Below are positions 1-64,000 of a stretch of DNA of 64,000 nucleotides, in pieces. The stretch is from the IMG/VR virus record IMGVR_UViG_3300001798_000006, positions 113,275-177,274 of that record, one strand, 5' to 3'. Position 1 is the first letter of the stretch. Each line of letters opens with the position of its first letter. Under the pieces are notes generated by a model. That model was not told where the DNA came from. It did not search any database and saw only the letters and a list, made by a program, of their open reading frames with translations. Source of the DNA: a virus. The translations under genes and the position numbers were made by a program.

Positions 1-2
1 CG

Positions 3-953
3 TGCCCTGATAAGGGTATTATTGAGCTATTCGGTCCAGAGAGTTGTGGTAAAACTACTGCCGCTCTAGAAATTGTAGGACAGGGCCTTCAAAAGGGGAA
101 GCGTTGTTATTATCTTAATCAAGAAGGCTCTTTAACTCCAGAACTCTTAAAAAGTATTAGAACTATAGCTCCTTTTTTAGTAGATAAAGAAAAAAGTAAG
201 CTACTTGATATAGGTAGAGCCGACTCTGGCGAAAAAGCTTTACAATTAATATTGTTATTTGTTTCGCAATGTCCCAATTCAATAGCAGTTATAGATTCTA
301 TTGATGCGTGTGTACCACAAGCTATTTTAGCCGGAGAGATTGGCGAACAAACTATGGGGGCTCATGGTAAGCTTATGAGCGATGCTGTACGTAAGATAAA
401 TAATATGGCATACGCGAACAATTGTCTCGTGATCTTTATTAATCAATTAAGAGATAAGATTACTATGTTTGGCGATCCGCGAGAAACCCCTGGCGGTAAG
501 GCTGTGAGATTTTATGCGTGGCAGCGTATTGAATTCCAGAAGCCTGGCAATGCTCAAATGATTGCGGACCCTAATGGTCCTGGTAATATTGGGCAGATTA
601 TGCGTTACAAAGTAATTAAAAATAAATTAGCTCCAGGTGTTGCCGAGGGACAGGTGCCATTACTTTATTTTAATGGTTATTGGCGAGAACTTGAAGTATT
701 AGACATGTGTTTAAAATTTGGCCTTTTGAAAACTGGTGGCAAAGGGGGTAAACAAGTTGTATTACCTAAGTTAGATGAGTCCGGTGCGTTAACTGATAAA
801 ACTATTACCACAAGCAGAATTAACGCTGCTCGTCGTTTAATTTTAGATACTCAATTATTTAACTACTTAGAAGCACAACTTATACCGCTTATCACTAAAT
901 CTAACACAATTAATAGTTTGTTAGAGACTGACGAAATAGAAGATGAAGCTTAA
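3..953 (+). CDS. recA: RecA-like recombinase (5' end outside window)
   Basis: ATP-dependent strand-exchange protein for recombination and replication restart. The reading frame is open from the left edge, so roughly the first 55 residues of a normal RecA are missing. Visible are the Walker A motif GPESCGKT (bases 33-56), the Walker B-like strand AVIDSID, and FINQLRDK followed by a TPGGKAVRFYA segment, which matches the conserved RecA FINQIR...TTGGNALKFYA block. The C-terminus is acidic (DEIEDEA), as in RecA. The next gene overlaps its stop by 11 bases, and the downstream replication genes suggest one operon. Certain at family level; the start cannot be placed. Confidence 0.93.
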   Translation, partial: CPDKGIIELFGPESCGKTTAALEIVGQGLQKGKRCYYLNQEGSLTPELLKSIRTIAPFLVDKEKSKLLDIGRADSGEKALQLILLFVSQCPNSIAVIDSIDACVPQAILAGEIGEQTMGAHGKLMSDAVRKINNMAYANNCLVIFINQLRDKITMFGDPRETPGGKAVRFYAWQRIEFQKPGNAQMIADPNGPGNIGQIMRYKVIKNKLAPGVAEGQVPLLYFNGYWRELEVLDMCLKFGLLKTGGKGGKQVVLPKLDESGALTDKTITTSRINAARRLILDTQLFNYLEAQLIPLITKSNTINSLLETDEIEDEA

Positions 954-1359
954 GACCCTTGATGGTAGAATGGTTAGTAGACAATTTACTGGAGATCGAC
1001 ATGGATTAAAGTCTCGTGATAAGTGTAAATCCGAGAGCCAGTATTTATTAGGCCAATTGCTTAAACAAGTATACCCTGGGTATGTAATTTGTGAAGAATT
1101 TATTATACCGGATACTAGGTTGTCTATTGATTTTTTTATTCCTGTTTTGGGGATTGTTTTTGAGTTTGATGGTTCGCAGCATTCTAAGTATAATAGCTTT
1201 TTTCATGGGTCTAAAAAAGCATTTGAGGCACAAATTATACGAGATCAGAAAAAAGAAGAGTGGTGTGCGTTGAATGGTTTTCGTATTGTGAGAGTTACTG
1301 ATAAATACATTACCAAGGAACAATTAATAGGACTGATTATAAACTCAAATGAGTCATAA
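943..1359 (+). CDS. small PD-(D/E)XK endonuclease (VSR/DUF559-like)
   Basis: A 138-residue protein with a very-short-patch-repair or DUF559-type nuclease pattern. A predicted helix-strand unit carries a central Asp (LSIDFFIP), followed by a strand with FEFDGSQH, and then a basic helix with RDQKKEEWCALNGFRIVRV, the usual end of these folds. It lies between recA and dnaB with overlaps at both ends, so it is co-translated with the replication genes. A role as a recombination, repair or Holliday-junction nuclease is inference from family and position. It could alternatively be a free-standing mobile nuclease. Confidence 0.62.
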   Translation: MKLKTLDGRMVSRQFTGDRHGLKSRDKCKSESQYLLGQLLKQVYPGYVICEEFIIPDTRLSIDFFIPVLGIVFEFDGSQHSKYNSFFHGSKKAFEAQIIRDQKKEEWCALNGFRIVRVTDKYITKEQLIGLIINSNES

Positions 1360-2836
1360 TGTAGCGGCAGAGAGACTTTTACTTAGTTGTTTTATACGAC
1401 ACACTGATACGTTTTTTGAAGCATATTCATTTTTGACCGAGGATGATTTTACAAGTCCTAGTTGCAAATCTATATTTCAATGCATATCTTCTTTATTTAT
1501 AGATAAAAAGACAACCAATTTAAGTAAGTTAAAAATTATCGCCGAAGCTAAAAGCCTTGGTATTGATAATTTTATGTCCCTCACTAAAGACGGAGCTATT
1601 TTAGACGAGATCTTAGCACAAAAAGTAGAGCCGGCTGAGTTTGGGAAACTTTTCATAGACGTGAAGAAATGCTCTATTATCCGAAATTATGATGGAGCCG
1701 CCGACTCTATTAAAGCATATCTTGCGGACACATCCGATAATCCTGATACTATTATCCAAGAAGTCGAGTCTAGGATATTAAAACAGTCCAACACCATAGA
1801 TAATGGTAGACATGCGATTGTATCTCTAAACAAAAGAGCTAAAAAGATTATTGAGGAATATGCGGATAACCCCGGTAGTCTTGGTCTGGATATAGGGCTA
1901 CCTATTTGGCAGCACAGGAGTGGTCAAATAAGGAACGGTGCCATTAGTTTTATGGCTGCGTCTGCGAAAATGGGCAAAAGCCAATTCGCTTTACGTGCTG
2001 GTAAGATTGTTGCTCACAAGCATAAAGTCCCTGTGCTGATTATAGATACAGAACTTAATGAGAAAAATCAAGCAATACGATTTGTTGGTATGTTTGCAGG
2101 GGTACCATATAATATTTTAGAGACAGGCTTCTGGAAACTTACAGAGGACGAACTTCATAAAGAGGGGGTACCAGAAGATCAAATTCCAGCTATTGTAGAT
2201 TATGGTAAGAGGCTTAGAGACCCGGACCTTTGGGAAAAAATAGATAACTCTAGTATAGATTATTTACCGGCTGCCGGGCTTGGTATGGAACAGATTATAC
2301 CCAAAATGCGTCAATGGGTCTTGTCAAGAGTTAAGCCGTCTAAAGATGCTAAGGCTCCACAATGCTTGATAATATATGATTATATTAAGCTTTCGTCTCT
2401 AGATGAGATAAAGGGGGGTAAAGTCGCGGAATGGCAGATGCACGGACTTAATGTCGCCGCATTACATGATTTTGCCAACCATTATAACGTGCCAGTATTT
2501 GCACTTGGGCAAACTAATAAAGAAATAGATGATAATTTTAATTGTATAGCTGGTGGTAAGCGTATAGTTGAAAACGTTGACTCTATCAGCCTTCTAAAGG
2601 TTAAAACTGAAGAAGAAAGAATGCTTGATTCGAATGGCGACCATTTAATTAGGGTATTTGCTGGAAGGTTTGGTCCAGGTACGCCGAATGGTCATATTAA
2701 TATTAATTTTCGTAAAGATTGCGGGCATCTAGAAGAATTAGAATATAAGATTATTAATTTCTTCCAAGAAAAACAAAAGAGATTACAAGAATATAAAAAA
2801 CAGAGAGATCAAAAAGACGATGATGACGACCAATAA
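1349..2836 (+). CDS. dnaB: replicative DNA helicase, DnaB family
   Basis: Hexameric 5'-3' helicase that opens the replication fork. The 495 residues show an N-terminal helical DnaB domain (about 1-150), a linker, and a RecA-like ATPase domain from about 180. Walker A is ASAKMGKS at residues 204-211, followed by LIIDTEL (the DnaB DxE strand), and LIIYDYIKL is the Walker B strand. The charged tail (KKQRDQKDDDDDQ) is unstructured. It overlaps the nuclease gene before it and the primase gene after it, the classic helicase-primase pairing. Confidence 0.92.
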   Translation: MSHNVAAERLLLSCFIRHTDTFFEAYSFLTEDDFTSPSCKSIFQCISSLFIDKKTTNLSKLKIIAEAKSLGIDNFMSLTKDGAILDEILAQKVEPAEFGKLFIDVKKCSIIRNYDGAADSIKAYLADTSDNPDTIIQEVESRILKQSNTIDNGRHAIVSLNKRAKKIIEEYADNPGSLGLDIGLPIWQHRSGQIRNGAISFMAASAKMGKSQFALRAGKIVAHKHKVPVLIIDTELNEKNQAIRFVGMFAGVPYNILETGFWKLTEDELHKEGVPEDQIPAIVDYGKRLRDPDLWEKIDNSSIDYLPAAGLGMEQIIPKMRQWVLSRVKPSKDAKAPQCLIIYDYIKLSSLDEIKGGKVAEWQMHGLNVAALHDFANHYNVPVFALGQTNKEIDDNFNCIAGGKRIVENVDSISLLKVKTEEERMLDSNGDHLIRVFAGRFGPGTPNGHININFRKDCGHLEELEYKIINFFQEKQKRLQEYKKQRDQKDDDDDQ

Positions 2837-3839
2837 GATTGAACTTAAAGAGTTGGCATGTCAGAATATCAGTCTGGTCCTAGATAAATTAGGGGTCACA
2901 TATTGCCAGAAGGGAGCTATTCTACAGAGTAGTTGCCCATGTAAACAACATGGCGGTGATGGTAGTAACAGGACAGCTTTTTCTTGGCATGAAGAAATTA
3001 ATCATTGGCGATGTTGGTCACACGGATGCCAGGATACGTATGGTGACGATGTAGTTGGCTTAGTACGCAGTATATTAGATTGTAGCTACCATCGTGCCTT
3101 GGCCTTTTTAAAGGATGTTCTAGAAGGACAGGCGACCATTTATAGTGGAAATAATCAACACCGTAATACTATTATTTCTAATCGTCCTCTTAAGGAAGAA
3201 TTGGTCGAATTTTTGGATTATAATAATACACATTCATATCTCCTACAAAGAGGACTTTGCCATCAGATTTTAGCAGGATATCAAGTTGGATATTGGCATC
3301 GTTTGGGTAGTTTTATGCACGATAGAGTGATTGTGCCTATTAGAGACGAACATATGAATTTAATAGGATTCTCTGGCAGGACTGTTTATCCAGAAAATGA
3401 ATGGGATAAGCGTCATATAGTATCCAAGTGGTTACATGGGAGATATTATGATCGGTGGTCTAATACAGGTGAGTTTCTTAAAACTAAAATTCTCTATAAT
3501 TTATGTTATGCTAAAGAGTCGGCTCGCCAACTCAATACTATGATTTTAGTCGAAGGTCCGTTTGATGGTTTTAAATTACAAGAAGCTAAAGTACGTAATT
3601 GGTGTGGTATTCTAGGAACATCATTTAATGATTATCAGGTACAGTTATTGATTAAGAACGGTATTAATAGACTTGCATTGGCATTTGATCCTGACCAAGC
3701 TGGTAATAATCTAGCTATTAAGATAAAAGAAAAATTTGGAGACATATTAGATATTACTGATATGAAATTAATAAAAGAACCTGGTGACATGTCGTTAGAG
3801 GAGATTTATGTTAGATTTAAAGACTTTATCTGCGTCTAG
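2820..3839 (+). CDS. dnaG: DnaG-like DNA primase
   Basis: Synthesises RNA primers for the DnaB helicase encoded just upstream. An N-terminal zinc-binding region has CPCKQHGGDG and then WRCWSHGC (about residues 39-70). A middle RNA-polymerase-type region follows, and a TOPRIM core has LVEGPFDG (about residue 241) and the metal-binding strand ALAFDPDQAGN. At 339 residues it is shorter than cellular DnaG and has no separate helicase-binding domain, as is common in phage primases. The start may be either of two adjacent ATG codons (2820 or 2823). Confidence 0.88.
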   Translation: MMTTNKIELKELACQNISLVLDKLGVTYCQKGAILQSSCPCKQHGGDGSNRTAFSWHEEINHWRCWSHGCQDTYGDDVVGLVRSILDCSYHRALAFLKDVLEGQATIYSGNNQHRNTIISNRPLKEELVEFLDYNNTHSYLLQRGLCHQILAGYQVGYWHRLGSFMHDRVIVPIRDEHMNLIGFSGRTVYPENEWDKRHIVSKWLHGRYYDRWSNTGEFLKTKILYNLCYAKESARQLNTMILVEGPFDGFKLQEAKVRNWCGILGTSFNDYQVQLLIKNGINRLALAFDPDQAGNNLAIKIKEKFGDILDITDMKLIKEPGDMSLEEIYVRFKDFICV

Positions 3840-4746
3840 AATTAAAACTTATGAGATGTGTCTTTATAAATATTTTATGAATTATCATTTAAAAATACAA
3901 CTAAAGACAAATTGGGGGGCAGTGCATGGATCTCTTTTACATGAGATATTACGTAGGTATGCTGATGGTGATAGGGATTGGGTTAATTACTTATATGCTG
4001 GATATTCCGGTGAGTTACTTTATAAGGATAATATTGAGGGCAATAAAAAAGAGGAGAGCCCGTTAAAATGGGCGAAAGAGAAAGAATTTAAAAATATTCA
4101 ACCAAGATGTGATATGTGTTGCTATAAAGACAAAGATCGGTGTAGAGTCAGTGGTGAACCTTTAGACGCTTTGTCTGGTTGTCCTAAAAATCTTTTTCAA
4201 ATATCTCATAGATTATTAACAGAAACTATTGATAGATATAAAGCTATCTTCGATAATCCTAAGTCAATACTTGGGATAGAATATCCTTATAATTTACCGA
4301 TAAAAGGCGTAGATACAAAAATGATTGGTTATTTAGATTTAGTTATAGAAAAAGATCCAGAGACAGTAATGGTGATAGATTATAAATCTGGGGTAATGAT
4401 TCCAGAATATGATGAATTTATTAGCGATATACAAGTCCGTTGTTACTCTTGGGTTGTTCGTAAGATTTTTATAGAAGATATATTACAAAAGGGTTATAAA
4501 TATAAATATGTAGTATTAAAATTTGATTACTTGCGTGATGAACCAATGACGATAGCTTATACTGAAAAAGAAGATTATAGTCTAGAAAGTCATTTAGCTG
4601 ATGTAGTTAATAAAATTAAAAATACTAAACATATCACTAGAGTAATTGGTGATGGAGATTTTAATTGGAAATGCAAATATCTATGTGATATAAAACAGTG
4701 TGAAGCAAATTGGAAAGGTAATTTTGATGCCGAAGCCAATATCTAA
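3808..4746 (+). CDS. Cas4/RecB-like PD-(D/E)XK nuclease with cysteine cluster
   Basis: A 312-residue protein opening with LSASRIKTYEMCLYKYF, the signature of the RecB/AddB/Cas4 nuclease fold (first Cys of a possible Fe-S site). It continues with HGSLLHEILRRYADG and the catalytic block GYLDLVIEKD...MVIDYKSG, where D and D..K are the metal and catalytic residues. Further cysteines (CDMCC, a CRVSG segment, CKYLCDIKQC near the C-terminus) could complete a 4Fe-4S site. A GAGGAG ribosome site at about 3798 supports the start inside the end of the primase gene. Likely role is 5'-3' resection for recombination; the substrate is inferred. Confidence 0.8.
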   Translation: MLDLKTLSASRIKTYEMCLYKYFMNYHLKIQLKTNWGAVHGSLLHEILRRYADGDRDWVNYLYAGYSGELLYKDNIEGNKKEESPLKWAKEKEFKNIQPRCDMCCYKDKDRCRVSGEPLDALSGCPKNLFQISHRLLTETIDRYKAIFDNPKSILGIEYPYNLPIKGVDTKMIGYLDLVIEKDPETVMVIDYKSGVMIPEYDEFISDIQVRCYSWVVRKIFIEDILQKGYKYKYVVLKFDYLRDEPMTIAYTEKEDYSLESHLADVVNKIKNTKHITRVIGDGDFNWKCKYLCDIKQCEANWKGNFDAEANI

Positions 4747-5308
4747 AGACTGGATCGAGCAATACTTCCTTAATGGCGTAGATGTTGCAAATAGAAGAAT
4801 ATTTTTAACCGCCGATATAGACCAAGAGAGTGCCGGGTCTATTATTAAAGGTATCTATCTAATGGAGACTAAAAATACTACCGAGCCGATAGAGTTATTC
4901 GTTAGCTCATTTGGTGGCGATGAATATTTTATGTTTGGTATTTATGACGCTATAAGAACAGTAGGGTGTCCATTAGTAACAGTCGCTATAGGCCCATGTA
5001 TGAGTGCGGCACCGTTGCTAGTCGCCGCAGGATCTAAAGGTGAGAGATATGCTACTCCTAATGCCTGGTTTATGGTACATGAGGGGCATTGGGAGTTTGA
5101 CAGGCCACAACGATATATGGAAATGAAATCTACAACTAAACATAGAGATGAACTACAGCAAAAATGGCTTTCTTTAATGGAGAAGCATACTAAAAAAGAT
5201 GTTAAATTCTGGGACGTTTTGTGTAAAAGAGTGGAGGATAGTTATTTTGATGCTCATAAGGCTCTTGAATATGGTATAGTAGATAAACTTTGGGAAGAAA
5301 AAGAATAA
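4727..5308 (+). CDS. clpP: ClpP-type serine protease
   Basis: Self-compartmentalising protease of about 193 residues, close to normal ClpP length. The catalytic serine sits in GPCMSAAPLLVAAG, the histidine in FMVHEGHW, and the aspartate probably in VEDSYFDAHKALEYG, matching the ClpP order Ser-His-Asp. An ATG at 4727 with an AAAGG site 8-12 bases upstream is preferred over the earlier GTG at 4700, because the extra residues have no ClpP match. No Clp ATPase is visible in the window, so it may use a host unfoldase or process phage proteins such as prohead components. That role is inference; the family call is firm. Confidence 0.88.
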   Translation: MPKPISKDWIEQYFLNGVDVANRRIFLTADIDQESAGSIIKGIYLMETKNTTEPIELFVSSFGGDEYFMFGIYDAIRTVGCPLVTVAIGPCMSAAPLLVAAGSKGERYATPNAWFMVHEGHWEFDRPQRYMEMKSTTKHRDELQQKWLSLMEKHTKKDVKFWDVLCKRVEDSYFDAHKALEYGIVDKLWEEKE

Positions 5309-5919
5309 TGGCATTATATTATTTCAAGTGTAATAAAGATCATACGTTTTGTTTTCATATGTCTCATAAGGCTTATGAGAAGTTTGTGAGACAGTGTGAT
5401 AAACTCTTAAAAGTTTGTAGTGAATGTAAGCCTGTTAATAATAAACTTATAGAATATATACCACCAGTACGGAGTAAATTTGATGACGATAAAATATATA
5501 TTTGCGTCCAGGGACATCAAACTAGGGTCGGTATCTTTTCCAATGGCATTATTCATATATCTTGGGACGAGAATCACCAAAATATTGAATCTTCTACGGA
5601 AGACTTTTATAAAAAGATTAAAGACGGTATCATTAAATGTAGGTGCGATTTAAATCTTATACCTATAGATGATTCTGAGTTGAAACCACCAGCTATCTTT
5701 GGTATAAAGACTAAAGTGAGAGTTGGTGATATCTGGGATAAAGCTAAATGCCCAGACGCCAAAGCATCTCATTATGACTCAGATAATAATTTTATTGAAA
5801 CAGACTTTGCTAAACGAAACAAAGAGCGATTAAAAAAGATCCGTAAGGAACGCATTTCTAAACCGGCGGGAACACCAATAACTAAACCTACAAAAAGAAG
5901 ATATAAAAGAGATGCCTAA
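5308..5919 (+). CDS. hypothetical protein with scattered cysteine pairs
   Basis: A 203-residue protein that starts at an ATG overlapping the ClpP stop (TAATG). It contains CSECK, CVQGH and CRCD motifs that could bind zinc. It ends in a strongly basic tail (KRNKERLKKIRKER... KPTKRRYKRDA), suggesting nucleic-acid contact. It overlaps the start of the polymerase gene by 8 bases, placing it in the replication operon. No family was recognised. Confidence 0.75.
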   Translation: MALYYFKCNKDHTFCFHMSHKAYEKFVRQCDKLLKVCSECKPVNNKLIEYIPPVRSKFDDDKIYICVQGHQTRVGIFSNGIIHISWDENHQNIESSTEDFYKKIKDGIIKCRCDLNLIPIDDSELKPPAIFGIKTKVRVGDIWDKAKCPDAKASHYDSDNNFIETDFAKRNKERLKKIRKERISKPAGTPITKPTKRRYKRDA

Positions 5920-8900
5920 GCAATTTACGCACTTGCATACACATAGTATCGGCTCCATGTTGGATGGTATGGCCACTGTTGCAAATCTAGTTAAAAAAGC
6001 CAAGAGCCTTAATATGACTGCTCTAGCCATTACTAATCATGGTAATTTATTTGATGCAATTAATTTTTATACAGAAGCCCAGAAGGCCGGTATCAAACCA
6101 ATCCAGGGTGTAGAGTTTAATTTTGTAGAAGATTGCACCGAATCTAAGTCCGCAAAGTTGCGGCAAACGTCTCATATAACCATTCTAGCTGAGAATAATA
6201 TTGGGTGGCGAAATCTGATACACTTAGTTTCAGAGTCTAATAAGGGAGATTGTTACTATTATAAGCCACGGATAGATTTTAAATTACTTGAAAAGTACAA
6301 AGAGGGGCTAATTATTTTAACCGGCTGCTCTGGCGGGATTATTTCTAAATATCTACACAACCAAGACGGCAATAAATCGGTTTTAAGAGCCGAGGCACTC
6401 TTGCGTAGACTTATGCAATTATTTGATGTCAACCACCTATATTTAGAGGTTCAGGATCATCACTCTGATATAGAAAAGGAACTTATAACGGAGCTACGTA
6501 AATTAGCAACCAAATATGGCCTTAAAACAGTAGCGACTAACAATGTCCATTATATTGATAAGGACGATTATCATGCACATGCTACGCTACTTAATATAGC
6601 AGAAACTATGCATACACGCTATAGTTATAGTAATTTTGATTGTAGTGATTATGGGCTTAAAACCAGAGAAGAGATGGAAGCTCTTAGTCTTACCGAGGAT
6701 GAACTAAATCTTACTAGTGAGATAGCAGATAGATGTAACGTTGAAATCAATCTTAAGAAGAAAAGATTACCATCGTATAATAAATTCCTCCCGGAAGGGA
6801 TAGGCTCTAAGGATTATCTTTATCAACTAGTCACGGTTAGTGCGATCCAAAAAGGACTAGATATTAAAGCTCTATATCTAGAGAGAATTAATAAAGAGCT
6901 ATCAGATATTGACTCGATGGGTTTTAATGATTATTTTCTCATTGTCTGGGACGTAATACAATGGTGCCGAAACAATAATATATTTTTGGGCCCAGGCCGT
7001 GGGAGTGTGGGCGGCTCATTAGTTGCCTACTTATTAGGGATTACAGACATTGACCCTATCAAATACAATCTTATTTGGGAACGCTTCCTTAACAAGGGTC
7101 GCGGCGGCTTACCAGATATCGACACAGATATACAGAGAAGTAAACGTGGTCTAGTCCTGCAATATATTAAGGATCGTTTCGGAAGTGATACTGTTGCTCA
7201 ATTACCAACATTTTCTAAACTCGCCGCCAGAGCAGTACTAAAAGACGTATTCAGGGTTTTTGGACTTGGTTTCGAAGAATCTAATCAAATTACTAATTTA
7301 GTGCCCATGAAGAATGACGATCATACTCAGATTTCATTGGACGAAGCTATTAAAAAGGTTCCAGAATTAGCGGCGTATGAGGTAAAGTATAAATCGTGGT
7401 TCGCTATCGCACGGCAAATTGAAGGTTGTTATAAGTCTCTTGGGACTCATGCGTCGGCAGTAGTTATTGCAGACACCCCATTTTCTGAGGGAGAATATCC
7501 GACGTGCAAATCCTCCGACGAAGAGAGTATTGTTTGTGGATGGGATATGGGGACAGTCGATAAACTAAATCTTCTTAAACAAGACGTGTTGGGACTGAAT
7601 ACTCTTGATGTGTTGGATGATGCATTTAGACTTATTAAAGAAAGACACGGCGTTGCTCTTAATATGCAATCTATTCCATTAAAAGATCAAGCCACATTTG
7701 ATTTAATTTCTTTGGGTAGAACTATTGGCGTCTTTCAGCTTGAAAGTCAGCTTGGTAGAAGCTGGTGTAGGAAACTAACACCACAGTCGATAGAAGAGGT
7801 ATCAGATTTAATCGCACTAATTCGTCCAGCAACACTAGACACTGGCATGACCAAGAAGTATTATGAGACCAAAACTGGACAAATACCCTATACACCAGTA
7901 CATCCATTGTTGGATTCTGTAGTAAAACCAACTTACGGGATACTCTGCTTTCAAGAACAGACTATTAGGGCATTTAAAGAATTAGCTTCGTTTACTCTTG
8001 AGGAATGCGACCTTATAAGGCGTGCAATTGGGAAAAAACATCCTGAAGAATTAAAGGCTTTTAAAACTAAGTTTATTGATGGGTGTTTGAAAAACAATAT
8101 TCTGCAAGTAGACTCAGATGCAATTTGGGATAGTATAGAACAAGCAGCGGGGTATCAATTTAATCTTAGCCACTCGATAGGTTATGCTCTATTATCATAT
8201 TACACAGCATATTTAAAAGCTAATTTTCCCGTAGAGTTTTTCTGTGCTCAATTAAATAATTCTCAATTTTCTCAGGATGCTTTAGAAGAGATACAGAAAT
8301 TTGTGAATGATGCAAAGTTATTTGATATTAAGGTGCTACCACCGTCTATTAAGAGTGGTAATTTAAACTTTATGATACAGGACGATACCACAATTGCATT
8401 TGGTTTATCTTGCTTAAAAGGCATAGGTGAAAAAACTCTTAGTAAATTGGTCAAAACTATTACGGGGACGCTATTAAACTCATATGATGAATTTTTATGG
8501 GCTTTAGTTAGTGCGGGACTTAATGTTAAAGTAGTTGAAGCTCTTATTAAAAGCGGTGCGTTTGATTCTTTTGACATGCCGCGATGTCGTATGTGGGCCA
8601 AGTACGTATTATTATCAGAGCTAACTACCATTGAACAAAAACAACTTAAAATATTAGTTGATAACAATGTGTCCAAAAACTGGGTTCAGCATCTAAGAGC
8701 AATGTGTCATGAGACTGAGTATATTGCTTTAAAAGAACAGATTAAGGTTCCTAATGTGGCTCGACGAGCGACTATTAGAGAATTACTAAACATGTTTGAT
8801 GCATCAGATCCATTTGATGGCCCAATCGAAAAAATTGGTTGGGAGAAATATTATCTTGGAATTCCCTTAACTGGGAGTGAAACTGACCTATTTAAATCTA

Positions 8901-9181
8901 AGGACAAGTGTAAGGATATTATTAAGACATTTAGTGCTGGATATCCTATTGACACCATTATACAGATTGTATCAGTAAGACAGATTAAAACTAAGAAAAA
9001 TGACGACATGGCCTTCATTACAGGGGGCGACCATACTTGTCAACTAGATAATATAGTGATCTTTCCTCAAACTTTTAATAAATATAAGATGCACTTGTCA
9101 GAGGGTAATATTTTGAGATTAAAAGGAAAATTAGACACCAGCGGTTCAATCATTGTTGATGTCGCGGAACGATTAAAATGA
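5912..9181 (+). CDS. dnaE: DNA polymerase III alpha subunit (DnaE type, family C)
   Basis: Main replicative polymerase of 1089 residues, near full bacterial DnaE length. An N-terminal PHP domain starts HLHTHS at residues 7-12; its usual TDHG motif reads TNHG, so the PHP metal site is not fully canonical. The catalytic palm shows GPGRGSVGGS and PDIDTD at residues 401-406, the paired aspartates of family C polymerases. A helix-hairpin-helix-like segment and a C-terminal OB-type region follow. No DEDD exonuclease is fused; a separate DnaQ-like protein is encoded at 63.3-63.9 kb. Family C polymerases are a minority choice among phages. Confidence 0.95.
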   Translation: MPKQFTHLHTHSIGSMLDGMATVANLVKKAKSLNMTALAITNHGNLFDAINFYTEAQKAGIKPIQGVEFNFVEDCTESKSAKLRQTSHITILAENNIGWRNLIHLVSESNKGDCYYYKPRIDFKLLEKYKEGLIILTGCSGGIISKYLHNQDGNKSVLRAEALLRRLMQLFDVNHLYLEVQDHHSDIEKELITELRKLATKYGLKTVATNNVHYIDKDDYHAHATLLNIAETMHTRYSYSNFDCSDYGLKTREEMEALSLTEDELNLTSEIADRCNVEINLKKKRLPSYNKFLPEGIGSKDYLYQLVTVSAIQKGLDIKALYLERINKELSDIDSMGFNDYFLIVWDVIQWCRNNNIFLGPGRGSVGGSLVAYLLGITDIDPIKYNLIWERFLNKGRGGLPDIDTDIQRSKRGLVLQYIKDRFGSDTVAQLPTFSKLAARAVLKDVFRVFGLGFEESNQITNLVPMKNDDHTQISLDEAIKKVPELAAYEVKYKSWFAIARQIEGCYKSLGTHASAVVIADTPFSEGEYPTCKSSDEESIVCGWDMGTVDKLNLLKQDVLGLNTLDVLDDAFRLIKERHGVALNMQSIPLKDQATFDLISLGRTIGVFQLESQLGRSWCRKLTPQSIEEVSDLIALIRPATLDTGMTKKYYETKTGQIPYTPVHPLLDSVVKPTYGILCFQEQTIRAFKELASFTLEECDLIRRAIGKKHPEELKAFKTKFIDGCLKNNILQVDSDAIWDSIEQAAGYQFNLSHSIGYALLSYYTAYLKANFPVEFFCAQLNNSQFSQDALEEIQKFVNDAKLFDIKVLPPSIKSGNLNFMIQDDTTIAFGLSCLKGIGEKTLSKLVKTITGTLLNSYDEFLWALVSAGLNVKVVEALIKSGAFDSFDMPRCRMWAKYVLLSELTTIEQKQLKILVDNNVSKNWVQHLRAMCHETEYIALKEQIKVPNVARRATIRELLNMFDASDPFDGPIEKIGWEKYYLGIPLTGSETDLFKSKDKCKDIIKTFSAGYPIDTIIQIVSVRQIKTKKNDDMAFITGGDHTCQLDNIVIFPQTFNKYKMHLSEGNILRLKGKLDTSGSIIVDVAERLK

Positions 9182-9390
9182 TAGAATATAAATTAATAGA
9201 TTTAGAAATAGATGCTAATGAACTAACAATGACTGGTATAAACCTTGATGGTAGACGTAAATTGAATAAGATAGTCGAAGATAAAATTAATGAAATGTCA
9301 AAAGAAGGGTGGACCTTACATTCTTCTGGAATTATTACTATTCCTGTCTTATTATTCTATAAGGAAAAACGACAAACAAGGAGGAAGTAA
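9178..9390 (+). CDS. small hypothetical protein (DUF4177-like)
   Basis: A 70-residue protein between the polymerase and SSB genes, overlapping the first by 4 bases (ATGA) and touching the second. The pattern EYKLIDL...LNKIVEDKINEMSKEGWTLHSSG...LLFYKEKR resembles the small DUF4177 fold, with a conserved EGW and a final basic strand. That match is from memory of the pattern and is tentative. Function unknown. Confidence 0.65.
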   Translation: MIEYKLIDLEIDANELTMTGINLDGRRKLNKIVEDKINEMSKEGWTLHSSGIITIPVLLFYKEKRQTRRK

Positions 9391-9749
9391 TGGCTGATTT
9401 TGCAACAATAAGTTTTTGTGGTCGTATTACGGATGATATTAAATTCTTTGATATAAAGGACTCTAAGATGGCTAAATTTGGGGTTGCTCTTAATTTATAT
9501 ACCCCAAAGGGTGAAAAAACAATTTTTAAAGATGTTGTTGTATTTGGTCCACAGGTTAAGTATTTAACTATGGTGCAGGAGAAAGGTTCACCAAAAGGTG
9601 CCACGGTATTTATTTCTGGGACAGTAGAAGTTGATTCTTATAAGGACAAAGATAAAGAAATTGTACGTGCCACGTCTATCCAGGTACTTGGGAAGAGACC
9701 AAAACAAACCGAAGTTCCAGAAGAGACTGGCAACGGATTACCATTTTAA
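9390..9749 (+). CDS. ssb: single-stranded DNA-binding protein
   Basis: OB-fold ssDNA-binding protein of 119 residues. It shows the SSB order: a first strand with ISFCGRITDD, a central FKDVVVFGPQ (the WxxVVxFG-type strand), GATVFISGTVEVDSY, and a short acidic linker ending in GNGLPF. That C-terminus resembles the DDDIPF tip which recruits partner proteins in bacterial SSB. GGAGG lies 8 bases before its ATG. It sits directly after the polymerase, consistent with a role at the fork. Confidence 0.88.
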   Translation: MADFATISFCGRITDDIKFFDIKDSKMAKFGVALNLYTPKGEKTIFKDVVVFGPQVKYLTMVQEKGSPKGATVFISGTVEVDSYKDKDKEIVRATSIQVLGKRPKQTEVPEETGNGLPF

Positions 9750-10345
9750 TGAAGATACAGGAACTTGAGCCGATCATTAAGAGAATAGCTAATAAAACAC
9801 ATCATATATCACCAGTTATATCTAAGGAAGATCTAGAACAGGTCGGACGCTTATCTGCCTTCAAGGCTCTTAGGAGTTTTGATCCCACAAAGGGAAAAAG
9901 TATTAAATCTTATATATATAAATGTGTGCAGAGAGCTATTTACGAAGAGGCGTCAAGTTTCTATGGTCCGTATAGATTGCCTCATCGCATTCTAAGACTT
10001 TGCTCTAAAATTAATACACTCGCCGGAGTAGAAGCCTCCGGCGAGGAAATATCTTCGATTTTAAATGCCGAGAAATCACCTATTAAAAAGACGACACCTG
10101 ATACAGTCAGGAAACTAAAGGTGCTATATCGTGGCGTTGCGAGCGATAGTGATTGTTTATGCAGCAATGACGATCACTTTTTACAAGAGATTACCGTTTC
10201 AGAACTAGAACGCAATATATTATATTATCGGTATATTCATAATTACTCTTTAAAGGAAACTAGTCAAATTTTAGGGATTTCTATCGGTAGATTAAGAGGA
10301 TTGGAAGCAATTTTGAAGGGACGGATAAGGGATTTATATGAGTAA
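9749..10345 (+). CDS. RNA polymerase sigma-70 family factor (first of two)
   Basis: A 198-residue sigma-like protein. The N-terminal region (about 1-75) has ISKEDLEQVGRLSAFKALRSFD and SYIYKCVQRAIYEEASS, a sigma region 2 pattern that binds the -10 element and core polymerase. The C-terminal region has YSLKETSQILGISIGRLRG, a region 4 helix-turn-helix for -35 recognition. The middle part is divergent. It probably directs host RNA polymerase to a class of phage promoters. The start overlaps the SSB stop (TAATG). A second, different sigma factor is encoded at 60.1-60.6 kb. Confidence 0.8.
   Translation: MKIQELEPIIKRIANKTHHISPVISKEDLEQVGRLSAFKALRSFDPTKGKSIKSYIYKCVQRAIYEEASSFYGPYRLPHRILRLCSKINTLAGVEASGEEISSILNAEKSPIKKTTPDTVRKLKVLYRGVASDSDCLCSNDDHFLQEITVSELERNILYYRYIHNYSLKETSQILGISIGRLRGLEAILKGRIRDLYE
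10019..10045. repeat. perfect 10-bp hairpin inside the sigma gene
   Basis: CTCGCCGGAG pairs perfectly with CTCCGGCGAG across a 7-base loop. It is GC-rich in an AT-rich gene and lies wholly within coding sequence. It is one of a set of such hairpins in this window. Confidence 0.85.
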
Positions 10346-13205
10346 GAAGAGAATACTTTTTTGTGGGGAAGCTAGTTTTCTATCTACGGGCTTTAGTACC
10401 TACTATAGGGAACTATTGCCAAGATTAGCCGTGACTGGGAAGTACGATATTTTTGAGCATGGATCATACGCTCGCCAAGATCACCCCGAAGTGAATAACT
10501 TTATCAAGGGGCGTTGGAAATTTTATGGGAATTTACCCTTAACAGAGGAAGAGGCTAAGGCTTATAATCAACCTTCGGCAGATCCAAAAGATAAGGGTCA
10601 GAATATTTCCCAATTTGGAGCTTACAAATTTGATGGTGTAGTTGCGGATTGTAAGCCAGATATATGTATAGATATCAGGGATAATTGGATGTTACGCTGG
10701 CAGTTAAGTAGTGTTTTCAGACCATGGATTAAACTCGTTTGGATGCCCACCGTAGACAGTCTGCCTCAGCATGAGGATTGGATTAAAGACTATGAACAGG
10801 CTGATCTTATAGTTGCATACGCAGATTTTGGCGTACATACTTTAAAGCAGCAGAGTCCGTTAATGCGTGTATTCCCTAAAGCTATGCGTCCTGGCGTAGA
10901 CTTAAAAACTTTTTATCCAATGGATAGAGATCAGATCAGGGAAGAGTTTTGTATTGCGAAGGATGTGCCAATTATTGGCAGCCTGATGCGTAACCAATCT
11001 CGTAAACTTTATCCAGATCTTATTGATGCTTTCGCACGTATGAAAAATAAGTATAAAGGCGAAAAGGCTGTCGATAAAGCTATTTTGTTGCTACATAGTG
11101 CGTGGCCAGATAATGTTTATTCTTATGATTATCCACGCCACGTTATGAGGCTACAAGCATATCCATGGCTTGCTAATTATTCCAAGGGTATTAAAGACAG
11201 CGTAATGCAAACGCTTATGTGCCATAACCCGGCCTGTGGGAAGAAGTCACTTGCTTATGCTATTAATTTATATAATAAACCACTCCGTAATGGAGTGATA
11301 TTGTTGCCGTGCATGTGGTGTGGGCAGCAGACCGCTACCTGTCCAACAACAGGGGTAGGATTTAGTCGCGAGGAGCTTGCTAAAGTATATAATTTATTGG
11401 ACTTATATGTTCAATGTTCTATATGTTTTACGCCTGATACCCCGGTATTAACTGGTGAAGGTTGGAAAAATATCTGCGATATTCGAGAGGGCGAACAGGT
11501 CTTTGGTAAAGATGGTCAATTGCATCATGTTTATAAAACTATGAAGAATAAGACTGATTCGCTGGTAGAAGTTAAGTTGCATGGTAATGCATGGTCTAAT
11601 AAATGTACTCCAAACCACCCGTTTTTGGTTGTTAAAGACGCATGGCCCGATAACAAAAATTCTTTACGAGAAAAGATTGGACAGAAAAATCCTGAACGAT
11701 TAGATTTTGAATATAAAGACGCTGGCGATTTACAGCCAGATGATATGGTTGTTCAGACTATTCCTATGAAGTCAACCAAGCCAGAAATTAAATTAGATGA
11801 TGGTACTCCAATTATTTTTGATGAACATTTCGCTTGGTTTTTGGGCGTAATGGTTGGAGACGGTAATGTAAATATTAATGATACGACAGCATATTGCAGA
11901 GTAACATGTGCGTCAGATGACGCAACAGCTTTTCAGAAGATAAATTTGATAGCCAAAAGATTAAATCACGAAGCAAAAATTAGACAATATATTGATCGGA
12001 AAGCTTTTGATGTTAATATTAATGATAAACGATTAGCTATTTTACTTAGAAAAGAACTATATCATGATAACGGATATAAAAAGAGTCCGTTTAATTTTAT
12101 ATTATGGCCTCCTGATTTGCAACTAGCTTTTATTAATGGATTAATACATGCTGACGGTCACGTAATTGACGAAAAAGTAAATGGGTTTACTAATACGTCT
12201 CCATACGTTGCCAGGGATTTATATATTGCTCTGCAAAAACTTGGTTTATATTTTAATTGTCACATGCAATATCCAGAGAACAAAAAGCCTCGTTATAGGT
12301 TTGAAATTAATTTTTCTGGTAAAAAATCATCTACTTCTTCTCTTTATTGGAAGCAAGACGGTGTAAATTATATGTTATCGAAAGTGAAATCTATAACTAA
12401 TATTGATTACAATGATTATGTCTATAATATAGACGTTGCTGATGATCATAATTATATTATATGTGGGCATTCCGTCCACAACTGTGAGGGAGATGGAATG
12501 CCCGTCCAAGAGGCTAAAGCCTGTGGTAAACCAACTCTTGTAATGGATTATTCCGCCATGCGTGAGAAGGGGCGATTCCCCAAAGAATATTCACATTTTA
12601 AGCAACTCGGAATTACTGAGGATAGCTATTCGTGCCACAAAGGTGGTGACGTTATTGATGTTGGTCGCTATTATTATGAACCTGAAACCTCGTGTATGCG
12701 GGCTCTGCCCGATATTGATGATTTAGCTGATAAAATGCGTGACCTTATTAATAATGACGAAAAGCGTCTTGATCTTGGTCGAGACGCACGTAAATGTGTC
12801 GAGGATAATTATGATTGGGATAAGTTGGCTAAACAATGGGAGTTTGTACTCGACGGTATTAAGATTAAAGATAGGTCTACAACCTGGGAAACACCTATAG
12901 TGGTGCGTAATGTACCTAAGTGTGATCCGATGCCTTCTGAGCTTGATAATGATAAACTATTAGAGTGGTTATATCTGAATATTCTTAAGTACCCAAAGGT
13001 TGATCCAGAGGGAGCTAAGATGTGGCTGACTAATATGCAATCGGGAATGACCCAGGAACAGGTTTATCAGTACTTCTGTCAGACGGCTACTCAGTCTGTA
13101 GGAGGAGAAAACCATAGACAGCAAATTCGAGCGGCCGTCGCTAAGCAAAAAGGCGAAGCCTATACTATCGAGGGCCAGGAACCAGGAAAAGAGGAGTGGA
13201 TTTAA
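10338..13205 (+). CDS. GT4-family glycosyltransferase interrupted by an intein
   Basis: A 955-codon frame in which a 353-residue intein (residues 363-715) interrupts a glycosyltransferase of about 602 residues. Joined, the extein reads DLYVQCSI-CEGDGMPVQEAKACG, the E-x7-E nucleotide-sugar binding motif of GT-B fold GT4 enzymes (compare EGFGLPxLEAMACG). The N-terminal half has FLSTGFSTYYRELLPRL, also GT4-like. A Cys-rich segment (CHNPACGKK, CMWCGQQTATC) may bind zinc. It likely transfers a sugar from a nucleotide donor; donor and acceptor are unknown. Overlapping starts tie it to the sigma gene before it and the glycosyltransferase after it. Confidence 0.85.
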   Translation: MSKKRILFCGEASFLSTGFSTYYRELLPRLAVTGKYDIFEHGSYARQDHPEVNNFIKGRWKFYGNLPLTEEEAKAYNQPSADPKDKGQNISQFGAYKFDGVVADCKPDICIDIRDNWMLRWQLSSVFRPWIKLVWMPTVDSLPQHEDWIKDYEQADLIVAYADFGVHTLKQQSPLMRVFPKAMRPGVDLKTFYPMDRDQIREEFCIAKDVPIIGSLMRNQSRKLYPDLIDAFARMKNKYKGEKAVDKAILLLHSAWPDNVYSYDYPRHVMRLQAYPWLANYSKGIKDSVMQTLMCHNPACGKKSLAYAINLYNKPLRNGVILLPCMWCGQQTATCPTTGVGFSREELAKVYNLLDLYVQCSICFTPDTPVLTGEGWKNICDIREGEQVFGKDGQLHHVYKTMKNKTDSLVEVKLHGNAWSNKCTPNHPFLVVKDAWPDNKNSLREKIGQKNPERLDFEYKDAGDLQPDDMVVQTIPMKSTKPEIKLDDGTPIIFDEHFAWFLGVMVGDGNVNINDTTAYCRVTCASDDATAFQKINLIAKRLNHEAKIRQYIDRKAFDVNINDKRLAILLRKELYHDNGYKKSPFNFILWPPDLQLAFINGLIHADGHVIDEKVNGFTNTSPYVARDLYIALQKLGLYFNCHMQYPENKKPRYRFEINFSGKKSSTSSLYWKQDGVNYMLSKVKSITNIDYNDYVYNIDVADDHNYIICGHSVHNCEGDGMPVQEAKACGKPTLVMDYSAMREKGRFPKEYSHFKQLGITEDSYSCHKGGDVIDVGRYYYEPETSCMRALPDIDDLADKMRDLINNDEKRLDLGRDARKCVEDNYDWDKLAKQWEFVLDGIKIKDRSTTWETPIVVRNVPKCDPMPSELDNDKLLEWLYLNILKYPKVDPEGAKMWLTNMQSGMTQEQVYQYFCQTATQSVGGENHRQQIRAAVAKQKGEAYTIEGQEPGKEEWI
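11424..12482 (+). other. intein with LAGLIDADG endonuclease domain (in glycosyltransferase)
   Basis: Protein-splicing element of 353 residues, from the Cys of CFTPDTPVLTGEGW (block A) to the final HN of CGHSVHN (block G), followed by extein Cys. Block B is TPNHPFLV. The two LAGLIDADG helices are FLGVMVGDG and FINGLIHADG. Block F is YVYNIDVADDHNYI. All splicing residues (Cys1, block B His, His-Asn, Cys+1) are present, so it should be active. A 9-bp inverted repeat, GGGCATTCC (12465) and GGAATGCCC (12495), flanks its downstream junction. Confidence 0.92.
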
Positions 13206-14449
13206 TGAAACTTTGTTTTATAGCTCCGCTACAGGATATGAGCGGATATGCGAATTTCTCACGTTTATTCCTAAAAACCCTTTTAAAGGGTGGTATTGAC
13301 GTTGTGGCTCGTGCATTAAAATATGATCAGTTAGACGACGCTTCTCAGTATAAAGAGGAGCCTTGGATTACAGAGGCCCTAAATAAGCCACTTGAGGGGA
13401 TAGACATGGTGCTCCAATGCACCACACCCAATATTGAGGCTCAGCCGAAGCCAGGTCTGCCAAACGGACTTATATTCTTCTGGGAAACTGACCGACTACC
13501 TCCTTTTTGGCTCTCTCAAATTGAGAAATTCGACTTTATTATAGTTCCGTGCCGTTTTAATGCCGAAATGTTAGTACACTGTGGCTGTACTAAGCCTATT
13601 TTAGTGATGCCGCCGCCATCTGACACAGACCTTTATAAAGAAGAAAGAGTTCCATACGAAATCCCTGGATCAGCCGGACGGACCATTTTTTATAATATTT
13701 CTCAGCTTTCTGCCAAAAAAGGTATTGATGCTCTTATTAGAGCATATTATGGAGCGTTCGCAGACCGGCCCGACGAGGTTTTATTGGTCTTAAAGACCTA
13801 TATTAGTATGTCTAATCGACAAAATGAACGCACGGTTATTGAGAACTTTATTCAGAAGATTAGGCAGGGGTGCCGCATTCCTATACAGAAGTATCCTCCT
13901 ATTCTGCCTATTACGCAAACTATGAGCGAAGCCGATATACACAAGCTTCATAAAGGGTGCCACGCCTATGTGAATGCTGGACGCGGCGAGGGGCACTGCA
14001 TTCCGGCGTTTGATGCATTGGGCCATGGTAATACTCTTATTTCGAGTAAAACAGGCGGCATGGCAGATTGGGTTGACGAAAACAACTCTATGGTGTATAA
14101 TGCTATTCGGACCAACGTATATGATATGCCTCACGGAGACCCGACAATATATACTGGCGTGGAGCAATGGTTTGAGCCTAGTACATCAGAAATGGGTCAC
14201 TTAATGCGAATGTATCATTTGCTTCGCAAGGGCAACGCTGACGGCGTGTTAGATTTTCAGTCTATGGACACCTGGAATAAAATTTCCCTTTTAAGGGAGA
14301 ATGGGTTAAAGTTGGTTGAGAAACGTGACTATAAAAATGTGGCAGATCGCCTTGTTGCTCAATTAAAAGCGGCTTATGATAGTTGGAAAACTAATGGGAA
14401 AGTTATTTTTGATCTTAAGGATGCAAGTGTTATGAAGGTTGGTGGCTAA
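13205..14449 (+). CDS. GT4-family glycosyltransferase
   Basis: A 414-residue GT-B glycosyltransferase. The N-terminal Rossmann half includes MSGYANFSRLFLKTLL. The C-terminal half includes FYNISQLSAKKGIDALIRAY, typical of GT4 donor domains. The donor-binding motif is GRGEGHCIPAFDALGHG (E-x7-D form). An ATG at 13205 with GAGGAG eight bases upstream is chosen over an in-frame GTG at 13196. The gene overlaps the previous glycosyltransferase stop and is followed at once by a homing endonuclease gene. Acceptor unknown. Confidence 0.85.
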   Translation: MKLCFIAPLQDMSGYANFSRLFLKTLLKGGIDVVARALKYDQLDDASQYKEEPWITEALNKPLEGIDMVLQCTTPNIEAQPKPGLPNGLIFFWETDRLPPFWLSQIEKFDFIIVPCRFNAEMLVHCGCTKPILVMPPPSDTDLYKEERVPYEIPGSAGRTIFYNISQLSAKKGIDALIRAYYGAFADRPDEVLLVLKTYISMSNRQNERTVIENFIQKIRQGCRIPIQKYPPILPITQTMSEADIHKLHKGCHAYVNAGRGEGHCIPAFDALGHGNTLISSKTGGMADWVDENNSMVYNAIRTNVYDMPHGDPTIYTGVEQWFEPSTSEMGHLMRMYHLLRKGNADGVLDFQSMDTWNKISLLRENGLKLVEKRDYKNVADRLVAQLKAAYDSWKTNGKVIFDLKDASVMKVGG

Positions 14450-15231
14450 TGGGATCTAATATTAATAGATGGACAGACCAGGAAATAATGATACTTAAGG
14501 AAAATTATGGCCAAATTCCACTTCCTGATATAGATATACCAGGGAGATCTTATCAGGCAAAACGTACTAGAGCTAGAATATTAGGACTGTATTCTGCGTT
14601 AAAAGGCCAGGGTAAAAGACAATATTCATGTAATGATAATTATTTTAATGTCCCTAATTTAGAAAACTCTTATTGGGCTGGTTTTATAGCTGCGGATGGA
14701 TGTATTATTAAAAATAGAAATTGTTTACAAATTTTATTATCTACAAAAGATTTGCAACATCTAAAGTTGTTTGCTCGATTAATTGAGTTTAATGGTCCTA
14801 TTAAGTTTGATAATTATGGGATGGCTATCTTAAGGATATATTCAAAACAAATTTGTCATGATCTAAAAAACAATTTTAATATTATAACTAATAAAACTTT
14901 AATATTAAAGCCGCCACCACTAAATGGAAATTTCGCTCTAGCCTTTATTAAAGGTTATATTGATGGTGATGGATGGATTTCTATAGCAAAGATTCAAAAT
15001 AAATATTCCTATTTAACAATAGGATTCATAGGGACGAGACAAGTTTTAAGATGGATTAAAAATACTTTATCGCAATATATTGGCCAAAAATTAATAAATA
15101 AAATTTTTAAACGTAAAAATAATCAATGTTATCAATTTTCTATAATGGGCTCTAATGCTACGGCTATATATCAGCATCTTGAGCCAATCATTAATATTGG
15201 ATTAAATAGAAAATGGAGCAAATATGTCTAA
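14449..15231 (+). CDS. free-standing LAGLIDADG homing endonuclease 1
   Basis: A 260-residue mobile endonuclease. The N-terminus (about 1-45) resembles a Myb/SANT-type DNA-binding helix set (RWTDQEIMILKENYGQ). Two LAGLIDADG motifs follow, YWAGFIAADG and FIKGYIDGDG. It begins on the last base of the glycosyltransferase stop (TAATG) and ends inside the next start, so it inserted without breaking either neighbour and is co-translated. It is more AT-rich than its neighbours, consistent with separate ancestry. It is a paralogue of the protein at 20929-21747. Confidence 0.88.
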   Translation: MGSNINRWTDQEIMILKENYGQIPLPDIDIPGRSYQAKRTRARILGLYSALKGQGKRQYSCNDNYFNVPNLENSYWAGFIAADGCIIKNRNCLQILLSTKDLQHLKLFARLIEFNGPIKFDNYGMAILRIYSKQICHDLKNNFNIITNKTLILKPPPLNGNFALAFIKGYIDGDGWISIAKIQNKYSYLTIGFIGTRQVLRWIKNTLSQYIGQKLINKIFKRKNNQCYQFSIMGSNATAIYQHLEPIINIGLNRKWSKYV

Positions 15232-16249
15232 TATACCATATGTTCCACAAAGTCATAGTATTATTGAAAGAATTAATAATCCGGTAAAGCTGGTCCAGTG
15301 TATCCAGGCGTGCGGAGAAGAGGAATTTATAGGCTTAACGCTCCGCTCGATCTATAATGAAATTGATCAAATTATAGTTATTGAGGGAGCAGTTAAGAAT
15401 CGTCCCAATTCAACAGAAGATGGGCACAGTATTGACAAGACCGTAGATATTATTAAGGATTTTCGCGATAATCATGACCCTGATAAAAAAGTCTTATTTT
15501 TACAGATTAAGCGGCCATGGAACAATCTTGAGGAGATTAAGCAAACATTTCTTGATCTCGCTCCAGAGGGCTCGATTATCTTAATTAATGATGCAGATGA
15601 ATTCTATATGCCTGACGATATTCGTAGAATTCGTCAGGCATTCGATTTACAGCCGCATATGACCGAGCTAATCCCAACATTCCTACATTTTTATAGGGAC
15701 TTCGCACATATAGCAGTGCCAGGGCCAGAGTGGAATACACAGCATCAACGGATATTTAAACTTCAAAGAGGAATGAAATATCACTCCCATCCGGTTGTGA
15801 CCGACGCTCATGGTCATTGTACTTATTTTTCTCCACATTATCAACATAGAAGATTCGTACCGACGAAGCCGGTATATATCTACCATTACGGATATGCTCG
15901 TAACAATATGGATGAAGTGATGCGTCAGAAACAAGAGTATTATGAGAAAGAACTTGCGGCTCACGGAGACGCAAGTAAGAAGTTTGATCAGAAGATTAAA
16001 GATTGGTTTGATGGCACAGAGCCATTACTTGTCTTTGACGGAGAACATCCAGACATTATAAAAGAGCATCCTATGTTTGAACAGACTCTTATTAATAACA
16101 GAAATGCTCAGAAGTTATATCCACTTTGGTCTACTGATGAATTCTATTCTAAGGCCATTAATGGCGAAGCCGTTGGGAACATCTGGCTCTGTCAAACTGG
16201 TAGGAGTCAACCTTATATTGGTTTCTATCATAATAGGTTAGAGGTCTAA
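15224..16249 (+). CDS. glycosyltransferase, GT-A fold (GT2/GT17-like)
   Basis: A 341-residue protein with a GT-A pattern. After an early helix comes IIVIEGAVKNRPNSTEDG, then ILINDADEFY, whose DADE supplies the metal-binding DxD motif. This combination resembles GT17 beta-1,4-GlcNAc transferase-like proteins found in bacteria and phages. A C-terminal extension (about 280-341) is unassigned. It directly follows a homing endonuclease within the glycan cluster. Donor and acceptor cannot be deduced. Confidence 0.75.
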   Translation: MSNIPYVPQSHSIIERINNPVKLVQCIQACGEEEFIGLTLRSIYNEIDQIIVIEGAVKNRPNSTEDGHSIDKTVDIIKDFRDNHDPDKKVLFLQIKRPWNNLEEIKQTFLDLAPEGSIILINDADEFYMPDDIRRIRQAFDLQPHMTELIPTFLHFYRDFAHIAVPGPEWNTQHQRIFKLQRGMKYHSHPVVTDAHGHCTYFSPHYQHRRFVPTKPVYIYHYGYARNNMDEVMRQKQEYYEKELAAHGDASKKFDQKIKDWFDGTEPLLVFDGEHPDIIKEHPMFEQTLINNRNAQKLYPLWSTDEFYSKAINGEAVGNIWLCQTGRSQPYIGFYHNRLEV

Positions 16250-16250
16250 G

Positions 16251-16535
16251 ATGCTGAAATGGATTAGAGCAATTAGGGATTATGATATGTTGTTGGCTCT
16301 AAATAGAGCGTGGGAAGATAGGTTTATTAAGAACATGGAATTTTCTATTGCATTAGCTGACTACCAAGAAAGGGTTATAGAGCTAGAAAAACAATATATC
16401 ACTCTAAAACAGCAATATACTTCTCAAAACTCTAAATATTATCCAGGTTTATGTGAGGAAAATATAGGATTAAGAGCAAAAATTAATGGCTTACAACAAC
16501 GGGTCAGGGAATTACAGGATAATAATGTTCAATAA
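16251..16535 (+). CDS. small coiled-coil protein
   Basis: A 94-residue helical protein. The segment from about residue 35 to 94 has heptad-like spacing (ERVIELEKQYITLKQQY, then GLRAKINGLQQRVRELQ), predicting a coiled coil. No catalytic motif. It starts one base after the glycosyltransferase stop and overlaps the next small gene, another coiled-coil protein, so the two may form a pair. Function unknown. Confidence 0.65.
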   Translation: MLKWIRAIRDYDMLLALNRAWEDRFIKNMEFSIALADYQERVIELEKQYITLKQQYTSQNSKYYPGLCEENIGLRAKINGLQQRVRELQDNNVQ

Positions 16536-16749
16536 ATCTAAAGATAAAGAAATTCAAAAACTAGAAGAAGCACTTGCTACTGCAAATGACCATATACTAC
16601 TATTAGTGGAGGTTATTAAATTTTATGAGGTAGCAATTAATGGATATAAAGGGTTATGTAAAATATCAACTGATAAATTAGTAGAAGTGGTGGCAGTATT
16701 GAAGGCATTACAAGACGAAAATACAAGATTGAGAGTTAGGAATAACTAA
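16525..16749 (+). CDS. small coiled-coil protein
   Basis: A 74-residue protein starting MFNKSKDKEIQKLEEAL and ending LQDENTRLRVRNN, strongly helical with heptad-like leucines. The ATG at 16525 overlaps the preceding stop by 11 bases and follows an AGGA sequence. It joins the next gene by TAATG. Unknown function; resembles its neighbour only in composition. Confidence 0.6.
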   Translation: MFNKSKDKEIQKLEEALATANDHILLLVEVIKFYEVAINGYKGLCKISTDKLVEVVAVLKALQDENTRLRVRNN

Positions 16750-17078
16750 TGAAAACTAACATTGTAACATATGATATCAGTCGTAAGAGAGATAGCGATC
16801 TTAAGACTATTGAATTAACTGACGTATTAAGAATTGTGTTGTTTCGTCATGATATATTAGAAATTATTATGAAGCCAACGGAGAGCGGCGTTGCTCATTA
16901 TCCTGATGTATTTTATATTTCACTTCAAAACGCTACCAACCGTGCTGTCTTTAGAACAAAAAAGCCTTGGTTGTTTAATCCGATTAAGAGACTTTATAAC
17001 GCTTTTAAAGTTAGGGCAATTTTGAGAAAGTGTGATTACGAAGCTTTGAGTAGTATATTATGTCCAAAGTATGAATAA
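16749..17078 (+). CDS. hypothetical protein
   Basis: A 109-residue protein with a basic middle (IKRLYNAFKVRAILRKC) and no recognised motif. The start is TAATG-coupled to the previous gene, and the stop lies inside the start of the Nudix gene. Expression with the glycan cluster is implied by coupling. Function unknown. Confidence 0.6.
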   Translation: MKTNIVTYDISRKRDSDLKTIELTDVLRIVLFRHDILEIIMKPTESGVAHYPDVFYISLQNATNRAVFRTKKPWLFNPIKRLYNAFKVRAILRKCDYEALSSILCPKYE

Positions 17079-17550
17079 CATGTATATATATAAATATCCT
17101 CGCTATAAAGTAACCTGTGATATGGCTATTGAACATCAGGGTAAGCTCTTAATAATTAAAAGAGGCCCCGGTCTCGAAGCTGGTAAATGGGCATTTCCGG
17201 GCGGTAATTTAGATCCAAACGAGACATGTATTGAATGTGCTTGTAGGGAAGTTTATGAGGAAGTAGGATATCAATATAATCCGGGTTATTGCGGTTTTAA
17301 ATTAGTGGGCATTTTTGATCGGCCGGACAGAGCCGAAGGCGATAGAGCAATTAGTATTCTATATTTTTCGCCATATAATATGCATGAAGAGTTTAAAGAC
17401 TGGTCACCATCAGAAGTAAAATTGGGCGACGATGCAGTAGATTATAAGTGGATTGCCGCCGATGAAATCGGCGGCATTGATTGGGCATTTGACTGCAAAG
17501 AAATGGCAGAGAAAGCGTTTGCACTATGCGAGTCCTATACGCGGGATTAA
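17071..17550 (+). CDS. Nudix hydrolase
   Basis: A 159-residue hydrolase of nucleoside diphosphates linked to another group. The Nudix box is complete: GGNLDPNETCIECACREVYEEVGY contains G-x5-E-x7-REV-x-EEVG (positions about 51-74). It is preceded by GKWAFPGG, as in family members that act on nucleotide sugars or mutagenic nucleotides. Position among glycosyltransferases suggests nucleotide-sugar (GDP-mannose mannosyl hydrolase-like) turnover, which is inference. A perfect 10-bp hairpin lies inside its 3' part. Confidence 0.9.
   Translation: MNNMYIYKYPRYKVTCDMAIEHQGKLLIIKRGPGLEAGKWAFPGGNLDPNETCIECACREVYEEVGYQYNPGYCGFKLVGIFDRPDRAEGDRAISILYFSPYNMHEEFKDWSPSEVKLGDDAVDYKWIAADEIGGIDWAFDCKEMAEKAFALCESYTRD
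17454..17476. repeat. perfect 10-bp hairpin with GAA loop in the Nudix gene
   Basis: TGCCGCCGAT pairs with ATCGGCGGCA across a GAA loop. It is GC-rich and fully inside coding sequence, where it encodes an AADEIGG segment. A GAA loop also closes smaller stems at 25532-25546 and 34473-34489. Confidence 0.88.
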
Positions 17551-18455
17551 TGTGGCACTATGGGATGCAAGAAAAAGGCACTTCGTATGAATATCGTCAT
17601 ATAGAGGCCGGCTTTAAACAATGTCAAGCCGAAGGTTTATTCGACGCTATGTATTGGCATCCCGACAATAACGAGTCCTTTCCGCAGGGAGGATATGACG
17701 CAATTTTTCATGTAGCTTTTAATGGGAATTATGATCTACCAGAAGCAGAAGCACTAAAAGCTTTGGCTAATGACATACCAGTTATTCAGTTTGATTGTGA
17801 TGCGTCTTTTCGGTTCCAAGACTGGATCTTGCCGCGTAAGCATCGGGTATCTCATTTTGTGACTACTCACAACAGTACAATTCCCTGGTATAAGTCTAAT
17901 GGCATGAATGTTATCAAGTCTCAGTGGGCTGGTTCTCCATTATACTATAAAGCAGAGACGGGCTATCAACCATTTGATACGAGCTTTCTTGGGCAGAGAC
18001 ATGGTATACGCGGGACAATCGTTTCCATGCTCATTCAAGCCGGTATTAAGGTACATTTATTTGGAGAATTCTGGGAAGGCTATCCAGATAGTAAGTGCGA
18101 ACTTTTAGAGTCCGACGATATGATTAAAGTGTTCCATCTATCAAAAATTAACTTGAATTTTTCAAATCCGTCTCAAGGTGGCTTGCCCCAAATTAAGGGG
18201 CGGCACGTAGATATACTGGCAGCCGGAGGATTTCAACTTTGTACTTCGGCTGATAATTTAGAGGAATATTTTGTTCCAAATAAGGAAATTGTTATTGTTA
18301 ATAGTATGCCAGAGATGCTTACAAAGATTAAATATTATTTGGAGCATGACGATGAACGCAACGCGATTGCCGAGGCTGGATATCAAAGGGTGCAAAAAGA
18401 GCACCTATGGAAGCATAGGTTGACAGCTATATTTCAAGAGGTCGGGTTATCGTAA
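17526..18455 (+). CDS. CgeB-like glycosyltransferase
   Basis: A 309-residue protein resembling the CgeB / Glycos_transf_1_2 group. The front reads RVLYAGLMWHYGM. The middle FDTSFLGQRHGIRGTIVSML matches the family's FVGSxxxxR segment, and HLSKINLNFSNPSQGG...QIKGRHVDILAAGGF is the typical IxxxxxNxRxFEIxAxGGF region. The end LEHDDERNAIAEAGYQRV is also characteristic. It overlaps the Nudix gene by 25 bases. A relative lies at 26040-26918. Confidence 0.8.
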   Translation: MRVLYAGLMWHYGMQEKGTSYEYRHIEAGFKQCQAEGLFDAMYWHPDNNESFPQGGYDAIFHVAFNGNYDLPEAEALKALANDIPVIQFDCDASFRFQDWILPRKHRVSHFVTTHNSTIPWYKSNGMNVIKSQWAGSPLYYKAETGYQPFDTSFLGQRHGIRGTIVSMLIQAGIKVHLFGEFWEGYPDSKCELLESDDMIKVFHLSKINLNFSNPSQGGLPQIKGRHVDILAAGGFQLCTSADNLEEYFVPNKEIVIVNSMPEMLTKIKYYLEHDDERNAIAEAGYQRVQKEHLWKHRLTAIFQEVGLS

Positions 18456-19054
18456 TGAGCATCTTACTTAATATCATTAACGAGTATGGCCCGATGATCT
18501 TTTATGGCGACAAGATAGTAGATATTAAGAGTCATCTTGGATATTTCGATGTAATTTATCCTGGCTCATTTAATCCTCCCCACAGAGCACATCTTTTAAT
18601 GGCAAAAGATGCACTCCCAGAGATTTGTATCAATCATTATTTTAAGGGGCCATTGGACCCGATGGATGTTTATCATAGAATTAAAATGTGGGAGCTATGT
18701 AATAAGCCGGTCCTGGTGACTGCCGCAAAAACATGTGCCGAGAAGGATCAGCTTTTAAAATCTCTTAAACCACAAAAGCAATTTACTTATAGAATTAGCT
18801 CAGACGTTATGAACGAATGCACCCGAGAGGGAGCATGGATGTTTGGTGAACAATGCTCTTTTATGTTCGATATAGTTATTAGGGAAGGAATCCCGCTTGA
18901 GGAGAATGATTGCCTACGGCAACTTAAGTATAGAGTTAATACCGACATAGTGACGCCTCCTGCACGTAGCACTAAAATTCGTGAAGGTGATTATGGATAT
19001 TTGCCAGATCCGGTAGCTAAATATATTGCGGAGCATAAATTATATGTGTCCTAA
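18455..19054 (+). CDS. nucleotidyltransferase, NadD/NMNAT-like
   Basis: A 199-residue protein with the cytidylyltransferase-superfamily signature YPGSFNPPHRAH (G-x-F-x-P-x-H-x-x-H form) near residue 35, and near the C-terminus PPARSTKIREG, which corresponds to the ISSTxIR motif of nicotinate and nicotinamide mononucleotide adenylyltransferases. It could make NAD, or activate another phosphorylated compound for the glycan pathway. The central part (Cys-rich, about 70-130) is divergent. It is TAATG-coupled to the preceding gene. Confidence 0.72.
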   Translation: MSILLNIINEYGPMIFYGDKIVDIKSHLGYFDVIYPGSFNPPHRAHLLMAKDALPEICINHYFKGPLDPMDVYHRIKMWELCNKPVLVTAAKTCAEKDQLLKSLKPQKQFTYRISSDVMNECTREGAWMFGEQCSFMFDIVIREGIPLEENDCLRQLKYRVNTDIVTPPARSTKIREGDYGYLPDPVAKYIAEHKLYVS

Positions 19055-19871
19055 AATATCATACTTAGTATCAACTTATAATACGCCATCATTTCTTGAC
19101 AAGCACATTCCTGATTTATTATATAATCAGACAGATCCAAATTTCGAGATAATAGTAATTAATCCCACGTCGCCTTCTTACGACGGTGACGTGGCTGACA
19201 AGTGGGTAAAAAAGGATAGCCGCGTGCGACTACTAACTACTCCAGATTATGGTAGTTATGGATCAGCGTGGTTAAATGGATGGAAAATAGCAGAAGGCGA
19301 ATATATAGTTAATAGTAATGTAGACGATAGCCATTTTCCAAGATTTACAGAAGTGTTTTATAATACTATGCAAACCCTTAGCTTGCGATCAGATGCTCCA
19401 TATTGGTTTTGTTATGCTGGCTGGCAAGTTGTTGATAAAAATGGCAATCTTATGCATCAGGCATTGAAGCCACCTTTTAATTATGAGCGATTTAAATATG
19501 AGTGTACTGCTGGACCACAAGTTTGTTGGAGCAATAGTTTAGAATTTAAAGCTGTTTTAGATTGGGATCTGATGTGGAAGCGTGCATTGGAACATCAATC
19601 AGCTTGGGATTATTGGGCTTGGTTATACTTCTTAAATATTGGTGCTAAAGGATATACTATTCCTGAAATATTGACTATTTATATGCAGAGGGTCGATTCT
19701 ATTGAGAATAGAAGCCCACAGAAAAATACATTCGAGGCATTATCTTCGATAGCAGAATTCTTTCCTAACTCACTTCCTAGTGAATTTCCAGAGTTTAAAG
19801 ATTTTAATAATTTGCCTCCAAAGGAGGAATGGATAGCTAAACGGAAGAAAGGCGAAGCGTGGACAAAATAA
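19044..19871 (+). CDS. glycosyltransferase family 2 (GT-A)
   Basis: A 275-residue GT2 enzyme. It starts MCPKISYLVSTYNTPSFL, then FEIIVINPTS, then AEGEYIVNSNVDDSHFPRF, whose NVDD provides the DxD metal site. An ATG at 19044, with GCGGAG ten bases before it, is preferred to the TTG at 19026. It overlaps the upstream gene by 11 bases. The C-terminal half has several Trp residues, possibly acceptor-contacting. Confidence 0.82.
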   Translation: MCPKISYLVSTYNTPSFLDKHIPDLLYNQTDPNFEIIVINPTSPSYDGDVADKWVKKDSRVRLLTTPDYGSYGSAWLNGWKIAEGEYIVNSNVDDSHFPRFTEVFYNTMQTLSLRSDAPYWFCYAGWQVVDKNGNLMHQALKPPFNYERFKYECTAGPQVCWSNSLEFKAVLDWDLMWKRALEHQSAWDYWAWLYFLNIGAKGYTIPEILTIYMQRVDSIENRSPQKNTFEALSSIAEFFPNSLPSEFPEFKDFNNLPPKEEWIAKRKKGEAWTK

Positions 19872-20932
19872 AAGTTTGCCTATATCTTAGTAATATGGGA
19901 CTTGGCGGAACAGAGAAGTCTGCACTTTTATGTTTTAGAGGAATTGATAAGTCAAAATTTGATGTTACTTTTGTTACACTAGGTAAAAAGACAGACCCTC
20001 GTTACATGGAATTTTTAAGTGCCTTCGGCACTAAGATGTTTATGGTCGCTTCAAAAGAGGAAGCCGCAGCTAAGCTCAATGAGATAAACCCAGATATAGT
20101 TCAGGTTTATAGGAGCGGATTCCATGAGTTCCCTGTGCCCGGACAGGACATTCACCCAAAAGTGTTCTGTGAAGTGAATGTTTTCGGACAATTAGACCAA
20201 AATCCATTAGTTACTAAATCACTTTTCATGAGTCAGTGGCTAATGAACGATACATTGGCTAAATACCCACAATTTAAATTCATGCGGCCAGACCGTTGGG
20301 ATTATTTAAATAATCCAGTAGATAGGCCATACTCAGCCGAGAAACTGGATTTAGGAGTGTCAGAAGGTACTATTGTTTTGGGCAGATGCGGCCGTGCTGA
20401 CGATGGGATTTATGACGATATAGCAGTCAAGGCCGCATATATAGCTAAGAGCATGGGCGTTAATCTATTTTATTTAGTAGTGGCCCCACCGCCACGAATG
20501 ATTGAGGATCTTGAAAAATATAATATTGCTTACAAAGCAATCGAGCCAACGGTAGATCCGTTTATATTAAGTAAGTTTTATAATACGGTGGATATTTATT
20601 GTCACGCCAGAGCAGATGGTGAGACCGGAGGGAATACAATTCATGAAGCGTTTATACATAGAAAGCCGGTAATCACGCATATAGCTGTTCCTAGTTATCC
20701 TGGAATGGGCGTGTTTCAAGCACAGATAGAGGCTGTGAATGATAATATTAATGGCTTTGTGGTAGATCATAATTCACGAAATTATGCCGACGCTATTATT
20801 AAACTTGCTAATGATAAAGAATTAAGAAATAAAATGGGAAATATGGGATATAATAAAGTGCTAAATAATTGTCATACGCCTGTTAGCGTCAGAAAATTAG
20901 AAGCGATATATCTTACATTAATAGGAAAATGA
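19859..20932 (+). CDS. GT4-family glycosyltransferase
   Basis: A 357-residue GT-B enzyme beginning with a GTG codon. The start KVCLYLSNMGLGGTEKSAL is the standard GT4 acceptor-domain opening (GGxE). The C-terminal domain has VLGRCGRADDGIYDDIAVKA and HARADGETGGNTIHEAFIHRKPVI, which holds the E-x7-E motif. It overlaps the GT2 gene before it by 13 bases and the homing endonuclease after it by 4. It is similar in layout to the protein at 22848-23933. Confidence 0.85.
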   Translation: MDKIKVCLYLSNMGLGGTEKSALLCFRGIDKSKFDVTFVTLGKKTDPRYMEFLSAFGTKMFMVASKEEAAAKLNEINPDIVQVYRSGFHEFPVPGQDIHPKVFCEVNVFGQLDQNPLVTKSLFMSQWLMNDTLAKYPQFKFMRPDRWDYLNNPVDRPYSAEKLDLGVSEGTIVLGRCGRADDGIYDDIAVKAAYIAKSMGVNLFYLVVAPPPRMIEDLEKYNIAYKAIEPTVDPFILSKFYNTVDIYCHARADGETGGNTIHEAFIHRKPVITHIAVPSYPGMGVFQAQIEAVNDNINGFVVDHNSRNYADAIIKLANDKELRNKMGNMGYNKVLNNCHTPVSVRKLEAIYLTLIGK

Positions 20933-21747
20933 ATATCTATAAATTTTGGACCCAGGAAGAAGATCAGTTTTTATTAACAAATTACCCATCATATTCCAAT
21001 AAACAACTATCTGTTCAATTAGGTAGATCTATAGGCTCTATACAATGTCGTGGAAGATTTTTAAATTTAAATAAAATCTCTATAAGAAAATATCATACTA
21101 ATATAGATTATTTTCACATACCAAATATTAACAATTGTTATTGGGCAGGTCTGTTAGCGGCAGATGGTTGTATTTGGAAGCGTGGCGATGCTGTTGAAAT
21201 AGGATTGCAAGAGAAAGACAAATATCTATTAGAGCAATTTGCACAGGCTGTTAATTATGATGGTAAAATAGAACTTCGCAAAACTAAACCAGGGTTTCAG
21301 ACTAACCAAAAACAATATAGAATTATATTTTATGGGGTACAACAATGGGTCAAAGATTTAAAAGATAATTTTAATATTACGCCATGTAAATCACTTAATT
21401 TTACTCATCCTAACCAACTAACGAGAGATCAGGAATTGTCTTTTATTAAGGGTTACATTGACGGCGATGGATGTGTTTATTGTAATAATAAAGATATTGT
21501 TTTAGCTATTACTGGTACTGAATCTACTTTAAATTGGATTAAGTTTATTTTTGATACCATAGTTCCTTCTTCTAACTGTTCGGTATCTAGCGTTAGAAAA
21601 TATGGTGACGAAAATTGCTTTGAATATAGGATTAATAGTAATAGGGTGATGAATATATACAAGATATTAAAAACCATTATTCCTCATGGACTACATAGAA
21701 AGTGGGATAAATTAGAACGTATTTATATGGAGCTTGCTAGTGGATAA
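20929..21747 (+). CDS. free-standing LAGLIDADG homing endonuclease 2
   Basis: A 272-residue mobile endonuclease with an N-terminal Myb/SANT-like domain (KFWTQEEDQFLLTNYPSYSN) and two LAGLIDADG motifs, YWAGLLAADG and FIKGYIDGDG. The same architecture and motif spacing as the protein at 14449-15231 mark them as paralogues. It starts at an ATGA overlap with the preceding glycosyltransferase and overlaps the next start, again an insertion that preserves translational coupling. Target probably lies at the flanking gene junction; this is inference. Confidence 0.88.
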   Translation: MNIYKFWTQEEDQFLLTNYPSYSNKQLSVQLGRSIGSIQCRGRFLNLNKISIRKYHTNIDYFHIPNINNCYWAGLLAADGCIWKRGDAVEIGLQEKDKYLLEQFAQAVNYDGKIELRKTKPGFQTNQKQYRIIFYGVQQWVKDLKDNFNITPCKSLNFTHPNQLTRDQELSFIKGYIDGDGCVYCNNKDIVLAITGTESTLNWIKFIFDTIVPSSNCSVSSVRKYGDENCFEYRINSNRVMNIYKILKTIIPHGLHRKWDKLERIYMELASG

Positions 21748-22858
21748 TATTATATTAAAACATCCTATTAGACACGACACTTATACCGAGGCAGTATCTA
21801 AGTTTTACGATCTCGCGAAGCAAGATGAATCTGTTACTACAATTAAAAATAATATTCAATTGCCAACATCAGCGTGGAATGTTGGAGTTATTTACGGGTC
21901 TTCTGGTACTGGTAAAACAACGCTATTAAAAACCTTCGGCAAAATTATTAAGCCGTCTTGGAACAACGAGGCAATAGTATCTAATTTTTCTCCTATCGCT
22001 CCACAAGAAGTTTTCGCATTATTAAGTGCAGTAGGATTATCAACAGTCCCCGCATGGCTCAGACCATATACTTACTTAAGTAATGGCGAACAGTTTAGAG
22101 CGGACCTAGCTCGTGTAGTAATGCAAAATAATGATCCTATTTTAATAGACGAATTTACTTCTGTGGTGGATAGAAACGTAGCTAAGTCTGCATCATATGC
22201 ACTTGCGAAGTATATACGTAAACAGAACAAAAAAGTTATTGTGGCGTCATGTCACAATGATATCTTAGAATGGTTAGAGCCGGACTGGATTTATAATCCT
22301 GTTAGTGGAGAGACATATTATCCAAGGGGGAGTCTTTGTAGACCCAAACTGGATCTTGAAATCTTTCGTTGTAAGTATGCAGCGTGGGAATATTTTAAAT
22401 CGCATCACTATTTAAGTGAGACTTTAAATAAAGCGGCCAGGTGTTTCATGTGTACTTGGAATGATGTTCCGGTAGGTTTTATAGCCATACTCGCTTTGCC
22501 ACATCCGAAATTAAAAAATGCATGGCGAGCCACTAGGATGGTTGTGTTGCCAGATTATCAGGGGCTTGGCTTTGGCGGTAAATTAGCAGATTATATGGGG
22601 AGTCTTATCAAGGCAAGAAATGGGCTATTTTATCGTAGAATAGCTCATCCTGCCGTGATCTCCTACAATAGGAAACATAATGACCTTTGGGCAGAGATTG
22701 GAGCCAAATCTACTAAATTTAGTGAAACATCTAAGTTACTTAGTGGGAGTAATCAAAACGGTGCCTGGTTACAAAAACTTAATAGAGATACTGTTGGATT
22801 TAAATATATAGGGCCAGCAGCTTCTTTTGAAGAAAGTAGATTATTCTATGAAGGTTAG
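21740..22858 (+). CDS. ABC-type ATPase fused to a GNAT acetyltransferase
   Basis: A 372-residue two-domain protein. The ATPase half has Walker A GSSGTGKT (about 53-60), a C-loop LSNGEQFRADLARVV (about 113), Walker B PILIDEFTS and an H-loop ASCHND, all in ABC order. The C-terminal half has FIAILALPHPK and MVVLPDYQGLGFGGKL, the acetyl-CoA binding loop of GNAT enzymes. The architecture matches the group known as COG2401 (ABC ATPase fused to predicted acetyltransferase). Start GTG 21740 has GGAG 7 bases upstream. There are no membrane segments, so it is not a transporter. Substrate unknown. Confidence 0.85.
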   Translation: MDNIILKHPIRHDTYTEAVSKFYDLAKQDESVTTIKNNIQLPTSAWNVGVIYGSSGTGKTTLLKTFGKIIKPSWNNEAIVSNFSPIAPQEVFALLSAVGLSTVPAWLRPYTYLSNGEQFRADLARVVMQNNDPILIDEFTSVVDRNVAKSASYALAKYIRKQNKKVIVASCHNDILEWLEPDWIYNPVSGETYYPRGSLCRPKLDLEIFRCKYAAWEYFKSHHYLSETLNKAARCFMCTWNDVPVGFIAILALPHPKLKNAWRATRMVVLPDYQGLGFGGKLADYMGSLIKARNGLFYRRIAHPAVISYNRKHNDLWAEIGAKSTKFSETSKLLSGSNQNGAWLQKLNRDTVGFKYIGPAASFEESRLFYEG

Positions 22859-23933
22859 GGTGTTACATCTAGCAAAAACAGCAGGGTATGCTGGTACGGA
22901 AAAAGTCGCTCAAACGTTTTGCAAGTATCTGGGTAAAAGTCAAAGATATGAGCCATTTTATCTTTATCAGGATTCTGGAGATAAATCTCGATTAAGTGAG
23001 ATATCCAAATTCTTGGACGCGGAGCATCTAATTGAATATCACCATAAGCATCAGATAAACCCTCCGTCACCTTATTGGCCAGAAGAAGATAACTTTCAAG
23101 CTACGCTCGAAAAAATAAAGCCAGACATCATACATATTCATAGAGCGGGGATTCGTGAATGGCCGCTCATCCAAGGGGTTATCCCACCAGGAATTAAAGT
23201 TGTAGAACATTGTATTTTTGGCCATGTGGACCATAGTTATAAAGTCGATTGCCGCATTTATATCTGCAATTATATTAAGAATAAGTCTATGGCGTATGGA
23301 GGTCCAGATGGTCCAGTATTGTGGAATCCGGTAGAGCCACGCCTTTGGTCATCTTATGATCGCACTCCCTTTTTAAGGGAGTATAATTTACCTGAAAATG
23401 CAATATTATTAGGCAGAGTTGGCAGACCAGATAACTTTGACCCGATAAGCCTAAAGGCTTTTCGGGTCATTGAAAATAAGTATCCAAATGTTTATTATTT
23501 AGTGGTCAACCCGTGTGACCAATGGCGAAGAGTTACTGCCGAGTTAAATTTAAAGCATGTTATTTTTTTAGATAAGATTGTTGAGGATATGGAACTATCT
23601 AGATTTTATAGTTCAATAAACATACTAGCTCATTGCCGACATGACGGGGAAGTGTGTCCAACTAATATATTAGAGGCTATGGCTCATTGTTTACCTGTTG
23701 TCTCTCATAAGAGTAGGATATACAACGGGCACCTTGAAATACTGGCCGGATGTGGTATAGTAGTACCAATAGACGATCATGTAGCATACGCCTCATGTTT
23801 GGAAGAGTTAATTAATAATAAACCCCTTAGAGGGGACTTGGGCATCAAGTCCTATAATAAATGGCTGCATAATTCATATGCACTTAACGTAACACAACAA
23901 CTAGAGACAATTTATGATGGACTCGGTATTTGA
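22848..23933 (+). CDS. GT4-family glycosyltransferase
   Basis: A 361-residue GT-B enzyme. It starts MKVRVLHLAKTAGYAGTEKV (GGTE-type loop) and carries LLGRVGRPDNFDPISLKAF, then CRHDGEVCPTNILEAMAHCL, whose E...E spacing fits the donor-sugar motif. The ATG at 22848 overlaps the ABC-GNAT stop by 11 bases; an earlier TTG is less likely. Its gene contains two perfect 8-bp hairpins (23364-23382 and 23438-23469). Confidence 0.84.
   Translation: MKVRVLHLAKTAGYAGTEKVAQTFCKYLGKSQRYEPFYLYQDSGDKSRLSEISKFLDAEHLIEYHHKHQINPPSPYWPEEDNFQATLEKIKPDIIHIHRAGIREWPLIQGVIPPGIKVVEHCIFGHVDHSYKVDCRIYICNYIKNKSMAYGGPDGPVLWNPVEPRLWSSYDRTPFLREYNLPENAILLGRVGRPDNFDPISLKAFRVIENKYPNVYYLVVNPCDQWRRVTAELNLKHVIFLDKIVEDMELSRFYSSINILAHCRHDGEVCPTNILEAMAHCLPVVSHKSRIYNGHLEILAGCGIVVPIDDHVAYASCLEELINNKPLRGDLGIKSYNKWLHNSYALNVTQQLETIYDGLGI
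23438..23469. repeat. two-tier hairpin inside a glycosyltransferase gene
   Basis: An outer 8-bp stem TGACCCGA/TCGGGTCA encloses, after one unpaired base each side, an inner 6-bp stem AAGCCT/AGGCTT. Fully coding. No tract of T follows, so it does not look like a terminator. Confidence 0.8.
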
Positions 23934-24168
23934 TACGGCTATACTGGCTGTTAAAATGGAACTTATTAACTTTCTTGGAGAGAAGGGGTTTGGTTGGTTT
24001 GCCGACTTTGCCGACGTGGATTGTTGTATGACTGAATCTAGTGTGACAATAAATTATAAAGATAAAAATATACCGAAAGCTGTCGCTGAGTTTGCAAAAA
24101 CTCACAAAATGTTTGTTGCTATGCATGATACATCTCTAGGACGCATCACTATAGAAAGGTTAGTTTAA
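23914..24168 (+). CDS. small hypothetical protein
   Basis: An 84-residue protein (MMDSVFDTAILAVKMEL... ) overlapping the previous glycosyltransferase by 20 bases and ending one base before the next gene. An alpha-beta pattern with CCMTESSVTINYKD is visible but no family. Conserved coupling within the glycan cluster suggests it is real. Confidence 0.6.
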   Translation: MMDSVFDTAILAVKMELINFLGEKGFGWFADFADVDCCMTESSVTINYKDKNIPKAVAEFAKTHKMFVAMHDTSLGRITIERLV

Positions 24169-24169
24169 A

Positions 24170-25162
24170 ATGAAGATAGCCATCGTTACAGAAGCAATAG
24201 CAGATTATGTATCTGGTGGCTTACAGCATACTATTTATGTTTTAAATGAGCTTAAAAAGTTAGGCCATGATGTATGTTGTTTTGTAAAGCATCCACCATA
24301 TCAAAGTCTGTGGCTACATGCAGATTTTCCAATATATCCTATCGGCAGTAATATATGGGAAGAGTATGACGGTATTTTAGTTTGCATATTCTCACCTGTG
24401 GCGGAATTAGTGGCTACTCATAAAAACTCTCAGGATAGATTCTTTCTCGTACACGCGAATGAGGGACTCTTCACTTACAATGGGCAAGAGTGGACAAAAA
24501 GAGCTATAGATTCATATAAGTTGCCACTGAAATTAATGTGTGTTTCAAGCTATCTCCAAATATTAATGGAGCAAGTTTATAATCGTAACGTTATTGGTCT
24601 GACTGTGCCACCTGGCGTAGACGATAATATTTTTAATGATATTGGTAGAACAGAATATGATGGTGGAATACTTAATATTGCCATTTTTAATCGAGGAGGC
24701 TGGATTAGAGGGGTTGATACTGCCTTACAGGCAGTTAATGGGCTAGATCCTAAAAAATTTAAAATAAATGTTATTCCAGATGGCGTTCGAGATCGTAAAC
24801 TTGTAGCTAATATTTTTAAGCAATCACACGTTTATATAGACGCGAGCCGACTGGCGGGAAGCCCTACAATTCCAAAGGAAGCTATGATTTGCGGCTGCAT
24901 ACCTATCTGCACTTACTATGGAGCCGTGGATTATATTTTAAGTGGCTATAATGGCTTTATTATTCCACCAGACAATATGTTCGCTATAACTAATACAGTT
25001 AAGTTTTTATCAGAAGATCCAGAATTAGTGAGGCAAATATCTCAGAATGCTATCGAATACTGTGAGAGATTTACCTGGGATAAAATTGCTCAAAGGATGG
25101 TATTTGCGATTAATGAAGGTTTATTGAGGATGGACCTATTAGAGACTAAGGTTTGGAGGTAA
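24170..25162 (+). CDS. GT4-family glycosyltransferase
   Basis: A 330-residue GT-B enzyme. The acceptor half starts KIAIVTEAIADYVSGGLQHT, typical of GT4. The donor half has IAIFNRGGWIRGVDTALQAV and DASRLAGSPTIPKEAMICG, where the S-P-x-x-x-x-E segment occupies the usual E-x7-E position, so the first Glu is replaced. That is an unusual donor motif, not necessarily inactive. The end contains RFTWDKIAQRM, common in this family. Confidence 0.8.
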   Translation: MKIAIVTEAIADYVSGGLQHTIYVLNELKKLGHDVCCFVKHPPYQSLWLHADFPIYPIGSNIWEEYDGILVCIFSPVAELVATHKNSQDRFFLVHANEGLFTYNGQEWTKRAIDSYKLPLKLMCVSSYLQILMEQVYNRNVIGLTVPPGVDDNIFNDIGRTEYDGGILNIAIFNRGGWIRGVDTALQAVNGLDPKKFKINVIPDGVRDRKLVANIFKQSHVYIDASRLAGSPTIPKEAMICGCIPICTYYGAVDYILSGYNGFIIPPDNMFAITNTVKFLSEDPELVRQISQNAIEYCERFTWDKIAQRMVFAINEGLLRMDLLETKVWR

Positions 25163-25165
25163 AAA

Positions 25166-25357
25166 ATGCTTATCAAGTCTATATCTTGCGGCTGCATTTT
25201 ATGCGAAGAACATCCATTTCTTCCGAGATTATGTAATGATCATGATAGATTGTTTCGTGAAAAAACAAGAATAGAAAATGTGAACTCTCAACTTAAGAGA
25301 GTAATTCAAAAATTATGGATCAGGACGAACGTGTGCTCTCATTATCAGGGGATATAA
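25166..25357 (+). CDS. small Cys/His-rich protein
   Basis: A 63-residue protein with SCGCILCEEH, LCNDHD and CSH motifs that could coordinate zinc, plus a helical middle. It fills the space between two clustered genes with 3-base gaps or fewer and has GGAGG just before its ATG. Function unknown. Confidence 0.6.
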   Translation: MLIKSISCGCILCEEHPFLPRLCNDHDRLFREKTRIENVNSQLKRVIQKLWIRTNVCSHYQGI

Positions 25358-26074
25358 ATGGCTAATCCAGACAAGTTTCTATCTTTATTCCCAGGTATAG
25401 AATATAATGCGGCTCAAAGAGCCTTATTTGAGCAGAAGTGCAACCAACATTTTATAGATGTGGCACAAAAATCCGGTGGCTGGAGTTGTGAGGCCCTTTG
25501 TGGCCTCATTAACATTGCTGTAACAGAATGCCTCGCCGAAGGCGAGCAGTATTTGGAGATAGGCACTTTTTGTGGGCGTAGCCTAGTCGGTGCTCTTTAT
25601 CAGAATAATGCTAAGGCACAAGTAATTGATAATTTTTGTGATGGAGATAAGGTGTTAGCCGGATGGAATCAGGCCGTAGACGATTTCTCGCTGCGTGGTA
25701 GAATTACATTACATAAGATAGCGTGCGAGGAGTTTATTGGCGGTTTACCGCCAATTGGGGTTTTCTTCTATGATGGAAATCATGATTCTGGGCATACTTA
25801 TGAGGGACTTAAAAAGTATGAGCAGTATCTCGCCGATCAGGCGATAATTATCGTAGATGACTTAGAAATATTTGGTGGTGGCCAACAAAGAATATTTCCG
25901 GGCCATACTCTAGAGCTTTGCCTCCCGGTGAAGCGAGATGTTGATCGTTGGATTAAAGAGAATCTTGAAAAAGTGACATTACTTGGAGTTACCCCTTGGG
26001 GAAGTAAACAGGCCGTGATGCTTTATGAAAGGAATAAAAATGCGGGTACTAGTCTCGTACCGAGGCTCACCTAA
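25358..26074 (+). CDS. class I SAM-dependent methyltransferase-like protein
   Basis: A 238-residue protein of the Methyltransf_24 type. The SAM-binding strand is YLEIGTFCGRSLVGAL. VIDNFCDGD follows as the second acidic strand, and VFFYDGNHDSGHTYEGL is the motif-IV region with paired acidic residues and histidines common in sugar and macrolide O-methyltransferases. Its position among glycosyltransferases suggests O-methylation of a glycan; the substrate is inferred. A perfect 8-bp hairpin with a TTTA loop lies at 25736-25755. Confidence 0.78.
   Translation: MANPDKFLSLFPGIEYNAAQRALFEQKCNQHFIDVAQKSGGWSCEALCGLINIAVTECLAEGEQYLEIGTFCGRSLVGALYQNNAKAQVIDNFCDGDKVLAGWNQAVDDFSLRGRITLHKIACEEFIGGLPPIGVFFYDGNHDSGHTYEGLKKYEQYLADQAIIIVDDLEIFGGGQQRIFPGHTLELCLPVKRDVDRWIKENLEKVTLLGVTPWGSKQAVMLYERNKNAGTSLVPRLT
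25736..25755. repeat. perfect 8-bp hairpin inside the methyltransferase gene
   Basis: ATTGGCGG pairs with CCGCCAAT across a TTTA loop. Wholly coding, part of the window-wide hairpin set. Confidence 0.8.
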
Positions 26075-26918
26075 TATTAGAGGTTTTGAGACAGGGCACC
26101 TAATCTCAGAAGCATTTCGTGAACTTGGCCATGAAGTCTTTGAATATGGCAATATATATGAAAGTAATGATTTAATAGGACCAGGCTTCCGTGAATTATA
26201 TGGTCATTATAAGTTTCAGCCGGACCTGTGGTTGGCGATGGAAACAAACGATGCTGAAAATTCAATTATTCAGCCCAAATATCTTAATCCTAAAAAGATA
26301 GCCTACTGGTGCTTCGATATAAGCATGTATCCAGAGCATTGTAAGCAATATGCCGAGTCTATTGATGCGGCACATGTGTTTTGTGCTAATCCTAACTATT
26401 TGCGGCTCTTTAAAGCCGCATCGTTCCTTCCATACGCAGCGGCTCCACAGTTTATTAGGCCACTTAACTTTGCGAAGCAATATGATGTCGGCCTAGTTGG
26501 CTCCGACCGACCAGAAAGACAAGCACTTATCGCGGATCTTCGAGCCGCAAATATTAATGCACACTTGATAACAGGGGTATTCCGCGAAGCGTATATTGAT
26601 GCACTCGCGTCCTGTAAAATCGTGATCAATGATATTGCTGGCGGCGGAAAAGGATTAATGTCAATGCGTGGCCTAGAGGCTCCTGCTGCCGGATCGTTAA
26701 CTATTTTTGAGGACGCAGAAGCATTGGGCGACTTATTTATTCCGGGCATAGACTGCTTAACTTATCAAGATTCAAAGGATTTAATTGCAAAATGCGATAG
26801 TCTCTTAAGAGATCAACAATATTTAGATCAGGTTAGAGCCGCTGGTCAGAAGAGAGTGCTGGAAAATCATATGTATGTGCATCGAGCACAAGAAATATTG
26901 GACGTGATAGGATATTAA
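26040..26918 (+). CDS. CgeB-like glycosyltransferase
   Basis: A 292-residue relative of the CgeB / Glycos_transf_1_2 group. Visible are YDVGLVGSDRPERQALIADL (the family's FVGS segment), CKIVINDIAGGGKGLMSMRGLEAPAAGS (the N-x-R-x-x-E-x-x-A-x-G core) and SLLRDQQYLDQVRAAGQKRV near the C-terminus. The ATG at 26040, preceded by AAAGG, is preferred to 26025. It overlaps the methyltransferase gene by 35 bases. Confidence 0.8.
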   Translation: MRVLVSYRGSPNIRGFETGHLISEAFRELGHEVFEYGNIYESNDLIGPGFRELYGHYKFQPDLWLAMETNDAENSIIQPKYLNPKKIAYWCFDISMYPEHCKQYAESIDAAHVFCANPNYLRLFKAASFLPYAAAPQFIRPLNFAKQYDVGLVGSDRPERQALIADLRAANINAHLITGVFREAYIDALASCKIVINDIAGGGKGLMSMRGLEAPAAGSLTIFEDAEALGDLFIPGIDCLTYQDSKDLIAKCDSLLRDQQYLDQVRAAGQKRVLENHMYVHRAQEILDVIGY

Positions 26919-27604
26919 TGGATAAAATAAGCGTCCTAATTTGCTGCCATTCGCAAGACATAATACATGATCGTTTATTAGAGAGATCGCTGAGTTCATT
27001 AATGCGTCAAACTTATCAACCGGACGAGATTATCTTAATATTAGATGAATGCCACTCTGATACGATAGATATGTTAGGAAACTTACAATATTATGACTGG
27101 CGTGATACAGATAGTCTTAAAATATATGAGAGACCAAGAAAACTTGGGCTTGCGGATGCTAAAAATTACGGGCTTCAAAAATGTAATTATGATTATGTGG
27201 CATATCAAGACGCTGATGATGCTAGTCTAGTATGTCGGCTAGAGTTACAAAGAAATTTTTTATTACAACATCCAGATATAGATATGTTATTTACCGAATG
27301 CTTCGACGTATATAATCCAGGGGAAATAAACGAAGTTTGGTATCCTAATTGCTTTAAAGTAGGTCAATATAAGACTCATGAACAAATATCTGAACGCATT
27401 AAGTATGAGAACGTATTAGCTCACGGGAGTTTATTAGGAAAAAAATCTGTACTCTTAAGTAATGGCGGATATGATACAGACAAACGATATCTCGGGCGGG
27501 AAGATTGGAAAAAGTGGTATGATTTAATAACGGCTGGATACAAGTTTCATAAATTAGACGAGCGGTTATATTTATATTCGATGCATACTGGAGTAGAAAG
27601 GTAA
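26918..27604 (+). CDS. glycosyltransferase family 2 (GT-A)
   Basis: A 228-residue GT2 enzyme with the full N-terminal pattern: ISVLICCHSQ, SLSSLMRQTYQPDEIILI, KLGLADAKNYGL, and YVAYQDADDASL, where QDADD holds the metal-binding DxD. The end has YLGREDWKKWYDL, the usual catalytic ED region. Start is TAATG-coupled to the previous glycosyltransferase. Confidence 0.86.
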   Translation: MDKISVLICCHSQDIIHDRLLERSLSSLMRQTYQPDEIILILDECHSDTIDMLGNLQYYDWRDTDSLKIYERPRKLGLADAKNYGLQKCNYDYVAYQDADDASLVCRLELQRNFLLQHPDIDMLFTECFDVYNPGEINEVWYPNCFKVGQYKTHEQISERIKYENVLAHGSLLGKKSVLLSNGGYDTDKRYLGREDWKKWYDLITAGYKFHKLDERLYLYSMHTGVER

Positions 27605-27606
27605 CT

Positions 27607-27825
27607 ATGACATATAAAAATCAATATACTAATGGTTATTGTCTTAAAAATAATAAAGAAGTTGCATTATATTTTGTTGGATTTGATGGTCCTGTTCAAC
27701 CAACAGGAGTATTTTGGAATTGTCCAGATTGTGGTATATTAGCTTCATCAGATGATGCTGCTAAACATATTTGGAATCCTAGTCATTATTTACTGGAGAA
27801 ATTAAATGAGACGAAAAGAACCTAA
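27607..27825 (+). CDS. small zinc-finger-like protein
   Basis: A 72-residue protein with WNCPDCGILASSDDAAKHIWNPSH, a C-x2-C followed by histidines that could form a single zinc finger. The rest is tyrosine-rich. It overlaps the next gene by 20 bases. Function unknown. Confidence 0.6.
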   Translation: MTYKNQYTNGYCLKNNKEVALYFVGFDGPVQPTGVFWNCPDCGILASSDDAAKHIWNPSHYLLEKLNETKRT

Positions 27826-28099
27826 TCCGTTACCGGATTTTAATTTAATAAAGCCACCACCAAGTAATTTGCCATCCAAAAGAGAGATTGTCGAATTATT
27901 ACTTTCTCGGGAACGATTTCAAGAACTAGTGAAGGAATTCAAAGAGATTAGAGATTGGTATGGGCCAGAATGGCGTGAGCATGGGTCTATTGGAGGCTCA
28001 GAAGCAGATAGTGGCTTTACTCAAGAGAGTGTGCCAAAATTAATTAAAATTATTGAGGAGCTAATAAATGTTACAGATTATACCAACTCGCCGCATTAA
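27806..28099 (+). CDS. hypothetical protein
   Basis: A 97-residue protein with a proline-rich start (NPLPDFNLIKPPPSNLP) and a charged helical rest (ERFQELVKEFKEIRDWYG). It overlaps genes on both sides, by 20 and 32 bases. No recognised family. Confidence 0.55.
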   Translation: MRRKEPNPLPDFNLIKPPPSNLPSKREIVELLLSRERFQELVKEFKEIRDWYGPEWREHGSIGGSEADSGFTQESVPKLIKIIEELINVTDYTNSPH

Positions 28100-28769
28100 C
28101 CTATATGGTGGTCCAGGTTCGGGTAAAAGCACTACTGCGGCATGGCTTTTTGCAGCCCTTAAAGATAAGGGACTTCATGTCGAACTTGTAAATGAGTACG
28201 TAAAGTCTTGGGCTCATACTGGTCGTAAAGTATCAGGCTTCGATCAACTGTATTTACTTGGTAAGCAGATTCACTATGAAGATAGGCTTTTAAAGAATGG
28301 CGTTGATCTTATTGTTACAGATAGCCCTATTTGGTTATCACCTTTCTATGCTTCGCTTTACAGCGAGGTTAATATAGTTAAACCGCTGATGGAGATTTGC
28401 CGTGAATTTGACTCTTGTTATTCTGGCATGGATATATTTCTTAATCGTGAAGGTCGTCCATATAATCCAAAAGGCCGCTACCAATCGGAAGATGAATCTA
28501 AAGATATCGACAAAAAACTGATTGAATTTTTGCGAAGCAATAAGTACAATAGTTCTTACGAACCAAAGTCATTTAAGAACGATGAACGTGAGGCGTTACT
28601 AGATTGGGTGGAAAATAGTGTTAATTTGGTCCCGCGTTCGGGTATAGTACGAATTACATATATTTCTAACGAAGAAACTATTATGAAGAGCGATTTAGGC
28701 GAGGCTGGAAGACGCTCTGGTTATATAGATTTTGCTGGTAACTGGCATGATGATGGAAAAATTTCATAA
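28068..28769 (+). CDS. P-loop AAA-type ATPase / kinase-like protein
   Basis: A 233-residue P-loop protein. Walker A is YGGPGSGKSTTAAWLF (about 13-28), followed by VELVNEYVKSW and LIVTDSPIWLSPFY, a pattern seen in NadR-like and deoxynucleotide-kinase-like phage ATPases. It may phosphorylate a nucleotide or nucleoside. The C-terminal 40 residues (IMKSDLGEAGRRSG...) are unassigned. Family level only. Confidence 0.7.
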   Translation: MLQIIPTRRINLYGGPGSGKSTTAAWLFAALKDKGLHVELVNEYVKSWAHTGRKVSGFDQLYLLGKQIHYEDRLLKNGVDLIVTDSPIWLSPFYASLYSEVNIVKPLMEICREFDSCYSGMDIFLNREGRPYNPKGRYQSEDESKDIDKKLIEFLRSNKYNSSYEPKSFKNDEREALLDWVENSVNLVPRSGIVRITYISNEETIMKSDLGEAGRRSGYIDFAGNWHDDGKIS

Positions 28770-28779
28770 GAGGGTGAAT

Positions 28780-29025
28780 ATGAGCGATTTAGAATTTTGT
28801 CAACAAGCTATTAAGCGTGGCAATATTTGGAAGATTAAAGTTAGAGATTTTACATATTATGGTTTGCCACATGATGGGGAAAAGTCTATTAATGAACTAG
28901 GATTGAGTCACGGTATCCTCAATCTATTAAGCCCAAATAAGCCGGAGGAAAAATATCCTATATGCTGGATGGGGATATCATATTTTCGGGAAAATGCTAG
29001 AGAGTTGGTAGAACGTGAATTATAA
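28780..29025 (+). CDS. small hypothetical protein
   Basis: An 81-residue protein (MSDLEFCQQAIKRG...). The ATG at 28780 is chosen for its AGAGGGTG ribosome site; an upstream ATG at 28732 would overlap the ATPase gene without a site. It overlaps the next methyltransferase by 11 bases. No motif recognised. Confidence 0.6.
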   Translation: MSDLEFCQQAIKRGNIWKIKVRDFTYYGLPHDGEKSINELGLSHGILNLLSPNKPEEKYPICWMGISYFRENARELVEREL

Positions 29026-29668
29026 AGACAGAAAAGATACCCACGATTATTTTACACCTGAACACGTTCAGGTGTTTTTAAGAAATCACCGTACTGGGCT
29101 GGATAATCAAGGTCGGCAGTATCTTGGTCATATTGTTAAGTTATATGGTACTGGACCAGAAGTTAAATTTCTAGATATTGCCTGTTGTACCGGGACTACA
29201 TTTGAAACCATAAAACTTATGGGGCTCAATATATCTTACACGGGTATTGATCGTACTAAGCAATTTCTAGCACATGCCAGAAACCTCTATAAGGATTATC
29301 AGCCGCGACCAGAGTTTTTAGAAGGCTACGCACAGGAATTGCCATTTAAAGATGGTGAGTTTGATTTAGTATGTATTAGGCACTTGTTAGAGCACTTACC
29401 AGATGGTTACGAAGCCGCTATCAAAGAAGCCGTGCGGGTTGCCTCAAAAGAAGCAATCATAGTGTTCTTTTTAGAGCCGCATAGCGGCTCAGAGGATATT
29501 ATTAAGGAAGAGGGACCAGACGAGCGTGGATGTACTTATTATTGGAACAATTACTCTAGGTCGAAGTTATTAAAGTTTCTAAGCCAGTTTGGCTGTCAAA
29601 TTAAAGTAGAGCGTGTAGAGACCCCTGGTGCGGCCCATGCAGACCTAATCATTAGGCTGATCAAATGA
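29015..29668 (+). CDS. class I SAM-dependent methyltransferase
   Basis: A 217-residue Methyltransf_11-type enzyme with a GTG start. Motif I is FLDIACCTGTTFETIK, motif II YTGIDRTKQF, and motif IV FKDGEFDLVCIRHLLEHL, the UbiE/methyltransferase-11 signature. Likely acts on a small molecule or sugar. Its gene carries a 10-bp palindrome (29054-29075) and a 7-bp hairpin (29474-29490). Confidence 0.85.
   Translation: MNYKDRKDTHDYFTPEHVQVFLRNHRTGLDNQGRQYLGHIVKLYGTGPEVKFLDIACCTGTTFETIKLMGLNISYTGIDRTKQFLAHARNLYKDYQPRPEFLEGYAQELPFKDGEFDLVCIRHLLEHLPDGYEAAIKEAVRVASKEAIIVFFLEPHSGSEDIIKEEGPDERGCTYYWNNYSRSKLLKFLSQFGCQIKVERVETPGAAHADLIIRLIK
29054..29075. repeat. perfect 10-bp palindrome in a methyltransferase gene
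   Basis: ACACCTGAAC pairs with GTTCAGGTGT around two central bases. Coding position, near the 5' end of the gene. Confidence 0.85.
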
Positions 29669-29751
29669 CAGAAAAACGGCGACTGGATTTACTAGATTTC
29701 ATGTTTGATTTGTTATGTATAGAGGCAGTAATTTTATTACTGACGATATAA
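29665..29751 (+). CDS. tiny membrane-like peptide gene
   Basis: A 28-residue frame. Its ATG overlaps the methyltransferase stop (ATGA) and its TAA overlaps the next start (TAATG), the coupling used by genuine genes in this window. The peptide has a charged front (TEKRRLD) and a hydrophobic end (CIEAVILLLTI) compatible with a short membrane helix. It may be a true micropeptide or just a translational bridge that keeps ribosomes moving through the operon. Confidence 0.45.
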   Translation: MTEKRRLDLLDFMFDLLCIEAVILLLTI

Positions 29752-30446
29752 TGGACTTTACCTTCGGCATCATAACTTCTGGCAACGAACATAAGCGTAT
29801 CATAGATATTATAAGTAGTATTAGGTTTGAGCTACCTTATGGTAGTTATGAAATAATAGTAGTCGGGGGCGACCAATTAATATCTCTTGGTATAAAGTGG
29901 TATGAATTTGATGAGACTATTAAACCTAACCATATCACCAAAAAGAAGAATCTCGTCGCTCAATTAGCGACGAGAGAGAATATAGTGCTCATGCATGATT
30001 ATGTAGCTCTCCAACCTGGTTGGTTCCAAGGCTTTGAAAGATTCGGTAACGACTGGCTTACCTGCACTAATAAAATTCAGAATTTAGATGGTTCGAGATT
30101 CAGAGATTTTTGTGTAATTGCTAATGACGCCTGGACCGATTATAAAGATTCAGCTACGCCAAACTTTACTGGGGATGGACGCCTATTAGATTATAGCCGC
30201 AAAGATTATAATGGCTATGTAAGGTGGGGATATTATTCCGGGGCCTACTTCCTGGCTAAACGCCAAGTATTATTAGAGGTTCCATTAGACGAAGAAAGAG
30301 TTTGGTCGCAGGGCGAGGACGTAAAAATTTCGCGAGATATCTATTTCAAGTACGGAGCGAAGGCTCTAGCTTTTAACCCATATGCAACAGTTAAACTTTT
30401 AAAGCAAAAAGAGAGGGCTCCATGGGAGAATATGCCGCCTATTTAG
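29751..30446 (+). CDS. GT2-like glycosyltransferase
   Basis: A 231-residue protein with GT-A features: FTFGIITSGNE at the start, YEIIVVGGDQ, KKKNLVAQLATRENIVLMHD in place of the DxD strand, and a C-terminal GYYSGAYFLAKRQVL...WSQGEDVKIS that matches the acceptor/ED region of GT2 enzymes. The ATG at 29751 overlaps the micropeptide stop. The earlier in-frame start at 29715 is less likely. A perfect 10-bp hairpin is inside. Confidence 0.74.
   Translation: MDFTFGIITSGNEHKRIIDIISSIRFELPYGSYEIIVVGGDQLISLGIKWYEFDETIKPNHITKKKNLVAQLATRENIVLMHDYVALQPGWFQGFERFGNDWLTCTNKIQNLDGSRFRDFCVIANDAWTDYKDSATPNFTGDGRLLDYSRKDYNGYVRWGYYSGAYFLAKRQVLLEVPLDEERVWSQGEDVKISRDIYFKYGAKALAFNPYATVKLLKQKERAPWENMPPI
29951..29975. 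repeat. perfect 10-bp hairpin in a GT2-like gene
   Basis: TCTCGTCGCT pairs with AGCGACGAGA across a CAATT loop. Wholly coding. Confidence 0.88.
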
Positions 30447-31153
30447 ATATGCAACGTAGTTATTATACTCAGCCATTAGATTCCAAGTATATTGTTGGTA
30501 ATTACGCCTGGCATGAAGTATTTCCATATGAACAGATGTTATTAAATGAATATGGAGAAGAAGAAAAGCCACTCTTTGCCGATTTAAGTAGTAAGTCGGC
30601 ATTGGATTTTGGTTGTGGTCCAGGTCGCATGGTTAATCGTATGAAAAAGCTCTTTAAAAGAGTAGATGGTGTGGATCTTTCACAGCGACTTCTGGATGAG
30701 GCCGCTAAGGCACATCCTGATAGTAAGTTTTTTGTCTCTAGCGGGGATGACCTAGGAGGGGCTAAAGGCTACGATTTTATTTATAGCACTATTTGTATGC
30801 AGCATATTGCTGTACATTCTATCCGTATGAATATTTTCAAACATATGGCTGCGGCCTTGTTGCCGCACGGGCAGATTACCATACAGATGGCTTGTAATCT
30901 TCTGCCAGGATTTAATGGTGGTGGTCACGCTCTTTACAGAGAAGATAAAGTAAATGCTACTGGTACTAATAGTGCCTGTGACGTTGCTATTATGCAAAGT
31001 GATTTTTCTTTAATAGAAGAGGATATGTTGAATTTATTTAGCGTATGTAGGATATGGACTTTCTCGGTACACGACAAATATACTAATTTTAAAGGGACTT
31101 CTCATGCTAGTTACTGGCCATCACATTGGCTCTTTATTAACTGTAAAAAGTAG
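30422..31153 (+). CDS. class I SAM-dependent methyltransferase
   Basis: A 243-residue methyltransferase. Motif I is ALDFGCGPGRMVNRM, motif II VDGVDLSQRLLDEA, motif IV YDFIYSTICMQHIAVHSIR, followed by LLPHGQITIQM. It is distinct from the protein at 29015-29668. It overlaps the GT2-like gene by 25 bases. Glycan or lipid methylation is an inference from the neighbourhood. Confidence 0.85.
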   Translation: MGEYAAYLDMQRSYYTQPLDSKYIVGNYAWHEVFPYEQMLLNEYGEEEKPLFADLSSKSALDFGCGPGRMVNRMKKLFKRVDGVDLSQRLLDEAAKAHPDSKFFVSSGDDLGGAKGYDFIYSTICMQHIAVHSIRMNIFKHMAAALLPHGQITIQMACNLLPGFNGGGHALYREDKVNATGTNSACDVAIMQSDFSLIEEDMLNLFSVCRIWTFSVHDKYTNFKGTSHASYWPSHWLFINCKK

Positions 31154-31159
31154 GTAATT

Positions 31160-31843
31160 ATGGCAATTCATGCAGTATTCTTCGATTTAGATGGAGTGCT
31201 TGTAGACGCAGTTGACTGGCATAAGGACGCATTTAATCTTGCTCTGCAAGAATTATATAAGTTCAAGCTGACTGCAAAAGAGCACAAAGAGACTTTTAAT
31301 GGTTTACCTACACTTACTAAGCTAGAGATCTTACAAAAAGAAAAGCGTATCCCAAAAAGAGCAGACTTTACAAAGTTTTATGCATTGAAGCAGAAATATA
31401 CAAGGGATTTAATTAACAAAAATTGTAGATATGACTACTCTAAACATGTTTTGTTTTCAACTCTTGATTTTAAAGATATTTATACTATTTGTGTTACAAA
31501 CTGTAGTATAGATACAGCAAAACTTATGCTAGAAAAATCCGGTATATCTTTATTTGGACCAGATTATATCATCTCTAACGAGATGTTTAATCATCCGAAA
31601 CCATGTTCCGAAGGGTATGTGATGGCTCATATGATTGCTCAAGTTAATCCAGATGAAGTTATTATTGTAGAAGATTCTCCAAAAGGCGTTGAAGCAGCAA
31701 AGAATACCGGAGCATACGTATGGCAAGTAAATAATGCTAAGAATGTTACTTTAGATAATCTATATAAGTTTATGGACGAGGAAGCGATATGGTTCAAGGG
31801 AAGCGAGTGGCGATCTGTCTCTCGGGACAACCACGATTTTTAG
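31160..31843 (+). CDS. HAD-family phosphatase / phosphoglucomutase-like
   Basis: A 227-residue HAD hydrolase. Motif I FFDLDGVLVDAVDWH has the nucleophile and acid aspartates (D9, D11), motif II is CVTNCS, motif III a lysine in NHPKPCSEGY, and motif IV IIVEDSPKGVEAA. This is the beta-phosphoglucomutase-like subgroup. It probably dephosphorylates or isomerises a sugar phosphate for the adjacent pathway. It overlaps the next gene by 55 bases. Confidence 0.85.
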   Translation: MAIHAVFFDLDGVLVDAVDWHKDAFNLALQELYKFKLTAKEHKETFNGLPTLTKLEILQKEKRIPKRADFTKFYALKQKYTRDLINKNCRYDYSKHVLFSTLDFKDIYTICVTNCSIDTAKLMLEKSGISLFGPDYIISNEMFNHPKPCSEGYVMAHMIAQVNPDEVIIVEDSPKGVEAAKNTGAYVWQVNNAKNVTLDNLYKFMDEEAIWFKGSEWRSVSRDNHDF

Positions 31844-32499
31844 ATCGTTGTTGGCCAAGTATCAAAAGGCATTTAGTGGCTCCGTTAGAAGCGGATATAT
31901 TCGGACACTTTTGGTGCAGCGTATCTAAACTCAGTATAGACCAATTACTCTATACAAGTGATGCCAGTAAGTTCGTCCAATATATTAAGTTAAATCCAGA
32001 CATATTAAAGCAATTTAATTATGTGGTCTATGAGCCACAACTTTATTTTGATCAGTCACTTTATAAGAGTAGCTGCACTGAGGAAAATTCGCGTATGCAG
32101 TCTAAGAGTTTTCAAGGGGTGCTTAGTATGCATTATTCAATTTGGCGAGCAGACCAAATACGCCAAATATATGAAGCAGACAAAGGCCGCTATGACCTAA
32201 TTATAAGGTGTAGGACCGACATGGAATGGCATCAAGAACCAAATTGGGACGAGATCTTACATCTATCAAAATTTGGCATTATAACGCCCGATCATGAAAC
32301 CTATGGTTGTGTAAATGACCAAGTTGCCTTTGGGACTAGTAGAGATATAGGGGAATATTCACTGTGTTACTTCAATATTCCGGCTCTGTTTAGAGCCGGA
32401 ACAAACTTTCATCCAGAGACTATTTTAAGAGATCATCTAAAAAATAGGGGCGTTAATTGGAATCAAATACCAATCAAATACAAGTTGACAAAGGAATGA
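31789..32499 (+). CDS. putative glycosyltransferase-like protein, paralogue A
   Basis: A 236-residue protein starting with VAICLSGQPRFLDRCWPSIK, then a segment ending YDLIIRCRTDMEW, where RTD may act as a metal or sugar-binding acidic motif. It shares its order of motifs with the next protein (CLSGQ-R-F-CWP, ADIFGHFW/CDVFFHTW, IIRCR-D), so the two arose by tandem duplication. Proteins of this type occur near glycosyltransferases in viruses; the activity is inferred. An internal GTG at 31807 is an alternative start. Confidence 0.65.
   Translation: MVQGKRVAICLSGQPRFLDRCWPSIKRHLVAPLEADIFGHFWCSVSKLSIDQLLYTSDASKFVQYIKLNPDILKQFNYVVYEPQLYFDQSLYKSSCTEENSRMQSKSFQGVLSMHYSIWRADQIRQIYEADKGRYDLIIRCRTDMEWHQEPNWDEILHLSKFGIITPDHETYGCVNDQVAFGTSRDIGEYSLCYFNIPALFRAGTNFHPETILRDHLKNRGVNWNQIPIKYKLTKE
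32378..32401. repeat. perfect 10-bp hairpin in paralogue A
   Basis: TTCCGGCTCT pairs with AGAGCCGGAA across a GTTT loop. Coding, close to the 3' end of the gene, not followed by T-rich sequence. Confidence 0.88.
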
Positions 32500-33173
32500 A
32501 AATAGCATTATGTCTTTCGGGCCAAGTTAGATGTTTTGAAAAATGTTGGCCGACTATTTATGCTTATGTTATTAAACCATTAAATTGTGATGTATTTTTT
32601 CACACTTGGGAAAAGGGAGACTTAAAACCAGGACTTGCCGATTCTTTTATTAGCCAAGACAGACCCATCCCAGAATATCCTACTCTTGATTATAATTATA
32701 TGCAGATGCTTCTAGATAAGATTAAGCCAAAAAGCCATTTAATACAAAAACAGGTTGAATTTAATATAGATAATATTACTTCGCTCTGGGAGCCAGGAAT
32801 AACATTCCGTATTTTTAGCATGTATTATTCTATTGCTCAGAGCATGGCTTTGGTGTCAAATTATGAATTTAACAATAATTTTGTTTACGATTGTGTTATT
32901 AGGTGTAGATTTGATTGTTTATTTAGAAAACCTCTTAATATAGAAGATTATGATTTAAAGTATATATGGGCACCACAGTTTCATGAGATAAATATAGGAG
33001 ACCAAATAGCTATCTCTGGTTCCGCTAATATGAAGATATATAGTTTAATGTTTAATCATCTATCTCATTTTTTACATTTTTGTGGTCCAGAAGAGAGCAT
33101 ATCTAATTTTCTTCGGCTGATGGGTGTACAGTTTCGTTATTTACCAAATGATTTATATTTCTTGGAAAGATAA
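32496..33173 (+). CDS. putative glycosyltransferase-like protein, paralogue B
   Basis: A 225-residue protein beginning MKIALCLSGQVRCFEKCWPT, with CDVFFHTWEKG and YDCVIRCRFDCLF, matching the protein just upstream. The start is an ATGA overlap at 32496; the longer frame from 32457 lacks any similarity upstream of that ATG. It is more AT-rich than paralogue A, so the copies have diverged considerably. Confidence 0.65.
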   Translation: MKIALCLSGQVRCFEKCWPTIYAYVIKPLNCDVFFHTWEKGDLKPGLADSFISQDRPIPEYPTLDYNYMQMLLDKIKPKSHLIQKQVEFNIDNITSLWEPGITFRIFSMYYSIAQSMALVSNYEFNNNFVYDCVIRCRFDCLFRKPLNIEDYDLKYIWAPQFHEINIGDQIAISGSANMKIYSLMFNHLSHFLHFCGPEESISNFLRLMGVQFRYLPNDLYFLER

Positions 33174-33175
33174 TT

Positions 33176-33925
33176 ATGAACCAATTAAATGTTGTTGTTC
33201 CAATGGCCGGAGCCGGGCAACGTTTCAAAGAAGCTGGTTACGATCTTCCTAAGCCATTTATTGATGTACACGGGCGTCCCATGATAGCTCGTGTTATAGA
33301 TTCGCTTAAACCGATCATGGATAGCTATGAAAAAGTGAATTTAATTCTGCTAGCTCGGAAGGAACATATAACCAAATATGGTTTAATCGAGTTAATAGAA
33401 CAATATATCGGACCTAATGTTGTACCAATTTTTATTCCGGTGGAAGAATTAACTGCCGGAGCCGCCTGTACGGCTTTACTTGCAAAGCAATATATTGATA
33501 ACTATAACGAGCTTTTAATCGTTAATTCTGATCAAATAATTAAATATAACACTTTTAATTTTATGACTTTGCTGAAAAATGCTTCACCATCAGCAGTAGT
33601 CTTCACCTTTAACGATACTGACAAAAAATGGAGTTTCGTTAAAACTGACAATTTTAATATTATTCGGGAGGTGGCTGAAAAAAATCCTATCTCTAATTTG
33701 GCCAATTGTGGCGTTTTTTGGTATGAATATGGATCTGATTTTATTGATTGTGCTGAGACTATGATTAGAGAAGATATTAGAGTAAATGGGGAATTTTACA
33801 TTGCCCCTGTATTTAATATTATGATGCGTAGTCGCAATAATCTTATACTGCCATTTATGGTAAACGAAATGCATGGGATTGGCACGCCTGATGATCTTCG
33901 GGTGTATTTAGAGAGAACGAAGTAA
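33176..33925 (+). CDS. sugar nucleotidyltransferase
   Basis: A 249-residue NTP-transferase. The nucleotide-binding loop VPMAGAGQRFKEAG is the G-x-G-x-R signature, and DLPKPFIDVHGRPMIARV has the PKP sugar-nucleotide motif. IVNSDQII corresponds to the D-x-D-like metal strand. It probably makes a nucleotide-activated sugar (a GDP- or dNDP-hexose) for the pathway that continues in the next two genes. Confidence 0.85.
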   Translation: MNQLNVVVPMAGAGQRFKEAGYDLPKPFIDVHGRPMIARVIDSLKPIMDSYEKVNLILLARKEHITKYGLIELIEQYIGPNVVPIFIPVEELTAGAACTALLAKQYIDNYNELLIVNSDQIIKYNTFNFMTLLKNASPSAVVFTFNDTDKKWSFVKTDNFNIIREVAEKNPISNLANCGVFWYEYGSDFIDCAETMIREDIRVNGEFYIAPVFNIMMRSRNNLILPFMVNEMHGIGTPDDLRVYLERTK

Positions 33926-34827
33926 TGAATATTCTTATTACAGGAGCTTATGGTTTTGTTGGTAGACATCTATGTGAATACTTAGAAAAACACCTACACG
34001 ACGCCACATTATTGATGCCTACCAGACATAAAATGGACTTATTATATCGGCACTCGATGGAAGATTATTGTATGGGTATTAAGATAGATGCTGCCATTCA
34101 TTTAGCTGCGACGGTTGCTGGATTACCAGGTAATATTGGAAATCAAGGCCACTTCTTTTATGAAAATATGATGATGGGACTTAACTTCTTTGAATCCTGC
34201 CGAATTATGAAGATTCCCAAGATTATTAATCTGTCTAGTGTGTGCGGCTATCCAGATTTAACAGAGCGTCCATTCAAAGAGTCAGATTACTGGAATGGTC
34301 TTCCACACGAGAGTAATCGTGGTTACGGCATCGCCAAGCGTAGTTTAGTGATGCTTGGAATAGAATATACCAATCAATATAAAATGGACATAACTAATTT
34401 GGTGCCAATTAATTTAGTGGGCGAAAACGATAATTCCGATCATGTCGTTATGGATATGATCCGAAAATTTGAGTTGGCCGAAGGCCAACCTGTAACATTT
34501 TGGGGCAGCGGTCGTGGCACAAGAGAACTATTATATGTCGGGGACTTGGTAGAGGCTATAAACTTATCACTTTTTAAGCAAACTGGACCATGGCCAATTA
34601 ATATTGGGTCTGGCGAAGAGATCACCATTAAAGAACTAGCTTCGTTGATTAAGGCTCTTGGTGATTATAAATCAGAGATCGTTTGGGATGATACGAAGCC
34701 AGAGGGGCAGCACGCTAGGTGTTTAGATATTACAAGAGCTAAGGAAGTATTGGGGTGGTTGCCTAAGACGAAATTAGTGACAGCTATTAATAGAACGATT
34801 GATGCATATAGATTGGGGCATAATTAA
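33925..34827 (+). CDS. fcl: NAD(P)-dependent epimerase, GDP-L-fucose synthase-like
   Basis: A 300-residue short-chain dehydrogenase of the GDP-fucose synthase group. It has TGAYGFVGRHL (cofactor loop), HLAATVAGLPGN, the long NLSSVCGYPDLTERPFKESD with catalytic Ser, and YGIAKR with the Tyr-x3-Lys pair. HLAA-x-VGG and GNI(x) stretches are characteristic of Fcl/WcaG. It would act on GDP-4-keto-6-deoxymannose, the product of the next gene. A 7-bp GAA-loop hairpin lies at 34473-34489. Confidence 0.82.
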   Translation: MNILITGAYGFVGRHLCEYLEKHLHDATLLMPTRHKMDLLYRHSMEDYCMGIKIDAAIHLAATVAGLPGNIGNQGHFFYENMMMGLNFFESCRIMKIPKIINLSSVCGYPDLTERPFKESDYWNGLPHESNRGYGIAKRSLVMLGIEYTNQYKMDITNLVPINLVGENDNSDHVVMDMIRKFELAEGQPVTFWGSGRGTRELLYVGDLVEAINLSLFKQTGPWPINIGSGEEITIKELASLIKALGDYKSEIVWDDTKPEGQHARCLDITRAKEVLGWLPKTKLVTAINRTIDAYRLGHN

Positions 34828-35822
34828 TGAAAACCGCGATTGTTAGTGGTGCAAGTGGGCAATGTGGATTTTATCTCATAGACTTATTGTTACACAAGGG
34901 TTACAAAGTAATAGGAGTTGACAGAAGAACTTCTCTCCCAACAGACCTACGAATCAGGCCATTATATAATAATCCTAATCTCATAATGACAACTGGCGAT
35001 ATTACTGATTTAGCTAGCATTGAAAATATTGTAAAAGAATACAAGCCGGACGAATTCTACAATTTAGCTGCCCAGTCTTTTGTGGGCTCCTCTTGGTCCA
35101 ATGCTATTACTACTTGTCAAATTACGGGGTTAGGTGTTCTCAATTGTCTGGAGGCAGTACGTAAATTTGCTCCTGAATGTAAGTTTTATCAGGCTAGTTC
35201 CAGCGAGATGTTCGGCAACTCTATTAATGGCTATGCTATTCTAGACGAAGAAAGCATTTTAGCTCCAGAGTCTCCATATGCAGTAGCTAAAGTGTTTGGT
35301 CATCATATCGCTCATGTTTATAGAAAATCATATAAAATGTTTGTATCTACTGGTATGATGTTTAATTCAGAGAGCCCTCTACGTGGCGAGGAATTTGTGA
35401 CTCGTAAGATAACACAATCATTAGCAGCAATTAAACGCTGCCAGCTTAATGTATTAAAATTAGGCAATTTAAACGCCTACCGAGACTGGACCTTTGCAGG
35501 AGATTCGGTGCGTGCCATGCACTCTATTCTACAGCATACAGAGCCAAATGATTTTGTAATTGCTTCTGGTGAAACGCATCAAATTAAAGAGTTTCTTGAT
35601 ATAGCGTGTCATTATTTTGAGCTTACACAAAGTTTGTGCGTCATGACTGATGCCGGTCTATTTAGACCAGCAGACGTACATCGTTTACTAGGCAATAATA
35701 ATAAGATTAAAAATGCTTTGGGGTGGACCCCAAAAGTTACATTTACTGAATTAGTACATTTAATGTGTGCTTATGATTATGGTTCGGGCGAGCTATATCC
35801 GAAAGGCTGGAGTTATGAATAA
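34827..35822 (+). CDS. gmd: GDP-mannose 4,6-dehydratase
   Basis: A 331-residue SDR enzyme that converts GDP-mannose to GDP-4-keto-6-deoxymannose. It shows SGASGQCGFYL, DRRTS, NLAAQSFVGSSWSNA, the catalytic ASSSEMFG, and SPYAVAK with Tyr-x3-Lys. RDWTFAGDSVRAMH near residue 220 is a Gmd hallmark. Coupled by TAATG to the upstream reductase. Together the two can produce GDP-fucose or a related 6-deoxyhexose. Confidence 0.9.
   Translation: MKTAIVSGASGQCGFYLIDLLLHKGYKVIGVDRRTSLPTDLRIRPLYNNPNLIMTTGDITDLASIENIVKEYKPDEFYNLAAQSFVGSSWSNAITTCQITGLGVLNCLEAVRKFAPECKFYQASSSEMFGNSINGYAILDEESILAPESPYAVAKVFGHHIAHVYRKSYKMFVSTGMMFNSESPLRGEEFVTRKITQSLAAIKRCQLNVLKLGNLNAYRDWTFAGDSVRAMHSILQHTEPNDFVIASGETHQIKEFLDIACHYFELTQSLCVMTDAGLFRPADVHRLLGNNNKIKNALGWTPKVTFTELVHLMCAYDYGSGELYPKGWSYE
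35717..35734. repeat. 8-bp palindrome in gmd
   Basis: TTTGGGGT pairs with ACCCCAAA around two bases (GG). Coding, in the 3' part of the gene. Confidence 0.75.
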
Positions 35823-36372
35823 GAAAGATTTACGCAAGTTCTTAGAGTTTGCAAGCAAGATGTCTGGTTCTGGCGATTATGAAATTCATCTTGGTATGAA
35901 TCGTCGTGACGTTGATACCCTAAAGGGAGATTTGGGTATTCACGATGCACTTGATGCTAAAAAATTACTTAAGCAATTTGATGAAAATGCAGATTTGGTA
36001 CTCTCTAAGATCATTCTTGCTAATAAGCAGGAGCAATCTAAGATCCTAGCTGAACGCCAGCAGGCATATAATGATTTACAGGCAAAAACAAATAAACTTA
36101 AGGCTATTAAACCCAAAAAAGTAAATAAGATTAAAGAGGAAAAGGTACGTAAGAGCCGCGAGAAGAAACTTGAAAAACTTAATGCTGCTGCTATAACTAT
36201 AGATAGTACGTGGGTTATACCAGCCGATTCTTCTGAGCAGGAGTTCGTCAAATTGATTAAAAATAGAGGTCTAGGCTTTGTGCGAGACAAGTTTGGTATC
36301 TCAAATAGAGATATCTTTGCAACTATTAGAAGGTTAAATTTAAATATTAACATTGATTTGATTCCGAGGTAA
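35815..36372 (+). CDS. hypothetical coiled-coil protein with C-terminal HTH-like segment
   Basis: A 185-residue, lysine-rich protein. The middle (about 60-130) is a long charged helix (QQAYNDLQAKTNKLKAIKPK, then KSREKKLEKLNAA). The end, GLGFVRDKFGISNRDIFATIRRLN, looks like a helix-turn-helix. ATG 35815 is chosen by its GGAG. It sits at the boundary between the glycan and DNA metabolism modules. Possibly DNA-binding; family unknown. Confidence 0.62.
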   Translation: MNKKDLRKFLEFASKMSGSGDYEIHLGMNRRDVDTLKGDLGIHDALDAKKLLKQFDENADLVLSKIILANKQEQSKILAERQQAYNDLQAKTNKLKAIKPKKVNKIKEEKVRKSREKKLEKLNAAAITIDSTWVIPADSSEQEFVKLIKNRGLGFVRDKFGISNRDIFATIRRLNLNINIDLIPR

Positions 36373-36374
36373 TT

Positions 36375-37121
36375 ATGGTAATACAAGATTCAGCAACAGG
36401 ACAATCTGATAACAGATCAGAAGGTTGTTTTAATGAACCTACATTTACACCTATAAATTCTCCGGTATTCCCTTTAGGAGAAACACATCATCACTATCAT
36501 TATGAAAACCAGCAGTTTTTAATTACCGTGCAGAAGCAACGCTTCGGTATTGATTGGATGACTAAACTTGTCGATGGCGACATAGTAGAAAAAGATGGCA
36601 AGAAAACAGTCTTTTTGAGAGCATTACAGAAATTAGCTCAGGAGGCCGGTCTAAAAGAAAGTCAAGTGAGCCTTAATAATATTGTAAGTCCAGATGGCAC
36701 TCGACTATTAGTGCAAGCTGTTTATACGGCTACATTTGAAGATGGTAGTAAGTGGGTCGGATGCGGAGACGCTCATAAGAACAATACCTGCGATCCATTC
36801 AGCAATTATTTAACGGCTGTTGCCGAGTCACGAGCAGAGGCACGATGCCTTAGAAAGGCACTTGGCATCCAAATACTTGCCGCAGAGGAAATTGGTGATG
36901 CGGCAGTTGATATGTTAGCTAAAGCAGATCCGCAGCAAGTGCGTGTTATTACAGAGTTGCTGTCGGATAAAAAAGCAGACCTATTTAAAGTAGTCGCACA
37001 GGCTTTAAGCGAAGATCGAGCAGATCGTATTGCTGGTGCGGCAGACCTAACCCATCGCGAAGCAATTAAAGTTATAGAATATTTGAACACAAAAACGAAA
37101 ACTAAGATTAAGGGAGATTAA
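36375..37121 (+). CDS. possible ssDNA-annealing recombinase (Rad52/Sak-like)
   Basis: A 248-residue protein. The segment NYLTAVAESRAEARCLRKALGI resembles the conserved helix of phage Rad52-superfamily and DUF1071-type annealing proteins, which read A-x-A-E-T-R-A-x-G-R-A-L-G. A GSKWVGCGDAHKNN turn before it fits the preceding beta hairpin of that fold. The gene is followed by a hypothetical gene and dUTPase. The call is a pattern match only; a DNA-binding function is likely but unproven. Confidence 0.4.
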   Translation: MVIQDSATGQSDNRSEGCFNEPTFTPINSPVFPLGETHHHYHYENQQFLITVQKQRFGIDWMTKLVDGDIVEKDGKKTVFLRALQKLAQEAGLKESQVSLNNIVSPDGTRLLVQAVYTATFEDGSKWVGCGDAHKNNTCDPFSNYLTAVAESRAEARCLRKALGIQILAAEEIGDAAVDMLAKADPQQVRVITELLSDKKADLFKVVAQALSEDRADRIAGAADLTHREAIKVIEYLNTKTKTKIKGD

Positions 37122-37123
37122 TT

Positions 37124-37633
37124 ATGCCACGTCCAGTATCAATCTATAGACCCAATAATGACCCTGCTAAGGGTTCTGCGTACCAGTTTCATAGTGGCAC
37201 AAGAAAAAGAGACGGAGTACCAGTATTGTATGCAGAAGCGGCTAATCAAACTGGTCCAAAACCTGCTCCTGGTTCAAAGGAAAGTCCTTTTGATTGGGAT
37301 AATAAAATTCGTATCATGCTTAATGTTGACGAACTAGGCGAAGTAGTTGCCTCTATTGATGGCTTACATCGCAAGCAAGTAAAGTTTATTCATAAGTCTG
37401 AGCGTGATGGTGTTGAGGTTGTTAGTTCGTTTGAATTAACACCACCAACGACAGAAGAAGGTATTAAATATGGTAATTGGGGTCTAAACTTAACCATTAC
37501 AAAAAGTGGCGAGAAGAATACAGTGCGTGGCTTTATCGCTCCTGCTTCCTTAGTACAATTTAAGGCTATAGCTATGCTCGTTATTAATAAATATCTTTCT
37601 CAGGAGATCCAGTATGCAACTAAGAGTGTATAA
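37124..37633 (+). CDS. hypothetical protein
   Basis: A 169-residue beta-rich protein (MPRPVSIYRPNNDP...). It carries an early proline/glycine loop (TGPKPAPGSKESPFDWDNKIR) and strands such as GNWGLNLTITKSGEKNTVRGFI. Layout and neighbours would fit a nucleic-acid-binding fold like PurA/Whirly, but that is speculation. Its stop overlaps the dUTPase start by 20 bases. Confidence 0.6.
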   Translation: MPRPVSIYRPNNDPAKGSAYQFHSGTRKRDGVPVLYAEAANQTGPKPAPGSKESPFDWDNKIRIMLNVDELGEVVASIDGLHRKQVKFIHKSERDGVEVVSSFELTPPTTEEGIKYGNWGLNLTITKSGEKNTVRGFIAPASLVQFKAIAMLVINKYLSQEIQYATKSV

Positions 37634-38090
37634 AGAAGCTCCAAACGCAAAGTTGCCGACTAAAGCACACGGCAGCGACCATTGTTGGGATTTATATGCG
37701 TCTAAAGACACAGAAATTCATGACGAATGTACCGTGATAGTAGAGACAGGTATTCGTATTGAGCCACCGATAGGGTACGCTTTAATTGTAAAAGAAAGGT
37801 CGGGGTTAGCTACCAAGGGTATTATTATTGGAGCCGGTGTTATTGACACATCATACCGTGGGCCGCTTAATGTTGTTATGAGATATTTAAAGCCAAGCTG
37901 GTTAATATCCAAAAGTGATGCCTTTAAGATTAAAACCGGAGATAAAATTGCTCAGTTTAAGCTTGAAAAAACGATAGAGGCAGAAGTAATAGAAATTTCT
38001 AAAGAAGAATTCAATTTAAATACCGAACGGGGAGAGCGTGGGTTTGGTTCAAGTGATAATAGGATGAATATGTCAGGGAGATATACTTAA
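37614..38090 (+). CDS. dut: dUTPase
   Basis: Trimeric dUTP pyrophosphatase of 158 residues that keeps uracil out of DNA and feeds dUMP to ThyX. All five family motifs are visible: GSDHCWDLYAS (I), ERSGLA (II), GAGVIDTSYRGPLNVV (III, with the catalytic Asp and Tyr), TGDKIAQFKL (IV), and RGERGFGSS (V, the Phe that stacks on uracil). A complete, probably active enzyme. Confidence 0.95.
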   Translation: MQLRVYKEAPNAKLPTKAHGSDHCWDLYASKDTEIHDECTVIVETGIRIEPPIGYALIVKERSGLATKGIIIGAGVIDTSYRGPLNVVMRYLKPSWLISKSDAFKIKTGDKIAQFKLEKTIEAEVIEISKEEFNLNTERGERGFGSSDNRMNMSGRYT

Positions 38091-38374
38091 TGATTTTTAA
38101 GGGACCGACCTTCAAATATATATATTGTCCAGACTGTAATAAAAAACGTTCAGTTAGGCCGATTGACTATGTGCCGTCTGACGGCACAGCTAAAGCTATA
38201 CTTGAAAATGGTCAAGAAATAGAATACAAGTTGGACGCTTGCGACATCTGCCTACAGAGGCAAATACGAAGCGTTTATAAGAAAACCACTCCAGAAGATA
38301 TCAAAAAAGTACTTCAAGCACTTCAAAACGAAGAACCTCTTCCCGAAGGGAAGTCTATTGAGGAATTACTATAG
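38090..38374 (+). CDS. small zinc-ribbon-like protein
   Basis: A 94-residue protein with YCPDCNKKR and CDICLQRQ, two C-x2-C pairs about 40 residues apart that can form a zinc ribbon. It is coupled by TAATG to dut. A perfect 8-bp hairpin (38170-38188) lies between the pairs. Function unknown. Confidence 0.66.
   Translation: MIFKGPTFKYIYCPDCNKKRSVRPIDYVPSDGTAKAILENGQEIEYKLDACDICLQRQIRSVYKKTTPEDIKKVLQALQNEEPLPEGKSIEELL
38170..38188. repeat. perfect 8-bp hairpin in the zinc-ribbon gene
   Basis: TGTGCCGT pairs with ACGGCACA across a CTG loop. Coding. Confidence 0.8.
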
Positions 38375-39441
38375 TGATGCAATGGGACGTAGCTATTATA
38401 GGAGGTGGCTTAACAGGACTTATTACCCTGGCATTACTCTCCAGGCACAAGAAAATTAAAGCATTACTTATAGAACCTGGCGACATTGGGGTTAAGTCTT
38501 CTGGTCGTAGTTCTGGTGCGGTAATCTCTGGCTCCAGAACGATTGGAGCAATTGATGATTTTGAAAAACTATTTTATATTCACAGAATTAATAATGATCT
38601 TTTAAGGGAATTTATTAGTAAAGAAAAACTTAATATTAATATTAATTTTGCTGGATCTTTTCGGCTTAGCGAGACACCAGAACAATTTCAAACGCTTTCA
38701 ATAATATATGATCGTCTTCAAAAATATGGGACTCTTATAGAAGATGGGGTGTGCTCTGATAAATTTCATGGAGGCTTGTTTATTTCTGGAGACTATGGTG
38801 TTAACCCATATGACTTGTCTTTATCTCTATATGAGAAATATAAGAAAAATATACTTACAGGACACAAGATAGATAGTATAACTAATATTGGCGGCAAAAT
38901 TCGTATTCAACTTAAAGATAAAACGCTGGTATTGGCAAATAAAGTTGTTTACACTAACAATATATATAATGATAGTCCCTTTCTAAAACCACAAAAAGAT
39001 AATGTATTTTGTATTACAGTAGAGAATGATTATTGGCATCAACAAATTTATGCTAACTTTATTTTTGAAGATCTAATTTTTAGAGTAGTTAATGAGTATA
39101 TTTTCATAACCGTTCCAGATATACAAAATCTTAAAAAAGAAGAAGATGATGTAAATTTTAAGAATAATAAAAAATTACATCGTATAGTGAGTTTGTTGGG
39201 TATTCAAGACCCAACTTATGAATATACGTGGTCTCAATTGTCGGCTAGCACAGATAATAGATTACCCGTGGTCGGTAAAATAAAAGATCATGAATATGTT
39301 AATATTGGTTATAACCCAGACGGGATAAATTGTTCGTTTCTGGGCTCGTCTATGGTCGCGAATGAAGTTTTAGATTTAGGCACTAAAATTAATATGCCTT
39401 GGTATAAGTTATTTCACGCCGCAAGATTTACGGGGGTTTAA
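38374..39441 (+). CDS. FAD-dependent oxidoreductase (DAO family)
   Basis: A 355-residue flavoprotein. The N-terminus has WDVAIIGGGLTGLITLALLS, the GxGxxG-type FAD-binding fold, then KALLIEPGDIGVKSSGRSSG as in D-amino-acid and glycine oxidase-like enzymes. Near the C-terminus, DNRLPVVGKI and VNIGYNPDGINCSFLGS correspond to the conserved second FAD contact. Starts at GTG 38374 or ATG 38377. It lies directly before the ribonucleotide reductase gene. Substrate unknown; such proteins are uncommon in phages. Confidence 0.82.
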   Translation: MMQWDVAIIGGGLTGLITLALLSRHKKIKALLIEPGDIGVKSSGRSSGAVISGSRTIGAIDDFEKLFYIHRINNDLLREFISKEKLNININFAGSFRLSETPEQFQTLSIIYDRLQKYGTLIEDGVCSDKFHGGLFISGDYGVNPYDLSLSLYEKYKKNILTGHKIDSITNIGGKIRIQLKDKTLVLANKVVYTNNIYNDSPFLKPQKDNVFCITVENDYWHQQIYANFIFEDLIFRVVNEYIFITVPDIQNLKKEEDDVNFKNNKKLHRIVSLLGIQDPTYEYTWSQLSASTDNRLPVVGKIKDHEYVNIGYNPDGINCSFLGSSMVANEVLDLGTKINMPWYKLFHAARFTGV

Positions 39442-42357
39442 ATGTTTGATATTTGTAAGCCATCTTTTGCATTACAAGATACATTCCTTGAGAAATATAA
39501 GAGCAAGCAACCAGATTTTGGACCATTAGGATTAATTACTTATCTACGAACGTATTCACGTCGCATAGACGGCGAAGACAGAACAGAAGAATTTTGGGAG
39601 ACTGTCGAAAGAGTGGTGAATGGCACTTTTTCTATTCAGAAGAATCATTGTAAGCAGCATAGGTTGCCATGGAACGAAAAGAAGGCACAGCGTACTGCTC
39701 AGAAAATGTTCCAATTAATATGGGACTTTAAATTCTTGCCTCCGGGTAGAGGGCTGTGGGCGATGGGTACTCCCCAACTGCTTAAGAATGGTGGTGCATC
39801 ATTAAACAACTGTTTTAGTTATCATACGGCTATTATTACTCGTGATGGTATTAAAAATATTGGAGATTGTGTTAATACCGAGCAATTATTATTAACGACT
39901 GGTGGTAAATGGGTTAAAGCACCTATCAAGTCGTTTGGTAATCAAAAATTAATGAAATTAACATTATCAAGGCAAGGAAGAGAAAAAATAATATATACTA
40001 CTCCAGACCATGAATGGTTTGTGAATGACAAAAGGCGTAAATACAGAGATGATCATTGGACAAGACTGAGAACGATAGATTTACGCGAAGGTATTCATAG
40101 ACTACAATATGTCTTTGGTCAAGGTATTAATGCTATACCGCGTTCTGATTATGGCGTTGCTCATGGCATTATTTTCGGCGATGGCACAAAGCTGACTAAT
40201 GGATGTGCTATTAAACTATGTGGTGAAAAAAATATACATTTAACTAAATTTTTTCCATTTTCCGACATTTCAAAACATGACGAAGAGGGTTATTGGTATA
40301 TAAATAATTTGCCAGGATATTTTAAAGATAAACCTAGTCTCTCGTTAGAGCGATCATATTTATATGGATTTTTATCTGGTTATTTCGCAGCAGATGGCTC
40401 CTGCGATAAAAATGGTGCAGTTTCTATTACTAGTTATAATAAAGAGAATTTATTATTTGTTAAAGATATTTGTGCGATTATTGGGATAGGTGCTTATGAT
40501 ATTAGACATGAGCGTAAGGTTAGCAATTTAACAAATCAAGAGCACGATGTATATACTATAAATTTAATGCCAGAAACTTTATCAGAAGATTTCTTTATTA
40601 TGCCGCATCACAGAGAGAATTTTTTAACTAGTAAGTCCTCTGATCGTAGGCGTAAGATTTGCTGGATAGTAAAAACCGTAGAGGAGACTAATCGTTTTGA
40701 GGAAGTATTTTGTGCAACTGTTGATAAATATCATGCATTTACGCTAGATGGGAATATTTTAACTAGCAATTGTGCATTTATTTCTACTAAAGATTTAAAT
40801 ACTGATCCAATTATTCCATTTTTGTTTTTAATGGATATGTCTATGTTGGGGGTCGGTGTAGGCTTTGATACTCGTGGAGCCGACAAAGCAAAGATTTTTA
40901 CCCCTAAAGGAACCACTAAGTTTAGTATTCCTGACGACAGAGAAGGATGGGTTAAAGCACTAGATTTGTTCTTAAATGCCTTTCTTATTAAGGGTAATCC
41001 AATGCCAATATTTGATTATTCTATGATTAGAGCGGCAGGAACCCCGATTAAAGGTTTTGGTGGTATAGCAAGTGGTCCACAACCACTGATTGATTTTTTC
41101 GAATACGTAGAAGAGAATATCTTTCGTAAAAAGATAGGGCTAACTTTGTCTAGCGTTGATATAGTAGATATTATGAATTTATTAGGAAAAGTAGTGGTTA
41201 GCGGTAACTCACGAAGATCAGCGGAAGTAGCTATCGGTGATCCAGAAGATGACAGTTTTGTCTCTATGAAGCAAGACAAAGCAAAACTTATGAATCATAG
41301 ATGGGCTAGCAATAATTCTGTATTTGTGACAAAAGGAATGAATTATTCTCATTTATCTCAATTAAGTGCTTCTAATGGAGAGCCCGGATATATATGGTTG
41401 GATAATATCCAAGCGTTTGGACGTATGGTAGACGCTCCAAATTGGAAAGATAAAAATGCTATTGGATGTAACCCGTGTCTGGAGCAGAGTTTAGAAGATT
41501 TCGAATTATGCTGCTTAGTAGAGACCTTCCCCTCTCGCCATGATTCATTAGAAGAATACTTGGAAACTCTTAAGATAGCATATCTTTATGCAAAGACTGT
41601 TACTTTAGTGCCCACCCATTGGGAAATCACTAATGCGGTTATGATGCGTAATCGTAGAATTGGACTTTCTCAAAGTGGTATTATCAAGGCATTTAAAAAG
41701 CATGGTCGCAATAATATGCTTAAGTGGTGTGACGAAGGATATAAGTTCATTACTGCACTAGACGTTCAATATTCTAATTGGCTCTGTATACCACAATCAA
41801 TTAAAAAGACAAGCGTGAAGCCATCAGGCACAGTTTCTTTACTGCCTGGTGAGCCGCCAGGCATTCATTATCCTCATTCAGAATATTATATCAGACGAAT
41901 ACGTCTGAGTAAGTTCTCACCGCTGGTAGCAGCCTTGATCAAAGCCGGTTATAAAGTAGAGCCAGAAATAGGTAAGGAAGATTCTAGTATGGTTGCCGAA
42001 TTTCCTATTCATGAGGAATTTTATGAACGCGGGAAAGACGACGCAACTATTTGGGAACAGACCGCAAACGCTGTAGCATACCAAAGAGCATGGGCAGATA
42101 ACCAAGTGAGTGTTACAGTAACATTTAAACCAGAAGAAGCTGATGATATCCCTCACATCCTTGAAATGTATGAAGATCAGCTTAAAAGTATTTCATTCCT
42201 ACCATTAACAGGCCATGGTTATCAGCAAGCCCCATATGAGACTATTACTAAGGAAGAGTACGAGAAAATGAAAAGTCGCTTGACACCCATTGACCTCCGT
42301 GCTAGAATAGAGAGTGAAGCCCCGACTGGTTGTGATGGGGAGGCGTGCGGTATATAA
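39442..42357 (+). CDS. nrdJ: class II (B12-dependent) ribonucleotide reductase with intein
   Basis: Monomeric adenosylcobalamin-dependent ribonucleoside triphosphate reductase making dNTPs. Removing a 320-residue intein (124-443) leaves 651 residues. FKFLPPGRGLWAMGT and SLNN-CAFIST give the first active-site Cys. NPCLEQSLEDFELCC places the radical Cys and its partner 11 residues apart, as in the Lactobacillus enzyme (C408/C419). The C-terminus GCDGEACGI has the paired cysteines that re-reduce the site. No small subunit is needed. The stop abuts a tRNA gene. Confidence 0.93.
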   Translation: MFDICKPSFALQDTFLEKYKSKQPDFGPLGLITYLRTYSRRIDGEDRTEEFWETVERVVNGTFSIQKNHCKQHRLPWNEKKAQRTAQKMFQLIWDFKFLPPGRGLWAMGTPQLLKNGGASLNNCFSYHTAIITRDGIKNIGDCVNTEQLLLTTGGKWVKAPIKSFGNQKLMKLTLSRQGREKIIYTTPDHEWFVNDKRRKYRDDHWTRLRTIDLREGIHRLQYVFGQGINAIPRSDYGVAHGIIFGDGTKLTNGCAIKLCGEKNIHLTKFFPFSDISKHDEEGYWYINNLPGYFKDKPSLSLERSYLYGFLSGYFAADGSCDKNGAVSITSYNKENLLFVKDICAIIGIGAYDIRHERKVSNLTNQEHDVYTINLMPETLSEDFFIMPHHRENFLTSKSSDRRRKICWIVKTVEETNRFEEVFCATVDKYHAFTLDGNILTSNCAFISTKDLNTDPIIPFLFLMDMSMLGVGVGFDTRGADKAKIFTPKGTTKFSIPDDREGWVKALDLFLNAFLIKGNPMPIFDYSMIRAAGTPIKGFGGIASGPQPLIDFFEYVEENIFRKKIGLTLSSVDIVDIMNLLGKVVVSGNSRRSAEVAIGDPEDDSFVSMKQDKAKLMNHRWASNNSVFVTKGMNYSHLSQLSASNGEPGYIWLDNIQAFGRMVDAPNWKDKNAIGCNPCLEQSLEDFELCCLVETFPSRHDSLEEYLETLKIAYLYAKTVTLVPTHWEITNAVMMRNRRIGLSQSGIIKAFKKHGRNNMLKWCDEGYKFITALDVQYSNWLCIPQSIKKTSVKPSGTVSLLPGEPPGIHYPHSEYYIRRIRLSKFSPLVAALIKAGYKVEPEIGKEDSSMVAEFPIHEEFYERGKDDATIWEQTANAVAYQRAWADNQVSVTVTFKPEEADDIPHILEMYEDQLKSISFLPLTGHGYQQAPYETITKEEYEKMKSRLTPIDLRARIESEAPTGCDGEACGI
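39811..40770 (+). other. intein with LAGLIDADG endonuclease domain (in nrdJ)
   Basis: A 320-residue splicing element from the Cys of CFSYHTAIITRDG to LTSN, followed by extein Cys444. Block B is YTTPDHEWFV, the LAGLIDADG helices are HGIIFGDG and FLSGYFAADG, and block F is FCATVDKYHAFTLDG. The penultimate residue is Ser instead of the usual His (TSN not xHN), a variant seen in a minority of inteins. The insertion point is exactly at the active-site Cys of the reductase, so the enzyme is inactive until spliced. Confidence 0.9.
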
Positions 42358-42432
42358 CGCGGAGTGGTGAAACAGTATCACAGGCGGCTCATAACCGCCA
42401 GTTCCTAGTGCAATTCTAGGCTCTCGCTACCA
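42358..42432 (+). tRNA. tRNA with CAU anticodon (Met, or Ile2)
   Basis: A cloverleaf can be folded. D-stem GTGA/TCAC. Anticodon stem GGCGG/CCGCC around loop CTCATAA (anticodon CAT). T-stem CCTAG/CTAGG around TGCAATT. Encoded CCA at 42430-42432. The acceptor stem is imperfect: GCGGAG pairs with CTC-CGC only if one T is bulged, and the terminal pair is C-T. It begins on the base after the nrdJ stop. T11-A24 argues for an elongator; with CAU the alternatives are Met and lysidine-dependent Ile2. The unusual T-loop and acceptor may mean weak or altered function. Confidence 0.72.
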
Positions 42433-42456
42433 TCTAACGTAGTTATAGGAGATAGG

Positions 42457-42651
42457 ATGAAACTTACTTTTGCAGAAACACGTATTTTTAATGCTGACGA
42501 TATTAGAAGTATAAATGTTAATCGTGAATGCATCGAAATTGAGACCTTCGGTGGTGAGAACTGGGGATATGAAATTACGCTTGAAAACTTAGCATCTATA
42601 AAACAATTTATTACATCTATTGCCAACAGTAAAAAAGGAAAAATTAAATAA
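42457..42651 (+). CDS. small hypothetical protein
   Basis: A 64-residue protein (MKLTFAETRIFNADDIRS...) with a strong AGGAGATAGG site before its ATG, 25 bases after the tRNA. The pattern of two beta hairpins and a C-terminal helix is compact, but no family is recognised. Coupled to the next gene by TAATG. Confidence 0.62.
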   Translation: MKLTFAETRIFNADDIRSINVNRECIEIETFGGENWGYEITLENLASIKQFITSIANSKKGKIK

Positions 42652-42956
42652 TGGGAAACTATTTAATAGAAGAAGCTAAAGATCAGGACGGCAAACCAGT
42701 AGAACGACTATTCTTGCTACACCTTTCAAAGCAAGTTGATAAAGATCTTGCTGGAAAACTTACAGAAGTAGAAGGTTTAGACTCTGTTCAGGCCAGGGGA
42801 CAATATACATTTCTTATAGCTGTTGCTCGAATGTTTGATGTAGATGCTGTTATTGATAATTTAGAGAAAGCTCTTGATGTATGGTTCAGTAATATTATTG
42901 TCCCAGAGGGACAATTCAAGCAGACTAAACGCAGTATACTGGAGGCTCGTAAATGA
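42651..42956 (+). CDS. hypothetical protein
   Basis: A 101-residue acidic-basic protein with KDLAGKLTEVEGLDSVQARGQYTF and a C-terminal helix (AVIDNLEKALDVWFSN). The NifU/scaffold-like beta-alpha layout is suggestive only. It overlaps the ferritin gene by 4 bases. Function unknown. Confidence 0.6.
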   Translation: MGNYLIEEAKDQDGKPVERLFLLHLSKQVDKDLAGKLTEVEGLDSVQARGQYTFLIAVARMFDVDAVIDNLEKALDVWFSNIIVPEGQFKQTKRSILEARK

Positions 42957-43438
42957 TTATAGGCAGAGACTTGGGTGACGCACTAAACAAACAGGCTAAT
43001 TATGAGATATATTCAGCACAGGTATATTATGCTCTAGCTCTATATGCAGAAGGCCAACATTATAATGGTTTTGCTGCCTTCTTCTATCAGAAGGCAAACG
43101 AGGAAGGTGGACACGCTAAGGAATTTTTCAAGCATTTATTAGATCGTAACTATAATGTGCGGCTCGAAGCTCTCGCGGCTCCAAAACATGATTTTACGTC
43201 CATAGCTCAACTATTTGAACTTGCTCTTGCTCATGAGGGCGTTGTAACCGAAAAAATTAATACTTTAAATGATATTGCTCAACGTACTAAAGATTATAAT
43301 GCTTTACAATTTTTACAGCATATGGCTAATGAACAAATAGAAGAAGAGGCCGACGCGATGGAAAACCTTACAAGAATTAATCTTGTAAAGAATGATCCAG
43401 CCGGTCTTTTGGCCTTAGATAAGGAATTTGGAGCATGA
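42953..43438 (+). CDS. ftn: ferritin (non-heme, FtnA-like)
   Basis: A 161-residue four-helix iron-storage protein. Ferroxidase residues are at the expected spacing: E18 in NYEIYSAQVYY, E51 and H54 in KANEEGGHAKEF, a later Glu in AHEGVVTEKIN, and a Q/E pair in NEQIEEEADA. This matches E17, E50, H53, E94, Q127 and E130 of E. coli FtnA with a one-residue shift. It would assemble into a cage and oxidise Fe(II). It sits between nucleotide-metabolism genes. Ferritin in phages is rare. Confidence 0.9.
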   Translation: MIIGRDLGDALNKQANYEIYSAQVYYALALYAEGQHYNGFAAFFYQKANEEGGHAKEFFKHLLDRNYNVRLEALAAPKHDFTSIAQLFELALAHEGVVTEKINTLNDIAQRTKDYNALQFLQHMANEQIEEEADAMENLTRINLVKNDPAGLLALDKEFGA

Positions 43439-43872
43439 GAGAATCGTGGGATGATTTTTTCTTGAAAATGGCAGAACTTGTCGCTTCGCGATCAAAAGAT
43501 CCGTCAACGAAGGTTGGTGCGGTAATTACAGATGGAGAGAAACACCTGATTTCCATAGGTTATAATGGTTTCCCACAAGATATTGAAGATACGCCTGAAC
43601 GACTTAATAATCGTGACTTAAAATATAAGTATATAATTCATGCTGACGTGAATGCGATCTTGAACGCTACTCAGCCGGTTAAATATGGCACAATGTATGT
43701 TTGGCCATTCCCGCCATGTTCTAATTGTGCAAATATAATTATCCAGGCAGGAATTTTTAGAGTTGTGACTAAAAAGCCAACTCCTGAATTGGCAGAACGT
43801 TGGAAAGATTCGCTCGCGTTGACTCGCGAGTTATTTAAAGAGGCTGGAGTGGAGTTAGATGAACGAGATTAA
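43435..43872 (+). CDS. dCMP deaminase-like protein with HAD in place of HAE
   Basis: A 145-residue member of the cytidine/deoxycytidylate deaminase fold. The zinc ligands are present: H69 in IIHADVNAIL and C95/C98 in PFPPCSNC. DPSTKVGAVI and GYNGFP are also typical of dCMP deaminases. The catalytic Glu of HAE is Asp here (codon GAC at residue 71). If active it would make dUMP for ThyX; otherwise it may be regulatory or a binding protein. Overlaps the ferritin gene and the next gene. Confidence 0.85.
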   Translation: MRESWDDFFLKMAELVASRSKDPSTKVGAVITDGEKHLISIGYNGFPQDIEDTPERLNNRDLKYKYIIHADVNAILNATQPVKYGTMYVWPFPPCSNCANIIIQAGIFRVVTKKPTPELAERWKDSLALTRELFKEAGVELDERD

Positions 43873-44713
43873 ACTTGTCTCGTCTTTAGACGAGTCAGTT
43901 AATTTTATATCGCCTGTCGGCGATGGCGAGTTTTTAGAAGCACGTTATGTTAGGCGGTCGCCAGACGAAGTGATTTGTTACCTGTCTGTTCAGACAGGGT
44001 GTAATCAGGGATGTCGGATGTGCCATTTAACACAATCGCATCAAACCAAGTATCGTAATGTTCGGATGGAAGAGATTTTTACACAAGTTAAGAAAGTTAT
44101 TACCCACTATGATTCCTTGCCTAACAAGGCTAGCATTGTAAATTATAATTTTATGGCTCGTGGCGAACCATTATCTTCTGACTTAATTAATGGTACTGAT
44201 TATTTATTTGAAAAAATGGGATATTTGGCTCTCAAGAGCGGTCTTTTGCCAAGATTTAAGATATCTACCATTATGCCCAAATCATTAGATAAGTCTCTTA
44301 TGGAGATTTTTCCAGTTATCCATCCAGATATATATTATTCAGCTTATTCGGCAGATGAAAAAGTGAGGCAACGATGGTTGCCGAACGCAATGCCGCTTGA
44401 ACAAGCTATTGGTAAATTAAAAGAATGGCAAGATCACACGCATAAAATTATTCGCGTTCATTATGCAGTAATTAAAGGCGTCAATGATAGTAGTTTTCAG
44501 GTAATGATGCTATATAACGCCTTTTCAAGAGCAAGACTCTTATATGATGTGAACTTAGTATATTATAATCCTTTTAATGAGAAGTTCGGCGAAGAGGGAT
44601 CTATGGAAACGGTACGTTATACTTGGGAGCAATCTGGTATAAAAACTAGCATCGTAAATCGGGTAGGCTTTGATGTTCATGCTTCGTGTGGAATGTTTTA
44701 TGAAGCAAACTGA
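43859..44713 (+). CDS. radical SAM methyltransferase, RlmN/Cfr-like
   Basis: A 284-residue radical SAM enzyme. The Fe-S motif is CNQGCRMC (C48, C52, C55, spacing C-x3-C-x2-C), preceded by YLSVQTG as in RlmN. The C-terminal VHASCGMF holds C277, matching the C-x-x-CG-type methylated Cys near the end of RlmN and Cfr (DAACGQ). RlmN methylates 23S rRNA A2503 and tRNA A37; the phage protein is shorter, so the target is inferred. A host-ribosome role is plausible. Confidence 0.82.
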   Translation: MNEIKLVSSLDESVNFISPVGDGEFLEARYVRRSPDEVICYLSVQTGCNQGCRMCHLTQSHQTKYRNVRMEEIFTQVKKVITHYDSLPNKASIVNYNFMARGEPLSSDLINGTDYLFEKMGYLALKSGLLPRFKISTIMPKSLDKSLMEIFPVIHPDIYYSAYSADEKVRQRWLPNAMPLEQAIGKLKEWQDHTHKIIRVHYAVIKGVNDSSFQVMMLYNAFSRARLLYDVNLVYYNPFNEKFGEEGSMETVRYTWEQSGIKTSIVNRVGFDVHASCGMFYEAN

Positions 44714-44960
44714 GGCTGAACAAGCATTCAACGAACGTCGCGTATTCATTTATTATGATCCCGCAGTCCCTAATTCAATATCTGCTTTTATTGTTACATT
44801 CCCTGATGACTCCGGGGTAGCATACTGCCCAAACGAGCCCGTGGGGCAACAGATTAGAATTTTCAAGCCAGAGCATACTGCGGATCTTCTTAAAAAGATG
44901 GATGGCCGTGGATATAACGCTCAGACGGGCGATATAATAAAATTAAAGGTGGATGGGTGA
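44700..44960 (+). CDS. hypothetical protein
   Basis: An 86-residue protein (MKQTEAEQAFNERRVF...) starting 14 bases inside the previous gene. An earlier in-frame ATG at 44670 is less likely. It has beta strands (FIYYDPAVPNSISAFIVTF) and ends GDIIKLKVDG. No family recognised. Confidence 0.58.
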   Translation: MKQTEAEQAFNERRVFIYYDPAVPNSISAFIVTFPDDSGVAYCPNEPVGQQIRIFKPEHTADLLKKMDGRGYNAQTGDIIKLKVDG

Positions 44961-45169
44961 AATATATAGCTAAGCCAAATACTTGGTATGTCTCTGGTAC
45001 AGAAGTAGAATTAGTTCACGATTGTGGCCCGGCAGGGCTATTAATGTATGGATTAGCGGAAGCACACCCAATCACATGTCAGTGTAGCCATTTAGCGGGT
45101 AATATTTGTCATAAACGCAGGATGGATGAAGAAATTTGTGATCCAAGTGAATTTGAGGTTATTGAATGA
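44957..45169 (+). CDS. small Cys/His-containing protein
   Basis: A 70-residue protein with a GTG start that overlaps its predecessor by 4 bases. ITCQCSHLAGNICHKRRMDEEICD has Cys/His residues that may bind zinc. It lies just before a homing endonuclease insertion. Function unknown. Confidence 0.58.
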   Translation: MKYIAKPNTWYVSGTEVELVHDCGPAGLLMYGLAEAHPITCQCSHLAGNICHKRRMDEEICDPSEFEVIE

Positions 45170-45204
45170 GCCAGGAAGTTAAGTTTATACAATATGGCGA
45201 ATAA
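45166..45204 (+). other. 12-codon frame, possible severed 5' end of thyX
   Basis: An ATG coupled to the preceding stop (ATGA) encodes MSQEVKFIQYGE and then stops. It is preceded by the coupling expected of a gene start, and it resembles the MSQ start of thyX 648 bases downstream (MSQILVELQETMG). The HNH gene begins within it. The simplest reading is that it is the original thyX start, displaced by the insertion; this is inference. Confidence 0.4.
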
Positions 45205-45817
45205 GCGTAGAATATATCCTCGTCGCGATTTAACAAACAAAAGATTTGGTAGATTGTTGGTTGAATGTTTTGTTGAATATAAATTAGACGCAAAGAAACG
45301 TAGACACGACATGTGGTTCTGTAAGTGTGACTGTGGTAATTCGCATATCGTGAGAGGGAACGTCTTGATATGTGGGAAAACACAAAGTTGTGGTTGCCTT
45401 TTAAAGGAAAATTATCAAAAACTCAGTATTAAAACGGCTTTCCGTAATAAAAAAGCTGTTGGAATTGCAGCATTTAACGATGTTTATAATGCTTATAAAC
45501 AAAGGGCTAAAAAGTTTCAGTTTGACTTTCTTTTATCTATAGAAGAATTTAAGCAATATATCTTGCAGACTTGTTATTATTGTGGTAGAGAGCCACGAAC
45601 CATACATCCAAGCCTAGCTAGAATACACAAAAGGAAAACAAACGGCAGTATTACCTATAATGGATTGGATAGGATTAATAGTGACTTAGGATATACTCTT
45701 GATAATATTGTAACCTGTTGTGAAATTTGTAATAAGGCCAAAAGAGACTTATCATTACAAGAGTTTAGAGAATGGATTAAAGATTTAATTAATTTTAATA
45801 AAGAGAATGTAATATGA
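45194..45817 (+). CDS. HNH homing endonuclease
   Basis: A 207-residue endonuclease. The N-terminal part (about 1-75) is a zinc-ribbon DNA-binding region: LTNKRFGRLLVECF, then CKCDCGNSHIVRGNVLICGK and QSCGCL, typical of phage HNH genes. The HNH nuclease follows: CYYCGREP, GLDRINSDLGYTLDNIVTCC, and EICNKAKRDLSLQEF, with the His replaced by the DRI/N part as in many HNH relatives. It separates two coupled genes, ends 4 bases into thyX, and is AT-rich. Confidence 0.84.
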   Translation: MANKRRIYPRRDLTNKRFGRLLVECFVEYKLDAKKRRHDMWFCKCDCGNSHIVRGNVLICGKTQSCGCLLKENYQKLSIKTAFRNKKAVGIAAFNDVYNAYKQRAKKFQFDFLLSIEEFKQYILQTCYYCGREPRTIHPSLARIHKRKTNGSITYNGLDRINSDLGYTLDNIVTCCEICNKAKRDLSLQEFREWIKDLINFNKENVI

Positions 45818-46509
45818 GTCAAATTTTAGTTGAATTACAAGAAACAATGGGTAGTGATGCAAGTATTGCAAATGCTGCCTGGACTTCTACTTACGATAAA
45901 GACAAGCGTGAAGATAAATACGACGATCCAGAAAAGGTCGCCTCAATTGTGAGGCGTTTAATACTTGATGGTCACGGAGTGCCTATAGAATCTGTTATTT
46001 TTAGATTCTGGATCAGAATGCCTATTTTTACGGATCGACAGCATGTTACGCACAGGATCGCCTCCCACAATGGTCTATCGGGCAGATATCGTACAATGCC
46101 GAATGATTATTTTCATATGCCAGATGATTGTAGAGTTATTTTGAATAAAATGGAACCCGAAGGTACTTGTTTAAGACATGATTATGATAAAGCGTGCGAA
46201 CTAGCATTTAAAAGTTATAATTTTAATCTTAATATATTAAAATATGCAGAAAAAGATGGTAAAATTACTAATCAAGAATTTAAACGCATACGAGAGGTAT
46301 TGAGAGGTCAGCTTCCAACCGCCGGTATGGTCGAGCGTACCACTATTATGAACTTGCGAAGCTTCGCTAATTATATTCGGCTACGAGATTCTGACCACGC
46401 TCAGCCTGAAATTAGAGAGGTCGCCAGAAAGATGCTAACTTGTGTCGAAGACGCAAATATATGTCCCGTGGCTATTGCAACATTAAAAGAAATAGGATGG
46501 AGAGCTTAA
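45814..46509 (+). CDS. thyX: flavin-dependent thymidylate synthase ThyX
   Basis: Makes dTMP from dUMP using FAD and methylene-tetrahydrofolate. At 231 residues it is of usual length. The ThyX motif (RHRxxSxNxxSxRY) reads THRIASHNGLSGRY at residues 79-92, with the first Arg changed to Thr. The C-terminal FANYIRLRDSDHAQPEIR is the second conserved block. It is separated from its likely upstream partner genes by an HNH insertion and couples to that gene by overlap. Confidence 0.9.
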   Translation: MSQILVELQETMGSDASIANAAWTSTYDKDKREDKYDDPEKVASIVRRLILDGHGVPIESVIFRFWIRMPIFTDRQHVTHRIASHNGLSGRYRTMPNDYFHMPDDCRVILNKMEPEGTCLRHDYDKACELAFKSYNFNLNILKYAEKDGKITNQEFKRIREVLRGQLPTAGMVERTTIMNLRSFANYIRLRDSDHAQPEIREVARKMLTCVEDANICPVAIATLKEIGWRA

Positions 46510-46710
46510 ATGTGTAAGTATTGTGGTGGTACTGGCCAAGCAACTAAGGGTCATATTATGCTCGTTAATGGAGATATCAAACCAGGCGAAGGCGTATTAA
46601 TGGTTGGACTTAATGATTTTGTGCCATGCCCAAATGGTTGCCTGAGAAAACATAAAAGAGTAGAGTGGCCTAAGTGGGACATGAATAAATATGGCTTATC
46701 AGCCTACTGA
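46510..46710 (+). CDS. small zinc-ribbon protein
   Basis: A 66-residue protein with CKYCGGTGQATKG and VPCPNGCLRKHKR, a pair of C-x2-C/C-x3-C elements forming a probable zinc ribbon of the DnaJ-like CxxCxGxG kind. Starts immediately after the thyX stop. Function unknown. Confidence 0.62.
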   Translation: MCKYCGGTGQATKGHIMLVNGDIKPGEGVLMVGLNDFVPCPNGCLRKHKRVEWPKWDMNKYGLSAY

Positions 46711-47089
46711 GATTAAAGAAATAATTGATGCTATAATACGCTTATCTTTAATTAAAGATGGTTTTGATAGTTATAACAAAACAACTATTGGAGTTAATGG
46801 AATAGCGACCGTATTAGCTTGGAGATTACTAGGTTTATGCATTACACATAATATAATGCCTAGTCGTATTAGTAACATGCCTTATGAGGGTGGTATTGTT
46901 TTCTATTTTAATCTTAAAAATGGTAAGAGTGGTTATGCAGACATTGAACTCTATAACGATGGCGACATTCTAGCAACTTATATTCCAAGGCTTCGAGAGC
47001 AAGATTGGGTCATTAGACAGATTAAATTCGATAATATGCCCACCTTCTTAAATACAGTTAAATTTCACAGCTTGCCAGCAAGCGGCTAA
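46691..47089 (+). CDS. hypothetical protein
   Basis: A 132-residue alpha-beta protein (MAYQPTEIKEIIDAIIRL...), overlapping its predecessor by 20 bases. Strands such as GGIVFYFNLKNGKSGYADIELY are clear, but no family. It is the last gene before the structural module; its stop lies in a hairpin. Confidence 0.62.
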   Translation: MAYQPTEIKEIIDAIIRLSLIKDGFDSYNKTTIGVNGIATVLAWRLLGLCITHNIMPSRISNMPYEGGIVFYFNLKNGKSGYADIELYNDGDILATYIPRLREQDWVIRQIKFDNMPTFLNTVKFHSLPASG

Positions 47090-47098
47090 CAGCCGCTT
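47080..47098 (+). terminator. 8-bp hairpin at the end of the early/middle gene block
   Basis: AAGCGGCT pairs with AGCCGCTT across an AAC loop, overlapping the stop of the preceding gene. A pyrimidine stretch TTTCTCTCC follows within ten bases but no run of T. It could terminate or attenuate transcription before the structural genes, or act as an mRNA end stabiliser. A weak terminator at best. Confidence 0.4.
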
Positions 47099-47117
47099 AG
47101 TGTATTTCTCTCCTAGA

Positions 47118-47143
47118 TTGACTCTGTTTAGTTAAGTTATGTT
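47118..47143 (+). promoter_or_regulatory. candidate promoter before the structural genes
   Basis: TTGACT (47118) is followed after 14 bases by TATGTT (47138) in the only gap of about 100 bases on the + strand. The boxes fit a sigma-70 -35/-10 pair, but spacing is shorter than the usual 16-18. A phage sigma factor may use different boxes. AGGAGAG lies about 8-14 bases before the next ATG. Confidence 0.28.
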
Positions 47144-47188
47144 AGGTGAGGCCAATCGTCTCCCTAACCATTTATAGGAGAGACAAAT

Positions 47189-47626
47189 ATGGCTCATGAG
47201 AGCGTGAGTGTAATAGGGTCTGGCACCATAGACAAAATACGTAGTATCCTTCCTTCTGGCCAGGGCGGCACTGCTAATAACCAGGCTCGCGGTGAGCGTT
47301 ATGGCACAAATGTGGTTGTTGTTAACCCCGAAGATATCACTTCATCAAAGTTTTTTGCCACTTCTGGTGTAGCCTTTGGGATTACCCCAAGTAAAATATG
47401 GGATGGTAATCACTATTTAATAGCTCATCAGAAAGGCATTATTCTTCAAAATGAAGGCCCCGGCGTAGCATATATTGGCCCTAATTCAACTTCGGTCATT
47501 AGCCCTAGCGGCTTTTCTTTAGCAACTACTGCTCCAAATAATAGGTTGGAGTTACCGTTGTTAAAATCCACAGAGATTTGGGCACGCTCAGACTCAACTA
47601 GTGCAATCAGGATCTTACTATATTAA
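47189..47626 (+). CDS. virion structural protein, paralogue 1
   Basis: A 145-residue beta-rich protein (MAHESVSVIGSGTIDK...). Segments ILQNEGPGVAYIGPNS...SPSGFSLATT and a final SDSTSAIRILLY have clear counterparts in the next protein, marking a tandem duplication. The composition and place before tail-fibre genes suggest a virion decoration or tail component. No enzyme motif. Confidence 0.65.
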   Translation: MAHESVSVIGSGTIDKIRSILPSGQGGTANNQARGERYGTNVVVVNPEDITSSKFFATSGVAFGITPSKIWDGNHYLIAHQKGIILQNEGPGVAYIGPNSTSVISPSGFSLATTAPNNRLELPLLKSTEIWARSDSTSAIRILLY

Positions 47627-47638
47627 GGAGACTGATAT

Positions 47639-48076
47639 ATGTCTCGTGAGTATAGTACTACTATTGGGAGCGGTTCTTTACCACACAATCGCGACCACCC
47701 AATTTATAATGGATCTAATTTTGCAAGTCAATTCCCAGGTGTTGGTTCTAGGGATCAGCTAAGAACTAGAACTGGCGAGGGTGCCGTAGTTTTAAATTTC
47801 GAAGATACCTCACTTAATAAGTCATTTGATAATTTGCAGATGGATATAAGTACGGCGGCGGTTCCGCTGCCGTCGATTGTTTATCAACGTGTGATGGCCT
47901 TGCATAATAATGGCCCAGACATTTTATATGTTGGTACTTCTATAGTAACTACAAGTGATGGGTTCCCATTAGCTACGGGTGAAAAAATGTCTATTGATTT
48001 ACAGGGGAATGACCAGGTAAGATTATACGTAATTAGTGGCGGGGACTCAGATTTAAGGATACTTAGGTTTGGCTAA
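47639..48076 (+). CDS. virion structural protein, paralogue 2
   Basis: A 145-residue protein (MSREYSTTIGSGSLPHN...) with ALHNNGPDILYVGTSI...SDGFPLATGEKMSIDL and GGDSDLRILRFG, equivalent to motifs of the protein just upstream. GGAG lies before its ATG. Likely a virion component; the exact location is unknown. Confidence 0.65.
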   Translation: MSREYSTTIGSGSLPHNRDHPIYNGSNFASQFPGVGSRDQLRTRTGEGAVVLNFEDTSLNKSFDNLQMDISTAAVPLPSIVYQRVMALHNNGPDILYVGTSIVTTSDGFPLATGEKMSIDLQGNDQVRLYVISGGDSDLRILRFG

Positions 48077-48366
48077 TGGGACTAGGTATAGGCGGATTAA
48101 TTTCCTTTTCTGGACCGCCAGGAAGCGGTACCTCATCTGGAGGTAGTAGCTCTGGCATACAGAAATATGCTGCTAATTTTAGTAATGTCACAAGTGGAGT
48201 TTTTATGCATGGACTTGGTACCATTGACGTTATGGTAACTGTTTATGATGATAGCTCTCCTAGAGAGCAGGTTATACCTGATAGGATTATATTAAATGGC
48301 GGTATCAATTTTATTAGTTTACTTTTTAATAGACCATTCTCGGGACGGGTAGTCATATGTGGCTAA
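48076..48366 (+). CDS. short fibre protein with shared C-terminal domain
   Basis: A 96-residue protein. A glycine/serine-rich start (GPPGSGTSSGGSSSG) leads to a domain with GLGTIDVMVTVYDDSSPRE, VIPDRI and a final FSGRVVICG. The same domain closes the fibre protein at 49589-50233 (GTTDVIVTVYDSNSP, SGRVVIIG), so it is a modular tip or attachment domain. Coupled to its predecessor by TAATG. Confidence 0.68.
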   Translation: MGLGIGGLISFSGPPGSGTSSGGSSSGIQKYAANFSNVTSGVFMHGLGTIDVMVTVYDDSSPREQVIPDRIILNGGINFISLLFNRPFSGRVVICG

Positions 48367-48398
48367 TAACTGCTTTACTTATATTACAGGGATTTTGT

Positions 48399-49586
48399 AT
48401 GTCAGAAATAGATACATCGAAGATAGCCGTCTTTCGTGTTCCAACAAGAGCACAGCTAGACTCTGTTTTAAACGAAGCAGAACGTAGTTATGTGCCGGCG
48501 TCCTTGGTTCCTGTCCCTGATAATTCGAGGGGAGAATATTATGACGCCGGTATGGGCGGAGGATCTAATCAGGAAGATAGACTTCTTAGGTGGTGGTTAG
48601 CCTGGAAAATATATAATGATCCTATCGCTAGGCACAACGGTTTAGCCTGGGCACATTATAGAGCTACACATAGTCCAAGAGGTGCTTCCGACGCCTATAT
48701 AATCCCTGGTGAAACGAGTTCCCGCGAAACATGGGATAATCAACATAATCAAGAAGCAGGATCTTTAGCACTGTGGTATCTAGAAGAGACCGACGAAACC
48801 CGTAGAGCGGCCATACTTAATGGTATTTTATTATTTTACAATAATGATATTTGTGGTAGCGACAGATACCCAAGAAGTCGTCCATATATTGCGAGTACAA
48901 GACCAACGGCTAGAATTTGGGGCACTCACTTAAGAGTTATTAAAGCTTTAGAACTATTTAGGGATGCCGGTGTCATTCGTGACGAATGGCCAATCACGAG
49001 ACGCAGATTATCTGAACAAAAAACATTTCTGCTTGAATATATTACTCAAGTATTAAATACCTCATGGAGACGGGCTGGCGATAGGGGATTTTATGGCCAG
49101 CCTGGAGAATGGCATCAACAACTTTCTTTTGACATACCAGCATGGCGTGGAGGTAGTGGTGCTGATGATACTTGTTTTATGGTAGGTCATATTATGCCTT
49201 GGGCATTATTTATCATCATTACATTAGAACCAGAGTATGCTCGTAGACATGCCGTAAAGGAACGTCTAGAAGATATTAGCCTCTATTTTCTAGACCGATG
49301 GTATGCTCCACAGTTTTCCTCTTACTTAGAGGCAAAACGTGGTTCTTTTGATGTCACTAATCTAGTAGCTTATGGTAAATTCAGGCTATGGGCACAGAAT
49401 ACTGGTATTGAGGAAAATATTGATAATTATCATGAAATTTTCTTGGCATTTAAATTTTTACCAAAAGATATCTTAAAAAAGAGACCATATGCTATTGATT
49501 TTCTTAAAACTTGTAATATACCAAATGGTCGGGTATTAGAGCAATTATGCGAAGTTGTCGTTAGTACATTTAGCCACGGAGAGTAA
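48399..49586 (+). CDS. tail-associated protein, helical toroid-like, possible glycan-active enzyme
   Basis: A 395-residue helical protein with many Trp, Asp and Glu. It has repeated helical hairpins (LLRWWLAWKIYNDPIARH, GSLALWYLEETDETRRAAIL, ARIWGTHLRVIKALELF) that resemble an alpha/alpha toroid, a fold used by glycoside hydrolases and polysaccharide lyases. No catalytic residues can be assigned. The ATG at 48399 with AGGG eight bases before it is preferred to ATG 48357, which would add a hydrophobic stretch. Flanked by fibre genes, so a receptor- or capsule-active virion enzyme is possible. Confidence 0.55.
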   Translation: MSEIDTSKIAVFRVPTRAQLDSVLNEAERSYVPASLVPVPDNSRGEYYDAGMGGGSNQEDRLLRWWLAWKIYNDPIARHNGLAWAHYRATHSPRGASDAYIIPGETSSRETWDNQHNQEAGSLALWYLEETDETRRAAILNGILLFYNNDICGSDRYPRSRPYIASTRPTARIWGTHLRVIKALELFRDAGVIRDEWPITRRRLSEQKTFLLEYITQVLNTSWRRAGDRGFYGQPGEWHQQLSFDIPAWRGGSGADDTCFMVGHIMPWALFIIITLEPEYARRHAVKERLEDISLYFLDRWYAPQFSSYLEAKRGSFDVTNLVAYGKFRLWAQNTGIEENIDNYHEIFLAFKFLPKDILKKRPYAIDFLKTCNIPNGRVLEQLCEVVVSTFSHGE

Positions 49587-49588
49587 TA

Positions 49589-50233
49589 ATGAGATTTAAT
49601 GATCTTCTTCCCATTTCGTCTGGTATAGCCAGTATAGGCGTCAACCAAACTGGCGATAGCCAATTCGATATTACTAGCATATCTCCGTTTAGCCATATCC
49701 ATATGAATTCTGGCATCTGGCATGATACTCTATTAGGTCAGTCTGGTGTTCTTAGATATAGTAGAGCAGCAGCAGCTTTCCAGGTTTCTGTTGACGGCGG
49801 CTTGACATTTAATGATCTTGCCACGGCGGGTGGCACGGTTACTAGTGTAGGCGTATTAGGAGATGCAAACTTAACTGGAGCAGTTGATTTCGCAAGCCCG
49901 GCCTCTGGTTTTATCGTTATTCAAGATACTGCTGATGCCTCTCCGTTGCTTTGGAGCGTTAATACTCTTGGACTTTCTGGTTTATGGCGTTTCCCTACCA
50001 ATGGCTTCCCAAGCACTATGGCACGTTGCTATGCCGAAACCTTTAGCTCTCAAAGTACTTGGACGGTCAATCATAATATAGGAACGACAGACGTTATTGT
50101 AACAGTTTATGACTCCAATTCGCCAAGATTAGTAATTATTCCAGACGAAATTGCAACTACGTCCTCTAATGTTGTTACTGTTACGTTTAATCAAGTAACA
50201 TCTGGGCGAGTCGTTATAATTGGGTGCGTATAA
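49589..50233 (+). CDS. tail fibre protein 1
   Basis: A 214-residue fibre subunit. The N-terminus (about 1-75) is a shared domain: RFNDLLPISSG, then SPFSHIHMNSGIWHD, SGVLRYS and FQVSVDGGLTFNDL. The C-terminus has the TTDVIVTVYDSNSP...SGRVVIIG domain of the small protein at 48076. The middle is Gly/Ser/Thr-rich. First and shortest of four related fibre genes. Confidence 0.78.
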   Translation: MRFNDLLPISSGIASIGVNQTGDSQFDITSISPFSHIHMNSGIWHDTLLGQSGVLRYSRAAAAFQVSVDGGLTFNDLATAGGTVTSVGVLGDANLTGAVDFASPASGFIVIQDTADASPLLWSVNTLGLSGLWRFPTNGFPSTMARCYAETFSSQSTWTVNHNIGTTDVIVTVYDSNSPRLVIIPDEIATTSSNVVTVTFNQVTSGRVVIIGCV

Positions 50234-50255
50234 GTTATAATTGGAGTTAGGTTCT

Positions 50256-51353
50256 ATGGTTAGGGTCAATGATTTAATAGCTAGTGTGAGTGGTAAAGCT
50301 GCTCTTGGTATTAATCTTGGCACCAAGGACGGTGAAATTGGAGCACTTGGTTTAGGACTAACATTTCTTGATTTATATCCATTTTTTCATGTCCATTGTT
50401 TAAGCGGCATATATCACGATCCCTTAAAAGGGACATCTGGCGTTATCCGCTTTGGTCGTTCTGGTTCCACTAAACAATTACAGAAATCAGTAGATGGTGG
50501 CTTAACTTTTGCTAATTTTTTTCAGGAAAGAACTAATACTTTACAAACCGCCTATGAAAAAGACAATGACGTATTAATTACAAGTTCCCCCGGTGCTGTT
50601 AGGATTTTGGGCAATACTCGCAAACTATACTTTGATAGTTATTCTATTGTAGCTCCTATTAATTTGTCTGGAGCAATTCCAGTAAATACTAATAATCCCG
50701 GCGATTTATTAATGCTCAATCACAGCATTACGTCTGGCACCCCAATCAATATTACAGAGCAAACAGAAGCGATATTAAAAGCTAGATCGCTTGGCATTGG
50801 GACCATTATGTTAAATACTGGATCTGGTATTGTTAATGTTAGTGTTGGTTCTGGATATGCTCACTTCCGTGGTGGCACGGCAAGCAATATTGATACAGCC
50901 TCAAATTCAGGTACCGTTGTTGTTACGTCTATATCAGATTTTAGTGATTTGAATAATTTTCATGGTAATATAGGACAGATTGGACCATTCGTAGCACCTA
51001 AGAGTCTATTGATATGGTCCCCCGGCCTATATGAGTGTTCGTATCATGTTTCGTTTGACAAAAATGCTGGCAATGACCTGCATTTAATTAAATGTCAAAT
51101 GTTTCGTAACACACATGAGCCACTATTACACAGCACGTCGTATTGTTTGGCGGCGACGACCGCTGCTGGAGAGGGGTCATGCCATGCTACGTTTTTATTA
51201 GAAGCGAAGGCCGGAGACTATTTAAATTTACAATGTGGATATGATGGTAGTGTGACTGCTAGTAATACGTCTGTTATAATGGAAGATCAAGCATATATTT
51301 TTATTCGTAAAATAGGAAGCCGCAGACATGAATCGGCTATTTTATACATATAA
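50256..51353 (+). CDS. tail fibre protein 2 with C1q/TNF-like tip
   Basis: A 365-residue fibre. The shared N-terminal domain (VRVNDLIASVSG... HVHCLSGIYHD... SGVIRFG) is followed by ILNTGSG-like repeats (GTIMLNTGSGIVNVSVGSG) and a C-terminal domain with SPGLYECSYHVSFDKNAGND, resembling the jelly-roll of C1q/TNF-type phage receptor-binding proteins. ATG 50256 aligns with the starts of its paralogues. Ends in an ATG overlap with fibre 3. Confidence 0.78.
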   Translation: MVRVNDLIASVSGKAALGINLGTKDGEIGALGLGLTFLDLYPFFHVHCLSGIYHDPLKGTSGVIRFGRSGSTKQLQKSVDGGLTFANFFQERTNTLQTAYEKDNDVLITSSPGAVRILGNTRKLYFDSYSIVAPINLSGAIPVNTNNPGDLLMLNHSITSGTPINITEQTEAILKARSLGIGTIMLNTGSGIVNVSVGSGYAHFRGGTASNIDTASNSGTVVVTSISDFSDLNNFHGNIGQIGPFVAPKSLLIWSPGLYECSYHVSFDKNAGNDLHLIKCQMFRNTHEPLLHSTSYCLAATTAAGEGSCHATFLLEAKAGDYLNLQCGYDGSVTASNTSVIMEDQAYIFIRKIGSRRHESAILYI

Positions 51354-52411
51354 TGCATATACAAGATACATTACCTATCTCTAGTGGCAGAGGCCATATT
51401 GGAATTTCAGAAGGCATATCACGCGGTTCATTTAATTTTAGTACCTTAAGACCATATTTAGTGATGTGTCACATGAGCGGTGTTTATCACGACAATTATG
51501 GTGAGTCGGGTGTATTAAGATTTGATGCTGAACTTAAGAGGTTCCAATTTTCTGTTAATGGAGGATTGTCTTTTACGAATATTATTAATCCTACTGAAAC
51601 GTTACAAACGCTATACAACAATGGCGAAGTAGCAATCATTAATTCCACATTTGATAATATTAATTTTATCAGTCAAAGTTCAAACGTAATTTTTGGTACA
51701 GATAGTCGTAGAACTCCAATTAATATTTCTGGTCTGGTAGCACACCCACAGACATCGCATGTCCTTGGCGACTTAACCATGTTAATCCATAGTATTACTT
51801 CTGGCAACCCACTACACGGTTCGTCAAGTAGTGCTATAGCTCGTTCTAGGTCTTTGGGTGTTGGAACATTATTATTAAATACTGGATCTGGTATTGTCAA
51901 TATATCTATTGGCTCTGGTATTGCTCAATTTAGATCTAGTATTGCTGTTACAGTAGATACTAGCACTTCTGGGGTTGCTGTACCAATGAGTTTGCAAGAT
52001 TTTAGTGATTTAAATTATGTTGCAGGTAATGCTGGCGGAGTTGGACACGTCCCTCCTCCTAGAACATTTATTGTTTTATCGCCAGGTTTATATAGAATTT
52101 CATATAATATTACTTTAGATCGTACAAGTGGTAATAATCCAAGGACTATTAAAACTTATGTCAGAAGAAATTTACACGAATCTCTTAGTAACGGCATATC
52201 ATATACTTTTCATCGAGATACGACAGATGGCGAGAATACTGCTCATGGTTCATTTTTAACAGAAGCCAACGCTGGTGATTTCTTCACTATTTATTGTCAA
52301 TATGCTAGTACTACAACCGCCTCAACTATTGTAACATTGCCTAATGATTGCTGGTGCGTAGTAGAGAAGATTGGTGCGAGACGCCACGAGTCTCGTATTA
52401 GTGGTATATAA
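51353..52411 (+). CDS. tail fibre protein 3 with C1q/TNF-like tip
   Basis: A 352-residue paralogue of fibre 2. It has HIQDTLPISSGRGHIGIS, SGVYHD, SGVLRFD, FQFSVNGGLSF, then GTLLLNTGSGIVNISIGSG and a C-terminal domain with SPGLYRISYNITLDR and KIGARRHES. Divergence is highest in the C-terminal domain, as expected of a receptor-contacting part. Confidence 0.78.
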   Translation: MHIQDTLPISSGRGHIGISEGISRGSFNFSTLRPYLVMCHMSGVYHDNYGESGVLRFDAELKRFQFSVNGGLSFTNIINPTETLQTLYNNGEVAIINSTFDNINFISQSSNVIFGTDSRRTPINISGLVAHPQTSHVLGDLTMLIHSITSGNPLHGSSSSAIARSRSLGVGTLLLNTGSGIVNISIGSGIAQFRSSIAVTVDTSTSGVAVPMSLQDFSDLNYVAGNAGGVGHVPPPRTFIVLSPGLYRISYNITLDRTSGNNPRTIKTYVRRNLHESLSNGISYTFHRDTTDGENTAHGSFLTEANAGDFFTIYCQYASTTTASTIVTLPNDCWCVVEKIGARRHESRISGI

Positions 52412-52413
52412 TA

Positions 52414-53490
52414 ATGAACACCAATGATTTATTATCTCGTCGGGGTAGTAATTTCACTCAATTTGCCGGTGCTTCTTTGGGTATTCATGGAAACACTTTA
52501 GGAGACAACCATACACAGGAGTTTGAAATTAACACGCTCACTCCTTTTGGTAATGTACATATTATTAGTGGTATTTTTAATCCACATAAACTATTATTTG
52601 AACCAACCGAAGGGGACGCTACTTCTGGCGTTATGAGATTTAGTCAAGATGCACTTGATTTCCAACTATCAGTAGACGGCGGCATCTCATTTAAAAATTT
52701 AGGTAGCTTTGAAAGCATCAGTCTACAAGAAGCATATCTAAATAGTCCAAACGTTATTATTGATACTGCGGGCGGCAATATGATCTTAGTTGCCGATTCA
52801 GCGAAAACAAGATTTGCTCATACTGGAGGATTCAGCGAGATCCGTATGTCGGGGCTTATTCCGTTACCTATCACATCTTTTGAAACTGGGGATTTATTAT
52901 TTTTGTTACATTCTCAGGTTGCTGATAATATGGGTGGCTTTGCTACGCCAGCACAGGCCACTGCGGCGTCTCTAGGGCTTGGTACTTTAGGCGTGAATAC
53001 TGGCTCTGGATTTATTAATGTTAGCATCGGATCTGGGATAGGAAAATATACCAATACTGGCGGAAGTCAGCCAATTGCGACGACCGGGACTACAAATTTA
53101 ATTTTTTCGGCAGATGTATTTACTGATCAAAATTATGCTCACTTAGAGTCGTCAGCGGCGGCTGGTAATGCTATTACTATTATGTCATCTGGACTTTATA
53201 AGTGTACTTATAATGTGTCGTGGGAGCCAACGTCGTCGGCTTCTCCGGCTACCATAAAAGTAGATGCTACACTAAATGCTGTTGCTATCGCTGCCAGTGC
53301 TACTTATACTTTTAGTCAGGACGCAGATCATGGAAAGGGAACAAATTCGGCCATATTTCTATTTGAAGCACGGCCAAGAGATATACTAAGAATTAGAGCA
53401 CAAAGACAAACCAATGCCTTAGACACAATACAATTTATTGAAAATGAGTGTTGGGTTATTGTAGAAAAAATTGGACCACAGAGGCAATAG
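52414..53490 (+). CDS. tail fibre protein 4 with C1q/TNF-like tip
   Basis: A 358-residue paralogue. It has NTNDLLSRRGSNF, ASLGIHG, SGVMRFSQDALDFQLSVDGG and GTLGVNTGSGFINVSIGSG. The tip has SSGLYKCTYNVSWEP and ends NECWVIVEKIG, equivalent to fibres 2 and 3. The linker is richer in Ala. Completes a set of four consecutive fibre genes. Confidence 0.78.
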   Translation: MNTNDLLSRRGSNFTQFAGASLGIHGNTLGDNHTQEFEINTLTPFGNVHIISGIFNPHKLLFEPTEGDATSGVMRFSQDALDFQLSVDGGISFKNLGSFESISLQEAYLNSPNVIIDTAGGNMILVADSAKTRFAHTGGFSEIRMSGLIPLPITSFETGDLLFLLHSQVADNMGGFATPAQATAASLGLGTLGVNTGSGFINVSIGSGIGKYTNTGGSQPIATTGTTNLIFSADVFTDQNYAHLESSAAAGNAITIMSSGLYKCTYNVSWEPTSSASPATIKVDATLNAVAIAASATYTFSQDADHGKGTNSAIFLFEARPRDILRIRAQRQTNALDTIQFIENECWVIVEKIGPQRQ

Positions 53491-53522
53491 TGCCAAAACC
53501 TTATGCAGTGTGGAGTGGGATA

Positions 53523-53879
53523 ATGGCAAATGAAGTAAGATACTTGGTAACAGTTAATATGGAGTCGGCAGCTATGGCTAGCGGCATTAGGCTACCAGGC
53601 TTTGCTTTTCAGGTTGGTTTTATTGCTAATCCAACACCAAGACATGTAGTCGAAGTCTTAGAAAGACAAAAAAATTTTGAAAGTAATCCAGAAATACGAA
53701 AATCTCTGGAGTTATGCAAAAATGCTGTTATTTTATTTGGCTTACCAACTGTTCCACAAGGGCGAGATGAGGCCGATTTAGCTTGGGGGGATGATCGTAG
53801 GTCGTCTGGCATTAAGCCGTCCGGCATTACCTCCTTGAGAGAAATACGTTATCTTGATAATACAACGGGGGTTAGATAA
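53523..53879 (+). CDS. hypothetical protein in the structural block
   Basis: A 118-residue protein (MANEVRYLVTVNMESAAM...), with ATG 53523 preceded by GGAGTGGG. It has VEVLERQKNFESNPEIRKSLELC and VPQGRDEADLAWGDD. An earlier GTG at 53490 is possible. It lies between the fibres and the holin-like gene, so a tail assembly or lysis-related role may be considered, without evidence. Confidence 0.55.
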   Translation: MANEVRYLVTVNMESAAMASGIRLPGFAFQVGFIANPTPRHVVEVLERQKNFESNPEIRKSLELCKNAVILFGLPTVPQGRDEADLAWGDDRRSSGIKPSGITSLREIRYLDNTTGVR

Positions 53880-53880
53880 T

Positions 53881-54105
53881 ATGAGTGATAATGGCGATTG
53901 GCTGGAAAATCGTAAATATGTATTAAAAACTCTTGAGGGTGTACAAAAAGACGTACATGATTTTCGCGAGGAAACTAATCGTAAGATCAACGAGATATTG
54001 GAAGCTGTAACGACCCTTAAAGTAAAATCAGGGCTAATAGGCGGCTTTTTAGGCGGCTTACTAACCCTAATAGGGTCTTTTGTATTTAAGAAATTCTTTG
54101 ATTAG
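53881..54105 (+). CDS. XhlA-like holin / lysis membrane protein
   Basis: A 74-residue protein. The N-terminal part is a charged helix (KYVLKTLEGVQKDVHDFREE, NRKINEILEAVTTLK). The C-terminal part is a membrane segment (SGLIGGFLGGLLTLIGSF) followed by KKFFD. This layout matches haemolysin XhlA-type holins. It is the last + strand gene, so it may belong to late lysis genes. No endolysin is clearly visible next to it. Confidence 0.62.
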   Translation: MSDNGDWLENRKYVLKTLEGVQKDVHDFREETNRKINEILEAVTTLKVKSGLIGGFLGGLLTLIGSFVFKKFFD

Positions 54106-54338
54106 AAGAACTCTATGAGGCTCGGTGCCGACCCTGGCAATGCGTTAGTTTCTTTCTTAAAGACTACCGTTAAGCGTACATCGTCTGGTAATAGTGCGGC
54201 TCTTGTAGGATAAATCTCGTGTAATACAATCCCGCTTGCTTCTGGATTAGAAAATATGCCGGTATTAGCCGACTTCATCCAAAGTAATTCTGGTAGTTTT
54301 GTAAGATTCGTGTGGATTGGGATGTACAATGTAGCCAT
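54102..54338 (-). CDS. hypothetical protein
   Basis: A 78-residue protein (MATLYIPIHTNLTKLPELL...) with a strong AAGGAG site eight bases before its ATG. Its 3' end overlaps the holin-like gene by 4 bases on the other strand, marking the convergent boundary. No family recognised. Confidence 0.6.
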   Translation of the reverse strand: MATLYIPIHTNLTKLPELLWMKSANTGIFSNPEASGIVLHEIYPTRAALLPDDVRLTVVFKKETNALPGSAPSLIEFF

Positions 54339-54354
54339 TTTACTGCTCCTTCTT

Positions 54355-54591
54355 TTAAATTATTTCCGGCTTTGGACCGCCCTTTACAGGTTCTTTTCTG
54401 ATTTGTCGATCAGCAGCCATAGATGCGGCGGCGGTCATAACACAGGCACCATGCGGCTTTTTTTCTGGTGCTGACACAGCAGCCAATATATCATTTAAAA
54501 GGCCAGCCTGGACTTCCTCTGGCACATTAAAATTATTTAATCTTTCGTTTAATAGTCTTGTTAGGACTTTAACTAATCTATCGTTTTCCAT
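54355..54591 (-). CDS. hypothetical protein
   Basis: A 78-residue protein (MENDRLVKVLTRLLNERL...). A GGAG lies about 11 bases before its ATG. The second half has SAPEKKPHGACVMTAAASMAADRQIRK. It starts 18 bases inside the end of the next gene upstream on this strand. Function unknown. Confidence 0.55.
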   Translation of the reverse strand: MENDRLVKVLTRLLNERLNNFNVPEEVQAGLLNDILAAVSAPEKKPHGACVMTAAASMAADRQIRKEPVKGGPKPEII

Positions 54592-54791
54592 CTTAAAATG
54601 TTCTCCATTATCTGTTTTAAATTTTCTTGTAGAAAGTCTATCGCCACTTTATTAACAGCTATCTCAAGCTGTTCTTGACCCGTTAAACCAGTTCCTTTTG
54701 AAGACTTCTGCTCTAATTCTTCTAAACGAAGTTGCAAAATTTTGAGATAATTGAGTATTGTGGGCCATTTCTCCATATCTCTTTGGTGCAT
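54573..54791 (-). CDS. small helical protein
   Basis: A 72-residue helical protein (MHQRDMEKWPTILNYLKIL..., LQLRLEELEQKSSKGTGLTG, KVAIDFLQENLKQIMENIL). It overlaps, in another frame, the end of the following upstream gene (54664-55158) by about 128 bases. Its regular amphipathic composition suggests it is real; ATG 54776 (MEKWPTI) is an alternative start. Confidence 0.48.
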   Translation of the reverse strand: MHQRDMEKWPTILNYLKILQLRLEELEQKSSKGTGLTGQEQLEIAVNKVAIDFLQENLKQIMENILRWKTID

Positions 54792-55158
54792 TAAAAGATA
54801 ATTGCTCCTTAATGGTCGATATCTCTTTTTGTATCTTTGCAAGAGCCATCTTATTAAAATAAACTATACTAAGTATTTTTGGCATTATATTTTTGCGTAT
54901 TGCAATAGCTATTGAATTATGTGCTATGCCGCTCATTTCTTCTATAAGAGACGTGTCATTATAAATATGGACGGAACCTGGCGTTATGTGTTGTAACTCT
55001 AGTAGCACTTTAATTAGAACCCTATATAGATGTTCTTTCTCGGTATAATATGCTTCACCAGAAGTAGCCGTTAATTGATGCAAATCGACAGCCAAAAGCA
55101 CGCCAGGACCGGCTATAGCGTAGCCGGTCCCGGTGACATATATGTTTATTTTAGACAC
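54664..55158 (-). CDS. RNase H-fold-like protein, uncertain 3' end
   Basis: A 164-residue frame with a GTG start. It reads INIYVTGTGYAIAGPGVLLAVD, then YYTEKEHLYRVLIKVLLEL and VHIYNDTSLIEEM, which resembles the RNase HI order of strand, Glu helix, strand-Asp; the first Asp appears as Thr. The last 40 or so residues overlap the frame of the neighbouring gene and look less protein-like, so the true gene may end earlier through a frameshift or sequence error. A 10-bp hairpin lies in its 5' part. Confidence 0.42.
   Translation of the reverse strand: MSKINIYVTGTGYAIAGPGVLLAVDLHQLTATSGEAYYTEKEHLYRVLIKVLLELQHITPGSVHIYNDTSLIEEMSGIAHNSIAIAIRKNIMPKILSIVYFNKMALAKIQKEISTIKEQLSFNAPKRYGEMAHNTQLSQNFATSFRRIRAEVFKRNWFNGSRTA
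55106..55130. repeat. perfect 10-bp hairpin
   Basis: GGACCGGCTA pairs with TAGCCGGTCC across a TAGCG loop, near the 5' end of the - strand gene at 54664-55158. Coding. Confidence 0.88.
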
Positions 55159-55609
55159 TTGCTTTTGACAAGGCGGTTGCCAGCGTGAGTAGTAATGCTT
55201 TTGATCTATCAGAGAAATAGAAGGTACCATCGTCCGCCCTAATAACTGTAAAGCCCCCCAATCGACGAATTTCTAACTCGACAAGTTGTAGAATACTAGC
55301 AAGAGCGTCATTGCCAACAGATTCGCTTAAACTGTCACGAACCGCTATAATAATCGTCTCTGACGCCGAAAGTGTCGTGGTAGCACTAATAAGTTGGGCT
55401 GCCTTTAATACATCTTCTTTCTTTAGGTGCTCATTTCTAATAAGCTCCCTAACGCCGATTTCCACAATCAGATAGATCTCTTGATTGACTAAATTAAACT
55501 GTTCTTGGCTTAAATCTTCGATAAATTCCGCTCCTCGTCCAGTGTCAGTAGCAATGCAGCCAGTAAAGGCCATACATGCGATCAGCACACAACTAAGTAT
55601 TTCTTTCAT
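55151..55609 (-). CDS. lipoprotein, possibly lysis-associated
   Basis: A 152-residue protein with a signal peptide, KEILSCVLIACMAFTGC, where the Cys at 18 follows a near-lipobox (F-T-G-C). The mature part is helical (LVNQEIYLIVEIGVRELI, VGNDALASILQLVELEI) and ends with DRSKALLLTLATAL. AAGGG precedes its ATG. A phage lipoprotein at this place could be a spanin-like or superinfection-exclusion protein; this is inference. Confidence 0.66.
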   Translation of the reverse strand: MKEILSCVLIACMAFTGCIATDTGRGAEFIEDLSQEQFNLVNQEIYLIVEIGVRELIRNEHLKKEDVLKAAQLISATTTLSASETIIIAVRDSLSESVGNDALASILQLVELEIRRLGGFTVIRADDGTFYFSDRSKALLLTLATALSKASV

Positions 55610-55610
55610 T

Positions 55611-56099
55611 TTAATCCCTTTCTGTAAAATTCAGATCATCATCTTTTATATTAATACTATTAAGAGCATCGTTTTCCTGTTTATTTTTTAATGGCAATTT
55701 CACACCACACGCTCGACATTCTCTATAAAACCCATCTTTTGACATCCTGGGTCTTGTCTTATTCATATGAGAGCAATTTTCCGTATCTTCTTCTTGTAGG
55801 CCACCTTTGGGGGTTGCTCCTATCCTAGTCTCATTGATTTCTGGGAAAAACCTGTCTCCTGCCTCTAAGGCAGCTATTTTAGCTTCCTTGTCAGACAATA
55901 CTTCTGGTACTGGCGATGGTGTCGGTGCTGCCTTTTTAGCACTAATAAGATCAGTTTGCAGTTTTTCTGCACATTTTGCACATAGTTCAAAAATACCAGC
56001 TTTTTTAGTCCCCTTCTTTGATATTTTGATATTCCATACGTCGTCAGATGTAAACTCAACTTTACATAGATCACACTGATGGACTAGGCGTGTAGCCAT
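55611..56099 (-). CDS. zinc-binding protein with two cysteine clusters
   Basis: A 162-residue protein. The N-terminus has HQCDLCKVEF and ELCAKCAEK (two C-x2-C pairs), then an Ala/Pro-rich linker. The C-terminal part has CSHMNKTRPRMSKDGFYRECRACG, a second zinc site. GAGGAG precedes the ATG. The double zinc-ribbon layout resembles small transcription or recombination accessory proteins, but no family is certain. Confidence 0.62.
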   Translation of the reverse strand: MATRLVHQCDLCKVEFTSDDVWNIKISKKGTKKAGIFELCAKCAEKLQTDLISAKKAAPTPSPVPEVLSDKEAKIAALEAGDRFFPEINETRIGATPKGGLQEEDTENCSHMNKTRPRMSKDGFYRECRACGVKLPLKNKQENDALNSINIKDDDLNFTERD

Positions 56100-56766
56100 T
56101 TTCTAACTCCTCAAATTTTTTCAAGATTTCTCGCACAATGGGCGACCTTTGTATATCCCTATAATCTGTCATTTGTACTATGCCGATACCGCTTATGTCT
56201 TTTAAGAGATTGGCCGTTTCCAAAAAAGACACATCATTTTTATTAAGGTCAGACTGTTGTATATCCCCACTTAATACTATTTTAGAGTTTTTGCCTAATC
56301 TCGTTAATATTAGTTTCATAGCGGCACCGCTTTTGGGGACATTTTGTGCTTCTTCAACCAGAATCAGACAATTATTAAAACTACGGCCTCTTAGGGTCGA
56401 TAAGGTCACTAAATCAATCACTTTATATTCGAATAACTCAGTAATATCCTGTACAGACATACCAAGTTCGCGTAAATTATCTTTAATGCTTTCTGTATAT
56501 GGTTCTACCTTTTCCTGTAAAGTACCAGGTAGCGACCCGACTTCCTCGCCTATATTCGAGTGAATGTATGGGCGACAGACGATAATACGTTTATATTTAT
56601 TACGTTTGTCATAAAATAAATTTAAAAATGTACTAATCGCCAAAATAGTTTTTCCACTACCGGGGTATCCGTAGCAGAACGTAATAACATTATTGATAAT
56701 TGAATCTACATATTCTTGTTGGTTCTTACTTTTTGGCGAAATAAAATTAAGCGGTATTTTGTTCAT
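56071..56766 (-). CDS. phoH: PhoH-like P-loop ATPase
   Basis: A 231-residue ATPase of the PhoH family, common in phages. Walker A is YGYPGSGKTILAI. RPYIHSNIGEEVGSLPGTLQEK is the hallmark GxxxGxLPG segment, and LILVEEAQNVPKSG is Walker B. LSGDIQQSD follows as sensor. It may act in RNA metabolism or phosphate stress; its role in phages is unsettled. The start at 56766 is chosen over 56781 because a GAAGAAAG site precedes it. Confidence 0.9.
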   Translation of the reverse strand: MNKIPLNFISPKSKNQQEYVDSIINNVITFCYGYPGSGKTILAISTFLNLFYDKRNKYKRIIVCRPYIHSNIGEEVGSLPGTLQEKVEPYTESIKDNLRELGMSVQDITELFEYKVIDLVTLSTLRGRSFNNCLILVEEAQNVPKSGAAMKLILTRLGKNSKIVLSGDIQQSDLNKNDVSFLETANLLKDISGIGIVQMTDYRDIQRSPIVREILKKFEELENGYTPSPSV

Positions 56767-56953
56767 CGTCGCTTTCTTCATGAAAAAGGATATGAAAGAG
56801 TTCTTCGATCTTGGCGTTAAACAACGGCAACGCTAAGTTAGAAGCTGCTATAGTTTGAGAATTATCGTCACCCTTTGTATTCTTTTTTACAATTTGTAGT
56901 GCTAGTTTAAATGCATCTTCCATATATTCCTCAAAATCTATGGTACCGTCCAT
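56747..56953 (-). CDS. small acidic helical protein
   Basis: A 68-residue acidic protein (MDGTIDFEEYMEDAFKLAL..., NAKIEELFHILFHEESDDE). It overlaps phoH by 20 bases and abuts peptide deformylase. The acidic helix-rich makeup would suit a protein-binding partner. No family recognised. Confidence 0.58.
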   Translation of the reverse strand: MDGTIDFEEYMEDAFKLALQIVKKNTKGDDNSQTIAASNLALPLFNAKIEELFHILFHEESDDEQNTA

Positions 56954-57546
56954 TATCTTTTTGCCTTTCTTTTTGTTCTGGCTTGATCTCTTTTGTTCTT
57001 AATGGCCATTTTATGTTTGAATTGTTTTTCTAAATTTAACATACCATGATATGTAATTAATCTGCCATTTAAATGATCTAGCTCGTGTTGGATTACGCGA
57101 GCGTCCATATCTTGGAAGATAGATTCTTGTATATTGCCCTTATCAGGGCAAAACCACTGTATAGTAATGCTTTTTGATCTAGTGACCCTTGGAAAGAAGT
57201 TTTTTACAGAAAGACATCCTTCTGGCTTATTACTCGCCTCTCGCGAGGCTCGTATAACAACAGGATTGACGAAAACTCTGACTTGGTTGCGTCGGTCTCT
57301 CATAATAAAAATACGTTTAGGAATTCCAATTTGTGGTGCCGCAATACCATAAGACGTATCCCATTGCTCTAAGAGCAACTCTTTTAATTGATTAATAGTC
57401 TCTAAGTCTTCACCATTTAATGGTGTTACGCATTCGTGTGTTTTAACTTCAAGAATTGGAGCTAGCTCGTTCATCTCAGTAGTAATAATGACTCGCTTTG
57501 AATTAATTTGTCCATGACCACCGCCAGCTACGATTTCGTCATTCAT
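56953..57546 (-). CDS. def: peptide deformylase
   Basis: Removes the formyl group from new proteins. The three family motifs are complete: GIAAPQIG (residues 67-74; G-x-G-x-A-A-P-Q form), EGCLS (109-113, with the metal Cys) and QHELDH (153-158, with both histidines and the catalytic Glu). The C-terminus is basic (KRDQARTKRKAKR). At 197 residues it is a full-length phage deformylase. It is ATGA-coupled to methionine aminopeptidase, so both act on the N-terminus of nascent proteins. Confidence 0.93.
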   Translation of the reverse strand: MNDEIVAGGGHGQINSKRVIITTEMNELAPILEVKTHECVTPLNGEDLETINQLKELLLEQWDTSYGIAAPQIGIPKRIFIMRDRRNQVRVFVNPVVIRASREASNKPEGCLSVKNFFPRVTRSKSITIQWFCPDKGNIQESIFQDMDARVIQHELDHLNGRLITYHGMLNLEKQFKHKMAIKNKRDQARTKRKAKR

Positions 57547-58298
57547 GTTATTACTTCTGCTCCATGCTCAGTAATTATAATTGTATGTTCCTCATGAGTC
57601 GCAATCGACCCATCCTTGGTTACAATAGTCCATCCGTCCGGTAGTGTCTCTGTCTCAACGCCGCCACAAGTAATTATAGGTTCAATACATAAAACGTCAC
57701 CAACTTTTAATGCCACTTGTTGCATTTTATCTAACTCTGTTTGCGGGACGCCTTTAGTTGTGTGGCATATAAAAGGATCGACATGTAGTGCCGTACCGCA
57801 AAAATGACCTCCTAAGTGGGGGATAATTTGTAAATTAAGTCCTACCGGGCTGTAATATTTTAAGGCATTGTCGCCAAGTTTGGCGATATCTAATAAAGTG
57901 ATGCCAGGTTTAATATTGCGGATTATATGTTTCAAACATAGACGATTGAACCATATTTGGTAGATATGATCTGCATTATTCCTAATACCACAAATTATTG
58001 TGGTAGCCGAGTCTACATAGCAACCATGATAATCAGTGCCAACATCTACGGTTACTACGTCACCGTTCTGAAAAATATAATCATTCGGTATACTATGCAC
58101 AATCTCACTCCCTACTGAGGCACAAATTGATGCAGGATATCCATTATACTGTAAGAATGCGGGACGTCCACCAGCCTTAACAATAAAATCATGTATTAAT
58201 TGATTTAGACCATTCTTTGATAATCCTGGCTGTAATCTTTGTATACCATATTGTATGGCATGATTATTAATTAATCCAGCTTTGATTAAATGTTGCAT
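57543..58298 (-). CDS. map: methionine aminopeptidase (type I)
   Basis: Removes the initiator Met after deformylation. The 251 residues carry the metal ligands in order: H68 in EIVHSIP (substrate), D85 and D96 in VDVGTDYHGCYVDSA, then the HFCGTALH histidine, a Glu in CIEPIITCGG, and a Glu in THEEHTIIIT. Spacing matches bacterial Map. The family is unusual in phages but the motifs are complete, so activity is likely. Confidence 0.92.
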   Translation of the reverse strand: MQHLIKAGLINNHAIQYGIQRLQPGLSKNGLNQLIHDFIVKAGGRPAFLQYNGYPASICASVGSEIVHSIPNDYIFQNGDVVTVDVGTDYHGCYVDSATTIICGIRNNADHIYQIWFNRLCLKHIIRNIKPGITLLDIAKLGDNALKYYSPVGLNLQIIPHLGGHFCGTALHVDPFICHTTKGVPQTELDKMQQVALKVGDVLCIEPIITCGGVETETLPDGWTIVTKDGSIATHEEHTIIITEHGAEVIT

Positions 58299-58468
58299 TT
58301 TTTAATTCTTCTTCTAAGATTACTACAGGTCTTACATACTCTGTGTCCTTGAGGAGTAATATATAAATTATCTCCAGACATTGGAAGTAGTTTTCTCAAC
58401 TCCTCCCATGTTGTATTTTTATAACATGTTTTAACTATTTCTATCTCTTCTAAAGTCCATTTAGCCAT
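58286..58468 (-). CDS. small zinc-finger/Myb-like protein (HNH-related fragment)
   Basis: A 60-residue protein. WTLEEIEIVKTCYKNTTWEELRKLLP is a SANT/Myb-like start seen in homing endonucleases, and CKTCSNLRRRIKKC is half of a zinc-binding motif common in HNH proteins. It lacks the nuclease residues, so it may be a degraded mobile-element remnant or a small DNA-binding protein. The start is MAKWTLEE at 58468. It overlaps map and the glycosylase gene. Confidence 0.55.
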   Translation of the reverse strand: MAKWTLEEIEIVKTCYKNTTWEELRKLLPMSGDNLYITPQGHRVCKTCSNLRRRIKKCNI

Positions 58469-59036
58469 TTTGATTAATCCATAATTTAATACGATTCCAG
58501 TGTGGCAGCACTTCTCTGGTTCCTCGTGAGCCCGTGCGAAGCAAAAACGAGGGGTGATAGGAGCTAATTGCTTTGAATTCTTGACCATCAATAGTAAAAG
58601 TAAGCCAATCGTCTATAAAAAATTGTTTGAGTGGCCCTTTAATATCTTTCCCAAGCATGGCCATCATAGCTGTTTTGCCAAGCAAAACAATTAATTGTGG
58701 CTGTATTAATTTAATTTGTAGGTGTAGTCGCCATTGGCAAGCTAATATCTCTTCGAGAAGCGGCGGTCTGTTATTGGGCGGCCTACAGATTACTGCATTA
58801 GTAATATAAATCTCTTGTCGGCTTACGCCAATATACTTTAAAATCTGATCTAGCTTTGCTCCGCACTTACCAACAAATGGCTTGCCTTGTTCGTCCTCCT
58901 CTTGCCCAGGCCCTTCGGCCACTATCATTAGTTTTGGTTTATCAGCATTCCCCTCTCCAAACACTATCTGGGTTCTAGATTCACAGAGCCTACAGCTACG
59001 ACATGACTCCATTTTAGTTTTCAGGTCTGCTAGCAT
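58461..59036 (-). CDS. udg: uracil-DNA glycosylase, family 4 (Fe-S)
   Basis: A 191-residue family 4 UDG that removes uracil from DNA. The N-terminal CRSCRLC begins the Fe-S cluster. EGPGQEEDEQGKPFVG is the catalytic water/uracil loop (the GEGPGxxEDxxG motif). YITNAVICRPPNNRPP carries another cluster Cys and the ring contact. SSYHPSFLLR is the DNA-contact His motif. Complements the dUTPase in keeping uracil out of phage DNA. Confidence 0.91.
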   Translation of the reverse strand: MLADLKTKMESCRSCRLCESRTQIVFGEGNADKPKLMIVAEGPGQEEDEQGKPFVGKCGAKLDQILKYIGVSRQEIYITNAVICRPPNNRPPLLEEILACQWRLHLQIKLIQPQLIVLLGKTAMMAMLGKDIKGPLKQFFIDDWLTFTIDGQEFKAISSYHPSFLLRTGSRGTREVLPHWNRIKLWINQNG

Positions 59037-59976
59037 GGTGCCCTATAAATAGACCATTTAGCCAGATGTCCTGGCCAACTTTGGCCCTAAGTAGTTTAGA
59101 CTCGTTAAAGATCATCTGATCTAATATATTATTAGCCGTAATTAATATCTGATTTTCTGGTGTATAAGCATCTGTGACGCTAGTTTTGAGACATGCTTCA
59201 AAAAGAGCGGCCTTCTTAGGCTCTGGGATCTGCGTCTTTAGGTCGGTTTCTGTAGTCATACATATATGATTGGCGATCATAAAAGATGCCTGTCTGATAC
59301 CGACTAAATAATAAGAGTCACTCGGCTCCCAAATCAACCCCTTTTTAAGGGCCGATGTCCAACCAAGATTGCGAAATATAGCACCGGCTATTAACAGTGA
59401 TTTATTTAATGGTACTTCTATGTTCTTTAAACCATCTAGCATTGACAAAGTTAACATAATCAAATGATTAGTATAAACAATTAATCCGCCATCACATGAT
59501 AAGGTATTTTTTAAGCCATACGGATAACAACTCATGAATTCAACTAAATTGAGACGTTCTTTTACAGAAGCGTTACCAAGGATATCTCTTAAGTCTGGAT
59601 CTTCTATTTGGGCAATATAACTATTCAGTCTCTCTATATTTACTTTTAATACGTTGGGATGTATTGAATAAAAATAATCGCTTTTATTAATTAGGGTTTC
59701 GTCTACCGTGCCTATATCTTGTGGTTGAATAATAAAATTTATCTTGTTTTCGTGTTCTTTGGCTATAAATGTTAAATGTACCCATTGTCCGACCTTAAGT
59801 GGTAACGCTGACGTATAGTTCCAGACATATCCAGTGATTTCGCCAGATACATCTAGCAGGGTTAATACGCCGTAAGTACATTTTGTACTAACTCGTTTTT
59901 CTAGCGATTTAATATAAAAGACTTGTGAATACTTCTCGCCAACCTTGAAATGTTTGATTGGGATATAATCTACCAT
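59014..59976 (-). CDS. YhaM-like OB-HD protein with degenerate HD site
   Basis: A 320-residue relative of YhaM 3'-5' exonuclease. Residues 1-90 have an OB-fold pattern (GEKYSQVFYIKS, YGVLTLLDVSGEITGYVW, QWVHLTFIAKE). Residues about 150-260 match the HD region, but the HD pair that binds metal reads R202-N203 in GAIFRNLGW, and the preceding His of TLSML is Leu. Without those ligands nuclease activity is doubtful, so it may be a binding protein. Confidence 0.65.
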   Translation of the reverse strand: MVDYIPIKHFKVGEKYSQVFYIKSLEKRVSTKCTYGVLTLLDVSGEITGYVWNYTSALPLKVGQWVHLTFIAKEHENKINFIIQPQDIGTVDETLINKSDYFYSIHPNVLKVNIERLNSYIAQIEDPDLRDILGNASVKERLNLVEFMSCYPYGLKNTLSCDGGLIVYTNHLIMLTLSMLDGLKNIEVPLNKSLLIAGAIFRNLGWTSALKKGLIWEPSDSYYLVGIRQASFMIANHICMTTETDLKTQIPEPKKAALFEACLKTSVTDAYTPENQILITANNILDQMIFNESKLLRAKVGQDIWLNGLFIGHHASRPEN

Positions 59977-60158
59977 ACATCCTCTCGTGGCTTTTTAGAT
60001 GTTGTAATCCTATTATTGTCTTGAAACTTACATTGTGAACATCTAGGTATCTTGCGACAAATAATCTCCATATCGTCGCCATCTTCAAGATGAGTCTTTT
60101 GACCACTATAAAATTGTGCTCCACAACTACGACATTCGGTATAATTAATGACTTTCAT
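59970..60158 (-). CDS. small zinc-ribbon protein
   Basis: A 62-residue protein with CRSCGAQFYSG and IPRCSQCKF, two C-x2-C pairs spaced for a zinc ribbon. It ends in a basic tail and overlaps the sigma factor gene by 14 bases and the YhaM-like gene by 7. Possibly a transcription or nucleic-acid partner. Confidence 0.66.
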   Translation of the reverse strand: MKVINYTECRSCGAQFYSGQKTHLEDGDDMEIICRKIPRCSQCKFQDNNRITTSKKPREDVW

Positions 60159-60633
60159 ATGACTTTAATTCTCTTTTTAATTTAGATAGTATATTCTTAA
60201 CTTTAAGAAACATTGCGTTGTGACTTTTACCATACTTCTCGCCCAATGCGTGATACGTCATGTTATTATAGAAGTAATCTGTTATAAGGTCTTTTTCTGT
60301 ACAATCTAGTCTATTGATTGCATCTGTTATGTCGTGCCAGAGTACGACACTTTTGCCTGGTATGTTGTCTAAAAAAATCTCCTCTTGTACTATAGGTAAT
60401 TTATTCGAATTTTTGTGCATGAACCTATAAATATTGCTTTGTATGGCTTTATATGCATAAGTGCTAAAGAGTACTGTTGTTGTTGGCTTATAATGCCGCT
60501 TAGCCTTTTCAAGAGCTAAAAATCCTTCTTGGACTAAATCCTCGTCTTGTACATCGGCCGTATAATATTTACGTTTGCATTTTTTCGCAATATTTTTGAT
60601 TAATTCGTTCCAGTTAATTTCCCGTGTCGTCAT
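60145..60633 (-). CDS. RNA polymerase sigma-70 family factor (second)
   Basis: A 162-residue sigma-like protein. Region 2 is clear: VQDEDLVQEGFLALEKAKRHY and FSTYAYKAIQSNIYRFMH. A C-terminal helix-turn-helix, YHALGEKYGKSHNAMFLKVK, serves as region 4. It differs in sequence from the factor at 9749-10345. It likely selects another promoter class, such as late promoters. It overlaps the gene before it by 20 bases. Confidence 0.82.
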   Translation of the reverse strand: MTTREINWNELIKNIAKKCKRKYYTADVQDEDLVQEGFLALEKAKRHYKPTTTVLFSTYAYKAIQSNIYRFMHKNSNKLPIVQEEIFLDNIPGKSVVLWHDITDAINRLDCTEKDLITDYFYNNMTYHALGEKYGKSHNAMFLKVKNILSKLKRELKSYESH

Positions 60634-60991
60634 TGATGATTTCGCTTTCTAGTATCTGTAATAGTGCATTTTTTTTAGTCAGATTAAACTTCTTCCAAGC
60701 GAGCACAATATTTGGATTACCGCTTTTGGGCATGGATCTGAGATTTTTTGGCCTTTCATAATGAAATAGAATCTTATTATCATCCTTTTTTAGGATCTTA
60801 ATGGAATTGACGCTTGCACTAATATCGTATAAAGCCCATATAGTCTTTAAGAAGTCTTGGAATTTTATTTTACTGAGACGCGGAGGATTTTTGCCTATTT
60901 GTGTTTTAACTACTAGAAACTCCTCGTCGGTTAACTGTGTGTCTAATCTTTTCTTGAGGGATTCAATTTTCTGCCAATTGATTGTCATCAT
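60614..60991 (-). CDS. hypothetical protein
   Basis: A 125-residue protein starting MMTINWQKIESLKKRL at the ATGA overlap with the SbcC-like gene. It has SKIKFQDFLKTIWALYDISASV and RSMPKSGNPNIVLAWKKF. Position between an SbcC/RecF-like ATPase and a sigma factor. No motif identified. The earlier in-frame ATG at 61057 lacks support. Confidence 0.56.
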   Translation of the reverse strand: MMTINWQKIESLKKRLDTQLTDEEFLVVKTQIGKNPPRLSKIKFQDFLKTIWALYDISASVNSIKILKKDDNKILFHYERPKNLRSMPKSGNPNIVLAWKKFNLTKKNALLQILESEIINDDTGN

Positions 60992-62154
60992 AGCTTTACA
61001 CTCCCATCTTCTATAATAATACCACAGTTGTCGGACTCGTCTACCCGTTCGATCCACACCTGGAAGTCGTTGGCAATGGCCAACTCCTTAATGACTGACA
61101 TTGAGTCAGCGTCCAAAAGTGAACCATCTATTATTCTTATTACTCTAAGCCTGGGGTTCAGAGCCATAGCAATCGCTGTAGAAATCTTAGTTTGTAGGGA
61201 TGTTGATAACTGACAAAATGGATATCCGTTGAATTTAATTGTATCTGCTGTGATTTCAAGCCCGTCAACTGGTAATGAGTGTCCTTTAATGGCATCTGTC
61301 TTGTCTTGCTCTAACTTGTCCATTTCTGACTCTTTAAGTATAACACCTTGTTCGGCCAAGTCAATCTGATTCTTAATCTTTTTATAATTCTTAATCTCTT
61401 CTGCTCGCCTATTATGACTGTCCAACTCTTCGAGTTGTCCAGTCAATTTTTCAATATCATAGGAAGGCCCCTCTAATTTTTGTAGAAGTGACAGTTTTTC
61501 GGCGTTAAGACGATCTATCTCTGCGTCTATGTCGCGGACACGCGAACGACATTTCTCTTGACTTTGTGCTAATTTTATTTGAGCAAGTATTTCGGCATTA
61601 GATATCGGCGTTTCGGACTCGTTGTCTGCTGGTGGCCTAACATTATCTATAATATTAAGCAGGGTCTTTTTCTCTTTATTAAACGAGCTACGCTCATCGT
61701 ACAAAGCTTTATATCTCACTTCGTAAGATCGTAGGTCTATACCAAGTAACTTATTAAGTATCTCGATTTGCTGATCGTGCTTTGCTCTGGCGAAGGCTAG
61801 CGGATCGAATGATAGATCGCCGACTATATTGTCCAGTAAAGATTGTGGGCTGGACACTTTATCGCCATTCTTATTTTCAATTTTTAAGGAAGAAGATCCG
61901 TCCTGTCGGATGATCCTAGTTACTATATATTCGCCAAGATCAAGTTGGATAGTCCCTGTTTCCTGACCATCCCTTACTGGCATAGGATTGTCCTTCTTCG
62001 CCTTGGAGTATTCCAAGGCGAGCCAGATAGAGTCTATGACGCTAGACTTACCCTGACCGTTCTTGCCAGCTATGATGACGCAATTATCTTCTGGTGTAAT
62101 GTCTACGGCTCTTATACGCTTGATGTTTTCGGCTACTAAGTTAATGATCTTCAT
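60988..62154 (-). CDS. SbcC/RecF-like ATPase with coiled coil
   Basis: A 388-residue SMC-related ATPase. The N-terminus has IINLVAENIKRIRAV and the Walker A IIAGKNGQGKSSVIDSIWLA. A middle coiled coil (RDIDAEIDRLNAEKLSLLQK, KLTGQLEELDSHNRRAEEI) separates it from the C-terminal part (LSTSLQTKISTAIAMALNPR, LRVIRIIDGSLLDADS) that holds the ABC signature-like turn and Walker B. It is shorter than SbcC. No SbcD partner is in the window. Likely recombination or repair. Confidence 0.82.
   Translation of the reverse strand: MKIINLVAENIKRIRAVDITPEDNCVIIAGKNGQGKSSVIDSIWLALEYSKAKKDNPMPVRDGQETGTIQLDLGEYIVTRIIRQDGSSSLKIENKNGDKVSSPQSLLDNIVGDLSFDPLAFARAKHDQQIEILNKLLGIDLRSYEVRYKALYDERSSFNKEKKTLLNIIDNVRPPADNESETPISNAEILAQIKLAQSQEKCRSRVRDIDAEIDRLNAEKLSLLQKLEGPSYDIEKLTGQLEELDSHNRRAEEIKNYKKIKNQIDLAEQGVILKESEMDKLEQDKTDAIKGHSLPVDGLEITADTIKFNGYPFCQLSTSLQTKISTAIAMALNPRLRVIRIIDGSLLDADSMSVIKELAIANDFQVWIERVDESDNCGIIIEDGSVKL
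61998..62021. repeat. perfect 10-bp hairpin in the SbcC-like gene
   Basis: TCGCCTTGGA pairs with TCCAAGGCGA across a GTAT loop, within coding sequence near the 5' end of the gene. Confidence 0.88.
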
Positions 62155-62597
62155 TGCTTCGCAATCCATTCTTTAATATTCTGAATACACGCCTGTTCGT
62201 TTTCTGCATATCGTGTCGAAGTATGTAAATAATAGTCTATATCTATAGGATAGATTGATAATATTCGTGCTATGCACGAGGCAGTAATATAGCCAGGAGG
62301 CCCGGAATAAAGTAACCAATGTATTGGGTATCCCAATTTAACCGCCGCTGCTGCGGCAGTATCCCCTGCTAGATAAATGGCATCTAGCAGCCTATTACGC
62401 ATGACAATTGTGGTCCCGATTTTTGGTCCATGCTCTATATAATCTTTACGTGTCTGATCTCTTGGATCTAACGCATAATAAATAGAAGCCGGATCTATTT
62501 TTTCTATTTCATTTATGGAGAAAGTATGGCCCGTGATTGGATTACACATGCCACTAGCAGCCATTTTGATTTTAGGGTATTCTGGTTTAAATTTCAT
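62151..62597 (-). CDS. hypothetical protein
   Basis: A 148-residue protein (MKFKPEYPKIKMAASGMCNPI...) with ALDPRDQTRKDYIEHGPKIG, a CNPITGH segment and a C-terminal RYAENEQACIQNIKEW. It overlaps the next gene by 4 bases (ATGA). No family recognised; a nucleic acid or nucleotide role follows only from the neighbours. Confidence 0.58.
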   Translation of the reverse strand: MKFKPEYPKIKMAASGMCNPITGHTFSINEIEKIDPASIYYALDPRDQTRKDYIEHGPKIGTTIVMRNRLLDAIYLAGDTAAAAAVKLGYPIHWLLYSGPPGYITASCIARILSIYPIDIDYYLHTSTRYAENEQACIQNIKEWIAKQ

Positions 62598-62865
62598 TGC
62601 CGCTGCCTCCGCAGCGTAAGCAAGGCTCTGGTGGAGCGAAACCTAGTCCAATATATTGTCCGGTGCCTTTACAGTCGGAGCATGGTTTTACAGAGCATTC
62701 ATCTATTATAATTGGCTCGACTGGCACACCCTGGATTTGCTCTACTGGCCATACCGCCTTGAATATGTGGTCCCATTTGCCTGGGTTATCATTGTCTTCG
62801 TCGCAATAAACAATACGTATTCTGTCACCTATTTGCATACATTCTTCTAGTGTTATTTCAAACAT
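62587..62865 (-). CDS. small zinc-finger protein with DnaJ-type motif
   Basis: A 92-residue protein. The C-terminus CSDCKGTGQYIGLG...CLRCGGSGNE is two CxxCxGxG repeats, the DnaJ zinc-binding module in miniature. The N-terminal half is acidic. It could be a chaperone cofactor or simply a zinc-binding accessory; no J domain is present. Confidence 0.64.
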   Translation of the reverse strand: MFEITLEECMQIGDRIRIVYCDEDNDNPGKWDHIFKAVWPVEQIQGVPVEPIIIDECSVKPCSDCKGTGQYIGLGFAPPEPCLRCGGSGNEI

Positions 62866-63343
62866 TTAATTCTCTCCAGTAAAATAGTCCCACCGGAATT
62901 TTATATGATGGCTTGCCCCCGAATCCGAAATAAGGGATGATTGGACAATCTGGGTGCTTAGTCAATATTTCAAGTTTATCAGGATATATGAGCGTCCATT
63001 CTGGTCGCTCAGTTTCATAACCGTTTACCATTAAGATGGTGGCTCCCTGTTTTAGGTAAGACTGAACCTGAGCAACCTTTAAATGAAAATGTTTATTTAT
63101 CATCGGCTTACTAAACTTAACTTCCATTAGCCCATAAGATTCAACACTATAGTCGGCGTCAGTGGTCACTTCTTTATCTTCTAAGTACTCCCCATCTTCC
63201 CCTGGTGCGTTAGCCTGATAAGATAATGGCTTATCCTGTATTTTAAGCCAACGCATTAAACAGTCTAGCTCAATGTGCTTCGCCGATTTAATATCGGCCT
63301 TAAATTCTTTGAGGCTACGCTTATCTTTGCGATAACCAGACAT
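62858..63343 (-). CDS. possible PD-(D/E)XK nuclease
   Basis: A 161-residue protein with VTTDADYSVESYGLMEVKFSKP, where D and E-x-K spacing fits the restriction-enzyme-like nuclease core, followed by LKVAQVQSYLKQGATILMVNGYE (the Q-x3-Y helix of such folds). GYRKDKRSLKEFK and the basic N-terminus may contact DNA. Not matched to a named family, so the call is tentative. Coupled to the exonuclease gene. Confidence 0.5.
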   Translation of the reverse strand: MSGYRKDKRSLKEFKADIKSAKHIELDCLMRWLKIQDKPLSYQANAPGEDGEYLEDKEVTTDADYSVESYGLMEVKFSKPMINKHFHLKVAQVQSYLKQGATILMVNGYETERPEWTLIYPDKLEILTKHPDCPIIPYFGFGGKPSYKIPVGLFYWRELNV

Positions 63344-63919
63344 TTATTTCAGGCTGAGTCCCATTAAAAGTGTGCGGAACTTATGAAGAATTGCGGCAGT
63401 TAGCTTAATATCTACTAGTGCAGAGTGTAGTTTAGATTTATCGGCAACTTTAACGCCAAGGGCTTTTGCGGTTTTCTCAAGTGATGCACCGGCTGGTACT
63501 TCGTTATGCCCCTCAAATAATCGCATAACTGTTAACGAATCAAGCCATCTGTACGTGAAAGCTTGCTTAAATTCTGATATTGAGCAATTAAAAATATTTG
63601 CTGTAAGCATTTCTACGTCATATAGAAAATTATGTCCGCCTAGAAGAGTGCAACCGTGCTTAACATACATATCAAGCAGCTTATCTCTTATCGCCTCCGG
63701 CGAAATGCCATTTTCAAAGCAGTCTTGTACGCTTAGTTTATTAATTTCTAACGCCTTCGACGTTACCTTATAATCTGCGAGTGAAGCGAGCCTAACTTTT
63801 GCTTCAAATTCCTCTAGAATATTTCCGGTATTTACGTCAAGCACTACGGCTCCAACTGATAATACTGAGTAATTTGGTGTAAGCCCGCCAGTTTCGGTAT
63901 CTATAAGTAGCGTAAGCAT
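63344..63919 (-). CDS. dnaQ: DnaQ-like 3'-5' exonuclease (DEDDh)
   Basis: A 191-residue proofreading-type exonuclease. LLIDTETGG gives D7 and E9, GGHNFLYDV the second Asp, and HSALVDI the final His and Asp, so the DEDDh set is complete. It is a stand-alone protein that could supply proofreading for the DnaE-type polymerase encoded at 5.9-9.2 kb, which has no exonuclease domain. It may also act in RNA or repair. Confidence 0.88.
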   Translation of the reverse strand: MLTLLIDTETGGLTPNYSVLSVGAVVLDVNTGNILEEFEAKVRLASLADYKVTSKALEINKLSVQDCFENGISPEAIRDKLLDMYVKHGCTLLGGHNFLYDVEMLTANIFNCSISEFKQAFTYRWLDSLTVMRLFEGHNEVPAGASLEKTAKALGVKVADKSKLHSALVDIKLTAAILHKFRTLLMGLSLK

Positions 63920-64000
63920 TTATATAATGTCTCCATTTTCTAGTCTCTTCGACTCTTCATATTTATCCACACGTCGTTTTTGCCACTCCCGCACCGCACC
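63920..64000 (-). CDS. 3' end of a further gene (runs off the window)
   Basis: The frame open at the right edge encodes about 26 residues (VREWQKRRVDKYEESKRLEN... then GDII) to a TAA that abuts the DnaQ start. Charged and helical. Too short to assign. Confidence 0.5.
   Translation of the reverse strand, partial: GAVREWQKRRVDKYEESKRLENGDII

Follow-up and report, generated by a model that had tools for sequence, protein, structure and literature searches.

TmcA couples an ATPase to a GNAT domain and acetylates the exocyclic base amine of tRNA cytidine, and the Mom protein of phage Mu is a member of the GNAT superfamily. That an ABC ATPase joined to a GNAT domain modifies DNA is a prediction reportedly first made by Iyer et al. 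in 2013 and restated in 2021. In the restatement, the ABC ATPase–GNAT fusion is predicted to be a DNA-base acylating system, and Tenacibaculum phage pT24 is given as an example (Iyer et al. 2021; PMC7824862). We found in the literature searched no experiment on this family and no report of a modified base in any carrier. Mu-like phages of Bacteroidota usually carry a DNA-modification gene as one of their last ORFs (PMC7761591).

Here we analyze one such fusion in a viral DNA stretch of 64,000 nucleotides (hereafter the window; positions 113,275 to 177,274 of IMG/VR record IMGVR_UViG_3300001798_000006). A sequence-only reading had described its architecture as resembling COG2401 and as having no well-established function. 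The latter holds as far as experiment goes, and the literature we searched made no mention of COG2401; what the reading missed is the prediction of DNA-base acylation (PMC7824862). The family is already known as a prediction and the window protein is an additional member, so that what our survey contributes is further support for DNA as the target. We consider the window protein to be probably, if far from certainly, a phage DNA-base acyltransferase that serves anti-restriction.

The ABC ATPase–GNAT protein

The gene occupies 21740–22858 of the window and is assigned by Pfam, the phrog profile (phrog_11143), and an AlphaFold2 model; it and all of the features in this section are on the plus strand. 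As read from the sequence, it starts with GTG, encodes 372 aa, and is preceded by a Shine-Dalgarno-like GGAG (21729–21732) that lies 7 bases 5′ of the start. A TTG at 21734 lacks such spacing from the GGAG.

The N-terminal ABC ATPase domain (approximately residues 1–200; 21740–22339) is supported by Pfam PF00005 and the model, and in the PDB its fold matches ABC nucleotide-binding domains. A complete set of ABC motifs had been claimed for it, and all of them were found. Walker A is GSSGTGKTT (residues 53–61; 21896–21922), with G53, S55, G56, G58, and K59 invariant in 80 aligned sequences, and the ABC signature is LSNGEQ (residues 113–118; 22076–22093), with L113, S114, and G116 invariant in the same alignment. 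The segment ILIDEFTS (residues 134–141; 22139–22162; D137, E138, and S141 invariant across the 80) comprises Walker B, ILIDEF (134–139), with its catalytic Glu, and the start of the D-loop, SVVDR (141–145). The H-loop segment is SCHND (residues 170–174; 22247–22261), in which C171, the H-loop His172, and D174 are invariant, again in all 80 sequences.

The C-terminal GNAT domain (residues 203–372; 22346–22855) is supported by Pfam PF00583 and PF13508, by a model of this half alone (pLDDT 88.7), and by PDB fold matches, those shown being acetyltransferases of GNAT fold. After its first helix comes the loop HHYL (residues 222–225; 22403–22414), which likely forms a wall of the acceptor site; H223 and Y224 are invariant in the 80 sequences. 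The acetyl-CoA pyrophosphate loop QGLGFG (residues 274–279; 22559–22576) satisfies the GNAT pattern Q/RxxGxG/A, with Q274 and G275 invariant and G277 and G279 conserved in at least 90%. Taking the two domains together, the residues invariant in the alignment of 80 include K59, S114, G116, D137, E138, H172, H223, Y224, R266, Q274, and G275.

Both Pfam matches exceed the gathering cut-off (ABC_tran 2.1e-8, Acetyltransf_1 9.6e-7), and the AlphaFold2 model of the whole protein has two folded domains (pLDDT 90.8, pTM 0.84). Both halves, the ATPase and the acyltransferase, are intact and their catalytic motifs are invariant. The C-terminal GNAT domain with an acetyl-CoA loop was therefore correctly recognized in the sequence-only reading. 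Structure prediction, which it had proposed as a check, gave a confident two-domain model, and a broken acetyl-CoA site, which would have spoken against its interpretation, is not what the model and the alignment of 80 contain.

Several relatives bear the annotation “ABC transporter” or “hemin importer,” and it had been considered that the fusion might occur only as a known transporter component. We rejected such a role: there is no hydrophobic segment, and all transporter NCBIfam scores fall far below cut-off. The absence of membrane segments from the window protein, noted earlier, is borne out by hydropathy (top 19-residue Kyte-Doolittle mean 1.6), and, in the relatives' neighborhoods examined, no gene is annotated as a separate permease. 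The relatives are not transporter parts despite the annotations.

Among solved GNAT structures, those nearest in fold include protein N-acetyltransferases (e.g., RimI), so the fold does not show the acceptor. One alternative is that the GNAT half acetylates a host protein (RNA polymerase or a defense protein) for takeover and that the ABC half acts as a switch or docking part. The canonical, RimI-like fold would suit this, and there is precedent in phage GNATs that act on host proteins, with such a role proposed for those of the Rac kind (Iyer et al. 2021; PMC7824862). Nevertheless, we judge host-protein acetylation unlikely, because neither the conserved ParB partner nor the mom slot described below would be expected from it.

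Relatives and their neighboring genes

The window protein matches phrog_11143, which has no assigned function, at full length (6.5e-116; residues 3–362 against profile positions 2–354 of 357). A scan of viral contigs with a single protein query gave no matches; the relatives came from alignment-based scans, which placed them in at least 591 viral-contig stretches and in 499 stretches of bacterial and archaeal genomes. Many of the genome-borne relatives adjoin terminase genes and thus are probably in prophages. Relatives are also present in 77 named phage records (some matched through the ATPase only), the two closest being those of Nonlabens phage P12024S (44.6% identity over 96%) and Tenacibaculum phage pT24 (45.6%). 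The fusion that had been described is a single ORF of 372 aa in the window, and in several relatives (several firmicute phages and pT24) the halves are two adjacent ORFs. In the record used for pT24, these are the split ORFs BAV39160.1 and BAV39159.1, and the published accession QAX98348.1 was not matched to them. A 175-kb contig binned as an archaeon encodes a 50% identical ABC–GNAT; this may be a misbinned phage contig.

Many prophages and phages have, directly upstream of ABC–GNAT, a gene of one and the same cluster, and from this cluster we built a profile; the protein is ParB-like. With this profile, ParB-like genes were located no more than 400 bp upstream of ABC–GNAT at 58 of the 80 genome loci, at 13 of the 23 phage or plasmid loci, and at 9 of the 80 viral loci, the last set having been ranked by similarity to the window and hence dominated by the window's ParB-less clade. 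Nearly all of the 104 ParB ORFs are on the same strand as ABC–GNAT (103) and upstream of it (102), and 49 overlap it; in one case, ParB, ABC, and GNAT form a single fusion protein. The module matches phrog_498 (4.4e-54) and PADLOC MTase_II (5.6e-41, profile positions 14–153 of 436). It is found at the N-termini of phage DNA methyltransferases as well as upstream of ABC–GNAT, and thus a DNA-methylation module serves ABC–GNAT also.

The window protein lies elsewhere in the family. A tree of 126 rows places it within a 47-row clade (98% SH-aLRT) to which the ParB-linked clades are sisters, and none of the 47 members has an adjacent ParB or formyltransferase gene. No conserved functional partner was found in this clade, just common replication and recombination genes. 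Likewise, a search of the whole 177-kb viral record found no ParB-like gene and no formyltransferase.

If ParB were instead a partner or an antitoxin, ABC–GNAT could be a toxin or an inter-phage weapon. There are toxins of the GNAT type, and one of the fold matches is AtaT. However, no antitoxin-like small gene adjoins ABC–GNAT in the window, the ParB of the relatives is a methyltransferase-type module, and PADLOC gives weak ATPase matches only (e.g., mad3), such that a toxin or weapon is the most improbable of the roles we considered. A PADLOC defense role was rejected on those weak ATPase matches. The broader idea of the sequence-only reading, that the gene is useful cargo in phage conflict, is plausible.

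Two Mu-like phages of Porphyromonas offer a direct comparison with mom. The tail genes of phage008a (L011) are followed, as the last genes, by ABC–GNAT and a formyltransferase, whereas phage012a (L186) ends with Mom (PF25680, 5.9e-56). The backbones of the two are 83–88% identical up to base 4826 of L186, and mom starts at 4827. This swap in the mom slot is the strongest single argument for a mom-like job of ABC–GNAT, and, as one pair, it counts as one event. It should be noted that Aeromonas phage PX29 (GU396103) has a Mom homologue (36309–36881) together with an ABC–GNAT gene (53356–54255), and thus the two are not simple substitutes for each other. Membership of the window protein in the Mom family was tried and rejected, as there was no PF25680 match at E values up to 10, against 5.9e-56 for the Mom control. 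Profile–profile comparison of the GNAT half with Mom was not significant (P 0.095 and 0.5).

The formyltransferase of phage008a belongs to a wider pattern: a 5-row clade (100% SH-aLRT) has an adjacent formyltransferase, confirmed by PF00551 for four. In the formyltransferases of L011, L012, L008, and L021, the histidine of HPSxLP is kept, the usual active-site asparagine is replaced by Gly or Ile, and the active-site aspartate is kept in most. Known formyltransferases of the same fold (PurN, Fmt, and ArnA) act on primary amines. By analogy, the adjacent gene suggests an amine-bearing intermediate, and it is because of this preference for primary amines that we propose it could be aminoacyl.

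Genes around the fusion in the window

Directly upstream of ABC–GNAT, as the sequence-only reading had it, is a homing endonuclease gene of the LAGLIDADG type (20929–21747, plus strand; PF14528, LAGLIDADG_3, 3.3e-9) that overlaps the ABC–GNAT start by 8 bases. With a G+C of 0.30 versus 0.38 in its neighbors, it is probably an unrelated mobile gene. A second free-standing LAGLIDADG endonuclease (14449–15231) is also located among glycosyltransferase genes, and at 10338–13205 a glycosyltransferase-like gene, an unusual intein host, is split in frame by an intein with a LAGLIDADG endonuclease (PF14890, PF14528).

From 17071 to 36000 there is a long same-strand run of glycosyltransferase, methyltransferase, HAD hydrolase, and GDP-mannose dehydratase/epimerase genes, flanked by replication genes on one side and a ribonucleotide reductase gene on the other. 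A lone tRNA-Met (CAT) is encoded just past the latter (42359–42428). The ABC–GNAT gene is on the same strand as the helicase, primase, and Pol III alpha genes, and downstream of them.

The glycan-locus setting is thus as had been described, with many glycosyltransferase and sugar-nucleotide genes around the fusion. Its position within a run of glycosyltransferase, methyltransferase, and GDP-sugar genes would be natural for a glycan or sugar-nucleotide N-acetyltransferase that serves the surrounding glycosyltransferases. The relatives point elsewhere: their neighbors are ParB, terminase, primase, helicase, and recombination genes, or the gene is at the right end of Mu-like phages. No glycosyltransferase is among the annotated neighbors of the relatives examined, nor was one seen by eye among the immediate neighbors of the three nearest viral relatives. 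The family is associated with DNA-handling genes, and canonical sugar acetyltransferases have no need of an ABC ATPase. Accordingly, the glycan link that had been drawn finds no support, a sugar acetyltransferase is very improbable, and the glycan setting of the window gene looks incidental.

The acceptor could also be RNA, with ATP-dependent acetylation of a tRNA base in the manner of TmcA. The GNAT half has TmcA (2zpa) as one of its fold matches (rank 50, E 7.9e-6), and in sequence it weakly matches RNA cytidine acetyltransferases (E 0.06 and 0.17). On the other hand, tRNA genes occur in 7 of 58 loci, even with partial predictions counted, and none is within 19 kb of the gene in the window; the ParB and terminase neighbors point to DNA; and the ABC fold differs from the helicase-type ATPase of TmcA. 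We therefore regard RNA as quite an unlikely substrate.

A predicted acyltransferase of DNA and its described counterparts

For a DNA-base acyltransferase, the evidence comprises the ParB partnership, the phage mom slot, the formyltransferase clade, the published prediction, and the nearby replication genes. Against it are the lack of ParB and formyltransferase genes in the window's clade, the lack of Mom membership, and PX29, with both genes. For the window's clade, assignment to DNA follows from homology and from position near replication genes, and we infer that what is seen in the ParB-linked relatives extends to it.

We further infer DNA as the substrate, and with it the base, the acyl group, and the role of ATP. 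The ABC half would bind ATP, in all likelihood by dimerizing through its Walker A and signature faces, and would clamp or remodel DNA so as to present a base to the GNAT half. The GNAT half would take an acyl (or aminoacyl) group from acyl-CoA and place it on an exocyclic amine of the base, and the phage genome, once modified, would escape host restriction.

A more specific and rather doubtful proposal is that the family performs ATP-gated DNA hypermodification, addressed by ParB in many members and with new chemistry. GNAT would attach an aminoacyl group (e.g., glycyl) to an exocyclic amine of the base; in one clade, the primary amine so created would then be capped by the formyltransferase, in the way that PurN acts on glycinamide. 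Aminoacylation followed by formyl capping, if true, would be a two-step base modification, and to our knowledge none of this kind has been described before.

The hypermodifications of phage DNA, which involve much unknown chemistry, protect it from restriction and from some nucleases. The family is large, extending over hundreds of viral contigs and probable prophages of planctomycetes, actinomycetes, and others, and the base-acylation prediction is directly testable with cultured phage isolates that carry the gene, among them Nonlabens P12024S, the Gordonia phages Jace and Ligma, Leptospira biflexa phage LE4, and Lactococcus P335. If true, an ATP-driven acyl mark would join the known DNA modifications, and an explanation would be at hand for many genes that at present carry transporter or importer annotations.

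Closest to the window protein are the other members of phrog_11143, which include Nonlabens P12024S gene 24 and a Leptospira LE4 protein annotated “GNAT family N-acetyltransferase,” whose model superimposes on that of the window protein with a TM of 0.80; the window protein differs in belonging to the ParB-less clade. The ABC ATPase–GNAT system of Iyer et al. has the same two domains, and the coupling of an ABC ATPase with this GNAT subfamily on which it depends is found here, both in the domain architecture and in the 45.6% identity to its example, pT24. In the ParB-fused phage DNA methyltransferases (phrog_498, PADLOC MTase_II), the N-terminus is the ParB-like module of the relatives' upstream gene, but the catalytic half is a methyltransferase where the relatives have ABC–GNAT.

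Mom of phage Mu (PF25680) is, by analogy, the functional counterpart of ABC–GNAT. Sister Mu-like phages have Mom and ABC–GNAT in a common slot, and the HY motif of Mom, KHYS, aligns with HHYL here, not significantly and as a lead only. However, Mom is without the ABC half, and nothing in the Mom alignment corresponds to the CoA loop QGLGFG of the window protein. TmcA and NAT10, the RNA cytidine acetyltransferases, have ATPase and GNAT in one protein, as here, but their ATPase is of helicase type and their substrate is RNA. Their likeness to the window protein is at superfamily level only, and TmcA may be viewed as the nearest mechanistic analogue of ABC–GNAT, with no kinship beyond the superfamily.
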